From Nocardioides marinus (GTDB lineage: Bacteria > Pseudomonadota > Alphaproteobacteria > Rhodobacterales > Rhodobacteraceae): a stretch of DNA of 64,000 nucleotides. The stretch spans positions 248,001 to 312,000 of the forward strand of contig JAHVJD010000003.1 in NCBI GenBank assembly GCA_019801415.1. Reading direction: 5' to 3'. Each line of letters opens with the position of its first letter. Position 1 is the stretch's first letter. The position numbers were made by a program, and so were the translations under genes. This document shows positions 1 to 64,000 of the stretch, in pieces. The notes below the pieces were generated by a model, which worked only from the letters and a program-made list of their open reading frames with translations, had not been told where the DNA came from and ran no database searches.

Positions 1-2559
<2,559 letters not shown>

Positions 2560-2571
2560 CGAATCCGTCCT

Positions 2572-2605
2572 GCGGCGGCGGCGCGGTCTGACACCGCCCG
2601 CCGCC
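2572..2605 (+). terminator. GC-rich hairpin after secA
   Basis: Just downstream of the secA stop lies an inverted repeat of two blocks (GGCGGCG with CGCCGCC, and GCGGT with ACCGC) around the loop CTGAC. It is stable but not followed by a T run, so intrinsic termination is only a possibility. Confidence 0.35.
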
Positions 2606-2785
2606 AATCCCGCCCAACGGCGGTCCGTACCCTCTGGCTCCGCCATTCTTGCTCCCCCTTGTTTCCAAGGGCGCAACAAAAGTGGCGAGATTGACGCATT
2701 TGCCGGAAACCCTCCTGCAATCCGCCACAAACTGGCCGATATTTTCTGACAGGCTTCCTTTACCACCGTGGTACAGGAGGACCCC

Positions 2786-3706
2786 ATGCTGCCTAAAAAG
2801 GTGATCCGGACATCCGCTTTGACGCTGGCATGCGCGCTGAGCATTGGTGCCTACATGCAGTTTTCGGTGCAAGCTCCCGAGGTCGGCCAGCAGGAGCGGG
2901 ACACGACCTTGCCGGTCATCAGCGCAACGGTGGAACTGCCGGGTGAGCCGGGCCCCACTCGCCTCGAAATCGAAAACATTACGCTGACCTCCGCACCGGC
3001 TGAACCGACCGCGGAATCTTGGACGACAGAGGAAGAGCCCGCGGCGCGCTGCGCCATGGTGGCGGATGCGGTTGCAGCTCCCATGGCGATGGTCGAGCTG
3101 ACGGTCTCTGCGCCTTGCCAGGCCGGTGAACGGGTGACGATCCATCACAGCGGGATCAGTTTCTCGGCCCGGTTGGACGAAACCGGCCGTTTCCAGTCGT
3201 CGGTGCCGGCCCTTGCTGAAACGGCTGTGTTCATTGCGGAAGCTGGGTCCGGTCTTGGTGCCGTCGCGGTTGCCCAAGTGGATGATCTGGACCGTGTCGA
3301 CAGGGTTGTCCTTCAGTGGATCGGCAACAGCGGCTTTGAAATCCACGCGCGCGAGTTTGGCGCTGCCTATGGTAGCGCAGGCCACCTGTGGCACGGCGCA
3401 GAGCCCGGGGCCGCATTGGGCCACCTGATGCGGCTGGGTGATGACAGCCTGCTGGCACCGCGCATTGCCGAGATCTACAGCCTGCCTCGGGCGGCTTCGG
3501 ATCGCGCGGGGACCGTGACCATGACGGCGGAGGCGGAGGTTACCGGCATCAATTGCGGGCGCGACATTGCCGCCCAGGCGTTGCAACTGCGGGATGGGCA
3601 GCTCAGCAGCCGCGACCTGGTGATGGCAATGCCCGATTGCTCGGCAGAGGGGAGCTTTCTGGTGTTGAATAATCTGGTGGAAGACCTGAAAATCGCCTCC
3701 AACTGA
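2786..3706 (+). CDS. Hypothetical exported or membrane-anchored protein
   Basis: I do not recognise a family. The product is 306 residues. The N-terminus MLPKKVIRTSALTLACALSIGA has a basic head and a hydrophobic stretch at about residues 9-25, so it is either secreted or anchored by one segment. The remainder is Ala/Val/Glu-rich with four scattered cysteines, including NCGRDIAAQALQLRDG near residue 258, and no enzyme motif I can name. The ATG at 2786 was chosen over an in-frame GTG at 2768 because AGGAGG lies 5 bases upstream of it. It sits 226 bases after secA and 24 bases before the next envelope gene, so the two are probably co-transcribed. Similar proteins in roseobacters are sometimes labelled 'translocase' only because of this neighbourhood. 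Confidence 0.7.
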   Translation: MLPKKVIRTSALTLACALSIGAYMQFSVQAPEVGQQERDTTLPVISATVELPGEPGPTRLEIENITLTSAPAEPTAESWTTEEEPAARCAMVADAVAAPMAMVELTVSAPCQAGERVTIHHSGISFSARLDETGRFQSSVPALAETAVFIAEAGSGLGAVAVAQVDDLDRVDRVVLQWIGNSGFEIHAREFGAAYGSAGHLWHGAEPGAALGHLMRLGDDSLLAPRIAEIYSLPRAASDRAGTVTMTAEAEVTGINCGRDIAAQALQLRDGQLSSRDLVMAMPDCSAEGSFLVLNNLVEDLKIASN

Positions 3707-3730
3707 TTTGCGGTAACTTCAGGTATCCAC

Positions 3731-5284
3731 ATGACCTTTTTCCGTGCGGCCGTTTGCGCCGCACTTTTTCTGGCAGCTCTGGCGCGCGGTGTCGCCGCCG
3801 AGGACGTCACCCTTTCCTCGCCAGATGGCGCGGTTGAAATCACCGGCACGCTGCTTGGCTTTGACGGTGAATTCTACCGGGTCGAGACGCAGTTCGGGGA
3901 ACTGACGGTCGATGGATCCGGCGTGACTTGCGACGGGCCGGGCTGCCCCAGCCTGTCGGGTTTTGTCGCCGAGATCACCCTGGCGGGATCCGCCACCATG
4001 TCGGAGGTGTTGCTGCCTGCGCTGGTTGAGGGGTTTGCATTGCGAAACGGCTATCAGACGCGCCGCGAAACCTTGCCTGACGGGAATTTCAGCCAGGTGC
4101 TGCTGCGCGGCCGGAATCCGGCGGCCCGGTTTACCTTCGTGGTGAGCAACACCGACGCGGGGTTTGACGCGCTGATCGCGGACGAAGCCGACGTGGCAAT
4201 GGCCCTGCGCGAGATCCGCCCGCATGAGCAGCAGGCCGCGCAGGCAGCCGGGCTTGGCGACCTGACCCAACCAGGGCGCAGCCGGATTCTGGCTCTGGAC
4301 GCCTTTGTTCCGGTCGTATCGCCCGGCAATCCGGTTCAGCATATTTCCGTGCCACAGCTGGCCGCTGTGCTCTCTGGCGAGATCACCAACTGGAAGAGCC
4401 TGGGCGGGCCGGATGCGCCGATTTCAGTGCATATGCCGGTCGCTGAATCCGGTTTGGCGCAGGCCGTCGAAGACCGGCTGATGGCACCGGCCGGTGCAGC
4501 GGTCTCGGACCGCGTTCAACGGCATGATCGCAGCAGGACATTGGTTCAGCGCGTTCTGGTCGATCCCTTCGCCATCGGCATTTCCAGTTACGCCGAGAGA
4601 GGCACGTCGCGAATGCTCGCCCTGACCGGCCCTTGCGGGTTTTCGCTGCAGGCCAGTCGCCGCGCGGTAAAGACCGAGGACTACCCGCTGACGGTTCCCA
4701 TGTTCCTGTATCTTCCGGCGCGGCGGCTGCCGAAAGTGGCGCGCGATTTCCTCTCCTACGTGCGGGGGCCTGCCGCGCAAGCGGTGATTCGCCGCGCGGG
4801 TTTCGTGGATCAGGCGCCGGAGCGGATTTCGGTGAGCCAGCAGGGCAGTCGGCTGGCCAATGCGGTGCAAGCGGCTGAGGGCGCGGAAGGGCTGGCTGAA
4901 CTGCAACGGCTGGTCGGCACGTTGCGGGAGATGCGGCGGCTGACCGTCTCCTTCCGGTTCGAGCCTGGCTCCGCGCGTCCCGATGCCCAGTCCCGCAGCA
5001 ATATCGAACATTTGGCCCGTGCGTTGGAAGCGGGAGAATATGACGCCAGGCAGCTGGTCTTTGCCGGATTTTCCGACGGCGTAGGCGGGGCCGAGGAAAA
5101 CCGAAAAATCGCGTTGAAGCGGGCCGAGGCGGTGCGGGATGCCGTTGTGGAAGCGGCAGAGACCGCCGATTTCAGCCGGGTAGAACTGCGTGCCGAAGGG
5201 TTCGGAGAAGCCTTGCCGATGGCCTGTGACGACAGTGACTGGGGTCGCCAGATCAATCGCCGCGTCGAGGTCTGGCTGAAGTGA
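3731..5284 (+). CDS. Phosphate-binding-like periplasmic protein with C-terminal OmpA domain
   Basis: A 517-residue protein with a signal peptide (MTFFRAAVCAALFLAALARG, cleavage likely after AxA near residue 23). Residues about 80-360 resemble PstS-type solute-binding folds: a GSATMSEVLLPAL segment, ITNWKSLGG near residue 218, and a closing YVRGPAAQAVIRRAGF stretch, a form seen in phosphate-binding proteins. Residues about 400-517 are an OmpA/MotB-type peptidoglycan-binding domain ending NRRVEVWL. The architecture suggests a periplasmic sensor or scavenger tethered to the cell wall rather than a free transporter subunit, and no pst permease gene is nearby. Ligand identity is inference. Confidence 0.82.
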   Translation: MTFFRAAVCAALFLAALARGVAAEDVTLSSPDGAVEITGTLLGFDGEFYRVETQFGELTVDGSGVTCDGPGCPSLSGFVAEITLAGSATMSEVLLPALVEGFALRNGYQTRRETLPDGNFSQVLLRGRNPAARFTFVVSNTDAGFDALIADEADVAMALREIRPHEQQAAQAAGLGDLTQPGRSRILALDAFVPVVSPGNPVQHISVPQLAAVLSGEITNWKSLGGPDAPISVHMPVAESGLAQAVEDRLMAPAGAAVSDRVQRHDRSRTLVQRVLVDPFAIGISSYAERGTSRMLALTGPCGFSLQASRRAVKTEDYPLTVPMFLYLPARRLPKVARDFLSYVRGPAAQAVIRRAGFVDQAPERISVSQQGSRLANAVQAAEGAEGLAELQRLVGTLREMRRLTVSFRFEPGSARPDAQSRSNIEHLARALEAGEYDARQLVFAGFSDGVGGAEENRKIALKRAEAVRDAVVEAAETADFSRVELRAEGFGEALPMACDDSDWGRQINRRVEVWLK

Positions 5285-5299
5285 ACCGCCCGTCCGACC

Positions 5300-6085
5300 C
5301 TAAAGATAGCCTTGCGCGCGAAAGCTGAGCTCGGCGGATTTGCCGATGATGAGGTGATCGTGCAGGGTGATGCCCAACGCCGTCAGGGCGGCCCGGATCT
5401 GGTCGGTCATCGCGATGTCGCTGTTCGACGGTGTCGGGTCACCTGAAGGGTGGTTATGGACCAGGATCATCGCGCTGGCATTCAGTTCCAGCGCGCGTTT
5501 GGCAACTTCTCTTGGATAGACGGGTACGTGGTCGACAGTGCCGCGCGCCTGTTCCTCATCGGCGATCAGGACGTTTTTGCGATCCAGAAACAGAATGCGA
5601 AATTGCTCCGTTTCCCGATGCGCCATGGTGGTGTGGCAATAGTCCAGCAGAGCGTCCCAGCTGGAAATGACTTGCCGCTGCATCACCTTGGCCCGGGCCA
5701 TGCGGTGGGCGGCGGCTTCCAGGATCTTGAGATCGGTGATCACAGCCTCGCCAACCCCTTTTACGGCCGCCAGGCGCTGGGGTGACGCTGTCACCACGCG
5801 GTTGAAATCCCCGAAGGTCTCCAGCAGAAGCCGCGCCAGAGGCTTCACATCCCGGCGCGGGATCGAGCGAAACAGCAGCAGTTCGAGCAGTTCGTAGTCC
5901 GGCATCGCAGTGGCGCCACCCTCGCGGAAACGTTCACGCAGACGGGCGCGGTGATCCTTGATGTAGGAGGGCAATCGCCCGCCTGTGAGCGGTTCCGGCG
6001 GCGCTTCGTCACTGCTGGAAAACAGCGGCAGCGAGACATCTTGGAATACCGAATCCTGTTTCATGCGCCATGGTGATGCCGACAT
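5300..6085 (-). CDS. radC: RadC family JAB-domain protein
   Basis: A 261-residue protein of the RadC (UPF0758) family. The N-terminal half has a helix-hairpin-helix region ([16 protein letters not shown]). The C-terminal JAB/MPN metalloprotease-like domain carries the zinc signature [14 protein letters not shown]. Despite its name RadC has no firmly established repair role; these domains are thought to be metal-dependent hydrolases. The start at 6085 gives the longest form; an ATG at 6064 (MKQDSVF) is equally possible since neither has a clear Shine-Dalgarno site. It is convergent with the OmpA-domain gene, 15 bases away. Confidence 0.92.
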
Positions 6086-6142
6086 GGTTTACAAAATGTT
6101 AACGCGCGAGAGTGGGGTCGGGTCCGCAACTTTGAGCAGCAA

Positions 6143-6169
6143 TGAAAAAGCGCCCCGAGTGGGGCGCTT
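6143..6169 (-). terminator. Rho-independent terminator of dnaJ
   Basis: On the minus strand a 9-bp perfect stem (AAGCGCCCC paired with GGGGCGCTT, loop ACTC) runs into TTTTTC directly after it, 37 bases past the dnaJ stop codon. Confidence 0.85.
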
Positions 6170-6205
6170 CCAGTCGTCGTTGCTGTCTTGAACCGGCTGG
6201 CGATG

Positions 6206-7363
6206 TCAGCCCTTCATGCCATCCCAGAAGCTCTTCACCGAAGAGAAAAAGCTGCGGGATTCCGGGTTGGTGGCGTCTTCGGAGATGTCCTCGAACTCGC
6301 GCAACAGCTCTTTCTGCCGCGCGGTCAGGTTCACCGGTGTTTCCACCGCCAGCTCGATGAACATGTCCCCGGTGGCGCCGCCACGGAGTGCAGGCATGCC
6401 CTTGCCGCGCAGACGCATCTGGCGACCGGACTGGCTGCCTTCCGGGATCTGAACCCTGCCGCGGCCGCCATCAATGGTCGGCACTTCGATGGAGCCGCCA
6501 AGCGCGGCCTTGGCCATGCTCACCGGGACCCGGCAATACAGGTTGTTGCCATCGCGCTCGAACAAGGCATGCGGAGTGACCTCAACAAAGATATAGAGGT
6601 CGCCCGGAGGACCACCACGCAGCCCGGCTTCGCCTTCGCCAGCAAGCCGGATGCGGGTGCCGGTTTCCACGCCTGCGGGGATGTTGACGGACAGCGAACG
6701 GTCCTTCTCGACCCGGCCGTGGCCATGGCAGACCTTGCACGGGTTCTTGATGATCTGCCCGAGGCCCGAACAGGTCGGACAGGTGCGTTCCACGGTGAAG
6801 AAGCCCTGCTGGGCCCGCACCTTGCCCATGCCGGAACAGGTCGGGCATGTGGTCGGTTCCACACCGCCTTCGGCACCCGTGCCCTCGCAGGCATTACAGG
6901 ATACCGAGGTGGGCACCTTGATGGTCTTGTGGAGACCGCTGAAGGCATCCTCCAGCGAGACCCGCAGGTTGTAGCGCAAGTCCGCCCCGCGCGAGGCTCG
7001 TTGCCGTCCGGCACCGCCGCGCTGGCCCCCCATGAAGTCGCCGAACAGGTCGTCGAAGACATCGGAGAAGGCCGAGGAGAAGTCGCCGCCTCCGAAACCC
7101 TGACCATGGCCACCACGTTGACCGCCGCCCGTCCCGTTTTCAAAGGCCGCATGGCCAAACCGGTCGTATGCAGCTTTCTTCTCGGGGTCCTTCAGGACGT
7201 CATAGGCCTCGTTGGCCTCCTTGAACTGCGCTTCGGCGTCCGGATTGTCCTTGTTCCGGTCGGGATGCAGTTCCTTGGCCTTCTTGCGAAAGCCCTTTTT
7301 GATTTCTTCTGCGGTGGCGCCTTTGGCGACACCCAGAATGTCGTAATAGTCGCGTTTTGACAT
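6206..7363 (-). CDS. dnaJ: Chaperone DnaJ (Hsp40)
   Basis: Co-chaperone that delivers unfolded clients to DnaK and stimulates its ATPase. It has 385 residues with all four expected parts: the J domain (residues 1-70, with HPD near 33-35), a Gly/Phe-rich linker (about 75-130), a zinc-finger region with four CxxCxGxG repeats ([32 protein letters not shown]), and the C-terminal client-binding domain. It lies 78 bases downstream of dnaK on the same strand, the standard dnaK-dnaJ order, and ends at a clear terminator. Confidence 0.98.
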
Positions 7364-7392
7364 CGGATATCCCCATCTGCCTCAACGAAAAT

Positions 7393-7419
7393 GGGCCGGC
7401 CCGGTGTCCGGACCGGCCC
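7393..7419 (-). terminator. Hairpin between dnaK and dnaJ
   Basis: An imperfect inverted repeat (GGGCCGG plus CCGG on each side, one mismatch, loop of 3) lies 23 bases past the dnaK stop, followed on the minus strand by only a short ATTTT. It could partly terminate or process the transcript so that dnaK exceeds dnaJ, which is an inference from structure alone. Confidence 0.5.
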
Positions 7420-7441
7420 GCTATGGCCTGCGTGTCAGCCG

Positions 7442-9367
7442 TTAGCGCTTGTCGTTGTCCAGGTCTTCGAATTCCGCGTCAACGATGTCGTCGTCGGCCG
7501 GACCAGTGGAGGCGTCAGCAGCTGCGGGCTCGTCGTCGCCACCCGCTTCCTCGGCCTGAGCCTTGTAGATTGCTTCGCCCAGCTTCATGGCGGCTTCGGT
7601 GACGTTCTGGATGCCGGATTTGATCTTCTCGGCGGTCGATTTCTCGTTTTCCAGATCGTCCTTCAGCGCGGCAACAGCCAGCTCGATCACCTCGATGGTG
7701 GACGGATCGACCTTGTCGCCATGCTCCTCGACCGACTTCTCGGTGGAGTGGATCAGCGATTCGGCCTGGTTCTTGGCTTCGATCAGCTCGCGACGTTCCT
7801 TGTCGGCCTCGGCGTTTTCCTCGGCTTCCTTGACCATCTTTTCGATGTCCTCGTCGGACAGACCGCCCGAGGCCTGGATGGTGATCTTCTGCTCCTTGCC
7901 GGTGCCCTTGTCCTTGGCGGACACCGAAACGATGCCGTTGGCGTCGATGTCAAAGGTCACCTCGATCTGCGGCATGCCGCGCGGCGCCGGCGGGATGTCT
8001 TCCAGGTTGAACTGGCCGAGCATCTTGTTGTCGGCTGCCATTTCGCGCTCACCCTGGAACACGCGGATGGTCACGGCGTTCTGGTTGTCTTCCGCGGTCG
8101 AGAACACCTGGCTCTTCTTGGTCGGAATGGTGGTGTTGCGGTCGATCAGGCGGGTGAAGACACCGCCCAGGGTCTCGATACCCAGCGACAGCGGGGTCAC
8201 GTCGAGCAGCACCACGTCCTTGACGTCGCCCTGCAGAACACCGGCCTGGATGGCGGCACCCATGGCAACCACTTCATCCGGGTTCACACCCTTGTGGGGC
8301 TCCTTGCCGAAGAACTTGGTCACCTCTTCGATGACCTTCGGCATGCGGGTCATACCGCCGACCAGAACCACCTCGTCCACATCGGATGCGGACAGGCCTG
8401 CGTCTTTCAGGGCCGCCTTGCACGGATCCATCGAACGCTTGATCAGGTCGGAAACCAGGCTTTCCAGCTTGGCGCGGGTCAGCTTCATCACCAGGTGCAG
8501 CGGCTGGCCCGAGGACGGATCCATCGAGATGAACGGCTGGTTGATCTCGGTCTGCGAGGTGGAGGACAGTTCGATCTTGGCCTTCTCAGCGGCCTCTTTC
8601 AGGCGCTGCAGGGCCATCTTGTCCTTGGACAGATCGACGCCGTTTTCCTTTTTGAACTCATCCGCCAGGTAGTTGACGATGCGCATGTCGAAGTCTTCGC
8701 CACCCAGGAAGGTGTCGCCGTTGGTCGACTTCACTTCGAACAGGCCGTCGTCGATTTCCAGGATGGTCACGTCGAAGGTACCGCCGCCGAGGTCATAGAC
8801 CGCGATGGTCTGGGTGTCTTCCTTATCGAGACCATAGGCCAGCGCAGCCGCGGTCGGCTCGTTGATGATGCGCAGCACTTCGAGGCCCGCGATCTTGCCG
8901 GCGTCCTTGGTGGCCTGACGCTGGGCGTCGTTGAAGTAGGCAGGCACGGTGATCACCGCCTGGGTGACTTCCTCGCCCAGGTAGGATTCCGCGGTTTCCT
9001 TCATCTTGCCGAGGGTGAAGGCAGAGATTTGCGACGGGGAGTATTTCTCACCACGGGCTTCGACCCAGGCGTCGCCGTTGCCACCATCGACGATGGAATA
9101 GGGCACCATCTTCTTGTCCTTGGCGACGGCCGCATCGTCGAACCGGCGGCCGATCAGGCGCTTGACGCCAAAGATGGTGTTGTTGGGGTTGGTGACGGCC
9201 TGACGCTTGGCGGGCTGGCCGACCAGGCGCTCGTCTTCAGTGAAGGCAACGATCGACGGGGTGGTGCGGGCGCCCTCGGCGTTTTCGATCACGCGGGGCT
9301 GCGAACCGTCCATGATGGCCACGCAGGAGTTGGTGGTACCCAGGTCGATGCCGATAACTTTGCTCAT
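7442..9367 (-). CDS. dnaK: Chaperone DnaK (Hsp70)
   Basis: ATP-dependent Hsp70 chaperone. The 641-residue protein begins [20 protein letters not shown], the phosphate-1 motif of the actin-like ATPase. It contains the phosphate-2 motif [18 protein letters not shown] and the adenosine motif [12 protein letters not shown], then the substrate-binding domain. The acidic tail ending [12 protein letters not shown] matches the EEVD-like tail of alphaproteobacterial DnaK. Heat-shock control is supported by an RpoH-type promoter about 113 bases upstream. It is transcribed divergently from alkB. Confidence 0.99.
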
Positions 9368-9479
9368 TTTTCGATCCCTTATTACTACTCAAGGCGATTA
9401 CCCGAGGCCTGAACCCGTTGCGGCATCCCGGCCCCGATTGAAGTTGCGGTTAGGTCTGCACCTTGCCGCGTCCCGGCGT

Positions 9480-9508
9480 ATATAGGGAGCAGAAAACGCC
9501 CCTGCAAG
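9480..9508 (-). promoter_or_regulatory. RpoH (sigma-32) type promoter of dnaK
   Basis: On the minus strand CTTG (9505-9508) is followed after 18 bases by CCTATAT (9480-9486). This matches the alphaproteobacterial heat-shock consensus CTTG-N17/18-CYTATNT and reads toward dnaK. Confidence 0.8.
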
Positions 9509-9582
9509 CGCAGAGAGACGCGCCAAAGCGTGAATCAATGCGCTTTTTTGCAGGGGGTATGGTTAAGAATGGGTGAAGTGCG

Positions 9583-10185
9583 ATGACGCTGCTGCGCGTG
9601 CGCGGATTTGATATCCACAAGGGATACCTGGGGCTGGACCGGCAGGTCGCCCTGATCGAGGCCTTGCGGCCGGTGTTGAAAGCGGCGCCGCTGTTTTCAC
9701 CGCAGCTGCGCGGCGGCAAACAGATGTCGGTGCGGATGACCTCGGCCGGGCAGTTCGGCTGGTACGCCGATGAAACAGGGTATCGCTACGCCGACGCCCA
9801 TCCTTCGGGGCGGCACTGGCCCGCGATTCCCGAAGAGGTTTTGACGATCTGGCGGGATCTGACCGGCCTGGACCGTGAGCCGGAATGTTGCCTGTTGAAC
9901 TATTACGGCGAGGGCGCGCGGATGGGCCTGCACCAGGACAAGGACGAGGCCGATTTTTCCTATCCGGTTGTGTCCGTTTCCCTTGGCGATGACGGGCTGT
10001 TCCGCATCGGCAACCAGACCCGGGGCGGCAAGACCGAGTCGGTCTGGCTGAATTCCGGCGATGTGGTGGTGATGGGGGGAGAAGCGCGGCTGACCTATCA
10101 TGGCGTCGACCGGATCCGGTTCAAGTCGTCGCGGCTGCTGCCCAAGGGTGGGCGGATCAACCTGACCTTGCGCGTGGTGACCTGA
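9583..10185 (+). CDS. alkB: Alpha-ketoglutarate-dependent dioxygenase AlkB
   Basis: Fe(II)/2-oxoglutarate dioxygenase that repairs 1-methyladenine and 3-methylcytosine in DNA by oxidative demethylation. It has 200 residues, close to E. coli AlkB (216). The iron ligands are visible as HQDKDEAD (His near 117, Asp near 119) and the later His of TYHGVDR (near 173). The 2-oxoglutarate-binding arginine is in the C-terminal INLTLRVV. It is a single gene divergent from dnaK; I see no Ada box. Confidence 0.95.
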   Translation: MTLLRVRGFDIHKGYLGLDRQVALIEALRPVLKAAPLFSPQLRGGKQMSVRMTSAGQFGWYADETGYRYADAHPSGRHWPAIPEEVLTIWRDLTGLDREPECCLLNYYGEGARMGLHQDKDEADFSYPVVSVSLGDDGLFRIGNQTRGGKTESVWLNSGDVVVMGGEARLTYHGVDRIRFKSSRLLPKGGRINLTLRVVT

Positions 10186-10218
10186 GCCACCGGGGCGCAC
10201 AGATCCTGGGCTGATGGC

Positions 10219-11040
10219 CTAGCGCCGCGCGCTCCAGCTGATCGAGACCCGGTGGCGGGTATAGAACTCACCCATCAAGCCGATCACCATCAGCACCAGC
10301 GCGACCCAGCCGGCATATTGCCAGGAACTGAAATGCGGGTTGTAGTTGATGAACACAAAACCGCGCGACTGATCGATACAGTGAAACAGCGGATTCCAGT
10401 CGAACATCGCCAGCATGAAGCTCGGCAAGGTGTTGGCCAGGAACATCTTGCCCGATGCAATCATGTTGGCGCGCTGATAGATCATCGTCAGGATGCTGAC
10501 CATGCTGGGGGCCCAAGGCTTCAGCACAAGAAAGATCAGACCCACGGCGACACCGCAGATCCATGCCAACAGGACCATGCCGAAGGCGGCGATCGGTTGC
10601 TCGATCTCCACCGGCGTAAAGGCCACGTGGTAGACAAAAAGGATCAGCAGAAGGGACAGAACCTGCACGTAGAGCGCGCCAATGGCGGCGGAAAGTATGG
10701 CCACCATCGTATTCATCGGCGCGTGCTGCATCATCGGACTGCTCGGCCCTTCGGCTCCGGCCACGGCGCTCACGGTCTTGGTGTGAACCATGAACAGAAA
10801 AATGCCGGACATCACATACAGCAGGAAATCGCCACGTATGGCCGATCCGCGCAGGCCGAGCACCGCGAACATAACGTAGAACGCGCCCACGAACATCACC
10901 GCCTGCATGATGTTCAAAGCAAGCGCGATCAAGGCGTTATTGTGCTTTGAGCGAACGCTGCGCACCACGGAATGGAAGACCACTTCGCAGAAGCTCAGAA
11001 AGCCTGAGAGCGAGGACTGCTGCGTGCGCTGCTGGAACAT
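10219..11040 (-). CDS. ABC-2 type polysaccharide export permease
   Basis: A 273-residue integral membrane protein with about six hydrophobic segments, beginning after a short cytoplasmic head (near residues 39-62, 75-90, 115-140, 150-172, 185-210 and 240-260). The pattern and the C-terminal FNWNPLFHCIDQSRG-like segment (here FDWNPLFHCIDQSRG) match KpsM/RfbA-type permeases, which export capsule or O-antigen-like glycans with a separate ATPase. No ATP-binding partner lies next to it, so the partner must be elsewhere. Its location beside cysQ, kdsB and sugar-nucleotide genes supports a polysaccharide substrate; the exact glycan is unknown. Confidence 0.85.
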   Translation of the reverse strand: MFQQRTQQSSLSGFLSFCEVVFHSVVRSVRSKHNNALIALALNIMQAVMFVGAFYVMFAVLGLRGSAIRGDFLLYVMSGIFLFMVHTKTVSAVAGAEGPSSPMMQHAPMNTMVAILSAAIGALYVQVLSLLLILFVYHVAFTPVEIEQPIAAFGMVLLAWICGVAVGLIFLVLKPWAPSMVSILTMIYQRANMIASGKMFLANTLPSFMLAMFDWNPLFHCIDQSRGFVFINYNPHFSSWQYAGWVALVLMVIGLMGEFYTRHRVSISWSARR

Positions 11041-11152
11041 CGGGTTTGTATTCTCTGCTCGGACATGAAGCGGCTGCTTGCCGTTCGGTTATCCCCGCAG
11101 CATAAGGGGGCAGAGGAAAATTTTCAATTAAACCCGTGTCAGGGAGAGCTGC

Positions 11153-11950
11153 GTGACTTATGAAGACCTGGTGCCCGTGATCCGCCGTCTGGCCATCGAG
11201 GCTGGTGCAAAGATCATGGAGATCTACAACTCCGACGACTTCGACGTGAAGGTGAAGTCGGACGAAAGCCCGGTGACTGCAGCTGATGAAGCTGCGGATG
11301 CGTTGATTTCCGCAGGTCTGCGGGCGGCCTTCCCGGACGTGATGCTTGTCACCGAGGAACAGGCTGAGTCTCACCAGGAGCGCGGCGATACCTTCCTGAT
11401 CGTTGATCCGCTGGACGGCACCAAGGAGTTCATCCACCGCCGCGGCGACTTCACGGTCAACATTGCTCTGGTCGAGAACGGCGTTCCGACCCGCGGTGTG
11501 GTCTATGCCCCGGCCCGCGAACGCATGTTCTTCACCCTCGCAGATGGCACTGCGGTCGAGGAAACCGGAGCCTTTGATCCGGATACCATCGGCGACACCC
11601 GCCCGATCCGGGTCGCCGACAGCGATAATTCCGCCTTGATGGTTGTGGCCTCGAAATCGCATCGCGATCAGGCAACCGACGACTACATCAACAAGTACAA
11701 CGTGCGGGACATGAAGAGCGCGGGCTCATCGTTGAAATTCTGCCTCGTCGCTACCGGTGAAGCCGATCTCTATCCGCGCGTTGGCCGCACGATGGAGTGG
11801 GACACCGCGGCGGGTCACGCCGTCCTGGCAGGTGCCGGTGGAAAAGTGGTGCGCTTCGACGATCATTCCCCCCTGGTTTACGGTAAAGAGGGCTATGCCA
11901 ACCCGTTTTTCATCGCTTACGCTCCGGCCGTGGAGTTGAAAGAAGCCTGA
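11153..11950 (+). CDS. cysQ: 3'(2'),5'-bisphosphate nucleotidase CysQ
   Basis: Inositol-monophosphatase-fold enzyme that hydrolyses PAP (and PAPS) to AMP (APS) and phosphate, clearing the inhibitory by-product of sulfotransferases and PAPS reductase. It is 265 residues. The metal-binding motif DPLDGTKEF (near residue 83) and the second motif WDTAAGHAVLAGAGG (near 219) are intact, with the upstream Glu of TEEQAES. The GTG start at 11153 follows GGGAGAGCTGC. The stop overlaps the kdsB start by one base (TGATG), so the pair is translationally coupled. A sulfotransferase gene about 7 kb downstream gives a plausible local source of PAP. Confidence 0.93.
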   Translation: MTYEDLVPVIRRLAIEAGAKIMEIYNSDDFDVKVKSDESPVTAADEAADALISAGLRAAFPDVMLVTEEQAESHQERGDTFLIVDPLDGTKEFIHRRGDFTVNIALVENGVPTRGVVYAPARERMFFTLADGTAVEETGAFDPDTIGDTRPIRVADSDNSALMVVASKSHRDQATDDYINKYNVRDMKSAGSSLKFCLVATGEADLYPRVGRTMEWDTAAGHAVLAGAGGKVVRFDDHSPLVYGKEGYANPFFIAYAPAVELKEA

Positions 11951-12750
11951 TGTCCGTTCTGATTGTCATTCCCGCCCGCTATGCCTCTACCCGTTATCCG
12001 GGCAAACCGCTCGTTCCGCTGACCGGGGCAACCGGTGTCCAACGCACCTTGGTGGAGCGCTCCTGGCGGGCGGCCTGCTCCGTGCAGGGCGTGGAGCGCG
12101 TTGTTGTTGCAACGGATGACAATCGCATCAAACAGGCTGCCGAGGGGTTCGGCGCCGAAGTGGTGATGACCTCCGAGAGCTGCGCCAACGGCACTGAGCG
12201 TTGCGCCGAAGCCCATGCCAAACTGGGCGGTGGCTATGACATCGTGGTCAACCTGCAGGGGGACGCCCCCCTGACGCCCCATTGGTTCGTCGAGGATCTG
12301 GTGGCAGGGCTGCGCGCGGCGCCGAACATGGGTCTGGCGACCCCCGTACTGCGTTGCAACGGAGAGACGTTGAACAGCTTGCTGGCCGATCGCAAGGCTG
12401 GCCGCGTCGGTGGTACGACAGCGGTATTTGCCGCGGACCATAGTGCGCTCTATTTTTCAAAGGAGGTGCTGCCGTTTTGCGCAGATAGCTTCGCGGATGG
12501 CGAAAAAACGCCGGTGTATCACCATGTCGGTGTATATGCCTACCGCCCGGAGGCGCTGGCAGCATATCCTGATTGGAAGACCGGACCACTGGAGCAGCTT
12601 GAAGGGTTGGAACAGCTACGGTTCATGGAAAACGGCCGCAAGGTTCTATGCGTCGAGGTGGAAGCCCGCGGACGTGAATTCTGGGAGTTGAATAATCCGG
12701 AAGATGTGCCGCGACTGGAAGCCATGATGAAAAAAATGGGGTATGAGTGA
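11950..12750 (+). CDS. kdsB: 3-deoxy-manno-octulosonate cytidylyltransferase
   Basis: Activates Kdo as CMP-Kdo for transfer to lipid A or to capsule. It is 266 residues, near the family norm of about 250. The nucleotide-binding start VIPARYASTRYPGKPL is diagnostic, followed by VVATDD and the VNLQGDAPL motif. The end is FWELNNPEDVPRLE, also typical. Translation is coupled to cysQ. The other Kdo gene here, kdsD, is about 11 kb away. Because it sits next to an export permease it may be a capsule-associated copy; a second kdsB elsewhere cannot be excluded. Confidence 0.95.
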   Translation: MSVLIVIPARYASTRYPGKPLVPLTGATGVQRTLVERSWRAACSVQGVERVVVATDDNRIKQAAEGFGAEVVMTSESCANGTERCAEAHAKLGGGYDIVVNLQGDAPLTPHWFVEDLVAGLRAAPNMGLATPVLRCNGETLNSLLADRKAGRVGGTTAVFAADHSALYFSKEVLPFCADSFADGEKTPVYHHVGVYAYRPEALAAYPDWKTGPLEQLEGLEQLRFMENGRKVLCVEVEARGREFWELNNPEDVPRLEAMMKKMGYE

Positions 12751-12929
12751 CAGGAGATGGTATCGAGGATGGGGAGAGAGATGCGAAATTCAGCGGCGTG
12801 CGGGCGATGCCCCGGGTACAGCCGTTCCGTTTGTTTTTGGAGTTGACCGGACATGAGGCAGGTAAAAGGTTGCGTGGCTTGCAACGTTTGCCAGTGGATG
12901 TTCCGAAGAGAAGAATTTGAGAGATAATC

Positions 12930-13823
12930 ATGCGTAAAAAAGTAACCAAGGCTATTTTCCCGGTTGCAGGCCTGGGTACAAGGTTTCTGCCAGCAACCAA
13001 ATCCGTTCCCAAGGAAATCATGACCTTGGTTGACCGGCCTCTGGTGCAATATGCCATCGACGAGGCGCGTGCCGCTGGGATCAAGGAGTTCATCTTTGTC
13101 ACTTCGCGGGGCAAGGGTGCGCTGGAAGATTACTTCGACCACTCGCCGGTTCTGGAGCAGGAACTGCGCAAGAAGGGCAAGGACGAGCTTCTGGAAGTCC
13201 TGCAAAGCACCAACATGGAATCAGGTGCCATCGCCTATCTGCGGCAGCACAGGGCATTGGGACTGGGGCATGCGGTCTGGTGCGCCCGGCGGCTGATTGC
13301 CAATGAGCCCTTCGCCGTGATCTTGCCCGATGACGTCATCGCGGCCGAAAAACCATGTCTTCAGCAGATGGTGGAAGCCTACGAGGAGACCGGTGGCAAC
13401 ATGGTGGCTGCGATGGAAGTCGCTCCCGAGAAGACCTCTTCTTATGGCGTATTGGACGTGAAGGAAGACATGGGGCGGGTGGTTTCCGCCAATGGAATGG
13501 TCGAAAAGCCGAAAGCCGAAGATGCACCGTCGAATCTCGCAGTGATCGGACGCTATATCCTGGCACCTTCGGTCCTGAAGAACCTCAACAAGATGAAACA
13601 GGGTGCTGGTGGCGAGATCCAACTGACGGATGCCATTGCCGAGGACATCACCAAGGACGTGCCGGTGTATGGCTACCGTTTCCAGGGTGAACGGTTCGAC
13701 TGTGGCTCCAAGGCGGGGTTCCTGCAGGCGACGGTGGCATTCGCGTTGGCACGGGATGAATTGCGCGATGATCTGATGAGCTACATCACCGAGATCGCGC
13801 AGGTCGGCAAGGCCGCGCAGTAA
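12930..13823 (+). CDS. galU: UTP-glucose-1-phosphate uridylyltransferase
   Basis: Makes UDP-glucose from UTP and glucose-1-phosphate. It is 297 residues, normal for GalU. The N-terminus KAIFPVAGLGTRFLPATKS is the nucleotide-binding loop, followed by PKEIMTLVDRPLVQYAIDEA. The active-site DDV (PDDVI), the EKP motif (MVEKPK) and DCGSKAGFLQA near the C-terminus are intact. It is followed by galE, so this pair supplies UDP-glucose and UDP-galactose to the glycosyltransferases just downstream. The 179 bases before it probably hold its own promoter, though I cannot point to a convincing one. Confidence 0.97.
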   Translation: MRKKVTKAIFPVAGLGTRFLPATKSVPKEIMTLVDRPLVQYAIDEARAAGIKEFIFVTSRGKGALEDYFDHSPVLEQELRKKGKDELLEVLQSTNMESGAIAYLRQHRALGLGHAVWCARRLIANEPFAVILPDDVIAAEKPCLQQMVEAYEETGGNMVAAMEVAPEKTSSYGVLDVKEDMGRVVSANGMVEKPKAEDAPSNLAVIGRYILAPSVLKNLNKMKQGAGGEIQLTDAIAEDITKDVPVYGYRFQGERFDCGSKAGFLQATVAFALARDELRDDLMSYITEIAQVGKAAQ

Positions 13824-13892
13824 ACACGCCGCTTTCAGGACATGACACATGGGCCGCCCCAAATCGGGGTGGCCGGCAATGGGACAAAGACA

Positions 13893-14876
13893 GTGACCAA
13901 TATCCTCGTGACCGGAGGCGCCGGCTACATCGGCTCTCATGCTTGCAAGGCCCTGAAAGCCGCAGGCTACACTCCCCTAACCTATGACAATCTGATAACC
14001 GGCTGGCAGCAGGCGGTGAAATTTGGTCCCTTCGAGCAAGGCGATCTGAATGACCGCGCGCGCCTGGACGAGGTCTTTGCCAAGTATGAACCGGCTGCGG
14101 TGATGCATTTCGCCGCCCTGAGCCAGGTTGGCGAAGCGATGAGCGAGCCGGGCCGCTACTGGGCCAACAACACTGGCGGTTCACTGAACCTCATCGAGGC
14201 CGCGGTTGCGGCGGGTTGCCTTGATTTTGTCTTTTCCTCGACCTGCGCCACCTATGGTGAGCATGACAACGTGGTTCTGGATGAAAATACGCCGCAGCTG
14301 CCGCTGAATGCTTATGGTGCCTCCAAACACGCGGTTGAAAACATTCTCAAGGATTTTGGTGCGGCGCACGGGCTGCGGTCGGTGATCTTCCGCTATTTCA
14401 ACGTTGCCGGGGCCGATCCTGAGGCCGAGATCGGCGAGTTCCATCGCCCGGAAACCCATCTGGTGCCGCTGGTGCTGGATGCGATTGCTGGCAAACGCGA
14501 CGCGCTGACCATCTTTGGCACCGATTACGACACGCCGGACGGCACCTGTATTCGCGATTACGTCCATGTCTGTGACTTGGTGGATGCGCATGTTCTGGGC
14601 CTGAAATGGCTGGAAGAGGGCAAGGGCAGCCAGGTCTTCAACCTGGGAACGGGGAGCGGCTTTTCGGTCCGTGAGGTGATGGACCGCGCTGAAGCGGTGA
14701 CTGGTCAGAAAGTTCCGTGCAATATCGGACCGCGCCGTGCTGGTGATTGTACAAAGCTGGTGTCGGGTTCGACCCGTGCGGTCACGGACCTCGGCTGGGA
14801 GCCGCGGCGCTCTACCTTGGACACGATGATTGCCGACGCCTGGAAGTGGCATAAGACAGGCCATTACGAGCGCTGA
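13893..14876 (+). CDS. galE: UDP-glucose 4-epimerase
   Basis: Interconverts UDP-glucose and UDP-galactose with bound NAD+. I start it at GTG 13893 because the product then opens MTNILVTGGAGYIGSH, exactly where the Rossmann NAD-binding motif of GalE proteins begins, with GGGA 8 bases upstream. An ATG at 13842 would add 17 residues unlike the family and has no properly spaced ribosome site. The 327-residue product has SSTCATYG (catalytic Ser/Thr) and YGASKHAVE (YxxxK), then RYFNVAGADP. Only 2 bases separate it from the following glycosyltransferase, so they are one transcript. Confidence 0.95.
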   Translation: MTNILVTGGAGYIGSHACKALKAAGYTPLTYDNLITGWQQAVKFGPFEQGDLNDRARLDEVFAKYEPAAVMHFAALSQVGEAMSEPGRYWANNTGGSLNLIEAAVAAGCLDFVFSSTCATYGEHDNVVLDENTPQLPLNAYGASKHAVENILKDFGAAHGLRSVIFRYFNVAGADPEAEIGEFHRPETHLVPLVLDAIAGKRDALTIFGTDYDTPDGTCIRDYVHVCDLVDAHVLGLKWLEEGKGSQVFNLGTGSGFSVREVMDRAEAVTGQKVPCNIGPRRAGDCTKLVSGSTRAVTDLGWEPRRSTLDTMIADAWKWHKTGHYER

Positions 14877-14878
14877 GC

Positions 14879-15922
14879 ATGCACTCGAGCACTGCCGCGC
14901 CCGACCTGCATCCGCTGAGCCTGACCATGGCTTACAGGATGCGCTGGAAGCGGCGGCGGCTTCTGTGGCGCGCCTTGCGGGCCCGTCACCAATTGCGACT
15001 GGTTTCAGCTCGTCGCTCACAAGTTCCGGCTTCGGGCGTTCTGGTCTTCGTGGTGCTGCGCAACGAAGCCGGGCGCCTGCCGTTTTTTCTTCAGCACTAT
15101 CGCAGGCTTGGAGCGGCGCATTTCTTGGTGGTCGACAATGACAGCGACGACGGAAGTGCGGAGCTGCTGGCGGCACAGCCTGATGTGACCCTGTGGCAGA
15201 CAAGGGCCAGTTACCGCGAGGCGCGTTTCGGATTGGACTGGCTGGGCTGGCTGCTGCTGCGGTATGGGCACGGACGCTGGTGCCTGACCGTCGATGCGGA
15301 TGAATTGCTGGTCTACCCCGGGATGCAGGATTATGGACTTGAGGCTCTGTGCCAGCAGCTGGAGACGCTGGGCCAGCAGGGACTTGGCACCCTGATGTTG
15401 GACCTTTTCCCGAAGGGAGCATTGGGGGACCAGAGCTATGCGTCAGGGCAAAACCCATTGGATGTGCTACCGTGGTTCGATGCAGGCCCTTATCGCGCTG
15501 TGCGGCAACCGCCGCTCGGCAATCTCTGGGTGCAGGGCGGCACCCGAGAGAGGGTGTTTTTCGCGGAGCAGCCGGAACGCTCTCCGACGCTGAACAAGAT
15601 TCCGCTGCTGCGTTGGAACCGGCGCTATGCCTATGTGAATTCGACCCATTCCCTACTGCCACCGCGGTTGAACGGCATGTACAGCGGGCCGGGCGGAAAC
15701 ACGCCTTCTGGCGTGTTGCTGCACACGAAGTTTCTGCCAGAAGTCGTCGCCAAATCGCGCACGGAGAAGGCGCGTCGGCAACATTTCCATACGCCAGATA
15801 ATTTTGACCACTACTACGATCAAATCGCCTCGGCGCCGGACCTGTGGCACGAGGGTGCGCAGCGTTACCAGGGGCCGGAGCAACTGGTCGAGCTTGGCTT
15901 GATGCGTTCTGCCTGGCGCTAG
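14879..15922 (+). CDS. Family 2-like glycosyltransferase (first of a paralogous pair)
   Basis: A 347-residue cytoplasmic glycosyltransferase of the GT2-related type. Key features are a nucleotide-sugar-binding VLRNEAGRLPFFLQHYRRLG, then LVVDNDSDDGS, and the metal-binding DxD-like VDADELLVYP. A long C-terminal half carries WVQGGTRERVFF and LNKIPLLRWNRRYAYVNSTH. The same blocks recur in the next gene at similar spacing, so the two are paralogs. The N-terminus is Arg-rich (YRMRWKRRRLLWRALRARH), perhaps a membrane-surface patch. The start could also be ATG 14927, aligned with the paralog. Sugar specificity is unknown. Confidence 0.85.
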   Translation: MHSSTAAPDLHPLSLTMAYRMRWKRRRLLWRALRARHQLRLVSARRSQVPASGVLVFVVLRNEAGRLPFFLQHYRRLGAAHFLVVDNDSDDGSAELLAAQPDVTLWQTRASYREARFGLDWLGWLLLRYGHGRWCLTVDADELLVYPGMQDYGLEALCQQLETLGQQGLGTLMLDLFPKGALGDQSYASGQNPLDVLPWFDAGPYRAVRQPPLGNLWVQGGTRERVFFAEQPERSPTLNKIPLLRWNRRYAYVNSTHSLLPPRLNGMYSGPGGNTPSGVLLHTKFLPEVVAKSRTEKARRQHFHTPDNFDHYYDQIASAPDLWHEGAQRYQGPEQLVELGLMRSAWR

Positions 15923-16077
15923 GCTGCAGCGGATGTTGCGCGTGCGCCGAGCGGCCGCGTAACCGTTTCTAAGTACGTTGTTAATATACTGCCCCCGTGA
16001 CATATTGTGCAAAGTTCCGATGCGGGCAGACTGGGAGCGGCCTCGCAAGGCGCTTCTTGGGCAGGGATGGAGTTGAC

Positions 16078-17088
16078 GTGGGGCTTTGGGATTCTTACCG
16101 GATGCGCTTGCGGCGCAAGCGGCGCCTGATCCGGGCCGTACGGAAATCGGCCGAGCTGACACTGCTTCAGGACAACACCCGGTCCATCCGTCCCGACGAT
16201 ATCCTGCTGGTCTGCACGATGCGAAACGAGCAGATTCGCCTGCCTTACTTTCTGGAGTACTACCGCAATCTGGGGATCGGCCATTTCCTGTTCGTCGACA
16301 ATGGCTCGAATGATGGCACGGCCGATTACCTGCGCGGGATGGCCGACGTCTCGCTCTGGCACACAGACGCGAGTTACCGGCGCGCAGGGTACGGCATCGA
16401 CTGGATGAATTACCTCAAACGCCGCTATGCGCACGGCCATTGGGTTCTGGTCGTCGACCCGGATGAGTTCTTCATCTATCCCTTCTGCGATACACGCCCT
16501 ATTCGCGCCCTGACGGACTGGCTGGACAATTCGGATCTTCGCAGCTTTGCGGCGATGTTGATCGACGTCTATCCCAAGGGGCGGATCGATGCGGTGTCCT
16601 ATCAGGCTGGGCAGGATCCGCTGGAGATCGCGCAGTGGTTCGACAGCGGCAACTACATGATCTCGCGCAACCCCGAATACGGAAACCTGTGGATACAGGG
16701 CGGCCCGCGGGCGCGGGTGTTCTTTGCGGATCAGCCGAAAAAGGCGCCGGCGCTGAACAAGATCCCGCTGGTCAAATGGGACCGGCGCTATGCCTATGCC
16801 AGCTCTACCCATGCGCTGTTGCCGCGGGGACTGAACCAGGTCTATGCGGCTGATGGCGGCGAAAAGGCCAGCGGTGCGCTGTTACATGCCAAGTTTCTCG
16901 ACACCTTCACGGCCAAGGCCAGGGAGGAGCTGTCGCGCAAGCAGCACTACGGCGGCTCGACCGAATATCGCGCCTACGCCGAAAAGCTGGCTGAGCAACC
17001 GGACCTTTGGTGCAAGTGGAGTGAGAAATACATCAACTGGCGTCAGCTGGAAATTCTGGGCCTGATGTCCAAGGGGAACTGGGCATGA
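16078..17088 (+). CDS. Family 2-like glycosyltransferase (second paralog)
   Basis: A 336-residue glycosyltransferase and close paralog of the preceding gene: CTMRNEQIRLPYFLEYYRNLG, LFVDNGSNDGT, VVDPDEFFIYPF, WIQGGPRARVFF and LNKIPLVKWDRRYAYASSTH line up with it block for block. I chose GTG 16078 because GGAG sits 5 bases upstream and the resulting N-terminus (SYRMRLRRKRRLIRAV) matches the paralog's YRMRWKRRRLLWRAL; a GTG at 15997 would add 27 unrelated residues. It overlaps the next gene by 4 bases (ATGA), so they are translationally coupled. It probably acts in assembling a surface glycan; the sugar is not predictable. Confidence 0.85.
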   Translation: MGLWDSYRMRLRRKRRLIRAVRKSAELTLLQDNTRSIRPDDILLVCTMRNEQIRLPYFLEYYRNLGIGHFLFVDNGSNDGTADYLRGMADVSLWHTDASYRRAGYGIDWMNYLKRRYAHGHWVLVVDPDEFFIYPFCDTRPIRALTDWLDNSDLRSFAAMLIDVYPKGRIDAVSYQAGQDPLEIAQWFDSGNYMISRNPEYGNLWIQGGPRARVFFADQPKKAPALNKIPLVKWDRRYAYASSTHALLPRGLNQVYAADGGEKASGALLHAKFLDTFTAKAREELSRKQHYGGSTEYRAYAEKLAEQPDLWCKWSEKYINWRQLEILGLMSKGNWA

Positions 17089-18785
17089 GCGGGCTGGGCA
17101 TCGTGATGCTGGTGCACACCTCGCTGGAGCGGGCAGCCCAGGTGGCGCGCCATTGGACGGCGAACGGCTGCCCTGTGGTCCTACACGTGGACCGCAACGT
17201 CAGCACGGAGGATTTCCGCGCGTTCCACAGGGCGCTGGCCGATGATCCGCTGGTTCGCTTCTGCAGCCGTCATCGCTGTGAGTGGGGCACTTGGGGTATC
17301 GTGGCCGCCACGCAAGCGGCAAGCGAAGTGATGCTGGAAGAGTTCGCGCAGGTCCGCCATGTCTACCTTGCTTCCGGCTCCTGTCTGCCGCTGCGCCCGG
17401 TACAGGAGCTGATCGACTACCTGGCGGAACGTCCGCGCATCGACTTCATCGAAAGCGCAACAACGGCAGATGTGCCATGGATTGTTGGTGGCCTCAGCCA
17501 TGAGCGGTTCACGCTGCGGTTTCCGTTTTCATGGAAGCGGCACCGGCAGCTCTTTGATCGCTATGTTGCATTGCAGCGGCGTCTGGGCATCCGTCGCCGT
17601 ATCCCCGACGGGTTGGTGCCGCATATGGGCAGCCAGTGGTGGTGTCTGACACGCCAGACCCTTGAGGCGATTTTGCGGGATCCGCGGCGCTCGGAGTTTG
17701 ACGCGTATTTTCGCAAGGTCTGGATACCGGACGAAAGTTACTTTCAGTCGCTGGCGCGGCTCTATTCCAGCAATATCGAAAGCCGCTCGCTGACGCTGTC
17801 CAAGTTCGATTTTCAGGGCAAGCCTCACATCTTCTACGACGATCATCTGCAAATGCTGCGCCGATCGGATTGCTTTGTCGCGCGCAAGATCTGGCCGCAT
17901 GCGGAGCGGCTTTACCAGGCGTTTCTGACCGATGCGGACAGAGCGAGGCCGCGTGCCGAGCCGAATCCCGGCAAGATCGACCGTATCTTCGCCAAGGCGG
18001 TGGAGCGGCGAACCCGTGGTCGCGCTGGGCTGGTCATGCAAAGCCGCTTTCCCGGCGACGGAGCGGAACAGGCGATCACCGCCGGCCCCTACTCTGTGTT
18101 TCAAGGCTTCGCCGAGCTGTTCGATGATTTCGAGCCCTGGCTGGCCCGGCAAACCGGTGCGCGGGTACATGGGCACCTGTTCGGACCGGACCGGGCGGAA
18201 TTTTCCGAGGATCAGAGTTTGGTCAATGGCTGCCTGTCACAAGCGGCGGCGTTGCGGGACTATAATCCCGAGAGCTTCCTGAAGAACCTGATCTGGAACA
18301 CGCGTGGCGAACGCCAGTGTTTTCAGTTTGGCCCGGCGGACAATCAGGCGGTGAACGGGATGCTGGCGCGCGATGGAAATGCGCAGATATCCGTCATCAG
18401 CGGTGCCTGGGCGGTGTCTCTGTTCCGGTCCAGGCGCAGTTTTGCCGACCTCAGACGGCAGGCGGCCCGCCTGCAACAGATCGAGGCGAAACAGCTCGAG
18501 AAACTGCGAGAACCCTGGACCCGCGCCCGCGTCCGCATCTGGACAATGGCGGAATTCGTGGAGGCTCCGATGGAACCCTTGCAGGCGGTGCTGGAGGATA
18601 TGGGCGTCGCCAGCGGGCGAAAATTGCAAGAAGTGCCGACCATGACCAACCTTGAAGGGTTCGGCGAGTTTCTGCAGAATCTGAAGAACCAGGGCATGCA
18701 TCCCTATCTGATGGGGGACTTCCCGGTTGGGCAAAGCCCGGCCAGCCTGAGCAACACTCCCCGCAAACCCTATCTGGTGCGATGA
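17085..18785 (+). CDS. Core-2/I-branching (GT14-type) glycosyltransferase with extra C-terminal domain
   Basis: A 566-residue protein. Residues 1-280 resemble beta-1,6-N-acetylglucosaminyltransferases of the core-2/I-branching type: VMLVHTSLERAAQVARHW, VVLHVDRNVS, CEWGTWGIVAAT, a VYLASGSCLPLRP block, GSQWWCLTRQ, and the WIPDESYFQSL segment. Residues about 310-566 form a second domain that I cannot assign to a known function (it opens QSRFPGDGAEQAI and contains VHGHLFGPDRAEFSEDQ). It corresponds, as far as I recall, to a roseobacter-enriched domain of unknown function attached to GT14 enzymes. It follows the two GT2-like genes and precedes the sulfotransferase by 6 bases, in one probable operon. 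Confidence 0.8.
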   Translation: MSGLGIVMLVHTSLERAAQVARHWTANGCPVVLHVDRNVSTEDFRAFHRALADDPLVRFCSRHRCEWGTWGIVAATQAASEVMLEEFAQVRHVYLASGSCLPLRPVQELIDYLAERPRIDFIESATTADVPWIVGGLSHERFTLRFPFSWKRHRQLFDRYVALQRRLGIRRRIPDGLVPHMGSQWWCLTRQTLEAILRDPRRSEFDAYFRKVWIPDESYFQSLARLYSSNIESRSLTLSKFDFQGKPHIFYDDHLQMLRRSDCFVARKIWPHAERLYQAFLTDADRARPRAEPNPGKIDRIFAKAVERRTRGRAGLVMQSRFPGDGAEQAITAGPYSVFQGFAELFDDFEPWLARQTGARVHGHLFGPDRAEFSEDQSLVNGCLSQAAALRDYNPESFLKNLIWNTRGERQCFQFGPADNQAVNGMLARDGNAQISVISGAWAVSLFRSRRSFADLRRQAARLQQIEAKQLEKLREPWTRARVRIWTMAEFVEAPMEPLQAVLEDMGVASGRKLQEVPTMTNLEGFGEFLQNLKNQGMHPYLMGDFPVGQSPASLSNTPRKPYLVR

Positions 18786-18791
18786 GGCCCG

Positions 18792-20228
18792 ATGTCGTCT
18801 TCTGAAAACTTTGATTATTTTGTTGTCTTCGCAGAAATGCGCACCGGCTCCAATTTTCTGGAGGCCAACCTGAATGCCTATGATGGGCTCAGCTGTCACG
18901 GTGAGGCGTTCAACCCGCATTTCATTGGCTACCCGAACAGGAGTGATCTGCTGGGCGTCAGCCAATCCATGCGCGAGGCGGACCCGGCGCGTTTGATCGA
19001 TGTGATCAAGTCCGAACCGGGCGTGCTGGGGGGATTTCGCTACTTCCACGATCACGATCCAAGGGTCTTGGATCTGATGCTTGAAGACCCGCGCTGCGCC
19101 AAGATCATCCTGACCCGCAACCCCCTGGACAGCTATGTGTCCCGGAAGATCGCCCAGGCGACGGGGCAGTGGAAACTGACCAATGTGAAACGGCGCAAGG
19201 AGGCCAAGGCCGAGTTCGATCCTACGGAATTCGCCTTCCATGTAACGGCCTTGCAGGAGTTTCAGGTCACCTTGCTGAACCGCCTTCAGTCATCGGGCCA
19301 GACCGCGTTCTATATTGCTTACGAGGATCTGCAGAACCTCGGGGTGATGAACGGACTGGCGCGCTGGTTGGGCGTGACGCAACAATTGGACGCGTTGGAC
19401 GAAACGCTCAAGCCGCAGAACCCGGCGCCGGTCCTGTCCAAGGTTTCCAACCCGGAGATGGTGCAACAGGCGTTGATGTCGATGGACAGCTTCAACCTGA
19501 CACGCACGCCGAATTTCGAGCCGCGCCGTGGTCCGGCAGTGCCGAGTTACGTTGCGGGGCGTCAGGTTCCGATGCTCTATCTGCCAATTCGGGGCGGCCC
19601 CGAAGCGGAAGTGGTGCAGTGGATGGCGACGGTGGAGAAGAGCGAGCCAGATCAGTTGCCAACCGGGATGAACCAGAAGCAGCTGCGCGAGTGGAAGCGC
19701 AGCCATGCGGGGTTTCGCAGTTTCACGGTGCTGCGCCATCCGCTTGCACGCGCCCACGCGGTCTTCTGCAGCCGGATCCTCAGCACGGGTGAGAGCAGCT
19801 ATGGGCCGATCCGCAATACGCTGCGGCGGCAGTTCAAATTGGACCTGCCAGCGGATGGGCCGGGAGCGGGCTATTCGCAGTCACGGCATCGCGAGGCGTT
19901 TGTCGGCTTCCTGACCTTCCTCAAGGCCAATCTGGCCGGGCAGACCTCGGTGCGGGTCGATCCCGAATGGGCCAGCCAAAGCCAGATACTGGCTGGCTTC
20001 GCCGAGGTCGGATCGCCGGATCTGGTTTTGCGGGAAACGGAGCTGGCGACAGAACTGCCCGCGCTGGCCCGTCGGCTGGGCGCGCAATCGACAGCGCCCG
20101 TACCGCAGACGGTGCCGGATATGCCCTATGGTCTGGAAGCGATCTACGATGCCGAGTTGGAAAAACTCGCTGCCTCGGTCTACCAGCGCGACTATCTGGC
20201 CTTCGGATTCGAGGCCTGGAAACCGTAG
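18792..20228 (+). CDS. Two-domain sulfotransferase-like protein (NodH/Stf0 type)
   Basis: A 478-residue protein with two sulfotransferase-like halves. The first (about residues 8-200) has a plausible PAPS 5'-phosphosulfate loop MRTGSNFLEANLN and a 3'-phosphate motif LTRNPLDSYVSRKIAQ. The second (about 250-475) has a clear 3'-phosphate motif VLRHPLARAHAVFCSRIL, but its expected 5' loop is degenerate (LPIRGGPEAEVV). Bacterial members such as NodH and Stf0 transfer sulfate from PAPS to glycans or trehalose. Position at the end of a glycosyltransferase operon suggests sulfation of the same surface glycan, and cysQ upstream would remove PAP. Whether the second half is catalytic is uncertain. Confidence 0.8.
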   Translation: MSSSENFDYFVVFAEMRTGSNFLEANLNAYDGLSCHGEAFNPHFIGYPNRSDLLGVSQSMREADPARLIDVIKSEPGVLGGFRYFHDHDPRVLDLMLEDPRCAKIILTRNPLDSYVSRKIAQATGQWKLTNVKRRKEAKAEFDPTEFAFHVTALQEFQVTLLNRLQSSGQTAFYIAYEDLQNLGVMNGLARWLGVTQQLDALDETLKPQNPAPVLSKVSNPEMVQQALMSMDSFNLTRTPNFEPRRGPAVPSYVAGRQVPMLYLPIRGGPEAEVVQWMATVEKSEPDQLPTGMNQKQLREWKRSHAGFRSFTVLRHPLARAHAVFCSRILSTGESSYGPIRNTLRRQFKLDLPADGPGAGYSQSRHREAFVGFLTFLKANLAGQTSVRVDPEWASQSQILAGFAEVGSPDLVLRETELATELPALARRLGAQSTAPVPQTVPDMPYGLEAIYDAELEKLAASVYQRDYLAFGFEAWKP

Positions 20229-20255
20229 TCGTTTCCGTTCAACGCCTGGCGCGGT

Positions 20256-20278
20256 GCAGCGCTCCGCAGGAGCGCTGC
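20256..20278. terminator. Hairpin between convergent genes
   Basis: A perfect 10-bp stem (GCAGCGCTCC with GGAGCGCTGC, loop GCA) lies between the ends of the sulfotransferase and ptsN genes. It lacks a T run on either strand, so it may stop transcription only weakly or be a simple palindrome. Confidence 0.45.
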
Positions 20279-20322
20279 AAGGTGGTCGCTGATGTCAGGA
20301 AACCCGCCTCTGCGCGGACAGA

Positions 20323-20787
20323 TCAGGCAGCCTGCACCGATTGGTTCTCGGTCAGGATCGTATACAGCGTGGACGGTTCGTGGTTGGCACGCAGCTTGGT
20401 GCAGAAGCTTTGCTCGCGCAGGGTGCGGGACACCAGCGCCAGGGCTTTCAGGTGTTCGACGCCAGCGTCTTCCGGCGCAAAGAGCGCAAAGGCGATGTCG
20501 ATCGGCTGACGGTCGACCGCACCGAAATCCAGAGGCTTTTCCAGAATCAGGAAGACGCCACAGACCTCGCTGAGCGTGTCGAGCCGCGCATGCGGCAGGG
20601 CGACGCCGTGGCCGACGCCGGTCGGGCCGAGGCTTTCGCGGTCCAGCAGTGCCTCGACCGTCGTCTGGGCGTTCAGACCATAGGCGGTCTGGGCGACATC
20701 CGCGATTTCCTGAAACAGGCGCTTCTTGCTGGAGGCCGCACCGATTACCCGGACGGCCTCTGGCTTGAGGATGCTGGAAATCTGCAT
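20323..20787 (-). CDS. ptsN: Nitrogen-regulatory PTS protein EIIA(Ntr)
   Basis: The last phosphoacceptor of the PTS(Ntr) chain (EI-Ntr, NPr, EIIA-Ntr), which tunes potassium transport and nitrogen and carbon responses rather than importing sugar. It is 154 residues, the normal size. The phosphorylated histidine is in GVALPHAR (about residue 66), and DRQPIDIAFALFAPED and HLKALALVSRTLR are typical of the family. It follows hpf by 53 bases on the same strand, a conserved order in proteobacteria. Confidence 0.96.
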   Translation of the reverse strand: MQISSILKPEAVRVIGAASSKKRLFQEIADVAQTAYGLNAQTTVEALLDRESLGPTGVGHGVALPHARLDTLSEVCGVFLILEKPLDFGAVDRQPIDIAFALFAPEDAGVEHLKALALVSRTLREQSFCTKLRANHEPSTLYTILTENQSVQAA

Positions 20788-20803
20788 TTGTCTGCTCCGT
20801 TCC

Positions 20804-20824
20804 GGCGCCCCATTCGGGGGCGCC
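20804..20824 (-). terminator. Hairpin between hpf and ptsN
   Basis: An 8-bp stem (GGCGCCCC with GGGGCGCC, loop of 5) fills the short gap between hpf and ptsN. There is no T run, so it may act as a processing or attenuation element rather than a full terminator. Confidence 0.4.
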
Positions 20825-20840
20825 GATGCATTAGATGTGT

Positions 20841-21398
20841 TTACGGGTCGATCCAGCCGATGTTGCCGTCCTCGCGGCGGTAGACCACATTCAACCCGTC
20901 CTTGCCTTCATTGCGGAAGACCAGGACCGGCGCCCCTGCAAGCTCCATCTGCATCACTGCTTCCCCGACCGACAGTGACGGAATGCGGGTTTCCATTTCA
21001 GCGACGATGATCGGTTGCAGGCTTTCCGGCTCTGACTCCACTTCCTCAGACGCGAGGATATACGAATTGGCGCCCAAATGTTCAACCGGTTCGCTACGCT
21101 CGCGGTGGTGGTCCTTCAGGCGGCGCTTGTAGCGGCGCAGCTGCTTCTCCATTTTTTCGCAGCAACCTTCGAAGGCGGCGTAGATTTCAGTCGCATGTGC
21201 CTTGGCCTGGGCATTCAGCCCGGTCGACAGATGAACTGTGGTTTCACACACATATTCATGCGCAGAACGGGAAAAGACCACGGCCGCGTCAGTCGGTCGC
21301 TCGGCGTATTTTTGTACAACCGCGCCCAGCTCGTTCTGCACGTGGGTTTGCAGAGCTTCGCCGATGTCGATCTGTTTACCGCTGATTTTGTAACGCAT
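20841..21398 (-). CDS. hpf: Ribosome hibernation promoting factor, long form
   Basis: Binds the 30S subunit in slow growth and drives 100S ribosome dimers. I start at ATG 21398 (MRYKISGKQIDIGEALQTHV), which has GAAGGAG 5 bases upstream; longer reading would add unrelated residues. The 185-residue product is the long form: the N-terminal S30AE domain (1-100), a linker, and the C-terminal dimerisation domain (about 128-185) ending VVYRREDGNIGWIDP. It lies between lptB and ptsN; in many proteobacteria rpoN would stand just before it, but here the 268 upstream bases have no rpoN. Confidence 0.95.
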   Translation of the reverse strand: MRYKISGKQIDIGEALQTHVQNELGAVVQKYAERPTDAAVVFSRSAHEYVCETTVHLSTGLNAQAKAHATEIYAAFEGCCEKMEKQLRRYKRRLKDHHRERSEPVEHLGANSYILASEEVESEPESLQPIIVAEMETRIPSLSVGEAVMQMELAGAPVLVFRNEGKDGLNVVYRREDGNIGWIDP

Positions 21399-21666
21399 GT
21401 GATCTCCTTCACGAATTATTGCGGATGGATCTGCCGCCAAGGCAATCCTTGACGGTGTCGGGTCAGATCCGGATCCGGGGGGATGGCTTGGCGCTGGGAT
21501 GCATCGCTGCGTGCCTTGTTTCCAAGGTTATCAAGCGGATTGCATCGGTGTGCGCGTATGCCATGGATCAATTCCACGGCAAGTCAGCGGGAGAGTCAAT
21601 GGAAAGCCGCAAAAAAGAAATGCGGGTTTCAGATACATTATCCCGCGTGCCACCTGCGGCGCGCGG

Positions 21667-22425
21667 TCAGGATATCCGAAAGTTGTCGCCCAAGTAGACG
21701 CGGCGGACGTTTTCGTTTTCCACCACTTCTTCCGGGCTGCCGGACATCAGCACCTGGCCATCGTGCAAGATATAGGCGCGGTCCACGATTTCCAGCGTCT
21801 CGCGCACGTTGTGGTCGGTGATCAGCACGCCGATGCCGCGTTTCTTCAGATCGGCCACCAGGTGGCGGATGTCGCCGACGGAAATCGGATCGACGCCGGC
21901 AAAAGGTTCGTCCAGCAGCAGATACTTGGGATCGGCGGCCAGGCAGCGGGCGATCTCGACGCGACGGCGTTCGCCGCCCGACAGCGCCAGCGCCGGGGCA
22001 CGACGCAGATGCTCGATCGAGAAATCCGACAGCAGCTCTTCCAGACGTTCGCGGCGCTTGTGCTCGTGCTTCTGCGAGATATCGAGCACCGCGGAGATGT
22101 TGTCTTCCACCGATAGCCCGCGAAAGATCGACATTTCCTGGGGCAGATAGCCGATTCCGAGCCGGGCCCGGCGGTACATCGGCAGGCCGGTGACATTCTG
22201 GCCGTCGATGCTGACCATGCCGGCCTCGGGAAACACCAGCCCCGCGATCGCGTAGAAGCTGGTGGTCTTGCCCGATCCATTGGGGCCCAGCAGCGCCACC
22301 ACTTCGCCGCGGTTCAGCGACATCGAGACGTCACGGATGACGACTTTCTTGCGGTAGGATTTTCGCAGCTGCTTGATTTGCAGGCCGGAAGTGCCTTCGG
22401 TCACGGTCAGGTCGGGTTTGGCCAT
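21667..22425 (-). CDS. lptB: LPS export ABC transporter ATPase LptB
   Basis: Cytoplasmic ATPase that powers LPS extraction by LptFG and transport along the Lpt bridge. It is 252 residues. Walker [13 protein letters not shown], signature [13 protein letters not shown], Walker [15 protein letters not shown] and the switch histidine region [11 protein letters not shown] are intact. Its start overlaps the lptA stop by one base, giving coupled translation. The order lptC-lptA-lptB is the standard export operon. Essentiality is expected from the family. Confidence 0.98.
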
Positions 22426-22946
22426 CAGTCTTCGCCATCCGGATTGAGGATGGTTTTGACCCGGCCTGCCATCCGGGCGGTGCCGGTGGTCAGGTTCACC
22501 TCGAGCCGGTTTGACGTCAGGGTGTTGCCAGCCTGGGACAGCAGAACGTCTCCGGTCATCACGATCGTGCCGCTGTCGATGGAATATTCCGCGCGCTGCG
22601 ATTCCGCGGCGTCCGGTCCGCTGACCAAGAGGACATTTCCGGTGGCTTCCAGACGCTCGATGCCCTTGCGGGTCTGCCCGTCCTCCGCGGTTTTGTAGAT
22701 GACCAGAACCTTGTCGGCCGACAGGCGCATGATGCCCTGTGCGATCAGGACATTCCCGGTGAATTCAGCGGAGCCGTCAACCTGGCTGACCGCCAGATTG
22801 TCCGCCGTCACCTCAACCGGTTGGCTGGGATCTGCTTTCACGGCACCAAAGGCAACCTGCGCGTTTTGAGCCGCGGCGAGACCGGGATAAAGGCCAAGGG
22901 GCAGGGCCAGCGGGAAGCAAAATATCAATGCGCGCAAGTAAGACAC
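22425..22946 (-). CDS. lptA: LPS transport periplasmic protein LptA
   Basis: Periplasmic bridge protein of LPS export, in the OstA/LptA family. It is 173 residues with a signal peptide ([24 protein letters not shown]). The beta-jellyroll repeats are seen in [40 protein letters not shown] and [17 protein letters not shown]. The gene is 3 bases after lptC and overlaps lptB, so all three are translated together. Confidence 0.94.
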
Positions 22947-22949
22947 TGG

Positions 22950-23549
22950 TCATCTTTCTGGTTGCTGGGGATCGTATATCAGCTTCACCCCGTTTTTGAA
23001 TAGCATATGGACCGTCCCGTCCTCAGATTCGGAGGAGATCCGCATGTTGCCCGCCGTCAGTCGTCCAAGCGGCCCGGTGGCCTGCACCGGGCCTGGGCTG
23101 CTGGCTTCCAACCCGTCGAGAGCGGCATTCAGCGTCTCGGTTTCCACGATCAGCCCCTGTGTCGAGGTGATGGTCACACCGCCGGTGAATTCGGCCGTGG
23201 CCTGGCCCGGTTGTATCGATCCGGTCTGTGACGCCAGGGTGATCCGTCCGCCACGGGCAAGCCTGAAATTTGCCGACACTTCGCTGGCCACCGCCGGGGC
23301 GTCGGCTCCACCGGGGCGGGCGAGGGCGGCCGAGACCATGATTTCATCCCCCTGCGCCGTGGTGCCCGAGAAGAAAGGCGCGGTCACCTGCTGGCCTTTC
23401 ATCCGGTCCTCGATTTCCTTTTGCGCAAAGGGGATGACGGCCTCGGTATTGCTGCCGCGCGAGATCAGGAACAGGGTCGACATCAGCGCCAGGGCCGCCA
23501 GCGGCATCAGCACCTTCAGATAGGCGACGGCTCTGGAGTGGCTGTCCAT
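22950..23549 (-). CDS. lptC: LPS export protein LptC
   Basis: Single-pass inner-membrane protein that passes LPS from LptBFG to LptA. It is 199 residues with one transmembrane helix near residues 8-28 (YLKVLMPLAALALMSTLFLI), followed by a periplasmic beta-jellyroll domain. The sequence diverges from E. coli LptC, as usual; identification rests on the topology, the closing motif MRISSESEDGTVHMLF and the position between kdsD and lptA. Confidence 0.9.
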   Translation of the reverse strand: MDSHSRAVAYLKVLMPLAALALMSTLFLISRGSNTEAVIPFAQKEIEDRMKGQQVTAPFFSGTTAQGDEIMVSAALARPGGADAPAVASEVSANFRLARGGRITLASQTGSIQPGQATAEFTGGVTITSTQGLIVETETLNAALDGLEASSPGPVQATGPLGRLTAGNMRISSESEDGTVHMLFKNGVKLIYDPQQPER

Positions 23550-23573
23550 GTCCTGATCTCCCGTGGCCCGATG

Positions 23574-24542
23574 TCAGCCCAGGCCTGCGCGGAGGCAGTC
23601 GTGGATGTGCAACAAGCCTTGCGGACGTTGCTGGCTGGCAGCGTCCGTTACGAACAGACAGGTGATCTTGCGTTTGTTCATCACGGCCACGGCTTCTTCG
23701 GCCATGGCATCCGGAGCGATGGTCGCAGGAGACGCGGTCATTACCTCGGCGGCGGTCTTGTCCAGCAGCCCCTGCATGTGGCGGCGCAGGTCGCCGTCGG
23801 TGATGATGCCTGCAAGGGCGCCATCGGCGGCAACCACACCGGCCACGCCAAAGCCCTTCTGGCTGATTTCGATCAGCACATCGGCCATCGGGGCATCGCC
23901 CGCAACCAGCGGCAGGGCCTCGTCCGCATGCATCAGGTCGCGCACCTTGCTGAGCTGTGCGCCCAGCTTGCCGCCGGGATGGAAGTCGCGGAAGTTCTCG
24001 GGCCGGAAATCGCGGTGCTTCATCAGAGCGATGGCCAGTGCATCCCCCATCGCCAGCGTCAGCGTGGTTGAGATTGACGGCACCATGCCGAAGCCGCAGG
24101 CCTCGCCCAGCGAAGGAATTTGCAGATGAACGTCGGCCTGCTTCATCAGGGTGCTGTCCATCTTGGAGGACAGGCCGATCAGCGGAATCCCGAAGCGGCG
24201 GGTGAAGGCCAGCAGGTTCGCCAGCTCCGGCGCCTCGCCGGAGTTCGATATGGCCAGGACGACGTCGCCCTGTGACAGCATGCCCAGATCGCCATGGCTG
24301 GCCTCGGCCGGGTGCACGAAATAGGCGGGCGTCCCGGTGGAGGCGAGGGTCGCCGCGATCTTGTGGCCGATATGGCCGGACTTGCCGATGCCGCTGATGA
24401 TGATGCGGCCCTTGGCCTCGAGGATCATCCGCACCGCTTGGGCAAACCGGTCGTCAAGGCTCTCGGCCAGGACGTTCAGGGCATTGGCCTCGTCGGTGAT
24501 CACCTGGCGGGCGGTGTGCAGGAATTTTTCTGTATCGGTCAT
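23574..24542 (-). CDS. kdsD: D-arabinose-5-phosphate isomerase KdsD/KpsF
   Basis: Converts ribulose-5-phosphate to arabinose-5-phosphate, the first step of Kdo synthesis. It is 322 residues. The SIS sugar-isomerase domain spans about residues 30-180 (GRIIISGIGKSGHIGHKIAATLASTG, HGDLGML, VLAISNSGEAPEL); two CBS domains fill about 205-320. It overlaps rnd by 4 bases and is followed by lptC, so Kdo production and LPS export are in one operon. Confidence 0.95.
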   Translation of the reverse strand: MTDTEKFLHTARQVITDEANALNVLAESLDDRFAQAVRMILEAKGRIIISGIGKSGHIGHKIAATLASTGTPAYFVHPAEASHGDLGMLSQGDVVLAISNSGEAPELANLLAFTRRFGIPLIGLSSKMDSTLMKQADVHLQIPSLGEACGFGMVPSISTTLTLAMGDALAIALMKHRDFRPENFRDFHPGGKLGAQLSKVRDLMHADEALPLVAGDAPMADVLIEISQKGFGVAGVVAADGALAGIITDGDLRRHMQGLLDKTAAEVMTASPATIAPDAMAEEAVAVMNKRKITCLFVTDAASQQRPQGLLHIHDCLRAGLG

Positions 24543-25153
24543 GAGTGTGCAAAGATGTCGATTTCGGGCCAGCCGGCCAGGTCAAGTTTGGCGCGCATCG
24601 GCAGGAAGTCGAAACAGGCCTGGGCCATTTCCGTCCGCCCTTCACGGGCCAGCCGTTTGTCGAGTGCATTGCGCAGCCGGTGCAGGTGCAGCACGTCCGA
24701 GGCGGCGTAGTCCAGCTGCGCCTCGCTCAGTTCGGCGGCGCCCCAGTCGCTCATTTGCTGCTGTTTCGAGATGTCGATGCCCAGCAGTTCCTGGGTGAGG
24801 TTCTTCAGCCCGTGGCGGTCGGTATAGGTGCGCACCAGGCGACTGGCGATCTTGGTGCAATAGACCGGGGCCGTCAGCGCGCCAAAGGCGTGGTACAGTG
24901 CGGCGATGTCGAAACGGCCAAAGTGGAACAGCTTCAGCACATCGGGATCTTCCAGCATCCGGCACAGGTTGGGCGCTTCGGTCTGTCCCTTGGCGATCTG
25001 CACGATATGGGCGTCGCCATCCCCGCCGGACAGCTGGACCACGCACAGCCGGTCGCGATGCGGGTTCAATCCCATGGTTTCGCAGTCGATGGCAACAACG
25101 GGACCGAGGTCCAGCCCGTCGGGCAGGTCGTTCTTGTACAGGTGGTTGGCCAC
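24539..25153 (-). CDS. rnd: Ribonuclease D-type 3'-5' exonuclease
   Basis: DEDD-family 3'-5' exonuclease of the RNase D type, which trims 3' ends of tRNA and other small RNAs. The start is GTG 25153 (product begins MANHLYKNDLPDGLDLG), with AAAGGGA upstream. The 204-residue product is only the nuclease domain: Exo I AIDCETMGL, Exo II FHFGRFDIAALY, Exo III YAASDVLHLHRL. It lacks the HRDC domains of full-length E. coli RNase D, as is usual for the short alphaproteobacterial form. It heads the rnd-kdsD-lptCAB operon. Confidence 0.9.
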   Translation of the reverse strand: MANHLYKNDLPDGLDLGPVVAIDCETMGLNPHRDRLCVVQLSGGDGDAHIVQIAKGQTEAPNLCRMLEDPDVLKLFHFGRFDIAALYHAFGALTAPVYCTKIASRLVRTYTDRHGLKNLTQELLGIDISKQQQMSDWGAAELSEAQLDYAASDVLHLHRLRNALDKRLAREGRTEMAQACFDFLPMRAKLDLAGWPEIDIFAHS

Positions 25154-25318
25154 TGGAATTCCCTTTAGATGATCACCGCGTCGGCAGCGACGATTGGCAG
25201 CATTGCAGTGGAAATAGGCACTTTGGCTGTCAAACTCAACTGCGCTGAAGCCGACTGGTTTACATATGCCTGATCGGGCTGCCGATCGGCATGGCTGTAG
25301 GTGTCGTTTATCGGGGAA

Positions 25319-25405
25319 TGGTGCCCAGGAGAGGACTCGAACCTCCACGTCCATACGGACACTAGCACCTGAAGCTAGCGCGTCTACCAATTCCGCCACC
25401 TGGGC
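25319..25405 (-). tRNA. tRNA-Leu (anticodon CAG), copy 1
   Basis: An 87-nt tRNA with encoded CCA. The acceptor stem GCCCAGG pairs with CCTGGGC; the anticodon arm is CTAGC-TTCAGGT-GCTAG, giving anticodon CAG for the CUG codon. The long variable arm TGTCCGTATGGACGT marks it as a class II leucine tRNA. CTG is by far the most used leucine codon here. An identical gene lies at 40335-40421. Confidence 0.98.
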
Positions 25406-25421
25406 AGGTGTCTTGCAGGCG

Positions 25422-25450
25422 CGTATAAGCGGGTTTTCAGGGGGCGTCAA
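25422..25450 (-). promoter_or_regulatory. Promoter of tRNA-Leu copy 1
   Basis: Reading on the minus strand, -35 TTGACG (25445-25450) and -10 TATACG (25422-25427) are separated by 17 bases, with the tRNA 5' end 16 bases further on. The same arrangement, with a slightly different spacer, precedes copy 2. Confidence 0.8.
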
Positions 25451-25477
25451 ACGGAAAACGACGATCACGCCGCCGCA

Positions 25478-25495
25478 GCGTCATGGTTCTGTGAT
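25478..25495 (+). promoter_or_regulatory. Pho box upstream of plcP-btaA-btaB
   Basis: GCGTCAT-GGTT-CTGTGAT matches the direct-repeat PhoB-binding consensus CTGTCAT-N4-CTGTCAT at 11 of 14 defined bases with the correct 4-base gap. It ends 47 bases before the plcP start, a normal distance for an activated promoter. Phosphate-starvation control fits what is known of this lipid-remodelling operon. Confidence 0.65.
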
Positions 25496-25542
25496 GCGCG
25501 TGGTTTAGGTCCGAAGGTACGCAACCAGCCGGGGTCAGACCT

Positions 25543-26346
25543 GTGAAATACCGCACGATCTTCCTGTCGGACATTCATCTGGGGACACCGGGCTGCCAGG
25601 CCGATCTGCTGCTGGATTTCCTCAACCGACATGAGGCCGCGCAATACTACCTGGTGGGCGATATCGTCGATGCCTGGCGGATCCGGCGCAAGGGCTTTTT
25701 GTGGCCGCAGGCACATAACGACGTGGTGCAGGCGCTGCTGGAAAAGGCCCATGGTGGCGCCCGGATCTATCTGATTCCCGGCAACCATGACGAATTCCTG
25801 CGCTCCTACCTTGGCACCCATTTCGGTGGTATCGAGGTCTGCCGCAGCGCCGATTTCACGGCCGCCGACGGCAAGCGCTACCTGGTGACCCACGGCGACC
25901 AGTTCGATTCGGTGGTGGTCAATGCCCGCTGGCTCGCCCATCTGGGGGACCGGGCCTATGACTTCATGCTGTGGCTCAACACCCACGTCAACCGGGCGCG
26001 GCACCTGTGGGGCGGGCAGTACTGGTCGCTGTCGAAATGGGCCAAGCACCAGGTCAAACAGGCGGTCAACTTCATCAGCGAATACGAGGCGGTGCTGAGC
26101 GCCGAGGCCAAGCGCGGCGGCTATGACGGGGTGATCTGCGGCCATATCCACAGCGCCGCGATCCGCGATCTGGACGGGATCGCCTATGTGAACACTGGCG
26201 ATTGGGTCGAAAGCTGCACCGCGGTGGTGGAGCTGGAGGACGGCCGCCTGGCGCTGATCGATTGGGAGCACACCGCCCGCAAGGCGCGGCACCGCGACCG
26301 GGCCAGGCGCGCCCGGCGCAGGCAAAGGCAACTGGAAAATGTTTGA
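25543..26346 (+). CDS. plcP: Phospholipase C-type metallophosphoesterase PlcP
   Basis: A 267-residue calcineurin-like phosphoesterase with the full metal set: SDIHLG (about residue 9), GDIVDAWR (41), GNHDEF (77), HGDQFD (118), GHIHS (197) and NTGDW. Automatic annotation tends to call this family UDP-2,3-diacylglucosamine diphosphatase (LpxH-like). However, its position directly before btaA and btaB and the Pho box argue for PlcP, described in Sinorhizobium meliloti and marine bacteria. PlcP removes phosphate headgroups from membrane phospholipids when phosphate is scarce, giving the diacylglycerol that BtaA uses. The start is GTG 25543. The gap to btaA is 15 bases. Confidence 0.83.
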   Translation: MKYRTIFLSDIHLGTPGCQADLLLDFLNRHEAAQYYLVGDIVDAWRIRRKGFLWPQAHNDVVQALLEKAHGGARIYLIPGNHDEFLRSYLGTHFGGIEVCRSADFTAADGKRYLVTHGDQFDSVVVNARWLAHLGDRAYDFMLWLNTHVNRARHLWGGQYWSLSKWAKHQVKQAVNFISEYEAVLSAEAKRGGYDGVICGHIHSAAIRDLDGIAYVNTGDWVESCTAVVELEDGRLALIDWEHTARKARHRDRARRARRRQRQLENV

Positions 26347-26361
26347 AGAGGCGCGCGTTAG

Positions 26362-27579
26362 ATGACGATGACCGCACAGGCACAGCTGGATGCAGCGGTG
26401 CTGCAAGAGGGCGACGCGGCAACCGGGCGGCTGGAGCGGCTGTTCTCCCGGCTGTTTCTGGGGCTGGTCTATCCGCAGATCTGGGAGGATCCGACGGTGG
26501 ACATGGAGGCGCTGGGGATCACGCCGCAGGACAATCTGGTCTGCATCGCCTCGGGCAGCTGCAACCTGTTGTCCTATCTGGCCGCCGGGCCTGCCTCTGT
26601 CACCGGGGTGGATCTGTCGCCCGCCCATGTGGCGCTGGGCCGGTTGAAGCTGGCGGCGGCGCAGGCGCTGCCCGATCACGCGGCCTTCTACCAGTTCTTT
26701 GGACGCGCCGACATGGAGGCCAACCGCGCCCTGTACGAGCGCTACATCCGGGACCATCTGGACCCGGAGACGCGCGCGTTCTGGGACGGTCGGCGCCTGC
26801 TGCGCCGCCGGATCTCGGTGTTTCAGACCGGGTTCTACCGCCACGGGCTGCTGGGGCGTTTTCTGGGGGCAGTGCATCTGGTGGCGCGGCTGGGGCAGGT
26901 GGATTTCGCGCCGCTGCTGGCGGCGCGCACCCTGGCAGAGCAGCAGGCGTTCTTTGGTCAAAGGATCGCGCCGCTGTTCGATATGCGGCTGGTGCGCCTG
27001 CTGGCGGGCTTCCGCGCCTCGCTGTTTGGTCTCGGTATTCCGCCCGCGCAGTATGACAAGCTGGCCGCGGATGGCGGCGGCGATGTGCTGCCGGTTCTGC
27101 GCGAGCGGGTGCGCAAGCTGATGTGCGATTTCCCGATCCGGGAGAACTACTTTGCCTGGCAAGCCTTTGGCCGCTGCTACGACCCGGCGCCGGATGCGTC
27201 GCTGCCGCCCTATCTGCAGGCGCAGAACTTTGCCGCGCTGCGCCGCCATGCGGCCCGCGGGCGGTTATTCAACCGCTCGCTGACCGATCTGCTGGCGGCA
27301 GAGCCGACGGGGTCGAAACAGGGCTTTGTGCTGCTGGATGCGCAGGACTGGATGAACGACGCGCAGCTGAACGCGCTGTGGCAGGAGATCACCCGCACCG
27401 CCAGCCCCGGCGCGCGGGTCATATTCCGAACCGGCGGCGCGGCGGACATCCTGCCGGGGCGGGTTCGTGCCGACACTCTCGACCGCTGGCAGTACGATGC
27501 CGAAGGGTCTGCCCGTGGTACCGCGGTCGACCGCTCCGCCATCTACGGTGGCTTCCATCTTTACCGGTTTCAGGGGTGA
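26362..27579 (+). CDS. btaA: S-adenosylmethionine:diacylglycerol 3-amino-3-carboxypropyltransferase BtaA
   Basis: First enzyme of betaine lipid (DGTS) synthesis: it moves the aminocarboxypropyl group of SAM onto diacylglycerol to make diacylglycerylhomoserine. It is 405 residues, matching Rhodobacter sphaeroides BtaA. Hallmarks of the family (DUF3419) are YPQIWEDPTVDMEAL (about residues 37-51), the SAM loop CIASGSCNLLSYL (near 62), the VTGVDLSPAHVALG segment, and the later FVLLDAQDWMN. The stop overlaps the first candidate start of btaB, so the two are coupled. Confidence 0.93.
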   Translation: MTMTAQAQLDAAVLQEGDAATGRLERLFSRLFLGLVYPQIWEDPTVDMEALGITPQDNLVCIASGSCNLLSYLAAGPASVTGVDLSPAHVALGRLKLAAAQALPDHAAFYQFFGRADMEANRALYERYIRDHLDPETRAFWDGRRLLRRRISVFQTGFYRHGLLGRFLGAVHLVARLGQVDFAPLLAARTLAEQQAFFGQRIAPLFDMRLVRLLAGFRASLFGLGIPPAQYDKLAADGGGDVLPVLRERVRKLMCDFPIRENYFAWQAFGRCYDPAPDASLPPYLQAQNFAALRRHAARGRLFNRSLTDLLAAEPTGSKQGFVLLDAQDWMNDAQLNALWQEITRTASPGARVIFRTGGAADILPGRVRADTLDRWQYDAEGSARGTAVDRSAIYGGFHLYRFQG

Positions 27580-27584
27580 TGCCG

Positions 27585-28232
27585 ATGCTGGATACCGTTT
27601 CCCGATCCCACGCCGCGCTGATGGACGAGACCTACCGTCATCAGCGGCTGATCTATGATGTGACGCGCAAGTATTACCTGTTCGGGCGCGACCAGCTGAT
27701 TGCCGGGCTGGCACCGGGGCAGGGCACCCATGTGCTGGAGGTGGCCTGCGGCACCGGGCGCAACCTGCATCTGGCGGCCCGCAAGTATCCGCACAGTGCC
27801 TTTTACGGGCTGGATATCTCGGACGAGATGCTGAATTCCGCCCGCGCCAAGCTGGGGGATCATGTGCAGCTTGCGCGGGCCGATGCCTGCCACTTCGATG
27901 GCGGGCATCTGTTCCGGCGAGCGCAGTTCGACCGGGTGTTTATCTCTTACGGGCTGTCAATGATTCCGGACTGGCAGGCGGCGCTGCACATGGCCTGCGC
28001 CCATCTGGCACCGCACGGGCAGCTGCATGTGGTCGATTTCTCCGATCTGCACGGCTGGCCAAAGTGGTGCCGACGCGGGCTGAACCACTGGCTGGGCCGG
28101 TTCCACGTCACCCCGAGGCTGGAGCTGGAGGCGGCGCTGAACCGCGCCGCCGCCGGGATCGGCGGCAGCGTGCAGCACCGCCAGCTGTACCGCGGCTACG
28201 CGCAATACGGGGTGGTGCAGCGGCCGGGCTGA
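27585..28232 (+). CDS. btaB: Diacylglycerylhomoserine N-methyltransferase BtaB
   Basis: Methylates diacylglycerylhomoserine three times to give DGTS, the betaine lipid that replaces phosphatidylcholine or phosphatidylethanolamine under phosphorus limitation. It is 215 residues, near R. sphaeroides BtaB (about 210). The SAM site is VLEVACGTGRNLHLAARK, followed by YGLDISDEML and the YGLSMIPDW post-motif region. ATG 27585 is preferred as AGGGG lies 8 bases upstream; an in-frame ATG at 27579 overlapping the btaA stop is also possible. It ends 13 bases from the convergent ureG. Confidence 0.92.
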   Translation: MLDTVSRSHAALMDETYRHQRLIYDVTRKYYLFGRDQLIAGLAPGQGTHVLEVACGTGRNLHLAARKYPHSAFYGLDISDEMLNSARAKLGDHVQLARADACHFDGGHLFRRAQFDRVFISYGLSMIPDWQAALHMACAHLAPHGQLHVVDFSDLHGWPKWCRRGLNHWLGRFHVTPRLELEAALNRAAAGIGGSVQHRQLYRGYAQYGVVQRPG

Positions 28233-28245
28233 GGTGGCGCGCGCC

Positions 28246-28871
<626 letters not shown>

Positions 28872-28875
<4 letters not shown>

Positions 28876-29525
28876 GTCCGGAAAATCCTTGAATATTGGG
28901 TTTCATGTTGCATGGACGCGATGTCCGCGAGAAAGGCGGTGGAACTCAGATCCTGCAGGTTGCCCTGCAGCGCCTGCCGGGCAATCTCAGCGCACAGCGG
29001 CGTCAGGTCGCGGAGCAGGCGCTGGGCGTCGGTCTGGCCCAGCGGCACCAGCCGGGTGGCCACGGCGACGAGGTTGGCGGCGAAGGCCTGCAGGAACATC
29101 TGCGTGGTCAACAGCAGCGGCAGATCCTGCAGCCGCGCGGCGCGCCCCACAGCGACAGGATAGGACAGCCCGGCCAGCTCCAGCGCCCAGACATCGCCGG
29201 TGACGGTGCCAAAGGCCTGCCCGAGCAATGCCGTTTCCTTCAGCCGTTCGGCCGAGGCGCAAAAGGCGCGGGCGGCAGCGTCGATCTCGGCCAGTTCGCC
29301 AGCACCTTCTGCGCGGTAGGCCGCCGTCAGCAACAGCGCGTCGGACCGGCCCGAGCCGTGGTCCAGAACATCCGTGATCCACGCGCTGGTCTCCTGCGTC
29401 GAGGCCACCGTGCCGACATCAATCGCCGCCTCCAGCCCATGCGAATAGGCAAAGCCGCCCACCGGATAGGCAGGCGACAGCCATTGCGTCAGCGTCAGGA
29501 TGGCAGAGTCAGTGGGCGTGGCCAT
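28872..29525 (-). CDS. ureF: Urease accessory protein UreF
   Basis: All-helical activator that pairs with UreD and docks UreG on the apo-urease. It is 217 residues. The family start [26 protein letters not shown] is clear. The C-terminal segment is [17 protein letters not shown]. It overlaps ureE by 17 bases and ureG by 4, so all three are translated in a chain. Confidence 0.96.
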
Positions 29526-29949
29526 GGGTCCGCCCGTGGCCGTATGCGCCGCCTTCCGGGGTGAAGGGCTCCACCACCTGGCGGAGCTCGGCGCCCAGTT
29601 TTTGCAGCATGTCGCGGATCACGTGATCGCGCTGGATCAGCAGACGTTCCGCTTCGATCTGGCAGGGGGTGTGGCGGTTGCCGATGTGCCAGGCCAGCCG
29701 CAACAGATTTTCGCCGCGCACTTCCAGAAGTTCCTCGGGGGCGGCGATGATCTCGATCTCGCGGCCATCTTCCAGCCGGAGCACGCCACCATGGTCAAGC
29801 GAGCGCGTCTGCGCCAGATCGACCAGAAAGGCCTCGCCGGCGTCAGTGGTCAGCATCTTGCGGCGCAGGAAGCGGCCATCGTAATCGAGTGACACCCGGC
29901 CATCCGGCTGGCCGTGTGCATGATCGTGGTACACGCGGGCAGTCAGCAT
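29509..29949 (-). CDS. ureE: Urease accessory metallochaperone UreE
   Basis: Nickel donor for urease. It is 146 residues, with the N-terminal peptide-binding part (about 1-72) and C-terminal metal domain containing AWHIGNRHTPCQIEAERLLI, in which the bridging His is visible. A short histidine-rich tail, [11 protein letters not shown]-like ([10 protein letters not shown] at the end), is suited to nickel storage. A 43-base gap separates it from the DUF1127 gene upstream. Confidence 0.96.
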   Translation of the reverse strand: MLTARVYHDHAHGQPDGRVSLDYDGRFLRRKMLTTDAGEAFLVDLAQTRSLDHGGVLRLEDGREIEIIAAPEELLEVRGENLLRLAWHIGNRHTPCQIEAERLLIQRDHVIRDMLQKLGAELRQVVEPFTPEGGAYGHGRTHGHAH

Positions 29950-29992
29950 CCGGCTTCTCCCTGTTGGGACCGGACGCTGGACTGCAGATCCG

Positions 29993-30220
29993 TCAGACGT
30001 AATAAGTGTCGCGGAAGACGTGGTGGACGATGTCCTCGCGCTTCAGGCCGCGCTCGGCCAGCTGCGCATCGCTCATATCGTTGAGGCGCTGAACCGCCTG
30101 CATGCGAGCGTTGGATTCCGAGATCATCACGAAAGCCTTGCCGATTGCCGACGCGCTGCGGCGCAAGAAGCCTGCCAGATCGAAGGTCGGTGCGGTGGTT
30201 TGCGTTGCGTAGTTTGCCAT
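29993..30220 (-). CDS. DUF1127 small protein within the urease operon
   Basis: A 75-residue basic protein with the DUF1127 motif at its C-terminal part: AVQRLNDMSDAQLAERGLKREDIVHHVFRDTYYV, shown here by its halves RLNDMSDAQL and LAERGLKREDI. Small DUF1127 proteins of alphaproteobacteria have been linked to RNA binding and stress (for example CcaF1 in Rhodobacter sphaeroides). AAGGAG lies 9 bases before the ATG. It stands between ureC and ureE, which is not part of the standard urease set; a 16-bp palindrome upstream suggests separate control. A link to urea metabolism is inferred only from location. Confidence 0.88.
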   Translation of the reverse strand: MANYATQTTAPTFDLAGFLRRSASAIGKAFVMISESNARMQAVQRLNDMSDAQLAERGLKREDIVHHVFRDTYYV

Positions 30221-30269
30221 TGGAGATCACTCCTTTACCAGTGAACTCCTCCCTATGGCTCCGAACATA

Positions 30270-30285
30270 TGCTGCAGGTGCAGCA
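30270..30285. promoter_or_regulatory. 16-bp palindrome upstream of the DUF1127-ureEFG genes
   Basis: TGCTGCA-GG-TGCAGCA is a perfect 7+2+7 inverted repeat, 50 bases before the DUF1127 start in the 149-base gap after ureC. It looks like an operator for a dimeric regulator; no regulator is identified. Confidence 0.4.
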
Positions 30286-30369
30286 ATTGGTAGGGCGGTC
30301 GCCGCAAAGCCGGGATGTGTGCAGCGCAATGCCGGATTTTTGATCATCTGATGCTCCTGATGCATGATT

Positions 30370-32078
<1,709 letters not shown>

Positions 32079-32079
<1 letters not shown>

Positions 32080-32384
32080 CAGAGCGCCCCCATGACCTGT
32101 TGATTGAAACCGAAGATGCGGCGCGCACCGCCGATCGGGATCAGTTGCACCTCGCGGCGCTGGCCCGGCTCGAACCGCACGGCGGTGCCGGGGGCGATGT
32201 CCAGCCGCAGCCCGCGTGCCGCGGTGCGGTCAAACTCCAGCGCCGGGTTGGTTTCGGCGAAATGATAGTGCGAGCCGACCTGTACCGGGCGGTCGCCGGT
32301 GTTTGCGACCATCAGCGTCACCGCCTCGGCGCCCGCGTTCAGGGTGATTTCGCCCGCGGCCGGGAACAGCTCGCCGGGGATCAT
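32079..32384 (-). CDS. ureB: Urease beta subunit UreB
   Basis: Structural subunit of the bacterial three-subunit urease. It is 101 residues, beginning [20 protein letters not shown] and containing [21 protein letters not shown] and the typical [16 protein letters not shown]. It overlaps the small gene upstream by 4 bases (ATGA) and ureC by one base, so these are translated as one chain. Confidence 0.98.
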
Positions 32385-32542
32385 TTCGGCAGCTTCGACA
32401 GCAGGAAGACGGCAATGGCGGCCACCACCGCCAGGCCGGCACCCAAAGTGGCGTAATCGATGCCATGGGCGTGCACATGGGGCTGGCTGTGGGCCATCGC
32501 GGGACCGGAGAGGACAAGCGCGGGAAACAGGATGCGGTTCAT
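32381..32542 (-). CDS. 53-residue His-rich single-pass membrane protein in urease operon
   Basis: A short gene between ureA and ureB. The product begins [20 protein letters not shown], a signal peptide likely cleaved after AMA. Next comes a histidine cluster ([10 protein letters not shown]), then one transmembrane helix ([20 protein letters not shown]) at the C-terminus. AGGAG lies 9 bases before the ATG and the stop overlaps the ureB start (ATGA), so it is clearly translated with urease. I do not recognise a family; the exposed histidines in the periplasm and the nickel context suggest a metal or transport accessory role, perhaps a remnant of a HupE/UreJ-type permease. This is inference. Confidence 0.8.
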
Positions 32543-32562
32543 GGGGAGACTCCTATGACGGG

Positions 32563-32865
32563 TTAGCGGATGGGATTGTGGACGGTGACCAGCTTGGTGC
32601 CATCGCGGAAGGTGGCCTCGACCTGGACCTCGTGGATCATCTCGGGCACGCCCTCCATGCAGTCCTCGCGGCGGACCACTTCGGCACCGGCCTGCATCAT
32701 GTCGGCGACCGAGCGGCCGTCGCGGGCGCCCTCGACCACAGCATCGGTGATCAGGGCGATGGCCTCGGGGTGGTTCAGACGCACGCCGCGCGCCAGCCGT
32801 TTGCGGGCGACCTCGGCGGCCATGGCGACCAGCAGCTTGTCTTTTTCACGCGGGGTCAGGTTCAT
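32563..32865 (-). CDS. ureA: Urease gamma subunit UreA
   Basis: Smallest structural subunit of urease. It is 100 residues: [20 protein letters not shown] at the start, then [21 protein letters not shown] and the [14 protein letters not shown] end. It lies 1 base after ureD and 20 bases before the 53-residue gene. No defect is visible. Confidence 0.98.
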
Positions 32866-32866
32866 G

Positions 32867-33664
32867 TCATATCATCCAGCATCGGGGGAGAGGGTCGGGG
32901 TTCAGCCGCCGCAGCACCGGCAGCATGGCGCGGCGCAGCTCGAAACTGTCGGCCGCGAGGATCCGGATCACCAAAAGATCTGGGTCCAGCAAACTGGCGC
33001 CGGCGCTATCGGGCAGCATCCGGCGGACCGGGTCCAGCTGGGCTTCGGCACTGGCGGCGGCAAAGACGATCGACGCCATCGCACCGGCGCCGTTCGCCAC
33101 ATGCGGCCGGGCCAGATGCGCGCTGAGATCACCGGCAAAGCGCGTCGCGTCCAGAAAGACGGGGTGGCCCGCGCGACGGATCTCGATCCGGTCGCGCAGC
33201 CGTATGCGGTTCAGCTGCTCGCCCATGGCGGCGCGCCCGAACACCATGGGCTCCACCAGCAGCAGGCTGGCATCCTCGGCCAGATCGGCCCGTAACTGCC
33301 GGTCCAGCGCGCTGCCTTCAAACAGGATGGTCTCCTGCGGCAGCCAGTTCAGCCGCGCGCCGGGGCCGATTGCCAGCTGGTTGCGGACCTGCCCGTAGGG
33401 GCCGGGCTGCGCCTGATAGGCCCGCTCGCAGGCCTGTGTGGTCAAGGTCAGCGTGGTGCCCGCCCCCGCCTCTGCCGCCAGATCAAAGGCATCGCCGCCG
33501 GTGATCCCGCCCGCGGTGTTCAGCAGCACCGCCTCAAGCGCGTCCGAAGTGGTGCGCGGAAACAGGCATTTGAAGGATCCCGACTGGCGCAAGCCGTCCA
33601 GCACAGAGCGCTGGCCAAGCCGCTTGCTGCCAAGCTGTACCGCGCCGCGCGCCCGCGGCGGCAT
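32867..33664 (-). CDS. ureD: Urease accessory protein UreD
   Basis: Scaffold that binds apo-urease and UreF and channels nickel in. The start at ATG 33664 gives 265 residues, opening [18 protein letters not shown], in line with UreD proteins (RAxGxxxL); longer reading would add a run of unrelated basic residues. Later motifs: [44 protein letters not shown]. There is no obvious ribosome site before the ATG. It heads the operon ureD-A-(53 aa)-B-C-DUF1127-E-F-G. Confidence 0.93.
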
Positions 33665-34096
33665 CGCCGGTGCGCAGGGCGTGGCTGCGTGCGGGGATAT
33701 GGGGGTAAGTTGTGTGATCGGGCACCTGTCGGAAATCTTTCGGTGCCTCTTGTTTCCCCGCTGGGTCCCGCGAATGCCAATGTGGCGTGCAGCGGCGGAG
33801 CCAATTCCCCTGCGGGTGACCGTTTTTTGGACAAAAGCCCTGCTGCGGGATGAAAAATTGGGCAGAGGCCGCTGATTTCCGCCAGCGCGGCTCGGGCCTG
33901 TTGCCAAGTTCGCCGCAATGCAGCGAGCGTGGAGCCACCCAGAGAGGCGACAACGCCCGGGGGGTGTGCGGCGGCTGCGCGACTTGGACCTCGACAACAA
34001 CCGCCGCACGGATCGCAACAACAGTTGCGGGGATCAGGTAGAGGAAGACTGCGCCTGCGTGCAAGCCCTCCGTTCCGGCCCCGCTTGGAGGATTAC
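33665..34096. other. Divergent ureD/urtA control region
   Basis: 432 bases without a gene between the divergent urease and urea-transporter operons. It holds an inverted repeat GGCACC-N15-GGTGCC (33721-33747), a sigma-54-like site on the minus strand (33788-33803), and a GGAGG-type ribosome site for urtA (34086-34092). I found no convincing sigma-70 promoter. Nitrogen control would be expected from the genes but is not proved by the sequence. Confidence 0.7.
33788..33803 (-). promoter_or_regulatory. Possible sigma-54 promoter of the urease operon
   Basis: On the minus strand TGGCTCCGCCGCTGCA has GG and GC at the strict -24/-12 spacing and matches TGGCACG-N4-TTGCA at most fixed positions. It is about 125 bases before the ureD start. 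A chance match in GC-rich DNA is quite possible. Confidence 0.3.
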
Positions 34097-35377
34097 ATGA
34101 CATCTCTCAAATCCACGCTCGCCGGGTCGGTCGTTTTCGCTGCCATGGCCACTGCCGCGCTGGCCGATGACGACACCATCAAGGTCGGCGTGCTGCATTC
34201 ACTGTCCGGCACGATGGCGATTTCGGAAACCACCCTGAAAGACACCATGCTGATGCTGATCGACCAGCAAAACGCCAAGGGCGGCCTTCTGGGCAAGCAG
34301 CTGGAGCCGGTCGTGGTCGACCCCGCCTCCGACTGGCCGCTGTTTGCGGAAAAGGCGCGCGAGCTGCTGACCGTGCACGAAGTCGACGTGATCTTCGGCA
34401 ACTGGACCTCCGTCAGCCGCAAGTCGGTGCTGCCGGTGATCGAGGAGCTGAACGGGCTGCTGTTCTACCCGGTGCAGTACGAGGGCGAGGAGTCCTCGAA
34501 GAACGTCTTTTACACCGGCGCGGCCCCGAACCAGCAGGCCATCCCTGCTACCGACTATTTCCTGGAGGAACTGGGGGTCGAGAAATTTGCTCTGCTCGGC
34601 ACGGACTATGTCTACCCCAGGACCACCAATAACATCCTCGAAAGCTACCTGAAGCAGAAGGGCGTGGCGGATTCCGATATCTTCGTGAACTACACGCCCT
34701 TCGGCCATTCCGACTGGTCCAAGATCGTCGCCGACGTGGTGGCGCTGGGCGCCGACGGCAAGAAAGTCGGGGTGATCTCGACCATCAACGGCGACGCCAA
34801 CATCGGTTTCTACAAGGAACTCGCGGCGGCGGGGGTGTCGGCGGATGACATTCCGGTCGTCGCCTTCTCGGTCGGCGAGGAAGAACTGTCGGGCCTCGAT
34901 ACCGCCAATCTGGTGGGCCATCTGGCGGCCTGGAACTACTTCCAGTCGGCAGACACCGAGGCCAATGCCGAGTTTGTGAAGACCTGGAAAGCCACCATGG
35001 GTGAAGACCGGGTGACCAACGATCCGATGGAGGCGCATTACATCGGCTTCAACATGTGGGTGAACGCCGCGACCGAGGCGGGCACCACCGAAGTGGACGC
35101 GGTGCGCGCGGCGATGTACGGGCAGGAATACCCGAACCTGACCGGCGGCACCGCGGTGATGCTGCCGAACCACCATCTGGCCAAGCCGGTGCTGATCGGC
35201 GAGATCCAGGCGGACGGCCAGTTTGACATCATCAGCGAAACCGACGTGGTGCCGGGCGATGCCTGGACCGACTACCTGCCGGAATCGGCGGTGCTGAAGT
35301 CGGATTGGAAGGATCTCGGCTGCGGCATGTACAACACCGAGACCGAGACCTGCGTTCAGACGCTGTCGAACTACTGA
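34097..35377 (+). CDS. urtA: Urea ABC transporter substrate-binding protein UrtA
   Basis: Periplasmic high-affinity urea receptor. ATG 34097 has TTGGAGG 6 bases upstream and gives 426 residues with a signal peptide (MTSLKSTLAGSVVFAAMATAALA). Family features are DDTIKVGVLHSLSGTMAISETTLKD, EVDVIFGNWTSVSRKSVLPV, LFYPVQYEGEESS, and NHHLAKPVLIGEIQADG. It leads the operon urtABCDE and faces the urease operon across a 432-base gap. Confidence 0.97.
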   Translation: MTSLKSTLAGSVVFAAMATAALADDDTIKVGVLHSLSGTMAISETTLKDTMLMLIDQQNAKGGLLGKQLEPVVVDPASDWPLFAEKARELLTVHEVDVIFGNWTSVSRKSVLPVIEELNGLLFYPVQYEGEESSKNVFYTGAAPNQQAIPATDYFLEELGVEKFALLGTDYVYPRTTNNILESYLKQKGVADSDIFVNYTPFGHSDWSKIVADVVALGADGKKVGVISTINGDANIGFYKELAAAGVSADDIPVVAFSVGEEELSGLDTANLVGHLAAWNYFQSADTEANAEFVKTWKATMGEDRVTNDPMEAHYIGFNMWVNAATEAGTTEVDAVRAAMYGQEYPNLTGGTAVMLPNHHLAKPVLIGEIQADGQFDIISETDVVPGDAWTDYLPESAVLKSDWKDLGCGMYNTETETCVQTLSNY

Positions 35378-35449
35378 CCCGAACGGCGGGGTGGGCCCGG
35401 CGGCCCGCCCCGCACCGGGACGCTCCCCAAGACAATCAGGTTTCAGCAG

Positions 35450-37402
35450 ATGTTACGACTATTCCTTGCGGGCCTCGCACTCCTGTGCGCCTGCATGACG
35501 GCCAGTGCCCAGGAGACCGCGCTGCAGCCGGTGCTGCAGGCGCATCAGGCGGCCATTCTCAAAAGCTCCCGCAAGACGATCCAGCCGGCCATCGATGCCA
35601 TTGCCGCCAGCGGGCTGCCGCAGGCGCAGACCATGCTGGAAAGCTGGGCCGCCAAGGACATGTGGATGCGCAAGGCGGATGGGTACTTCTTTGCCGGGGC
35701 AAAGGGCGAGGGCGGCAGCTATGTACTGACCGATTTCGACAGCGGCGAGACTGTGGGCAGCTTTGACAAGTCCGCGCTCAAGCAGTTGAAACCCAACAGC
35801 GGCGTGCGGGCGCTGATCGCCACCGCGCTGGTTCAGTTCCAGCTGAGCGACCCGGACCGCGCCAAGCGGCTGGCGGCACTGGAGTCGATCGCCCGCGATC
35901 CCGAGGCCTCCTTGCTGGCGCCGCTGCGCGCCTCGATCGGCGGTGAGGCTGACGCGCAGATCAAGGCGCAGAAACAGCGGCTGGAGCGGCTTTTGACCAT
36001 CGGCTATGACGCTGATACCGCTGCCCGTGTTGCGGCCATCGCGGACATGTCTGGCGATCTGGGCCTTGATGTGCGCGCGGCGCTGAATCCGCTGGTGGTG
36101 ACCACGCGGCAGGCAGCCAAGTCGTTGCCGGAAGACGCCAATCTTGCCGCAGTGCTGACGCCGGGATCGGACGAACTACCCAAGGATCAAGCCTATGATC
36201 TGCTCGTGGAAAACAACCTGGCGGTGCCACGTGTGTCGGCGGACGCCATCCGCGTTGCACTGGCAGACAACATCGAAGGCGGCCGGGTCGGCGGGGTGCC
36301 GCTGGCACAGCTGAGCGCAGAGGATGGCCGCAGCCGGGCCTATGCGGCGCTGGCCGCAGAGGGCAAGGTGCCGCCATTGGTCACCACCGCCGATATGGAT
36401 GCTGCGCTGGGCGCCCATGTGTTCTTTGACACTTATGCGGAACCCGCCGCCGAGGTCACCGCTGCCGCCGAAACCGCGCTGGACCAGATCGCGCTGAAGG
36501 TCGGCATGAACCAGACGCTGGACCTGACGCTGGACGCTGTGTCGCTGGCCTCGATCTATTTCCTCGCCGCGATCGGGCTGGCCATCACCTTTGGCGTGAT
36601 GGGGGTGATCAACATGGCCCATGGCGAGTTCATCATGATGGGCGCCTATACCGGCTATGTCGTGCAGCAGATCATCCCCGACCACACGCTGTCGATCATC
36701 GTGGCGATTCCGATGGCCTTTGCCGTGACCTTTGCCATGGGGGTGGCGATGGAGCGGCTGGTGATCCGCTGGCTCTATGCCCGCCCGCTGGAGACGCTGC
36801 TGGCGACCTTCGGCATTTCCATCGCGCTGCAGCAGTTGGCCAAGAACATCTTTGGCACACAGGCGCGGCCGCTGACCGCGCCGGGCTGGCTGGACGGCGC
36901 GTGGGTGCTGAACGACGTGGTGTCGATCAGCTATATCCGCATCGCGATCTTCGTTCTGGCGCTGACCTTCCTCGGCCTGTTCCTGTTCATCATGAAGCGC
37001 ACCCGGCTGGGGCTGGAGATGCGCGCGGTGACGCAGAACCCGCGCATGGCGGGGTCGATGGGGATCAATCCGGGCCGGGTCAACATGCTGACCTTCGGTC
37101 TGGGTTCCGGCATTGCCGGCATTGCCGGCGTCGCCATCGGCCTGTTCGCCAAGGTGACCTCGGACCTTGGCAACGACTATATCGTGCAGAGCTTCATGAC
37201 CGTGGTTGTCGGCGGTGTCGGCAACATCTGGGGCGCGCTGGCCGGGGCCGGGATGATCGGCTTTTTGCAAAAGGGGATCGAGTGGGCCAACCCCTCGAAC
37301 ACGCTGGCGGCGCAGACCTACATGATCATCTTCATCATCATTTTCATCCAGTTCCGGCCGCGGGGGATCATCGCCCTCAAGGGCCGCGCGGCGGGGGATT
37401 GA
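35450..37402 (+). CDS. urtB: Urea ABC transporter permease UrtB
   Basis: Inner-membrane permease of the LivH type for urea. It is 650 residues because a signal peptide (LFLAGLALLCACMTASA) and a long periplasmic region of about 330 residues precede the membrane domain. The membrane part begins near residue 350 (AIGLAITFGVMGVINMAHGEFIMMGAY) and contains about eight helices to GMIGFLQKGIEWANPSNTL. The extended N-terminus is common in UrtB, absent from amino-acid LivH proteins. urtC follows after 3 bases. Confidence 0.96.
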   Translation: MLRLFLAGLALLCACMTASAQETALQPVLQAHQAAILKSSRKTIQPAIDAIAASGLPQAQTMLESWAAKDMWMRKADGYFFAGAKGEGGSYVLTDFDSGETVGSFDKSALKQLKPNSGVRALIATALVQFQLSDPDRAKRLAALESIARDPEASLLAPLRASIGGEADAQIKAQKQRLERLLTIGYDADTAARVAAIADMSGDLGLDVRAALNPLVVTTRQAAKSLPEDANLAAVLTPGSDELPKDQAYDLLVENNLAVPRVSADAIRVALADNIEGGRVGGVPLAQLSAEDGRSRAYAALAAEGKVPPLVTTADMDAALGAHVFFDTYAEPAAEVTAAAETALDQIALKVGMNQTLDLTLDAVSLASIYFLAAIGLAITFGVMGVINMAHGEFIMMGAYTGYVVQQIIPDHTLSIIVAIPMAFAVTFAMGVAMERLVIRWLYARPLETLLATFGISIALQQLAKNIFGTQARPLTAPGWLDGAWVLNDVVSISYIRIAIFVLALTFLGLFLFIMKRTRLGLEMRAVTQNPRMAGSMGINPGRVNMLTFGLGSGIAGIAGVAIGLFAKVTSDLGNDYIVQSFMTVVVGGVGNIWGALAGAGMIGFLQKGIEWANPSNTLAAQTYMIIFIIIFIQFRPRGIIALKGRAAGD

Positions 37403-37405
37403 GCC

Positions 37406-38632
37406 ATGGAACGCAGCTTTATCGCCAGGAACCCCTCGGTTCTGATCTTTCTGGCCATTCTGTCGCTGTTCACCTTTGGTGTCACCGTCCTGTCGGAGGG
37501 CTTTGGCATCGGCCTGATCTCCACCAGTTTCGTCAAGACGCTGGGCAAGACCCTGTGCCTGTGCCTGATCGCGGTGGCGATGGACCTGGTCTGGGGCTTT
37601 GCCGGCATCCTGTCGCTGGGGCATTTCGCCTTCTTCGGGCTGGGCGGCTACATGATCGGCATGTGGCTGATGTATGAGCGCACCCGGCTGATCGTGGCCG
37701 AGTCGCTGGCCCAGGGCGACATCCCGCCCACCGCGGCAGAGGTCACGGACGCCATCGGCAACCAGATCTTCGGCGTCGTGGGGTCGTCCGAGTTTCCGCT
37801 GATCTGGGCCTTTGCAGACAGTCTGGCATTGCAGCTGGCGCTGGTGGTGCTGGTTCCGGGGGTGCTGGCGCTGCTGTTCGGCTGGCTGGCGTTCCGCAGC
37901 CGGGTGACCGGCGTGTACCTGTCGATCCTGACCCAGGCGATGACCCTGGCGCTGGCGTTGTACCTGTTTCAGAACGACAGCGGCCTGCGTGGCAACAACG
38001 GGCTGTCGGGCCTGCAGAACCTGCCCGGCGTCAGCGCCCCGCAATCGGTGGTGTCGGTGTGGTTCCTCTGGGCCTCGGCGGCGGCATTGGGTCTGGGGTT
38101 CCTGCTGGCGGCCTGGCTGGTGTCGGGCAAGTTCGGCTCTGTCGTGCGCGGCATCCGCGACAACGAGGCGCGGGTGCGCTTCCTTGGCTACTCGGTCGAG
38201 GTCTACAAGCTTGCGGTTTTTACCCTGACTGCCTGTATCGCCGCCATTGCGGGCGCGCTGTACTACCCACAGGCAGGCATCATCAACCCCGAGGAAATGG
38301 CTCCTATCGCCTCGATCTACCTGGCGGTCTGGGTTGCCATCGGCGGGCGTGGACGGCTGTACGGCGCGGTCATCGGCGCCGCCTTCGTCAGCCTGCTCAG
38401 CACCTGGTTCACCGGCGGGCAGGCGCCCGATGTGTCCCTTGGGTTCTACACGATCAAATGGGTCGACTGGTGGCAGGTGCTTCTGGGCGTGTCCTTTGTG
38501 CTGGTCACCCTGTTTGCGCCGCAAGGCATCGGCGGGCTGTTTGACCTTTGGGCGCGGCGGCGGGCCGACCGCCATGGCGCGGATCTGGGGCCGGACGACG
38601 GTGCCCTGCGTGAAAAGGAGGCCAGCCAATGA
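37406..38632 (+). CDS. urtC: Urea ABC transporter permease UrtC
   Basis: Second permease subunit, of the LivM type, 408 residues. About ten hydrophobic segments are seen, with AMDLVWGFAGILSLGHFAFFGLGGY near residue 55 and the FGSVVRGIRDNEARVRFLGYSVE loop that contacts the ATPases near residue 245. The end runs FLRP-like WWQVLLGVSFVLVTLFAPQG. The stop overlaps the urtD start by 4 bases. Confidence 0.96.
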   Translation: MERSFIARNPSVLIFLAILSLFTFGVTVLSEGFGIGLISTSFVKTLGKTLCLCLIAVAMDLVWGFAGILSLGHFAFFGLGGYMIGMWLMYERTRLIVAESLAQGDIPPTAAEVTDAIGNQIFGVVGSSEFPLIWAFADSLALQLALVVLVPGVLALLFGWLAFRSRVTGVYLSILTQAMTLALALYLFQNDSGLRGNNGLSGLQNLPGVSAPQSVVSVWFLWASAAALGLGFLLAAWLVSGKFGSVVRGIRDNEARVRFLGYSVEVYKLAVFTLTACIAAIAGALYYPQAGIINPEEMAPIASIYLAVWVAIGGRGRLYGAVIGAAFVSLLSTWFTGGQAPDVSLGFYTIKWVDWWQVLLGVSFVLVTLFAPQGIGGLFDLWARRRADRHGADLGPDDGALREKEASQ

Positions 38633-39369
38633 GCACGCTTTTGGAGGTGAGCGGCGTCTCCGTCAGCTTTGACGGCTTTCGCGCCATCAACAACCTGTCG
38701 TTCCGCATCGCCGATGCCGAGCTGCGCGCCGTGATTGGCCCCAACGGGGCTGGCAAGACGACCTTCATGGACATCATCACCGGCAAGACCCGTCCGGACG
38801 AGGGCCGGGTGATCTGGGGCGAGAAATCCGTGTCGCTCTTGCGGATGAGCGAGGCGGCGATTGCCCAGGCGGGCATCGGGCGGAAGTTCCAGAAACCCAC
38901 GGTGTTCGAGGATCAGACCGTGCAGGAAAACTTGCTGATGGCGCTGAAGAACACCCGCGGCTGGCTGGGGGTGTTGTTCTACCGGCCCAACCCCGAAGAT
39001 CTGGATCGGGTCGCGGAGCTGGCCGAAGAGATCGGCCTGAAGGACGCGCTGCGCCGCAAGTCGGGCGAGCTGAGCCACGGTCAGAAGCAGTGGCTGGAAA
39101 TCGGCATGCTGCTGGCGCAGGAGCCGCGGCTGCTGCTGGTGGACGAGCCCGCCGCCGGCATGACCCCGCAGGAGCGCGAGCACACCACCGATTTGCTGGT
39201 GCAGGCGGCCAGGACCCGCGCCGTTGTGGTGGTGGAGCACGATATGGAGTTCGTGCGGCGGCTGAACTGCAAGGTCACGGTGCTGCACGAAGGCTCGGTT
39301 CTGGCCGAGGGCAGCCTCGACCATGTTACATCCAATCAGGACGTCATCGACGTCTACCTGGGGCGCTGA
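38629..39369 (+). CDS. urtD: Urea ABC transporter ATP-binding protein UrtD
   Basis: ATPase subunit of the LivG type, 246 residues. Walker A is GPNGAGKTTFMD, the signature LSHGQKQWLEIGM (Ser-His replacing the usual Ser-Gly, normal in this family), Walker B PRLLLVDEPAAGM, and the switch VVVEHDMEFV. It pairs with UrtE to power urea import. Confidence 0.96.
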   Translation: MSTLLEVSGVSVSFDGFRAINNLSFRIADAELRAVIGPNGAGKTTFMDIITGKTRPDEGRVIWGEKSVSLLRMSEAAIAQAGIGRKFQKPTVFEDQTVQENLLMALKNTRGWLGVLFYRPNPEDLDRVAELAEEIGLKDALRRKSGELSHGQKQWLEIGMLLAQEPRLLLVDEPAAGMTPQEREHTTDLLVQAARTRAVVVVEHDMEFVRRLNCKVTVLHEGSVLAEGSLDHVTSNQDVIDVYLGR

Positions 39370-39372
39370 GAG

Positions 39373-40068
39373 ATGCTGAAACTATCCGATCTGACCCTGC
39401 ATTACGGGCATTCGCAAATCCTCAACGGGATCTCGATGGAGGCCCGCGAGGGCGAGGTGACCTGCGTGATGGGCACCAATGGCGTCGGCAAGACCAGCCT
39501 GATGAAGGCGATCTCCGGCGCGCATCCGCGCTCCGGCGGCCGTCTGGAGCTGGGCGGCGAGACCCTGGGCGTGTTGCCCGCGCACCGGATGGCCTGGAAG
39601 GGTGTCGCCTATGTGCCGCAGGGGCGCGAGATCTTTCCGCTGCTGACGGTGCGCGAGAATCTGGAGACCGGGTTTTCCTGCCTTCCGGCGTCTGCGCATT
39701 TTGTGCCGGACGAGATTTTCGATCTGTTTCCGGTGCTGAAGAAGATGCAGAACCGCCGCGGCGGCGATCTGTCCGGTGGCCAGCAGCAGCAATTGGCGAT
39801 TGCGCGCGCGCTGATCACCAAGCCGCGGCTCCTACTGCTGGATGAGCCGACGGAGGGCATCCAGCCCAACATCATCCAGCAGATTGGCGAGGTGATCCGC
39901 CACCTACGCGCCTCCGGCAGCATGGCGATTGTACTGGTCGAGCAGTACTTTGATTTTGCCTATGAGCTGGCAGACCGTTTGGTCGTCCTGCGCCGTGGTG
40001 AAATTATGCTCGAGGGGACCCGCAACGAGTTGTCCCGCGAGGCGGTGCTGCAGGGTGTCAGCGTCTAG
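39373..40068 (+). CDS. urtE: Urea ABC transporter ATP-binding protein UrtE
   Basis: ATPase subunit of the LivF type, 231 residues. Walker A is GTNGVGKTSLMK, signature LSGGQQQQLAIARAL, Walker B PRLLLLDEPTEGIQPN, switch VLVEQYFDFA. It closes the operon; no terminator is evident in the 38 bases before tRNA-Thr, which is on the other strand. Confidence 0.96.
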   Translation: MLKLSDLTLHYGHSQILNGISMEAREGEVTCVMGTNGVGKTSLMKAISGAHPRSGGRLELGGETLGVLPAHRMAWKGVAYVPQGREIFPLLTVRENLETGFSCLPASAHFVPDEIFDLFPVLKKMQNRRGGDLSGGQQQQLAIARALITKPRLLLLDEPTEGIQPNIIQQIGEVIRHLRASGSMAIVLVEQYFDFAYELADRLVVLRRGEIMLEGTRNELSREAVLQGVSV

Positions 40069-40106
40069 CGCAGGGAACGTTGATGGGTAGGGGATCCGGG
40101 GAGGAC

Positions 40107-40182
40107 TGGTGCCGGTGATAGGACTCGAACCTACGACCCCATCATTACGAATGACGTGCTCTACCAGCTGAGCTACACCGGC
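40107..40182 (-). tRNA. tRNA-Thr (anticodon CGT)
   Basis: A 76-nt tRNA with encoded CCA. The acceptor GCCGGTG pairs with CACCGGC; D arm TAGCTCAGCTGGTAGAGC; anticodon arm CGTCA-TTCGTAA-TGATG gives CGT, reading ACG; T arm GTAGGTTCGAGTCCTAT. It lies between urtE and tRNA-Leu copy 2. Confidence 0.97.
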
Positions 40183-40225
40183 ACTCTTCCTCTCCGCCTG
40201 ACCCGAAGGCCTTGCGGATGGACGT

Positions 40226-40254
40226 CGTTTAAACTCTGTCCAGCGCCAGTGCAA
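40226..40254 (-). promoter_or_regulatory. Promoter of tRNA-Thr
   Basis: On the minus strand TTGCAC (40249-40254) and TAAACG (40226-40231) are separated by 17 bases, about 43 bases upstream of the tRNA 5' end. The -10 is weaker than those of the tRNA-Leu copies. Confidence 0.55.
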
Positions 40255-40334
40255 GTGGCGAAGACGCAGGTTTGACGCCGGACCACACGGCAATCCGCCG
40301 GGCAGTTTTACTAAAATATCGCAATGTCGGGGAA

Positions 40335-40421
40335 TGGTGCCCAGGAGAGGACTCGAACCTCCACGTCCATACGGACACTAGCACCTGAAGCTAGCGCGTC
40401 TACCAATTCCGCCACCTGGGC
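40335..40421 (-). tRNA. tRNA-Leu (anticodon CAG), copy 2
   Basis: Identical over all 87 nt to the tRNA at 25319-25405: class II structure, anticodon CAG, encoded CCA. It is upstream of tRNA-Thr on the same strand, though each has its own promoter. Confidence 0.98.
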
Positions 40422-40437
40422 AGGTGTCGTGCAGGCG

Positions 40438-40466
40438 CGTATAAGCAGGTTTTCGGGGGCCGTCAA
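40438..40466 (-). promoter_or_regulatory. Promoter of tRNA-Leu copy 2
   Basis: TTGACG (40461-40466) and TATACG (40438-40443) on the minus strand, 17-base spacer. Both boxes are identical to copy 1; three of the four repeat differences fall in the spacer. Confidence 0.8.
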
Positions 40467-40565
40467 ACGGAAAACGTGACCTGTGCGGCCTTTCCCAGAT
40501 GCGGCGAATGCGGCACGTGTTAACGGCTTTTTGCAGGATCTGGTGCCACATCCGGAGGAAACCCG

Positions 40566-40610
40566 ATGAATTGCGCCTTGTTCGATGTGTCCCGCGGCGC
40601 TAGAGCATAA
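40566..40610 (+). CDS. Possible 14-residue leader peptide
   Basis: A very short frame, MNCALFDVSRGARA, with GGAGG 8 bases before its ATG, ends 26 bases before the NDUFA9-like gene. It may be a leader peptide or chance; there is no run of one amino acid to suggest attenuation. Confidence 0.25.
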   Translation: MNCALFDVSRGARA

Positions 40611-40636
40611 AGGCAGCTAAGTTCAGGAGCCAAAAC

Positions 40637-41629
40637 ATGTCCAAACTGGTCACGATTTATGGCGGATCCGGCTTTGTCGGTCGGTATATTGCGCGGCGTA
40701 TGGCCAAGGAGGGCTGGCGAGTGCGGGTTGCGGTGCGTCGTCCCAACGAGGCCATGCACGTGAAACCCTACGGTGTGCCCGGCCAGGTGGAACCGGTGTT
40801 CTGCAATGTGCGCGACGACACCTCGGTGGCGGCCGTCATGCAGGGCGCGGATGCGGTGGTGAACTGCGTGGGCGTGCTGAATGAGCTGGGCAAGAACACA
40901 TTCGGCGCCATTCATGCCGAAGGCGCGGGCCGCATTGCGCGCATCGCGGCGCAGGAGGGCGTGGACAGCCTGGTGCATATCTCGGCCATCGGTGCAGATC
41001 CGAACGCTGCCAGCGAGTATTCCCGTACCAAGGCCGCAGGCGAGGCTGCGGTTCTGGAGCATTTCCCGGGCGCGGTGATCCTGCGCCCCTCGGTGATCTT
41101 CGGGGCCGAGGACGGCTTCTTCAACCGCTTTGCCGGCATGACCCGCCTGTCGCCGGTGCTGCCGATCGCAGCGGGCGAGACCCGGTTCCAGCCGGTGTTC
41201 GTGGACGATGTGGCCAAGGCCGCGGTCAAGGGGGCCTCGGGCGAGGCCGAACCGGGCGTCTATGAGCTGGGCGGGCCGGAGGTGAAGACCTTCCGCGCGC
41301 TGATGGCGCAGATGCTGGAGGTGATCCATCGCCGCCGCATTATCCTGTCGCTGCCGGGGTTCGTGGCATATCTGGTCGCGCTGGGGTTTGACATCCTGCA
41401 GAAGGCCAGCTTCCAGCTGATCGAGAACAAGATGTTGACCCGCGATCAGCTGAAAAGCCTGAAGTCCGACAACGTGGTGGCCGACGGCGCCCGGGGTTTT
41501 GCGGATCTGGGTATCAGCCCGGTGGCGCTTGGCTCGGTGCTGCCGGACTACCTGTGGAAATTCCGCCCCTCGGGCCAGTATGACGAGATGACCAGTTCGG
41601 CGCGCAATCTGCGCAAGAACGGCACCTGA
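40637..41629 (+). CDS. Complex I NDUFA9-like NAD(P)-binding protein
   Basis: A 330-residue atypical short-chain dehydrogenase. The N-terminus SKLVTIYGGSGFVGRYIARRMAKEGW is a Rossmann NAD(P) loop of the GxxGxxG type. The body (VNCVGVLNELGKNTFGAIHAEG, HISAIGADPNAASEYSRTKAAGE with the YxxxK pair, LRPSVIFGAEDGFFNRFAGM) is the pattern of the NDUFA9 family, an accessory subunit of respiratory complex I in mitochondria and alphaproteobacteria. AGGAG stands 7 bases before the ATG. It may help assemble or stabilise complex I; catalysis is not established for the family. Confidence 0.9.
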   Translation: MSKLVTIYGGSGFVGRYIARRMAKEGWRVRVAVRRPNEAMHVKPYGVPGQVEPVFCNVRDDTSVAAVMQGADAVVNCVGVLNELGKNTFGAIHAEGAGRIARIAAQEGVDSLVHISAIGADPNAASEYSRTKAAGEAAVLEHFPGAVILRPSVIFGAEDGFFNRFAGMTRLSPVLPIAAGETRFQPVFVDDVAKAAVKGASGEAEPGVYELGGPEVKTFRALMAQMLEVIHRRRIILSLPGFVAYLVALGFDILQKASFQLIENKMLTRDQLKSLKSDNVVADGARGFADLGISPVALGSVLPDYLWKFRPSGQYDEMTSSARNLRKNGT

Positions 41630-41671
41630 CAGTTCCGGCCGTCCGGGGCCGGACAGATCGGACGTTATCTA

Positions 41672-41700
41672 AAGCGCGGGCCGGGGCCTGCGCTTTTTTT
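41672..41700 (+). terminator. Rho-independent terminator after the NDUFA9-like gene
   Basis: AAGCGCGGGC-CGGG-GCCTGCGCTT forms a stem with one G-U pair, followed directly by seven Ts. It stands between two convergent genes and could serve uppP too, as the minus strand reads into TTTA. Confidence 0.85.
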
Positions 41701-41705
41701 GCGCC

Positions 41706-42512
41706 TCAGCTGCCGTAGGCGATGGTCAGCAGGATCAGCCCCAGGACCACCCGGTAGATCACATAGGGCGTGAAGCTGACCGAGCGCAGCAGGCGCATCA
41801 TCAGGCTGAGTGCCGCCAGCGCCGAGATCATCGCCAGGGCGGCGGCAATGCCTGCATCCCGCATCAGGGCGGTGTCTGCGTCCAGTGCAACCTCGGTGCC
41901 CAGGAGGATGCCGGAGGCGAGGATGGTCGGGATCGACATCAGCATGGCGATGCGGGCGCCTTCCTCGCGGCTGTAGCCGAGCTGGCGCGCGCCGGTGATG
42001 GTGATGCCCGACCGAGAGGTGCCGGGGATCAGCGCCAGCATCTGCCACAGCCCCATCATCAGCGCATCGCGCAGGCCCCAGTCATCGACCTGTTTTACCT
42101 CGGCCCCTTTCTGGTCGGCCCAATACAACAGCAGCCCGAAGCCCAGCATGGTCCAGCCGATCACGGTGATCGAGCGCAAGCTGTCGCTGAACCCGCTGAA
42201 ATGCAGCGCCGCGCCGAACAGCACGGTGGGAATGGTGGCGACGACCAGCCCCATCGCCAGCCGGGCGCCGGTGGTGTCCAGGCGACCGCTGAGGGCGCGG
42301 GGCAGCCCGGCCAGCCCCATGCGGACATCACGCCAGAAATAGATCACCACCGCTGCCAGCGTCCCGACATGAACGGCGACGTCGATCACCTGGCCCTGGT
42401 CCTCCAAGCCGGTCAGCCCGGGCAGCAGAATCAGGTGTCCTGAGGAGGAAACCGGCAGAAATTCAGTGATTCCCTGGATCAAAGCCACCAGCACCAGTTG
42501 AAATATCGGCAT
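41706..42512 (-). CDS. uppP: Undecaprenyl-diphosphatase UppP
   Basis: Integral membrane enzyme that recycles undecaprenyl pyrophosphate to the monophosphate carrier for peptidoglycan and surface glycans; formerly BacA. ATG 42512 (MPIFQLVLVALIQGITEFLP) gives 268 residues, as usual. The two active-site motifs are present: LPVSSSGHLILLPGL near residue 20 and LIPGTSRSGITITGARQLG near 165. About eight transmembrane segments follow the family plan. It is convergent with the NDUFA9-like gene. Confidence 0.96.
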   Translation of the reverse strand: MPIFQLVLVALIQGITEFLPVSSSGHLILLPGLTGLEDQGQVIDVAVHVGTLAAVVIYFWRDVRMGLAGLPRALSGRLDTTGARLAMGLVVATIPTVLFGAALHFSGFSDSLRSITVIGWTMLGFGLLLYWADQKGAEVKQVDDWGLRDALMMGLWQMLALIPGTSRSGITITGARQLGYSREEGARIAMLMSIPTILASGILLGTEVALDADTALMRDAGIAAALAMISALAALSLMMRLLRSVSFTPYVIYRVVLGLILLTIAYGS

Positions 42513-42602
42513 TCTGAAATCGTCCCCTGCGGGCCGCAACCCGGCCATAACCTGTCGGGATCCTGTATAAATCCCGGCCTTGATTATGAAAGTCCCGATT
42601 AT

Positions 42603-42617
42603 GGTCCGAATCGGACC
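42603..42617. promoter_or_regulatory. 15-bp palindrome between uppP and gltD
   Basis: GGTCCGA-A-TCGGACC is a perfect 7+1+7 inverted repeat in the 242-base divergent space, 90 bases from uppP and 137 from gltD. It resembles an operator for a dimeric repressor; the regulator is unknown. Confidence 0.45.
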
Positions 42618-42754
42618 TAAAATCTCTGTACATTTCCGCGGAACACGGTATCAGAGGGGCAAGAGCTGATGAAATAGGTCAGCATAGTTGACATAAAGCG
42701 TGCCGATACCTGCAAAGGTACCCTCGCAGCCAGACAAACGATGGAGTCCAGCCC

Positions 42755-44194
42755 GTGGCCAAGCAACCGATGCTGAAATTTGTGCAGATCGAACGCGACA
42801 TGCCTCAAAAGCGTGACGCGAGCGTACGCAAGGAAGACTTCAATGAGATCTACGCGGAATATGCCGCCGCCAAGGCCGAGGAGCAGGCCAGCCGCTGCAG
42901 CCAGTGCGGCGTGCCCTATTGCCAGAGCCATTGCCCGCTGCACAACAACATCCCCGACTGGCTGCGCCTGACGGCAACGGGCCGCCTGGAAGAGGCCTAC
43001 GAGGTCAGCCAGGCCACCAACACCTTCCCCGAGATCTGCGGTCGCATCTGCCCGCAGGACCGCCTGTGCGAAGGCAACTGCGTGATCGAGCAGTCGGGCC
43101 ACGGCACCGTCACCATCGGCTCGGTCGAGAAATACATCACCGACACCGCCTGGGAGCAGGGCTGGGTCAAGCCCGCAGCGCCGCTGGCCGAGCGCAGTGA
43201 GAGCGTTGGCATCATCGGTGCCGGCCCCGGCGGTCTGGCGGCCGCGGACATGCTGCGGAAGGCAGGCGTGCAGGTCACCATCTATGACCGCTACGACCGC
43301 GCCGGCGGGCTGCTGATGTACGGCATCCCCAGCTTCAAGCTGGAAAAGGACGTGGTCGAGCGCCGCAACAAGCTGCTGGCCGACGGTGGTGTTACCTTCA
43401 AGCTGAACTGCACCGTGGGCGAGGACATCTCGTTCGAGGATATCCGCGCCAAGCATGACGCGGTGATCATCGCCACCGGCGTCTACAAGTCGCGCGATCT
43501 GTCGATGCCGGGAAGCGGTGCCGAGGGTATCGTCAAGGCGATCGATTTCCTCACCGCCTCCAACAAGAAGAGCTTTGGCGATGCGGTTGAAGCCTTTGAC
43601 AACGGCGATCTGAATGCCGCGGGCAAGAAGGTCGTGGTGATCGGTGGCGGTGATACCGCGATGGATTGCGTGCGAACCTCAATCCGTCAGGGCGCAACAT
43701 CCGTGAAATGCCTCTATCGCCGCGACCGCGCCAATATGCCGGGCTCGCAGCGTGAAACCCAGAATGCCGAGGAAGAAGGCGTGGTGTTCGAATGGCTTTC
43801 CGCGCCCAAGGGCTTCACCGAGGAGGGCGGCAAGGTCGCTGGCGTGATGGTGCAGAAGATGCGCCTTGGTCAGCCGGACGCCTCGGGCCGTCAGGCACCG
43901 GAGGTGATCGAGGGCGCGGACTACGTCGAAGAGGCCGATCTGGTGATCAAGGCGCTGGGCTTTGAGCCGGAGGATCTGCCAACCCTTTGGGGCCAGCCGG
44001 AGCTGCCGGTGACCCGCTGGGGCACCATCAAGGCCGAATTCAAGACCGGTGCCACCGAGCTTGAGGGTGTTTATGCGGTGGGCGACATCGTGCGCGGTGC
44101 CTCGCTGGTGGTCTGGGCGATCAAGGATGGCCGGGACTGCGCCGGGGCGATCCTGGAGAAATTCAACAGCAAGGCCGCGGTGGCTGCGGAGTAA
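42755..44194 (+). CDS. gltD: Glutamate synthase (NADPH) small subunit
   Basis: Flavin subunit of GOGAT; it passes NADPH electrons to GltB for glutamine-to-glutamate conversion. It is 479 residues from GTG 42755, with GGAG 9 bases upstream. The N-terminal cysteine clusters bind [4Fe-4S]: CSQCGVPYCQSHCPLHN and CGRICPQDRLCEGNC. FAD binds at IIGAGPGGLAAADML, NADPH at VVVIGGGDTAMDCV, and the C-terminal FAD motif is GVYAVGDIVRGASLVVWAI. gltB follows after one inserted gene. Confidence 0.97.
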   Translation: MAKQPMLKFVQIERDMPQKRDASVRKEDFNEIYAEYAAAKAEEQASRCSQCGVPYCQSHCPLHNNIPDWLRLTATGRLEEAYEVSQATNTFPEICGRICPQDRLCEGNCVIEQSGHGTVTIGSVEKYITDTAWEQGWVKPAAPLAERSESVGIIGAGPGGLAAADMLRKAGVQVTIYDRYDRAGGLLMYGIPSFKLEKDVVERRNKLLADGGVTFKLNCTVGEDISFEDIRAKHDAVIIATGVYKSRDLSMPGSGAEGIVKAIDFLTASNKKSFGDAVEAFDNGDLNAAGKKVVVIGGGDTAMDCVRTSIRQGATSVKCLYRRDRANMPGSQRETQNAEEEGVVFEWLSAPKGFTEEGGKVAGVMVQKMRLGQPDASGRQAPEVIEGADYVEEADLVIKALGFEPEDLPTLWGQPELPVTRWGTIKAEFKTGATELEGVYAVGDIVRGASLVVWAIKDGRDCAGAILEKFNSKAAVAAE

Positions 44195-44292
44195 CCCGCC
44201 ACCGCCCCTGCACCAACCAGGCTGCGGCGCGGCGGGTGTGGGGGAGCAGCAAAAGTCAGCAGTGCTGACCTAGCCAGCAGGAGGACACGGAG

Positions 44293-44727
44293 ATGGGCGA
44301 ATTGCAGGGACAATGCATGTGCGGCGCGGTGACCGTCACCGCCACCCCGGCACGCGACGCCGTGGCCGCCTGTCATTGCCAGATGTGCCAGCGCTGGGCT
44401 GGCGGGCCGTTCCTGAGCTTTCAGGCCGCCCCCGGCTATGCAGCACTGGGACCGGTTCAGACCTATCAGTCCTCGGGCTGGGCGGAACGCGCCTTTTGCA
44501 GCAAATGCGGCTCGGCGCTGTGGTACCGGATGACCTCGGGAAAACATCAGGGCCAGACGCAGATCTCGGCTGGCCTGTTTGACAACGCAGGCGGCAATGA
44601 ACTGCGCCTGGAACTTTATATCGACAAGAAGCCAGCGGGCTATGCGTTCGATGCCAGCAGCCGGAAACTGACCGGCGCTGACGTGATCGACATGTTTGCC
44701 CCGTCCCAAGAAGGAAACAGCCAATGA
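44293..44727 (+). CDS. GFA family (CENP-V/GFA) zinc protein
   Basis: A 144-residue protein of the glutathione-dependent formaldehyde-activating (GFA) family. Zinc ligands are seen in GQCMCGAVTVT, CHCQMCQRW and FCSKCGSALWYR. The family folds around structural zinc; only a few members bind glutathione-formaldehyde adducts, and most have no proven substrate. It is lodged between gltD and gltB and overlaps the gltB start by 4 bases (ATGA), so it is made with GOGAT. AGGAGG-like GGAGGACACGGAG precedes the ATG. Confidence 0.9.
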   Translation: MGELQGQCMCGAVTVTATPARDAVAACHCQMCQRWAGGPFLSFQAAPGYAALGPVQTYQSSGWAERAFCSKCGSALWYRMTSGKHQGQTQISAGLFDNAGGNELRLELYIDKKPAGYAFDASSRKLTGADVIDMFAPSQEGNSQ

Positions 44728-47700
44728 CCAAATATGATGCAGATTGGGTGCGCGCCGAAGAAGCCAAGCGCAAGTGGCTGGCGGAGAACGGCCTGTATTC
44801 CGAGGAGGAAGAGCATTCCTCCTGCGGCGTGGGGCTGGTGGTCTCCGTTGACGGCAAGAAGAGCCGCAAGGTGGTCGAGGCCGGCATCGACGCGCTGAAG
44901 GCGATCTGGCACCGCGGCGCGGTGGATGCCGACGGCAAGACCGGCGACGGCGCGGGCATCCATGTGCAGATCCCGGTGCCCTTCTTCCACGACCAGATCC
45001 GCCGCACTGGCCATGAGCCGCATGAGGACGAGCTGATGGCGGTGGGCCAGGTGTTCCTGCCGCGCACCGATTTCGGCGCGCAGGAGAAGTGCCGGACCAT
45101 CGTCGAGACCGAGATCCTGCGGATGGGTTATTTCATCTACGGCTGGCGTCATGTGCCGGTGGATGTGTCCTGCCTGGGCGAAAAGGCTAACGCCACCCGC
45201 CCCGAGATCGAGCAGATCCTGATCTCCAACACCAAGGGCGTGGACGAGGAAACCTTCGAGCGCGAGCTCTATGTGATCCGCCGCCGCATCGAGAAGGCCG
45301 CGGCGGCCGCGGGCATCAACGGGCTGTACCTCGCGTCGCTGTCGTGCCGCTCGATCATCTACAAGGGCATGATGCTGGCCGAGCAGGTGGCGGTGTTCTA
45401 CCCCGACCTGATGGATGAACGCTTCGAGAGCGCCTTCGCGATCTATCACCAGCGTTACTCCACCAACACCTTCCCGCAGTGGTGGCTGGCGCAGCCGTTC
45501 CGCATGCTGGCCCACAACGGCGAGATCAACACGCTGAAGGGCAATGTGAACTGGATGAAGAGCCATGAAATCCGCATGGCGTCTTCGACCTTTGGCGACT
45601 ACGCCGAAGACATCAAGCCGATCATCGCCAGCGGTGCGTCTGACTCGGCGGCGCTGGATGGCGTGTTCGAGGTTCTGGTGCGCGCGGGCCGTTCGGCGCC
45701 GATGGCGAAAACCATGCTGGTGCCGGAAAGCTGGTCCAAGCAGGCGGTGGAGCTGCCGCAGGCCTGGCGCGACATGTATTCCTACTGCAACTCGGTGATG
45801 GAGCCCTGGGACGGCCCCGCGGCGCTGGCGATGACCGATGGCCGCTGGGTCTGCGCCGGTCTGGACCGCAATGGCTTGCGTCCGATGCGCTATGTGGTGA
45901 CCGGCGACGGTCTGGTGATCGCGGGTTCGGAAGCGGGCATGGTGCCGATCGACGAGGCAACCGTTGTCGAAAAAGGCGCGCTGGGGCCGGGCCAGATGCT
46001 GGCCGTCGACATGCAGAAGGGCCAACTCTACCACGATACCGAGATCAAGGACAAACTCGCCCGCGCGCTGCCCTTTGGGGAGTGGGTGAGCAAGATCAGC
46101 GACTTGGATTCGACGCTGTCCGGGGTGACCGAAAAACCCCTGTTCTCCGGCGAGGAGCTGCGCCGCCGCCAGGTCGCGGCCGGCTATTCGATCGAGGAAC
46201 TGGAGCAGATCCTGGCGCCGATGGCCGAGGATGGGAAAGAGGCGCTGGCCTCGATGGGGGATGACACCCCGTCGGCCGTGCTGTCGAAAATGTACCGTCC
46301 GCTGAGCCACTTCTTCCGCCAGAACTTCAGCCAGGTGACCAACCCGCCGATCGACAGTCTGCGCGAATACCGGGTGATGTCGCTGAAGACGCGCTTCGGC
46401 AACCTCAAGAACGTTCTGGACGAGGACAGCTCCCAGACCGAGATCATCGTGCTGGAAAGCCCCTTTGTCGGCAACGCCCAGTGGGACACGCTGGTCGAGC
46501 ATTTCAATGCGCCGATGGCCGAGATCGACTGTACCTTTGCGCCCGGTCGGGGTGCCCTGAGCGCCGCGCTGGCGCGGATCCGCAGCGAAGCCGAGGAGGC
46601 AGTGCGGTCGGGTGCAGGTCATATCGTTCTGACCGATCAGTATTCCGGCGCGGACAAGGTCGCGATGCCGATGATCCTCGCGACCTCCGCGGTGCATTCG
46701 CATCTGACCCGCGAAGGCCTGCGGACCTTCTGCTCGCTCAACGTGCGGTCGGCGGAATGTATCGACCCGCATTACTTCGCCGTGCTGATCGGCTGTGGCG
46801 CAACCGTGGTGAACGCCTATCTGGCGGAGGATTCGCTGGCCGACCGCATTGAGCGCGGCCTTCTGGAAGGCACCCTGACCGAGAACGTCGCCCGCTACCG
46901 TGAGGCGATCGACCAGGGCCTGCTGAAGATCATGGCCAAGATGGGCATCTCGGTGGTGTCGTCCTACCGCGGTGGTCTGAACTTCGAGGCCGTGGGCCTG
47001 AGCCGTGCGATGTGCGCCGAGTATTTCCCCGGCATGACCAGCCGCATTTCTGGTATCGGTGTGACCGGTATCCAGAGCAAGCTAGAAGAAATCCACGCCA
47101 AGGCCTGGAAGTCGCCCGAGGGTGTGCTGCCGATCGGCGGTTTCTACAAGGCGCGCAAGTCCGGCGAGACCCACGCCTGGGAAGCCAGCTCGATGCACAT
47201 GATGCAGATGGCCTGCAATCGCGCCTCGTTCGAACTGTGGAAGCAGTATTCGGCGAAGATGCAGTCGAACCCGCCGATCCACCTGCGCGATCTGTTGCAG
47301 ATCAAGCCCCTTGGCAAGCCGGTGCCGATCGAGGAAGTGGAATCGATCACCTCGATCCGCAAGCGTTTCGTGACGCCGGGCATGTCCCTGGGCGCCCTGT
47401 CGCCCGAGGCGCACAAGACGCTGAACGTCGCGATGAACCGTATCGGCGCCAAGTCCGACTCGGGCGAAGGTGGCGAGGATCCGGCACACTTCGTGCCCGA
47501 ACCCAACGGCGACAACCCGTCTGCGAAGATCAAGCAGGTGGCCTCGGGCCGGTTTGGCGTCACGGCTGAATACCTGAACCAGTGCGAGGAGCTGGAGATC
47601 AAGGTGGCCCAGGGTGCCAAGCCCGGTGAGGGCGGCCAGCTGCCGGGCATGAAGGTCACCGACCTGATCGCCCGCCTGCGCCATTCGACCAAGGGCGTGA

Positions 47701-49256
47701 CCCTGATCTCGCCGCCGCCGCACCACGATATCTATTCGATCGAGGACCTGGCGCAGCTGATCTATGACCTCAAGCAGATCAACCCGCGCTGCAAGGTGAC
47801 GGTGAAGCTGGTGGCGTCTTCGGGCGTCGGCACCATCGCCGCGGGCGTTGCCAAGGCGAAGGCCGACATCATCCTGATCTCGGGCCACAACGGCGGCACC
47901 GGGGCATCGCCTGCGACCTCGATCAAATATGCGGGTCTGCCCTGGGAGATGGGCCTCACCGAGGCGCACCAGGTGCTGGCAATGAACAACCTGCGCAGCC
48001 GGGTGACCCTGCGGACCGACGGTGGTCTGCGCACCGGCCGTGACATCGTGATGGCGGCAATGATGGGCGCCGAGGAATACGGCATCGGCACCGCCGCGCT
48101 GATCGCGATGGGCTGCATCATGGTGCGCCAGTGCCAGTCCAACACCTGCCCGGTGGGGGTCTGCACTCAGGACGAATCCCTGCGCGCCAAGTTCACCGGC
48201 AACGCCGACAAGGTGGTGAACCTGATCACCTTCTACGCTCAGGAAGTGCGCGAGATCCTCGCCTCCATCGGCGCGCGGTCGCTGGACGAGGTGATCGGCC
48301 GGGCCGACCTGCTGGCGCAGGTCTCCCGCGGCTCGGCGCATCTGGATGATCTGGACCTGAACCCGCTGCTGATCACGGTCGATGGCTCTGCCAACATCGT
48401 CTACAACCGCGACAAGCAGCGCAACGAAGTACCGGATACGCTGGATTCGGAAATCGTGCGCGATGCGGCGCGGTTCCTGCAGGACGGTGAGAAGATGCAG
48501 CTGTCCTATGCGGTGCAGAACACCCACCGCAGCGTCGGCACCCGCACCTCGAGCCATATCGTGCGCAACTTCGGCATGCGCAATTCCTTCCAGCCGGATC
48601 ACCTGACGGTGAAACTGCAGGGCTCTGCTGGTCAGGCGCTGGGCGCCTTTGCGGCACCCGGGTTGAAGCTGGAAGTGTCGGGCGACGCCAACGACTATGT
48701 CGGCAAGGGCCTGTCGGGCGGCACCATCGTGGTGCGTCCGCCGCAGGTGAGCCCGCTGAAGGCCAGCGAGAACACCATCATCGGCAACACCGTCCTGTAC
48801 GGTGCCACCGACGGGTACCTGTTTGCAGCTGGCCGTGCCGGCGAGCGCTTCGCGGTGCGCAATTCGGGTGCCAAGGTGGTGATCGAGGGCTGCGGCTCCA
48901 ACGGCTGTGAATACATGACCGGCGGGGTTGCAGTGATCCTGGGCTCGATCGGCGCCAACTTCGGCGCAGGCATGACCGGTGGCATGGCGTATCTCTATGA
49001 CCCGGAAGGCAAGGCCGAGACCCTGATGAACATGGAAACCCTCGTCACCTGCCCGGTGACAGTGGATCATTGGGAAGCGCAGCTGAAAGGGTTGATCGAA
49101 CGGCACCTCGAGGAAACCGGCAGCCGCAAGGCGGCGGAGATCCTGCAGCACTGGGATATCGAGAAGGCCAACTTCCTGCAGGTCTGCCCCAAGGAGATGC
49201 TGAACAAGCTGCCGCATCCGCTGATGCAGGAGCAAGCGGCGGTTCCGGCGGAATAA
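44724..49256 (+). CDS. gltB: Glutamate synthase (NADPH) large subunit
   Basis: Large GOGAT subunit, 1510 residues, normal size. The class II amidotransferase domain begins after a 33-residue propeptide at Cys34 (HSSCGVGLVV), which becomes the N-terminal nucleophile. The central domain is followed by the FMN-binding synthase domain (about 840-1250). There the 3Fe-4S ligands are C1131, C1137 and C1142 in GCIMVRQCQSNTCPVG. The C-terminal GXGXG beta-helix domain has GSAGQALGAFAAPG and GKGLSGGTIVV. With GltD it assimilates ammonium made by urease after glutamine synthetase. It ends at a strong terminator. Confidence 0.99.
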   Translation: MTKYDADWVRAEEAKRKWLAENGLYSEEEEHSSCGVGLVVSVDGKKSRKVVEAGIDALKAIWHRGAVDADGKTGDGAGIHVQIPVPFFHDQIRRTGHEPHEDELMAVGQVFLPRTDFGAQEKCRTIVETEILRMGYFIYGWRHVPVDVSCLGEKANATRPEIEQILISNTKGVDEETFERELYVIRRRIEKAAAAAGINGLYLASLSCRSIIYKGMMLAEQVAVFYPDLMDERFESAFAIYHQRYSTNTFPQWWLAQPFRMLAHNGEINTLKGNVNWMKSHEIRMASSTFGDYAEDIKPIIASGASDSAALDGVFEVLVRAGRSAPMAKTMLVPESWSKQAVELPQAWRDMYSYCNSVMEPWDGPAALAMTDGRWVCAGLDRNGLRPMRYVVTGDGLVIAGSEAGMVPIDEATVVEKGALGPGQMLAVDMQKGQLYHDTEIKDKLARALPFGEWVSKISDLDSTLSGVTEKPLFSGEELRRRQVAAGYSIEELEQILAPMAEDGKEALASMGDDTPSAVLSKMYRPLSHFFRQNFSQVTNPPIDSLREYRVMSLKTRFGNLKNVLDEDSSQTEIIVLESPFVGNAQWDTLVEHFNAPMAEIDCTFAPGRGALSAALARIRSEAEEAVRSGAGHIVLTDQYSGADKVAMPMILATSAVHSHLTREGLRTFCSLNVRSAECIDPHYFAVLIGCGATVVNAYLAEDSLADRIERGLLEGTLTENVARYREAIDQGLLKIMAKMGISVVSSYRGGLNFEAVGLSRAMCAEYFPGMTSRISGIGVTGIQSKLEEIHAKAWKSPEGVLPIGGFYKARKSGETHAWEASSMHMMQMACNRASFELWKQYSAKMQSNPPIHLRDLLQIKPLGKPVPIEEVESITSIRKRFVTPGMSLGALSPEAHKTLNVAMNRIGAKSDSGEGGEDPAHFVPEPNGDNPSAKIKQVASGRFGVTAEYLNQCEELEIKVAQGAKPGEGGQLPGMKVTDLIARLRHSTKGVTLISPPPHHDIYSIEDLAQLIYDLKQINPRCKVTVKLVASSGVGTIAAGVAKAKADIILISGHNGGTGASPATSIKYAGLPWEMGLTEAHQVLAMNNLRSRVTLRTDGGLRTGRDIVMAAMMGAEEYGIGTAALIAMGCIMVRQCQSNTCPVGVCTQDESLRAKFTGNADKVVNLITFYAQEVREILASIGARSLDEVIGRADLLAQVSRGSAHLDDLDLNPLLITVDGSANIVYNRDKQRNEVPDTLDSEIVRDAARFLQDGEKMQLSYAVQNTHRSVGTRTSSHIVRNFGMRNSFQPDHLTVKLQGSAGQALGAFAAPGLKLEVSGDANDYVGKGLSGGTIVVRPPQVSPLKASENTIIGNTVLYGATDGYLFAAGRAGERFAVRNSGAKVVIEGCGSNGCEYMTGGVAVILGSIGANFGAGMTGGMAYLYDPEGKAETLMNMETLVTCPVTVDHWEAQLKGLIERHLEETGSRKAAEILQHWDIEKANFLQVCPKEMLNKLPHPLMQEQAAVPAE

Positions 49257-49282
49257 GCCCGAAACAGAGACTGGAAACAGAC

Positions 49283-49317
49283 ACCCCCGCAGGCGAATGC
49301 TTGCGGGGGTTTCTTTT
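49283..49317 (+). terminator. Rho-independent terminator of gltB
   Basis: ACCCCCGCA pairs perfectly with TGCGGGGGT around a 10-base loop, then TTCTTTT. It lies 26 bases past the gltB stop. Confidence 0.92.
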
Positions 49318-49357
49318 AGCGGTTGGTTCACTCGGCTCGGCTGGCCTATAGAGAGGC

Positions 49358-50095
49358 ATGGCAAAGGCAGTGGCAAAAAAGAAGAAATCGAAGAGCAGCG
49401 GAAAGACGGCAAAGCGCAAGCTGAAGCCGTTGCAATGGCTGCGGCGCTGGGTGCTGCGGTTGGTGCTGGGGGTCGTGGCGGGCTTCGTGGCGCTTATCCT
49501 CCTGTTCTCGGTGGTGAACCCGCCGATCACCCATACGATCTGGGCCGAGCAGCGCCGTCTGGGCGAAGTGGACCGCATGTGGGTACCGCTGGAAGAAATG
49601 GCGCCGGTGCTGGCGCGTTCGGTGGTTGCGGCGGAGGATGCGCAGTTCTGCCGCCACTGGGGCTTCGATGCGCGGGCTATCCAGGCAGCGATCGAGGCGG
49701 GCGGAACCCGCGGTGGCTCGACCATTTCACAGCAGGTGGTGAAGAACGTCTTCCTGTGGCAGGGGCGCAGCTGGCCGCGCAAGGTGCTGGAGACATTGCT
49801 GACCCCATTGGTCGAGATCACCTGGAGCAAGCGCCGAATCCTCGAGGTCTACCTCAACGTTGCCGAGATGGATGAAGGTGTCTTTGGTGCCGAAGCCGCG
49901 GCTCGGCGTTATTTTGGCGTCGGGCCGGAAGCGCTGACCGCGCGGCAGGCAGCGCTCATTGCCGCGGTATTGCCCAACCCCAAGGAACGCTCTGCCCGCC
50001 AGCCCAGCAGCTTTGTTCAGCGTCGCGCCCGCCAGATAGCGGATGGGGCAGCCACCATCCGCGCAGACGGGCGTGCCGATTGTTTCGAGGATTGA
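49358..50095 (+). CDS. mtgA: Monofunctional peptidoglycan glycosyltransferase MtgA
   Basis: Polymerises lipid II into glycan strands, without a transpeptidase domain. It is 245 residues. The N-terminus is very Lys-rich (AVAKKKKSKSSGKTAKRKLK), then one transmembrane helix (LVLGVVAGFVALILLFSVV). GT51 motifs follow: VVAAEDAQFCRHWGFD, RGGSTISQQVVKNVFLW, KRRILEVYLNVAEM and the FGVGPEALTARQAALIAAVLPNP end. It is 64 bases upstream of the GST gene. Confidence 0.96.
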   Translation: MAKAVAKKKKSKSSGKTAKRKLKPLQWLRRWVLRLVLGVVAGFVALILLFSVVNPPITHTIWAEQRRLGEVDRMWVPLEEMAPVLARSVVAAEDAQFCRHWGFDARAIQAAIEAGGTRGGSTISQQVVKNVFLWQGRSWPRKVLETLLTPLVEITWSKRRILEVYLNVAEMDEGVFGAEAAARRYFGVGPEALTARQAALIAAVLPNPKERSARQPSSFVQRRARQIADGAATIRADGRADCFED

Positions 50096-50159
50096 ATCTT
50101 TGTGCCTGCCGGGGCATTGCTTGACCATCTGCTGAAACCTACCGGAGACTTCATCAAGC

Positions 50160-50825
50160 ATGGCGCGTCTGTATCACGTTCCCCTGTCCCCCTTCTGCCG
50201 CAAGGTGCGGCTGTCGTTGGCGGAGAAGAAGATCGAGGTGGAGCTGGTCGAGGAACGCTATTGGGAGCAGGATGCCGATTTCCTGCGTCGCAACCCGGCC
50301 GCCAAGATTCCGGTGCTGCGGCTGGATGGCAAGATGATGGCCGAAAGCGCGGCGATCTGCGAATACCTTGAGGAAACCCGCCCCGAACCGCCGCTGATGC
50401 CGCGCGATGCCGAGGGTCGCTATGAAGTCCGCCGACTGGTGAACTGGTTCGACGACAAGTTCCACCACGAGGTGACCTCGAACCTGCTTTACGAGCGGGT
50501 GAACAAGAAGATCACCGGCCAGGGCTACCCGGACAGCCGCAACGTCAAGGCCGGTGCCAAGGCGATCAAGTATCACCTGGACTACATGGCGTGGCTGTTG
50601 GACCATCGGCGCTGGTTGGCGGGGGATACGATGACGCTGGCGGATTTCGCTGCTGCCGCGCATCTGTCGTCGCTCGACTATATCTCGGATGTGGACTGGA
50701 ACCGCTCGGCCGCGGTCAAGGACTGGTATGCCAAGATCAAGTCGCGGCCCGCGTTCCGTTCGATCCTGGCGGATCAGGTGCCGGGCTTCCGGCCGCCGCC
50801 GCATTACACCGACCTCGATTTCTGA
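50160..50825 (+). CDS. Glutathione S-transferase family protein
   Basis: A 221-residue cytosolic GST-like protein. The thioredoxin-fold half begins [23 protein letters not shown], with a serine/cysteine (SPFC) at the position of the catalytic residue; [25 protein letters not shown] gives the cis-proline and the Glu-Ser pair that hold glutathione. The all-helical half has [19 protein letters not shown], the N-capping box. Substrate is not predictable. It is followed by an intergenic repeat and queG. Confidence 0.9.
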
Positions 50826-50901
50826 TAGACCGGGCAGAGGGGCGCTGCCCCTCTTGGGCCTGCGGCCCAATTCACCCCGGAGTATTTTGGCAAAGATGAA
50901 A
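50826..50901 (+). repeat. Extragenic GC-rich repeat-like element ahead of queG
   Basis: The spacer has the palindrome GAGGGGCGCTGCCCCTC, then a second dyad GGGCCTGCGGCCC, and CCCCGGAGTATTTTGGCAAAGATGAA. From memory, this last string in near-identical form is abundant between genes in Rhodobacteraceae genomes. It overlaps the queG start. Only one copy is seen in this window, so the repetitive nature is recalled, not shown. Confidence 0.5.
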
Positions 50902-51939
50902 GACGCGGCGGACATCAAGGAAAAACTGGTGGCGCAGGCGCTGGCCGAAGGGTTTGTGTCCTGCCGGGTCTGCCGTCCCTGGGATGTGCCGGAGGTGCCG
51001 GGGCGGCTGCAGGCTTTTCTGGAGGCGGGCTATCACGGGCAGATGGGCTGGATGGCGGAGCGCACCCATTGGCGGGGTGACCCGGCCAAGCTTTGGCCCG
51101 AGGCGCGCTCGGTCATCATGCTGGCCGAGAGCTACACCCCGGAGGAGGACCCGATGGCGGTGGTCGGCCAGGCCGACCGCGGCGCGGTGTCGGTCTATGC
51201 GCGGGGCAAGGATTACCATGACCTGGTCAAGAAGCGGCTGAAGCGGCTGGCGCGCTGGCTGATCGCAGAGGCGGGCGAGGAGACCGAGGTGAAGGTCTTT
51301 GTCGATACCGCACCGGTGCCGGAAAAGGCGCTGGGCCAGGCGGCGGGGTTGGGCTGGCAGGGCAAGCACAGCAACCTTGTGAGCCGGGATTGGGGCAATT
51401 GGGCCTTTTTAGGCTCTGTTTTCACCACGCTGGAGCTGCCCGCGGATCCGCCTGAGCGCGACCGTTGCGGATCGTGCCGGGCCTGCCTGGACAGCTGTCC
51501 TACCGATGCCTTTCCGGCGCCCTACCAGGTTGATGCGCGGCGCTGCATTTCCTACCTCACGATCGAGCACAAGGGGCCGGTGGATGAAGAGCTGCGGGCG
51601 CAGATGGGCAACCGAATCTATGGTTGTGACGATTGTCTCGCGGCCTGCCCGTGGAACAAGTTCGCGGTGGCGGCCAGTGACATGCGCTATGCCGCGCGCG
51701 AGGAACTGAAGGCACCTAGGCTGGCGGAACTGGCCGCGCTGGATGATGCGGCATTCCGGGAGACGTTCTCCGGCTCGCCGATCAAGCGGATCGGGCGCGA
51801 CCGGTTTGTGCGCAACGTCCTTTATGCCATCGGCAATTCCGGTCTGGCGGAGCTGCGCGGCGCCGCGCAGGCGCTGGTGGCTGATCCTGATCCGGCGGTG
51901 GCGGATGCGGCGACCTGGGCGCTGGCGCGTCTGCCGTGA
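50896..51939 (+). CDS. queG: Epoxyqueuosine reductase QueG
   Basis: Cobalamin-dependent iron-sulfur enzyme that reduces epoxyqueuosine to queuosine in tRNA. The chosen ATG 50896 gives 347 residues ([20 protein letters not shown]), which aligns with family N-termini. Upstream is a repeat-like element with GGAG 12 bases before the ATG, so the start is slightly uncertain. Motifs: [25 protein letters not shown], and two [4Fe-4S] clusters, [16 protein letters not shown] and [14 protein letters not shown]. The C-terminal HEAT-like repeat region is present. Confidence 0.95.
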
Positions 51940-52012
51940 CGCAAACAGGATGGACGCGACGCAAATAGGCGTTACACCCGAGGCAGCAAGATGAACGAGG
52001 AGAGGAGCGGGC

Positions 52013-54019
52013 ATGGCGCTGCTGCTGGGGGTGGATACGGGCGGAACCTATACCGATGCGGTGCTGATCCGCGACGAGACGGAGGTGATCGCCAGTGCCA
52101 AGTCGCTGACCACACGGGATGATCTGGCGATAGGTGTCGGCGGTGCGGTGCGGGCAGTGCTGGCGCAATCGGGCGTCGCCCCCGAAGCGGTCTCGATGGC
52201 GGCGCTGTCGACGACGTTGGCCACCAATGCGCTGGTCGAAGGTCAGGGCGGCCGGGTGGCGCTGATCTACATTGGTTTTGCCGAGGCTGATCTGGACCGG
52301 CACGGGCTGCGGGAGGCGCTGAAGGGCGATCCGGCGCTGGTGCTGGCAGGCGGCCACACCCACGCCGGCAGCGAGGCAGTGCCGCTGGATGTGGCCGCGC
52401 TGGAAGCCTTTTTGCGCCGCGAGGGGACGGGCGTGACCGGGTTTGCCGTTGCCGGGGTCTTTGCCACCCGCAATCCGGCGCATGAGCTGGAGGCGGCGCG
52501 GATCATCCACGAAATCACAGGCGCGCCGGTGACTTGCTCGCACCAACTGTCGGCGCGGTTGAACGGGCCGAAACGGGCGGTGACGGCCGTGCTGAACGCG
52601 CGGCTGATCGGGATGATCGACCGGTTGATAGGTCGGGCGCAGGACAAGCTGCATGACCTCGGCATCAGGGCGCCAATGATGGTGGTGCGCGGTGACGGTG
52701 CGTTGATGAGCGCGGAACAGGCGCGGGAGCGGCCGATCGAGACCATCCTGTCTGGCCCTGCGGCTTCTATCGTCGGTGCGCGCTGGCTGACTGGCGCGCA
52801 GAATGCGCTGGTCAGCGATATCGGCGGCACGACCACGGATGTTGCGCTGATCCGCGATGGGCGACCGGCCATTGATCCGGCAGGCGCGCAGGTCGGAGGT
52901 TTTCGCACCATGGTCGAGGCCGTTGCGATGCGTACGACCGGGTTGGGCGGCGACAGCCAGGTGCACATGAACGCCTCTGGCCTGGCTGGTGGTGTGACGC
53001 TGGGGCCTCGGCGGTTGGTACCGGTGGCGCTGATTGCCACGGAGGCGCCGGAGCAGGTGCATGCCGCCCTGGACAGCCAGCTTCATGCGAGCACCGTGGG
53101 TGAACATGACGGGCGGTTCGTGCGGGCGGTTCCGGGCGGTGCCGTGGCCGGTTTGGGCGAACGCGAGGCTGCCTTGCTGGCGCGGATCGGCACCGACGTG
53201 CAGCCCTTGGGGCAGGTGTTGCGGACCCGGATCGATCAGGCGGCGCTGGCGCGGCTGGTGGATCGCGGGCTGGTGCAGATGGTGGGGGTGACGCCCTCGG
53301 ATGCAAGCCATGTGCTGGGACGCCTGGAGAGCTGGGACCGGGAGGCGGCAGTGAAAGCGCTGACGCTGTTTGCCCGCCGCCGTGCAGGCAGTGGCAACCG
53401 GCTGGCGCGCGATGCCGAAGAGCTTGCGCGCATGATCATCGATCAATTGACTGAGCAGACGGCTTTGACCTTGTTAGAGTCTGCTATTGCAGAGGAGGCC
53501 GAGGGCTTCGACCTGCCTGCGGAGCAGCTTGCGCGGCATGTTCTGTTGCAAAAGGGGCTGTCAGGTCACCGCGGGCTGCTGGCGCTGGATGCGTCGGTGA
53601 ATGTTGATGTCGTCGGTCTGGGCGCTTCGGCGCCCAGCTACTACCCGGCCGTTGGAGAACGCCTGCGTGCCCGGATGATACTGCCGGAGCACGCCGGTGT
53701 GGCCAATGCCATCGGTGCGGTCGTTGGCCGTGTGTCCATGCGGCGCACTGGTACCGTGACCGCGCCAGCCGAAGGCAAATTCCGCGTGCACCTGGAGAGT
53801 GGTCCGCAAGACTTCATGGAGAGAGATGCGGCCCTTGCGGCTTTGGAGAATGCGCTGTCCGAGGAGGCCCGAGGCGCTGCAGAGGCGGCGGGGGCCGATG
53901 ACATCCAGGTGCATGTCGCCCGGGATGTCAAAACCGCCCAGCTGGAAGCGCGGGAGGTGTTTGTCGAGGCGACCCTGACGGTGGAAGCCAGCGGGCGACC
54001 GCGGGTCGCGCGGGGCTGA
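52013..54019 (+). CDS. Hydantoinase/oxoprolinase family protein
   Basis: A 668-residue protein of the hydantoinase A/oxoprolinase family, ATP-dependent enzymes that open hydantoin or 5-oxoproline rings or carboxylate acetone-like substrates. The N-terminal domain begins LLGVDTGGTYTDAVLIRD, an actin-like ATP loop. The central ATPase domain has SGPAASIVGARWL and SDIGGTTTDVALIRDG. The C-terminal part is beta-rich. No hydantoinase B partner is adjacent, so substrate and partner are unknown. GAGGAGAGGAGC precedes the ATG. Single-subunit forms exist. Confidence 0.85.
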   Translation: MALLLGVDTGGTYTDAVLIRDETEVIASAKSLTTRDDLAIGVGGAVRAVLAQSGVAPEAVSMAALSTTLATNALVEGQGGRVALIYIGFAEADLDRHGLREALKGDPALVLAGGHTHAGSEAVPLDVAALEAFLRREGTGVTGFAVAGVFATRNPAHELEAARIIHEITGAPVTCSHQLSARLNGPKRAVTAVLNARLIGMIDRLIGRAQDKLHDLGIRAPMMVVRGDGALMSAEQARERPIETILSGPAASIVGARWLTGAQNALVSDIGGTTTDVALIRDGRPAIDPAGAQVGGFRTMVEAVAMRTTGLGGDSQVHMNASGLAGGVTLGPRRLVPVALIATEAPEQVHAALDSQLHASTVGEHDGRFVRAVPGGAVAGLGEREAALLARIGTDVQPLGQVLRTRIDQAALARLVDRGLVQMVGVTPSDASHVLGRLESWDREAAVKALTLFARRRAGSGNRLARDAEELARMIIDQLTEQTALTLLESAIAEEAEGFDLPAEQLARHVLLQKGLSGHRGLLALDASVNVDVVGLGASAPSYYPAVGERLRARMILPEHAGVANAIGAVVGRVSMRRTGTVTAPAEGKFRVHLESGPQDFMERDAALAALENALSEEARGAAEAAGADDIQVHVARDVKTAQLEAREVFVEATLTVEASGRPRVARG

Positions 54020-54093
54020 AGCGGAAAGCCCACGGGACGCCCCGGAACACAGGTTGCAGGCTCTGGGCGCACCCTCTGTCGGCAAGAAATGCA

Positions 54094-54130
54094 GGCAGCC
54101 TCCGTCCCGTCGTTTTGAGCGAAGGCTGCC
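54094..54130. terminator. Weak hairpin between convergent genes
   Basis: An 8-bp stem GGCAGCCT with AGGCTGCC around a 21-base loop separates the hydantoinase-type gene and msrA. There is no T run on either side; possible bidirectional terminator. Confidence 0.3.
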
Positions 54131-54140
54131 GTGACTGACT

Positions 54141-54656
54141 TTATTCTGCTGCGGTGCTGCGCTTGGGAAGCACCCAGTCCGGGCGAGGGAAATGGCAGGT
54201 GTAGCCATTGGGCAGGCGCTGCAGGTAGTCCTGATGTTCCGGCTCGGCCTCCCAGAAATCGCTGACGGGCTCCACTTCGGTCACCACTTTTCCGGGCCAC
54301 AGGCCGGACGCGTTGACGTCGGCGATGGTGTCTTCGGCCACGGCTTTCTGCCGTTCGTCCACATAGTAGATGGCGGAGCGGTAGCTCATTCCGACGTCGT
54401 TTCCCTGCCGGTTTAGCGTCGTGGGATCGTGGATCTGAAAGAAGAACTCCAGCATCTCCCGGTAGGATGTGACGGCCGGGTCGAAGATGATCTCGATCGC
54501 TTCGGCGTGGGTGCCGTGGTTCTGGTAGGTGGCATTGGGCACGTCGCCACCGGTGTACCCGACGCGGGTGCTGAGGACGCCTGGGCGTTTGCGGATCAGC
54601 TCTTGCATGCCCCAGAAACAGCCGCCTGCCAGTACGGCGCGTTCGGTAGTGCTCAT
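54141..54656 (-). CDS. msrA: Peptide methionine-S-sulfoxide reductase MsrA
   Basis: Repairs the S-epimer of methionine sulfoxide in proteins. It is 171 residues; the catalytic cysteine is in [12 protein letters not shown] (near residue 13), with [19 protein letters not shown] and [18 protein letters not shown]. The start overlaps the msrB stop by 4 bases, so msrB-msrA is one translational unit. Confidence 0.97.
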
Positions 54657-55102
54657 TTCACGACCTCCACTTGGTTGATGTAATCGCCATATCCCTCGGC
54701 TTCCATGTCGTCCAGATGGACAAAGCGCAAGGACGCGGAGTTGATGCAGTAGCGCAGGCCGCCACGGTCCATCGGCCCGTCCGGGAACACATGGCCCAGG
54801 TGGCTGTCGCCATGGGTCGAGCGGACCTCGGTGCGGATCATGCCGAGCGATCGGTCCTCAAGCTCCTGCACGTGGGCGGGTTCGATCGGTTTGGTGAAGC
54901 TGGGCCAGCCACACCCGGAATCATACTTGTCGGAAGAGGCAAACAGCGGTTCACCGGAAACGATGTCGACGTAGATCCCCGGCTCCTTGTTGTGCAGCAG
55001 CTTGCCGGTCCCGGGGCGTTCGGTCCCGGATTCCTGTGTCACGTGATATTCTTCCGCCGAGAGCGCGGCGATGGCGTCGGGGTCTTTGTGGTAGCGGGTC
55101 AT
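54653..55102 (-). CDS. msrB: Peptide methionine-R-sulfoxide reductase MsrB
   Basis: Repairs the R-epimer of methionine sulfoxide. It is 149 residues. The catalytic Cys is in [13 protein letters not shown] (about residue 128); [10 protein letters not shown] supplies the resolving Cys. The usual two CxxC zinc pairs are replaced (QESGTE and [11 protein letters not shown]), so this is the zinc-free MsrB subtype. [14 protein letters not shown] carries the catalytic His residues. It precedes msrA in the pair. Confidence 0.96.
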
Positions 55103-55207
55103 GGGGTCCTCACGCCGTTGTCTATGGCAGTGGATAATGGGGGCTGGCGGCGCGATTTCAATGTCATGTTACAGGCGGCTCGCGGTGCCGTGTGCGGCGC
55201 CGCGGCT

Positions 55208-55771
55208 TCAGTTGGCAAAGGCGGCGGCCAGCTCGGCCGGTAGCTCGAATTCGCCAAGCACCCGCGCGCGCGCTTCCGGCGACATCTTGCGGGCGGTTTT
55301 CTCGACGATCCGTTGCACCTTCTCCGCCGGGTGTTTGGCGGCAAAGGGGGCAAAGTACCACTTCAGGAAGACCAGGCAGATGATGTCCTCCAGCGCTTGC
55401 ACCTGCGGGTCGCGCTTGATGCCCTCCTTGCGCAGCATCTTGGCGGCTGCCTGCTGGGCCTCGGTGTCATAGCCAGCCTGTTGCATCAGGGTGCTCACCA
55501 CCTCTGCGTGGTGTTCAGCCTCGGCCTTGCGCCAGGCCAGATAGCCGGCCCGGCCTTCGGGATAGGCTTCACGCGGGAGCTTCCAACGCTCAATGTGCTG
55601 GCCGCGGGCCGCGATCTGCAGGGTCTCGGAGGCGTCGGGAAACAAGCGTGCCTGTTCCGCAGACATGCGCTGACCGTAGAGCAGGGCGGCCGGCTGGCCG
55701 TTCTCGAGGTTGGGGTCCTTGGCGTTGGTGGCATCGATGGCCTCCATCACCTGAGTCAGTCGTGCGCTCAT
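55208..55771 (-). CDS. DUF4202 family protein
   Basis: A 187-residue all-helical protein of unknown function. It carries features of the DUF4202 family: RGQHIERWKLPREAYPEGR, GYLAWRKAEAEHHAEVVSTL and LEDIICLVFLKWYFAPF. Conserved histidines (in ARGQHIERW and EAEHHAEV) and an acidic ED pair suggest a metal-binding HD-like fold, which is an inference. It stands alone; neighbours give no functional clue. Confidence 0.85.
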   Translation of the reverse strand: MSARLTQVMEAIDATNAKDPNLENGQPAALLYGQRMSAEQARLFPDASETLQIAARGQHIERWKLPREAYPEGRAGYLAWRKAEAEHHAEVVSTLMQQAGYDTEAQQAAAKMLRKEGIKRDPQVQALEDIICLVFLKWYFAPFAAKHPAEKVQRIVEKTARKMSPEARARVLGEFELPAELAAAFAN

Positions 55772-55878
55772 ACGGCAATCTCCTGTCGGGTTTGGTCATA
55801 GGTTACGCTGGCAGCGGGGGCTGGTGCAACGGCGCGCGCCGCGTCAGCGGCGCCGGGCCCAAGGGGCGCGGGCGGGCG

Positions 55879-56793
55879 TCAGCCCGGTTTCGCCGCGCGG
55901 GAGCCCTCCACCGCTGGCTGGGCGCCGACGTGGGGTTGGCGGGCCAGTTGCACCGCCAGAATGCCTGCGGTCACGATGGCCACGCCCAGCAGATCCAGCG
56001 GGCCGAGGCTCTCCCCCAACAGCAGGCTGGCAACTGCGACGCCGAAGACGGGGTTCAGGAAATGAAACGTGGCCGCGCGTATGGCGCCGATGCGGTTCAG
56101 CAGCAGCACCCAGATGAAGGTCGCCATCAGCCCCGGTACGATCGTGGTGTAGGCAAAGGCAGCTGCCAGTCGCCAGGTCGGGGTGACGAAGATGGTTTCA
56201 AACAGCGGCGCCGCAACGAACAGGATGGCCGAGCCAACCAGCATCTGCAGTCCCACGACCATCATGAAATTCCCGCCCGAGGTGGCCCCGCGCAGCGCCA
56301 GCGTGGCGGTGGTCAGCGCCAGTACGCCCAGCACGCAGAGGGCGACCCCCATCAGGTCGACACCGGCGCTGATCCGGGTGCCCATGATCAGCGCAACGCC
56401 GATGAACCCCGCCGCTAGTCCCAGATAGCCAAGTGGGCGCAGCCGCTCTCCCAGGAAGCCCCAACCGGCCAGCGCCACCAGCAGCGGCATGGTCGAGGCG
56501 ATGATCGCTGCCAGCGACGCCTCGATCCATTGCATGGCGACGAAGTTGAGCCCGAGGTAGAGCGCGTTCTGGCACAGGCCAAAGATCACCGTGGCGCGCC
56601 ATTGGCCAGGGGTGAGCCGCCACGTCTGCCCCAGCGCGCGGGCGATCGCGACGCCGATCAGTCCCGAGATCAGGAACCGAACGGCCAGTGAAAACAGGGG
56701 CGAGGCGTCCTGCACGATGATCCGTGCCGAGGTGAAGGCCGAAGACCACATCAGGGCAAAGGCAAGCCCCATGGCAATTGCGCGTGCGTCCAT
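55879..56793 (-). CDS. EamA/DMT family transporter
   Basis: A drug/metabolite-type transporter with ten predicted membrane helices in two EamA halves. ATG 56793 (MDARAIAMGLAFALMWSSAFTSARI) gives 304 residues; the FALMWSSAFTSARI opening and the later FLNPVFGVAVASLLLGESLGPLDLLGVAIVTAGI are the diagnostic ends. Substrate unknown; relatives export amino acids, nucleotides or small metabolites. Confidence 0.93.
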   Translation of the reverse strand: MDARAIAMGLAFALMWSSAFTSARIIVQDASPLFSLAVRFLISGLIGVAIARALGQTWRLTPGQWRATVIFGLCQNALYLGLNFVAMQWIEASLAAIIASTMPLLVALAGWGFLGERLRPLGYLGLAAGFIGVALIMGTRISAGVDLMGVALCVLGVLALTTATLALRGATSGGNFMMVVGLQMLVGSAILFVAAPLFETIFVTPTWRLAAAFAYTTIVPGLMATFIWVLLLNRIGAIRAATFHFLNPVFGVAVASLLLGESLGPLDLLGVAIVTAGILAVQLARQPHVGAQPAVEGSRAAKPG

Positions 56794-56925
56794 CCAACAT
56801 CTTCCCTGTTTGTCGCGGGGCGGTCCCAGTGTGCGCGGAGCTTCGTTCAGGCACGCCCATTGTGCAAGGTCGAAGCCAGTCGCGAAGAGCAAGCCAGCGG
56901 TACGCGGTTGAAAAGCTCACGAAAG

Positions 56926-56951
56926 AAAAGGGCCGCCCGCAAGGGCAGCCC
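56926..56951 (-). terminator. Rho-independent terminator of the HU gene
   Basis: On the minus strand GGGCTGCCC-TTGC-GGGCGGCCC (one G-U pair) is followed by TTTTC. It begins 28 bases past the HU gene stop. Confidence 0.8.
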
Positions 56952-56978
56952 TGAAACTGGTCGGATCGCGAACCGGAC

Positions 56979-57266
56979 TTAGCCGTTGACGCTGTCCTTC
57001 AGCGCCTTGGCGATGGTCATTTTCACGACCTTGTCGGCTTCCTTGGTGAATTTCTCACCGGTGGCAGGGTTGCGCACTTCGCGCTCGGGACGCTCGCGGC
57101 AGTAGATCTTGCCAACGCCCGGCAGGGTCACGGCGCCGCCGTTGGACACTTCGCGGGTGATCAGCGCGCAGACCGCTTCCAGCGCGGCACCGGCGGTTTT
57201 CTTGTCGCTGTCCATTTCCTCCGCCAGGGCGGCAACGAGCTGGGTTTTGGTCATCGGTTTGGACAT
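56979..57266 (-). CDS. HU family DNA-binding protein
   Basis: Small basic nucleoid protein that bends DNA. ATG 57266 has AAGGAG 7 bases upstream and gives 95 residues: MSKPMTKTQLVAALAEEMDSDKK, then LPGVGKIYCRERPEREVRNPATGE, the family signature with the DNA-intercalating proline in RNP. It has a single polypeptide for the homodimer or heterodimer. A promoter-like TTGTGT-N16-GATAAT is present about 60 bases upstream on the minus strand. Confidence 0.95.
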   Translation of the reverse strand: MSKPMTKTQLVAALAEEMDSDKKTAGAALEAVCALITREVSNGGAVTLPGVGKIYCRERPEREVRNPATGEKFTKEADKVVKMTIAKALKDSVNG

Positions 57267-57405
57267 TCTTCGTCTCCTTAAACTGCCCGAACTGTGGGGC
57301 CTCATTGCCGGACATTATCGTTATGTTGTGGGGCAACACAACTTCTTGTGTGCATTGGGCGAAGGAAATAAGGCGATTTTCACCGGAAATTCGCGAAAAA
57401 ACCGC

Positions 57406-58872
57406 CTATAGGAAGGCCGTTTCGTCGAATGAGCGCAGTTTCCGGCTGTGCAGGCGCTCCAGCGGCATGCCGCGCAATCGCTCCATAGCTTTTATGCCGA
57501 TTTGCAGATGTCGCGCAACTTGGGTCTGATAAAAGTCCGACGCCATGCCCGGCAACTTCAACTCACCATGCAGCGGTTTGTCGGAGACGCAGAGCAGCGT
57601 GCCGTAGGGCACGCGGAAGCGGTAACCGTTGGCGGCGATGGTTGCACTCTCCATGTCCAGCGCGATGGCGCGGGACTGGGACAGCCGCTGCACCGGGCCG
57701 GACTGGTCGCGCAGTTCCCAGTTGCGGTTGTCGATGGTGGCGACGGTGCCGGTGCGCATGATCCGCTTGAGGTCGTAGCCCTCGAATTCGGTGACCTCCT
57801 CAACCGCCTCTTCCAGCGCCACCTGGATCTCGGCCAGCGCCGGGATCGGGGTCCAGATCGGCAGATCGTCGTCCAGCACGTGGTCCTCGCGCAGGTAGCC
57901 ATGCGCCAGCACGAAATCCCCCAGCGCCTGGGTGTTGCGAAGGCCGGCGCAATGGCCGACCATCAGCCACGCATGCGGGCGCAGCACCGCGATATGGTCG
58001 GTTGCGGTCTTGGCGTTCGAGGGACCGACGCCGATGTTGACGAGCGTGATACCGCTCCCGTCTGCCCGCTTCAGGTGGTAGGTGGGCATCTGCGGCAGTT
58101 TGGTCAGCGCCGGGATCGGCGCGGCCGGATCGGTGATCTCGTGATCGCCGGTGCTGACAAAGCTGGTGTAGCCCGACTCCGGGTCCGCTAGCTGGGCGCG
58201 GGCATAGGCTTCGAATTCGGCCACGTAGAACTGGTAGTTGGTGAACAGCACGTGGTTCTGGAAATGCTCTGGGCTGGTCGCCGTGTAATGGCTGAGCCGC
58301 GCCAGCGAGTAGTCGATGCGCTGGGCGGTGAACAGCGCCAGAGGGCCAGTGCCGTTGGCGGGCTGGAAGGTGCCGTTGACGATGTCGTCATTGGTGGTCG
58401 ACAGATCCGGCACGTCAAAGACATCGCGCAGGGTAAAGCCGGCCGCGCCCTCTTGCGGCACGGTCAGGTCGGGGCGCGAGGCGACCGCGAAATGCACCGG
58501 GATCGGCGTGTCGGAGACACCGATGGTCACCGGCTGGCCGTGGTTGCGGATCAGCAGGCTGATCTGCTGGATCAGGTAGTTTCGGAACAGGTCCGGCCGG
58601 GTCACCGTGGTGGCATAGGTGCCGGGGGCCGAGACATGGCCAAAGCTGAGGCGGCTGTCCACCTGCGCAAAGGTCAGGGTGGAGAAGCGGATTTCAGGGT
58701 AATAGGCGCGGATGCGCTGGTTGTCCGGCGCACCGTCGGCCATGGCGCGGATGAACTCCTCGCACAGAAAGGCGGTGGCCTGGTTGTACAGCAGCTCCAG
58801 CCGATCAACGGCTTCGGTCGCGTCAGTGAATTGTTCAGCGGGCGGGTGGCCTGGGTGTTTGGTTGTTATCAT
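57406..58872 (-). CDS. amn: AMP nucleosidase
   Basis: Splits AMP into adenine and ribose-5-phosphate. It is 488 residues, matching E. coli Amn (484). The N-terminal regulatory domain (about 1-175) is followed by the nucleoside-phosphorylase-like catalytic domain with TLVNIGVGPSNAKTATDHIAVLRPHAWLMVGHCAGLR (near 275-312) and ALDMESATIAANGYRFRVPYGTLLCVSDKP, in which the catalytic Asp/Glu lie. Its start overlaps the ade stop by 4 bases, so adenine made here is probably passed to the adenine deaminase. Confidence 0.96.
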   Translation of the reverse strand: MITTKHPGHPPAEQFTDATEAVDRLELLYNQATAFLCEEFIRAMADGAPDNQRIRAYYPEIRFSTLTFAQVDSRLSFGHVSAPGTYATTVTRPDLFRNYLIQQISLLIRNHGQPVTIGVSDTPIPVHFAVASRPDLTVPQEGAAGFTLRDVFDVPDLSTTNDDIVNGTFQPANGTGPLALFTAQRIDYSLARLSHYTATSPEHFQNHVLFTNYQFYVAEFEAYARAQLADPESGYTSFVSTGDHEITDPAAPIPALTKLPQMPTYHLKRADGSGITLVNIGVGPSNAKTATDHIAVLRPHAWLMVGHCAGLRNTQALGDFVLAHGYLREDHVLDDDLPIWTPIPALAEIQVALEEAVEEVTEFEGYDLKRIMRTGTVATIDNRNWELRDQSGPVQRLSQSRAIALDMESATIAANGYRFRVPYGTLLCVSDKPLHGELKLPGMASDFYQTQVARHLQIGIKAMERLRGMPLERLHSRKLRSFDETAFL

Positions 58873-60671
58873 TGTGCGGGCTCGATCACCGGGATTTTCT
58901 GGAATGTACGGACGTCAACAAGGCCGAGGTCGGAGATCCTGAGTTCCGGGATCACCACCAGGGCCAGCAGAGAGTGCTGCATATAGGCATTGTTCAGCTT
59001 GCAACCACTGGCCTGCATTGCCTCGACCAGGGCCTGCGCCTTGGCGGCGACCTCGGTTGCGGGGCTGTCGGACATCAGGCCCGCGATCGGCAGTTCGACC
59101 AGCGCCTGTTCCTGGCCGTCGCGGAACAGGGTGATGCCACCACCGACCTCGGCCAGGCGGTTGGCGGCCAGCGCCATCTGTTCGCGGTCGGTGCCGACCA
59201 CGATCATATGGTGGCTGTCATGCGCCACGGTGGAGGCCATCGCCATTTTGCCCTCGTAGCCGAAGCCGGAAACAAAGGCGTTGGTGACGCCGCCGGTAGC
59301 GCGGTGGCGCTCGACCAGCGCGATCTGGCAGACCTCGTCCGTGCCCTCGACCAGCCCGTCGATGACAGGCAACTCCGCCTTCAGCGCCTTGGTCGGGGCC
59401 TGATTTTCCACTACACCGATCACATTGGCGGTGACGGCATTGGCGCCCTCGGGAGCGGCCAGTTCAAAGTCCCTCGCGGTCAGCGCGTGGCCCAGATGCA
59501 CGGTGCCGCGGGCGCTGGCGGGCCAGTCCAGATGTGGGCAATCCACCTTGATAGAGCCTGATTCCGCCACGATCTGGCCGCGCGCGATCACCACTTCGAT
59601 CGGCAGCTCGCGCAGGTCGGAGGTCAGGATCACATCGGCGCGGCGCCCCGGCGTGATCGAGCCGATCTCGCGCTCCAGCCCGAAATGGGTCGCGGTGTTG
59701 ATCGTCGCCATCTGCAAGGCAACCACCGGGTCGCAGCCGCAGGCAATGGCGTGGCGCACCACCCGGTTCATATGGCCGTCATTGACCAGCGTGCCGGAGT
59801 GGCAGTCGTCGGTGCAGAGGATGAAGTTGCGCGGATCGAGACCCTTTTCCGTGATGGCGGTGATCTGCGCCTCGACGTCGTACCAGGCGGAGCCCAGCCG
59901 CACCATGGCGCGCATGCCCTGACGCATCCGCGCGATGGCGTCGGCCTCACAGGTGCCTTCGTGATCGTCAGCCGGGCCGCCCGCCACATAGGCCGCGAAA
60001 TCGGGGCCAAGATCGGGCGAGGCATAATGCCCGCCCACGGTCTTGCCGGCGCGCTGGGTGGCGGCGATTTCGGCCAGCATTTTCGGGTCCCCCGCCGCGA
60101 CGCCGGGGAAGTTCATCATCTCGCCCAGACCGATGATTCCGGGCCAGTTCATCGCCTCGGCCACGTCCTCGGCCGAGATTTCATAGCCAGTGGTCTCCAG
60201 CCCCGGCGCCGAGGGGGCGCAGCTGGGCATCTGGGTGAAGATATTGACCGGCTGCAGCAGCGCCTCATCATGCATCAGGCGCACGCCTTCGAGGCCGAGC
60301 ACATTGGCGATCTCATGCGGGTCGGTGAACATCGAGGTGGTGCCATGCGGGATCACCGCGCGGGCAAATTCTGCGGGCGTCAGCATGCCGCTCTCGATAT
60401 GCATATGGGCGTCGCACAGGCCGGGGATCATGTAGCGGCCATTCGCCTCGATGATCTTTGTGTCCGGCCCGGTGCAATAGGACGCATCCGGCCCGACATA
60501 GGCAATGCGGCCCGCGGTGATTGCAATGTCGTGGCCTTCCAGCACCTCACGCGTGTGGACGTTCACCCATGTGCCGCCACGGATCACCGTATCGGCGGCA
60601 GCGCGTCCGGCAGCTGTTTCGATGAGTTGAGGAGCGACGTCGGGCCAGCTTGGGAAGGTCTTGTTTGTCAT
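58869..60671 (-). CDS. ade: Adenine deaminase
   Basis: Deaminates adenine to hypoxanthine and ammonia. It is 600 residues in the amidohydrolase fold. Metal ligands: PGLCDAHMHIESGM (HxH) near residue 96, then GHYASPD and CTDDCHSGTLVNDGHMN. A C-terminal adenine-deaminase-specific domain is present (MASTVAHDSHHMIVVGTDREQM). It precedes amn, its likely supplier, and is divergent from the DUF2157 gene. Confidence 0.96.
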   Translation of the reverse strand: MTNKTFPSWPDVAPQLIETAAGRAAADTVIRGGTWVNVHTREVLEGHDIAITAGRIAYVGPDASYCTGPDTKIIEANGRYMIPGLCDAHMHIESGMLTPAEFARAVIPHGTTSMFTDPHEIANVLGLEGVRLMHDEALLQPVNIFTQMPSCAPSAPGLETTGYEISAEDVAEAMNWPGIIGLGEMMNFPGVAAGDPKMLAEIAATQRAGKTVGGHYASPDLGPDFAAYVAGGPADDHEGTCEADAIARMRQGMRAMVRLGSAWYDVEAQITAITEKGLDPRNFILCTDDCHSGTLVNDGHMNRVVRHAIACGCDPVVALQMATINTATHFGLEREIGSITPGRRADVILTSDLRELPIEVVIARGQIVAESGSIKVDCPHLDWPASARGTVHLGHALTARDFELAAPEGANAVTANVIGVVENQAPTKALKAELPVIDGLVEGTDEVCQIALVERHRATGGVTNAFVSGFGYEGKMAMASTVAHDSHHMIVVGTDREQMALAANRLAEVGGGITLFRDGQEQALVELPIAGLMSDSPATEVAAKAQALVEAMQASGCKLNNAYMQHSLLALVVIPELRISDLGLVDVRTFQKIPVIEPAQ

Positions 60672-60842
60672 GGCCTACTGTTGATGATTGCGCGCAAGGG
60701 TGCAAGACCCCTAGGCGCGGATCGTCACAGGGGTATGAAAACGGATGCGGACTGCGGGTGATGCCGCCGGGGCGGGCCGGGTTTCCATTCCGCAACCTTT
60801 GGGCGATGCTGGCGGCAGCGCAATTTGCTGGAAGGGATGCCG

Positions 60843-62033
60843 ATGCACGCCATTGCCGATACCACCGCCCTTGTCGAGGAGGGGGTGCTGACTCCGGATC
60901 AGGCCCGCCGGATCGAGGCGCGCTCGCGCGAGGCGATGGTGCAGCTGGCCGTGAATGCCATCCTGTGTTTCGGTATCATTGCCGCCACTGCGGGCTTTAT
61001 CTTCTGGCTGGCGGAGCCGCTGGCGGTGGCGCTGACCGGGCTGTTGATGCTGGGCGGCGGGCTGGTGGTGCTGGCGCGGGGCGGCGCGATGCTGCGGATG
61101 TTCGGCAATTCCGCCACCCTGATCGGCGCAGGCATGTTGCTGGGCGGCGCCGCGATTGAACTGGTCGACAAGCATGAGGCCATCGCCGGCTGGGTGATGC
61201 TGCCCGCAGGCGCATTGGTCACCGGGATCTGTGTCTGGCGCTGGCGGCAGGGCGCGTGGTCGACCGAATTTGTGCTGGGCGCGGTGCTCCTGATGGGGCT
61301 GGCCATGCATCTGGCAGGGATCGAGCTGCTGTTGCAGCAGCACGAGATCGGCTCGCCCCTGCGCAATCTGGTGCTGTTGTATTACACGGCGGCGATTGCA
61401 CTGGCGGGCTGGCTGATCGACGTGCGCTTTGTCACCGCGCTGGCGATTGCGCCCTTTGCTCAGATGCTGGAGACCGGCACCAGCTATTTTCATGCGGCCT
61501 ATGTGTTTTATTCACCGGAATCGACGCTGACGATCCTGCAGATGACGGCTTTGATTGGCCTGTGCCTCTGGGGCGCTGCCCGGCTGGCAGAGCGCGACGC
61601 CCGGCACCTGCGCATCCTTGCGATCCTCGGCTTTGTGATTGCCAACCTCTGCGCGCTGGTCGGCTCGCTGTGGGGCGATGTGGTGGGCGAAACCGTCTGG
61701 GGGCCGGGACGGTTCCGGGACGGCTATGTCGATTGGGAAAGCTATGCCGCGGCGCGCGATGCCTTCCGTGCCAACGCGCTGTTCATTTCCGAGAGCGTCT
61801 ATTCCGTGCTGTGGGGCGCTGTACTGGCGGCGGTGATCTTCTGGGCTGCGCAGCGGCACCAGCGCGGGCTGTTCAATGCAGGCATGACATTCGCCGCGAT
61901 CCACGCCTATACCCAGATGTTCGAGAGCTTCGCGGATGAGCCGCTGGCCTATGTGATCGGCGGGCTGGCGGCAATTCCGCTGGCCTGGGGGCTGTGGCGG
62001 CTGAACCTGTGGATGGCGGCGAAACAGGCCTAG
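60843..62033 (+). CDS. DUF2157 multispanning membrane protein
   Basis: A 396-residue protein with about ten hydrophobic segments from residue 38 on (AILCFGIIAATAGFIFWLAE, then pairs of helices to the end). A short cytoplasmic head, VEEGVLTPDQARRIEARSREA, is the DUF2157 pattern. ATG 60843 is preferred as GGAAGGG sits 6 bases upstream; ATG 60837 is too close to it. Function unknown. No regulator or partner is adjacent. Confidence 0.85.
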   Translation: MHAIADTTALVEEGVLTPDQARRIEARSREAMVQLAVNAILCFGIIAATAGFIFWLAEPLAVALTGLLMLGGGLVVLARGGAMLRMFGNSATLIGAGMLLGGAAIELVDKHEAIAGWVMLPAGALVTGICVWRWRQGAWSTEFVLGAVLLMGLAMHLAGIELLLQQHEIGSPLRNLVLLYYTAAIALAGWLIDVRFVTALAIAPFAQMLETGTSYFHAAYVFYSPESTLTILQMTALIGLCLWGAARLAERDARHLRILAILGFVIANLCALVGSLWGDVVGETVWGPGRFRDGYVDWESYAAARDAFRANALFISESVYSVLWGAVLAAVIFWAAQRHQRGLFNAGMTFAAIHAYTQMFESFADEPLAYVIGGLAAIPLAWGLWRLNLWMAAKQA

Positions 62034-62974
62034 CTGCCGCTGCCGCGCAGGCTGCGCGGGGTGGTGCCGAACTCCGCCCGAAAAGCGCGGGTCAGCGCGC
62101 TGGGATCGTCGTAGCCGCAGCGCAGGGCGATCTCCGAGACACTCAAAACAGTCTCTAACACGAGCTTTCGCGCCTCGATCAGCCGCAGCCGCCGGTACAC
62201 GGCCTGCGGTGTTGCGCCGAGATCCGCGCGCATGCGGCGCTCCAGATCCTTTTGGCTGCGCCCGGTCTGGCGCGCGACCTCGGCGATTGGGAGCGGGGTT
62301 TCCAAGTTGGCCTGCATCAGTGCCACGGCACGGGCGACGGGACGGCTGCGGGCGAGGATCGGATCCTGGGTGTCGGTGGCCTCGGCCGCCATGAACAACG
62401 CCGCCACCTCCAGCCGCAGGGCCGCGCCGTGGTGTTGGCCGATCAGCTCCATCATCGTGTCAAAGGCCGCCAGCGCGCCGGTGCAGGTGATGCGGTTGCC
62501 ATCCATCACGTGACGCGCGCGCTGGGCCTGCACCTCGGGGAAGCGCTCGGCAAAGCGGGTCAGCTCCTGCCAATGAATGGTTGCCTGATACCCGTCGAGC
62601 AGCCCGGCCTGCGCCAGCAGCCAAGCGCCGGTGTCGAACCCCGCCAGCACATCATAGCGCCGCGCCGCCGACTGGAGCGCGCGGCAGGCCGCAACCGTGG
62701 CATGGCGCAGGAAATCATAGGAGGGCATCGCGATCAGCATATCGCCGCGGCAGTCGGCCAGCCGCCCATGCGCGCGCACCTCCATTCCCGAAGACGACAC
62801 CGCAGTCCCGCCATCCAGCGTCAGGAAGCGCCAGCCATAGACCTGACGCCCGGCAAAAGTATTGGCAGCGCGCAGGGGTTCGACCGTATTCGCCAGGCAA
62901 TGGGCCGAATAGGCATCGAACAGCAGCACGTCCACCTGCCGCACTGCGGCGTGATCTTTTGTCCAGTTTTGCAT
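62030..62974 (-). CDS. GlxA family transcriptional regulator (DJ-1/PfpI plus AraC HTH)
   Basis: A 314-residue regulator. Residues about 1-180 are a DJ-1/PfpI-like sensor domain (VDVLLFDAYSAHCLANTVEPLRAANTFAG). Residues about 215-310 are an AraC-type double helix-turn-helix (LPIAEVARQTGRSQKDLERRM, then SVSEIALRCGYDDPSALTRAFRAEFGTTPRSLR). The Met at 62974 was chosen since an upstream in-frame start at 63100 would overlap the divergent gene. It probably controls the adjacent acyl-CoA dehydrogenase. Relatives in roseobacters regulate choline, carnitine or related catabolism; the signal here is unknown. Confidence 0.87.
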   Translation of the reverse strand: MQNWTKDHAAVRQVDVLLFDAYSAHCLANTVEPLRAANTFAGRQVYGWRFLTLDGGTAVSSSGMEVRAHGRLADCRGDMLIAMPSYDFLRHATVAACRALQSAARRYDVLAGFDTGAWLLAQAGLLDGYQATIHWQELTRFAERFPEVQAQRARHVMDGNRITCTGALAAFDTMMELIGQHHGAALRLEVAALFMAAEATDTQDPILARSRPVARAVALMQANLETPLPIAEVARQTGRSQKDLERRMRADLGATPQAVYRRLRLIEARKLVLETVLSVSEIALRCGYDDPSALTRAFRAEFGTTPRSLRGSGS

Positions 62975-63053
62975 GATTTCATCTAACTTTGCATGATGAG
63001 GTGGGGCAAGCGGCGTAACCTGACTCACAACAGATTTGCAAAGGATGTCCGTC

Positions 63054-64000
63054 ATGCAGTTCGGAATTACCGAAGAACAGTCGATGATCGTCGAGACCAC
63101 CCGCGCCTTTGTCGAAAAGGAGCTGTACCCTCATGAGGCGGAGATCGAGCGAACCGGTCATCTGGACATGGACGTGATCCGGGACGTCCAGAAGAAGGCG
63201 ATGGAGGCCGGGCTTTATGCCGCCAACATGCCAGAGGAAGTGGGTGGCGCGGGCCTCGATACACTCAGCTGGCTGCTGTACGAAAAGGAACTGGGTCGCG
63301 CCAATTATGCGCTGCACTGGACCGGGGTTGCGCGGCCGTCGAACATCCTGCTGGCAGGCACCGAAGAGCAGAAGGAAAAATACCTGTTCCCCTGCATCCG
63401 GGGCGAAAAGTGGGATTGCCTGGCGATGACGGAGCCGGACGCAGGCTCGGACCTGCGCGGCATGAAGGCCACTGCGCGCAAGGACGGCGATGACTGGATC
63501 CTGAACGGCACCAAGCATTTCATCAGCCACGCCGATATTGCAGATTTCGCCATCTGCTTCATGGCCACCGGGGTCGAGGACACCCCGCGCGGGCCCAAGA
63601 AGAAGATCACCGCCTTCTTTGTCGACAAGGGCACGCCGGGGTTCGAGGTGCGCGAGGGTTACGGCAACGTCAGCCACCGGGGCTACACCAATGCGGTGCT
63701 GGAATTCGATGACTGCCGCCTGCCGTCCTCGGCCATTCTGGGCGAGGTCGACAAGGGGTTCGAGGTCGCCAACACCTGGCTGGGTGCCACCCGCCTGCAG
63801 GTGGCCGCCACCTGTCTTGGACGCGCTGACCGCGCGCTGCAGCACGCGCTGGAATACGCGGCGGAGCGCAAGCAGTTCGGTCAGCAGATCGGCAAGTTCC
63901 AGGGTGTCAGCTTCAAACTGGCCGACATGGCGCTGGAGCTGAAGGCAGCGAACCTGCTGACCTGGGAGGCCGGCTGGAAGTTCGACCAGGGCACCGTGAC
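63054..64000 (+). CDS. Acyl-CoA dehydrogenase (3' end missing)
   Basis: FAD enzyme that makes 2,3-enoyl-CoA; here 315 residues run to the end of the window. It begins MQFGITEEQSMIVETTRAFVEKE, with the FAD-contact segment CLAMTEPDAGSDLRGMKATA and GTKHFISHADIADF. Next is GATRLQVAATCLGRADRALQ, and AAERKQFGQQIGKFQGVSFKLADM fits the family. ATG 63054 follows AAAGG by 9 bases; an in-frame ATG at 63045 is too close. The catalytic Glu would lie beyond 64000. It diverges from a GlxA-type regulator, a common arrangement for catabolic operons; substrate unknown. Confidence 0.92.
   Translation, partial: MQFGITEEQSMIVETTRAFVEKELYPHEAEIERTGHLDMDVIRDVQKKAMEAGLYAANMPEEVGGAGLDTLSWLLYEKELGRANYALHWTGVARPSNILLAGTEEQKEKYLFPCIRGEKWDCLAMTEPDAGSDLRGMKATARKDGDDWILNGTKHFISHADIADFAICFMATGVEDTPRGPKKKITAFFVDKGTPGFEVREGYGNVSHRGYTNAVLEFDDCRLPSSAILGEVDKGFEVANTWLGATRLQVAATCLGRADRALQHALEYAAERKQFGQQIGKFQGVSFKLADMALELKAANLLTWEAGWKFDQGTV

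What the first reader, a model, noticed from the sequence alone, without database searches (positions are those of the whole stretch)
25311..40476. Identical tRNA-Leu(CAG) genes in 150-bp direct repeats bracket a 15-kb lipid-remodelling and urea-nitrogen segment
Seen directly: 146 of 150 bases match, the repeats have the same orientation, sharp edges, and each has a whole tRNA plus promoter. The interval holds plcP-btaA-btaB, the urease operon, urtABCDE and tRNA-Thr. Homologous recombination between the repeats would loop out this interval and leave one tRNA-Leu copy, so the cell could lose or gain urea use and phosphorus sparing as one block. Integrase islands normally duplicate only the tRNA 3' end; a whole tRNA with promoter suggests segmental duplication or transposition by recombination instead.
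Basis: partly seen in the sequence, partly recalled or inferred. Interest (0 to 1): 0.78.

Follow-up and report, generated by a model that had tools for sequence, protein, structure and literature searches.

The report
tRNA-Leu repeats flip the replication origin
The two identical tRNA-Leu genes are real, but they belong to a set of three scattered copies at which related marine bacteria have repeatedly flipped a stretch of about 116,000 bases that appears to hold the chromosome's replication origin, while the 15,000 bases between the two copies are a changeable neighbourhood rather than a mobile block.

Summary
The "mobile block" reading is not supported. The genome has a third, inverted copy 117 kb away; 17 of 21 genomes of the genus, which includes Leisingera aquaemixtae, have three copies. 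The copies' flanks are re-paired between species. In six genomes a ~116-kb segment between inverted copies is collinear but flips, and the small interval sits at either end of it; all four arrangements that keep one circle occur. Sister species G002 and G003 differ by a ~128-kb inversion bounded by tRNA-Leu units. The segment carries a GC-skew change and maf-hemJ-rho-mnmE-mnmG-rsmG-parA-parB, so probably oriC. The 15-kb contents are not a unit: in the genus ureC is in 3 of 21 genomes, btaA in 5, urtA in 1; six relatives hold other genes there. Tandem copies without the interval exist in Phaeobacter italicus and Tritonibacter litoralis. Best reading: duplication and dispersal of a tRNA gene, then homologous recombination around the origin, as rrn operons do in Salmonella.

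The parts
25311..25460 (-). tRNA-Leu(CAG) unit, copy 1: promoter region plus whole tRNA (25319-25405); 3' side faces rnd, promoter side faces plcP
40327..40476 (-). tRNA-Leu(CAG) unit, copy 2 (tRNA 40335-40421); 3' side faces tRNA-Thr, promoter side faces NDUFA9-like gene
1..25163 (.). right-hand end of the ~116-kb segment (G000 C3:157161-273163) that flips between species; the rest, with the inferred oriC at C3 ~191.7-192.1 kb and the third tRNA-Leu copy at C3:156717-156864(+), lies left of the window
24539..25153 (-). rnd (ribonuclease D-like, below the NCBIfam cut-off), downstream flank of copy 1
25543..26346 (+). calcineurin-like phosphoesterase (plcP-like), promoter-side flank of copy 1; also next to a tRNA-Leu in G005 and G020
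26362..27579 (+). btaA (DUF3419)
27576..28232 (+). btaB-like methyltransferase
28246..33772 (-). urease genes ureG, ureF, ureE, a 140-aa ORF without family, ureC, ureB, ureA, ureD
33929..40068 (+). urtABCDE urea ABC transporter
40107..40182 (-). tRNA-Thr(CGT), only full match in this genome; also in the small interval of G002, G003, G006, G009, G019
40637..41629 (+). NDUFA9-like NAD(P)-binding epimerase-family protein, promoter-side flank of copy 2 and of the single tRNA-Leu in other genera

Best explanation
The repeat is a tRNA-Leu(CAG) gene with its promoter that was duplicated in tandem between NDUFA9 and rnd and spread to a third place, so that the genus carries three copies, in inverted orientation on the two sides of the replication origin. 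Homologous recombination between inverted copies flips the ~116-kb origin segment, or that segment plus the small interval; because the origin lies inside the flipped piece, gene direction relative to the forks is unchanged and replichore lengths shift only by tens of kb, so flips are tolerated. The two copies in the window are the direct pair; the DNA between them is a tolerant pocket whose contents turn over, here tRNA-Thr, ure-urt and bta. Shown: copy number, re-paired flanks, collinear flipped segments, breakpoints at or next to the tRNA units, spread of a tRNA variant across copies. Inferred: the order of events, RecA-type recombination, the oriC assignment (skew plus gene order), neutrality of flips, and fork stalling at these tRNA genes, all transcribed towards the origin in the regions examined, as a trigger.
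For: Third inverted copy. Three copies in 17 of 21 genus genomes against one in 154 of the 160 matching genomes of 198 searched, one per genus. Flanks re-paired between species. Six genomes share the collinear segment (~113 kb aligned) in both orientations, and the four single-circle arrangements all occur. G002 against G003 (95.7% nt): one ~128-kb inversion; three of the four block ends run into the tRNA units, the rnd-side one stops 0.7 kb (G002) or 0.2 kb (G003) short; the unit sequences show upstream and downstream flanks swapped across an identical tRNA, rnd side included. G016 against G007: segment inverted between tRNA copies. tRNA variant C48T/T53A is in all three copies of G002 and G003, one of three in G006, and in none of the other 49 of 56 copies. 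Origin: skew change in eight regions and a DnaA-box-like site in the three genomes scanned; Rho, MnmE, MnmG, RsmG, ParA, ParB, Maf, HemJ hits; a ~400-bp intergenic stretch found in all eight regions, with rho 36-39 kb from the tRNA-Leu on one side and 76-89 kb from the nearest on the other. Tandem ancestor: L095, L152.
Against: RecA dependence is untested. G000 is a 20-contig draft, so its own junctions could be misassembled, although they match the tandem layout of P. italicus. In G001, G004, G010, G014, G020 and in the group G007, G011, G012, G013, G015, G016, G018 the segments between copies have other ends, and G020 shows a further pairing (hemN-rnd with X-Y), so rearrangements not at tRNA-Leu also occurred. 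The skew is strong on the long side of the inferred origin but near zero between it and hemY, with the opposite sign only beyond the tRNA-Leu, so skew alone does not fix the origin. HemJ, ParA and the MnmG piece score below their curated cut-offs. Promoter homogenisation is weak: the best within-genome paralog beats the mean same-flank ortholog in only 32 of 55 copies. Low tree support (0.41-0.47) in one group makes the number of flips uncertain, and the node joining G000 to the other genus members has 0.56.
Confidence: 0.82

Rival explanations
1. The two direct repeats bracket a block that loops out by recombination, so cells gain or lose urea use and phosphorus sparing together.
For: Direct orientation and 97% identity, the joint-highest within-genome value with a G013 pair, are enough for recombination; the pair in G000 looks recently homogenised.
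Against: The interval is kept in all seven genus genomes where it is continuous and no looped-out state appears among 17 with three copies; G008, G014, G017 and G020 are incomplete drafts for this question. None of six relatives has ure or urt in the interval. ureC 3 of 21, btaA 5 of 21, urtA 1 of 21, in different combinations. In the eight other-genus urt loci read, urt is on another contig than tRNA-Leu (seven) or 59 kb away (one), with no plcP or btaA in the stretch. Loss would remove the only full tRNA-Thr(CGT) match.
Confidence: 0.06
2. A site-specific tyrosine recombinase acting at tRNA-Leu makes the inversions, as proposed for Thermococcales.
For: tRNA genes are common integrase targets; the archaeal pTN3 integrase inverts DNA between tRNA genes (PMC5495485, abstract and passages read). 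All 21 genomes have PF00589 matches.
Against: No integrase-like ORF in the eight 127-162-kb regions by phmmer with one Xer-like query, a weak test; no partial tRNA copies in the G000 region; one exchange maps to a perfectly identical tRNA within longer homology, which ordinary recombination explains. The PF00589 listing was cut, so two of four G000 matches were not seen.
Confidence: 0.08
3. The changed pairings are assembly errors at a 150-bp repeat.
For: The repeats are short and near-identical; many of the genomes are drafts, up to 410 contigs.
Against: The flips are seen among assemblies of 3-8 contigs with 4.1-4.4 Mb in one contig (G002, G003, G006, G009, G019), follow the tree in part, and in the six genomes compared each arrangement respects a single circle.
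Confidence: 0.04

Closest known systems
rrn-operon recombination types of host-specific Salmonella (PMC2957434, abstract read)
   Same: Dispersed RNA-gene repeats recombine, segments between them keep their content but change order and orientation, and a limited set of arrangement types results.
   Different: Here the repeat is a 150-bp tRNA gene unit instead of an rRNA operon, there are three copies, and the differences seen are between species rather than strains.
Origin-centred (replication-associated) inversions of bacterial chromosomes (PMC9584773, start of abstract and passages read)
   Same: The inverted segment contains the (here inferred) origin; repeats at breakpoints are one proposed route.
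   Different: The breakpoints are the same tRNA genes in several species, and the segment is small (~116-130 kb) and off-centre.
Integrase-driven inversions between tRNA genes in Thermococcales (PMC5495485, abstract and passages read)
   Same: Large inversions end in tRNA genes.
   Different: There a mobile-element integrase is the agent; none was found near these copies with the one query used, and a tRNA variant shared across copies points to ordinary recombination.
tRNA-borne genomic islands (recalled)
   Same: A variable segment beside a tRNA.
   Different: Whole tRNA with promoter region at both ends, no integrase identified, no partial tRNA copy.

Membership tests
Repeat-mediated origin-centred inversion (rrn-type) | Breakpoints lie in dispersed inverted repeats | tested here: met
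Repeat-mediated origin-centred inversion (rrn-type) | Segment between repeats keeps its gene order | tested here: met
   about 113 of 116 kb aligned collinearly in G000 against five genomes; in G007 and G016 only about the first 96 kb
Repeat-mediated origin-centred inversion (rrn-type) | Inverted segment contains the replication origin | tested here: met
   by sequence only, not by experiment: skew change, gene order, conserved intergenic stretch
Repeat-mediated origin-centred inversion (rrn-type) | Depends on homologous recombination (RecA) | not testable with these tools
   indirect: a tRNA variant spread over copies
Integrase-type genomic island at a tRNA | Integrase gene next to the tRNA | tested here: not met
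   window interval genes identified except one 140-aa ORF, none an integrase; phmmer negative in eight regions, one query only
Integrase-type genomic island at a tRNA | Partial tRNA 3'-end duplicate at the far end | tested here: not met
   three full copies; otherwise only matches of 12-13 bases in 162 kb
Block mobilised by flanking direct repeats | Same block present or absent as a unit in relatives | tested here: not met
Block mobilised by flanking direct repeats | Excised circle or deletion junction in a population | not testable with these tools
   no reads available
Thermococcales-type tRNA inversion | Mobile-element integrase as agent | tested here: inconclusive

The most novel reading that the evidence does not exclude
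Three tRNA-Leu genes, transcribed towards the origin and set on both of its sides, act as a long-lived origin-flip switch: fork stalling at them drives recurrent recombination, so single strains may be mixtures of origin orientations, with changed neighbours and dosage for the genes at the joints.
Probability: 0.12. Interest if true: 0.75.

Novelty: new variant of a known kind. Interest (0 to 1): 0.55.

Why it matters
It gives a compact natural test of why some inversions are tolerated: one 150-bp tRNA unit, three copies, a collinear segment holding the likely origin, and all four allowed arrangements across related species. It also warns that a tRNA-bracketed segment need not be an island, and suggests how a tandem tRNA duplication can open a pocket for cargo near the origin.

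Tried and rejected
Integrase island: rejected (no integrase identified, no partial tRNA). Excisable urea/lipid block: rejected on phyletic distribution and interval turnover. Chance repeat: rejected. Promoter consensus scan: no hit under its strict rule. Promoter homogenisation as proof of gene conversion: only weak (32 of 55); the shared tRNA variant is better evidence. Identity of flanks by distance bins showed the repeat edges but no clear flank-specific promoter signal. Paper searches for reports of this in the group: 'Leisingera'+'synteny'+'inversion' gave 0 papers; 'Phaeobacter'+'chromosomal rearrangement'+'tRNA' gave 1, on Octadecabacter, listing only; some searches gave only analogues in the rows shown (15 of 396, 5 of 5, 12 of 1,128, 12 of 79, 12 of 75, 12 of 12); the oriC search gave nothing useful in 8 of 11 rows.

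Rows dropped: G017 (410 contigs, four near-full-length places on four contigs, three of them at or within a few bases of a contig end) was left out of the pairing table and the tree; G008 (one copy), G014 and G020 (two copies each) were kept but not counted among the 17. G005 is printed as X-Y because the fetched stretch ended before rnd; L185 shows rnd on that side, so I count it as X-rnd.
Full report
Observation. The repeat finder returns 25311-25460 and 40327-40476, direct, 150 nt, 97%; ARAGORN finds a whole tRNA-Leu(CAG) in each, on the minus strand, and tRNA-Thr(CGT) at 40107-40182. The four differences lie upstream of the tRNA. The interval genes are a calcineurin-like phosphoesterase, btaA, a btaB-like methyltransferase, ureGFE-x-CBAD and urtABCDE.

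More than two copies. The genome holds a third full copy, 91%, inverted, 117 kb to the left of the first (G000 C3:156717-156864). Of 21 genomes of the same genus 17 have three copies; G014 and G020 have two, G008 one and G017 four places on small contigs. In a family survey of 198 genomes, one per genus, 160 had a match at E up to 1e-24 and 154 of these had one; more than one in G000, G094, G119, G130, G218 and G237 (at most four candidates were scored per genome).

Where the pair came from. Among the best 80 named loci around rnd, 13 have NDUFA9, tRNA-Leu and rnd in that order; 10 have one tRNA-Leu, 3 have two. None of the 13 shows plcP, btaA or ureC (urt was not a marker there). In the other 67 rnd is not in that order with both within the fetched stretch. 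The two-copy cases are Phaeobacter italicus (starts 286 bp apart), Tritonibacter litoralis (270 bp) and Rhodobacteraceae bacterium Alg231_04 (2.5 kb); the unnamed G119 has a pair 2.1 kb apart. So the window's layout NDUFA9-Leu-[15 kb]-Leu-rnd is best read as a tandem duplication into which DNA came later (inference). Two Pseudophaeobacter genomes have one copy at NDUFA9-rnd and one beside the hemN-like gene, there without hemY in the ~10 kb read.

Re-paired flanks. I oriented each copy (U = promoter side, D = 3' side). U flanks are NDUFA9, a HemN-like radical-SAM gene, or X (variable); D flanks are rnd, HemY, or Y (usually the tRNA-Thr side). In the 17 genomes with three copies the pairings are: NDUFA9-Y, hemN-hemY, X-rnd in four (G000, G007, G013, G018); NDUFA9-hemY, hemN-Y, X-rnd in eleven (G001, G004, G005, G006, G009, G010, G011, G012, G015, G016, G019; G005 completed); NDUFA9-Y, hemN-rnd, X-hemY in G002; NDUFA9-rnd, hemN-Y, X-hemY in G003. 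The two copies seen in G020 are hemN-rnd and X-Y.

What moves. For G000, G002, G003, G006, G009 and G019 I compared 143-162 kb. The rnd-to-hemY segment (G000 C3:157161-273163) is collinear in all, about 113 kb aligned, but in either orientation relative to the outer flanks, and the small X-Y interval lies beside NDUFA9 or beside hemN. With these three segments six pairings are possible; two would close the small interval into a separate circle, leaving four (my enumeration). All four occur. G002 and G003, 95.7% identical over the segment, differ by inversion of segment plus interval. Three of the four block ends run into the tRNA units; the rnd-side one stops 0.7 kb (G002) or 0.2 kb (G003) short. 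The unit sequences show the exchange directly: each upstream flank has swapped its downstream flank, the first bases of the rnd side included, and the tRNA between is identical. G016 and G007 differ by inversion of another version of the segment, again between tRNA copies. On a 12-protein tree G000 is the first branch of the genus and G002/G003 are sisters; by hand parsimony at least four tRNA-mediated changes are needed, five if G013 and G007/G018 changed separately (support there 0.41-0.47, 0.56 for the genus node, root placed on T. litoralis).

Exchange between copies. 48 of 56 copies have the same tRNA sequence. The variant C48T/T53A is in all three copies of G002 and G003 and in one of three copies of their relative G006, in none of G009 or G019. 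That is what conversion between copies gives. The promoter parts are less clear: the best paralog exceeds the mean same-flank ortholog in 32 of 55 copies. The G000 pair, at 97%, is as alike as any (G013 also has a 97% pair).

The segment holds the likely origin. In the eight regions GC skew is strongly signed on the long side of one point, about C3 192-195 kb in G000, near zero between that point and hemY, and mostly of opposite sign just beyond the tRNA-Leu there. At the point lie maf, an intergenic stretch with a DnaA-box-like site (scanned in three genomes), hemJ, rho, mnmE, mnmG, rsmG, parA and parB (HemJ, ParA and the MnmG piece below the curated cut-offs); that this order marks alphaproteobacterial origins is recalled. 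The 400-bp stretch is found at 75-81% in the seven other regions, always inside the flipped segment, and rho lies 36-39 kb from the tRNA-Leu on one side and 76-89 kb from the nearest on the other. Every tRNA-Leu copy in these regions is transcribed towards this point (strands, positions). A flip of an origin-bearing segment leaves every gene in the same direction relative to its fork and moves the origin by some 40-60 kb. That would explain why these inversions are tolerated (inference). I cannot explain the near-zero skew of the short side.

The 15-kb contents. In G002, G003, G009 and G019 the same interval holds a flavin monooxygenase-like gene, a small companion, an AraC-like regulator and tRNA-Thr; G003 has an inserted IS110-like gene (by eye); G006 keeps only remnants of that set plus other genes, and G005 has plcP-bta plus other genes. 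plcP-btaA lies beside a tRNA-Leu in G000, G005 and G020, elsewhere in G010 (189 kb away) and on another contig in G013. ureC is in 3 of 21 genus genomes, in the two others on other contigs than tRNA-Leu, and urtA passes E 1e-60 only in G000, although 131 of 198 genomes, one per genus of the family, have urtA. Of eight other-genus urt loci read, six show ure beside urt and none shows plcP, btaA or NDUFA9 in the stretch; tRNA-Leu is on another contig in seven and 59 kb away in G119. tRNA-Thr(CGT) has one full match in G000.

Mechanism. Shown: re-paired flanks, collinear inverted segments, breakpoints at the tRNA units, a variant shared across copies. Inferred: RecA-type recombination; extra copies kept for decoding CUG, frequent in GC-rich genomes (recalled); stalling of forks at tRNA genes transcribed against them as a trigger. 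An integrase as agent, as in Thermococcales (PMC5495485, abstract and passages), is not excluded, but none was found in the eight regions with one query. Not all differences are at tRNA-Leu: in G007 and G016 the segment departs from G000 at C3:253275, and G001, G004, G010, G014 and G020 also have other segment ends.

Place among known systems. It works like rrn recombination in Salmonella (PMC2957434, abstract) and like origin-centred inversions (PMC9584773, passages), with a short tRNA unit as the repeat. I found no report for this genus in the searches named in Tried and rejected, in a library that lacks most subscription journals. Verdict: the repeat is real, the mobile-block reading is not supported, and the better story is recurrent inversion of an origin-bearing segment at triplicated tRNA-Leu genes.

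Noticed in passing
window ~5275 (G000 C3:253275): In G007 and G016 the otherwise collinear origin segment departs from G000 here, a breakpoint that is not at a tRNA-Leu copy.
   Followed up: partly
L038 (G003), between its two tRNA-Leu copies: IS110-like transposase ORF in the small interval that G002 lacks (family named by eye).
   Followed up: no
window 29943-30365: 140-aa ORF between ureE and ureC without a match in Pfam or NCBIfam.
   Followed up: no
G000 C3:160-195 kb (L212, L213): Near-zero GC skew on the short side of the inferred origin in the compared genomes, in both orientations.
   Followed up: no
L178 (Alg231_04 genome) and L179 (G119): tRNA-Leu pairs with 2.5 and 2.1 kb between starts, possible early stages of interval growth; contents not annotated.
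   Followed up: no
G094: Four tRNA-Leu matches, two of them at contig starts and one at a contig end (C38, length), in another genus of the family: possibly another multiplied set.
   Followed up: no
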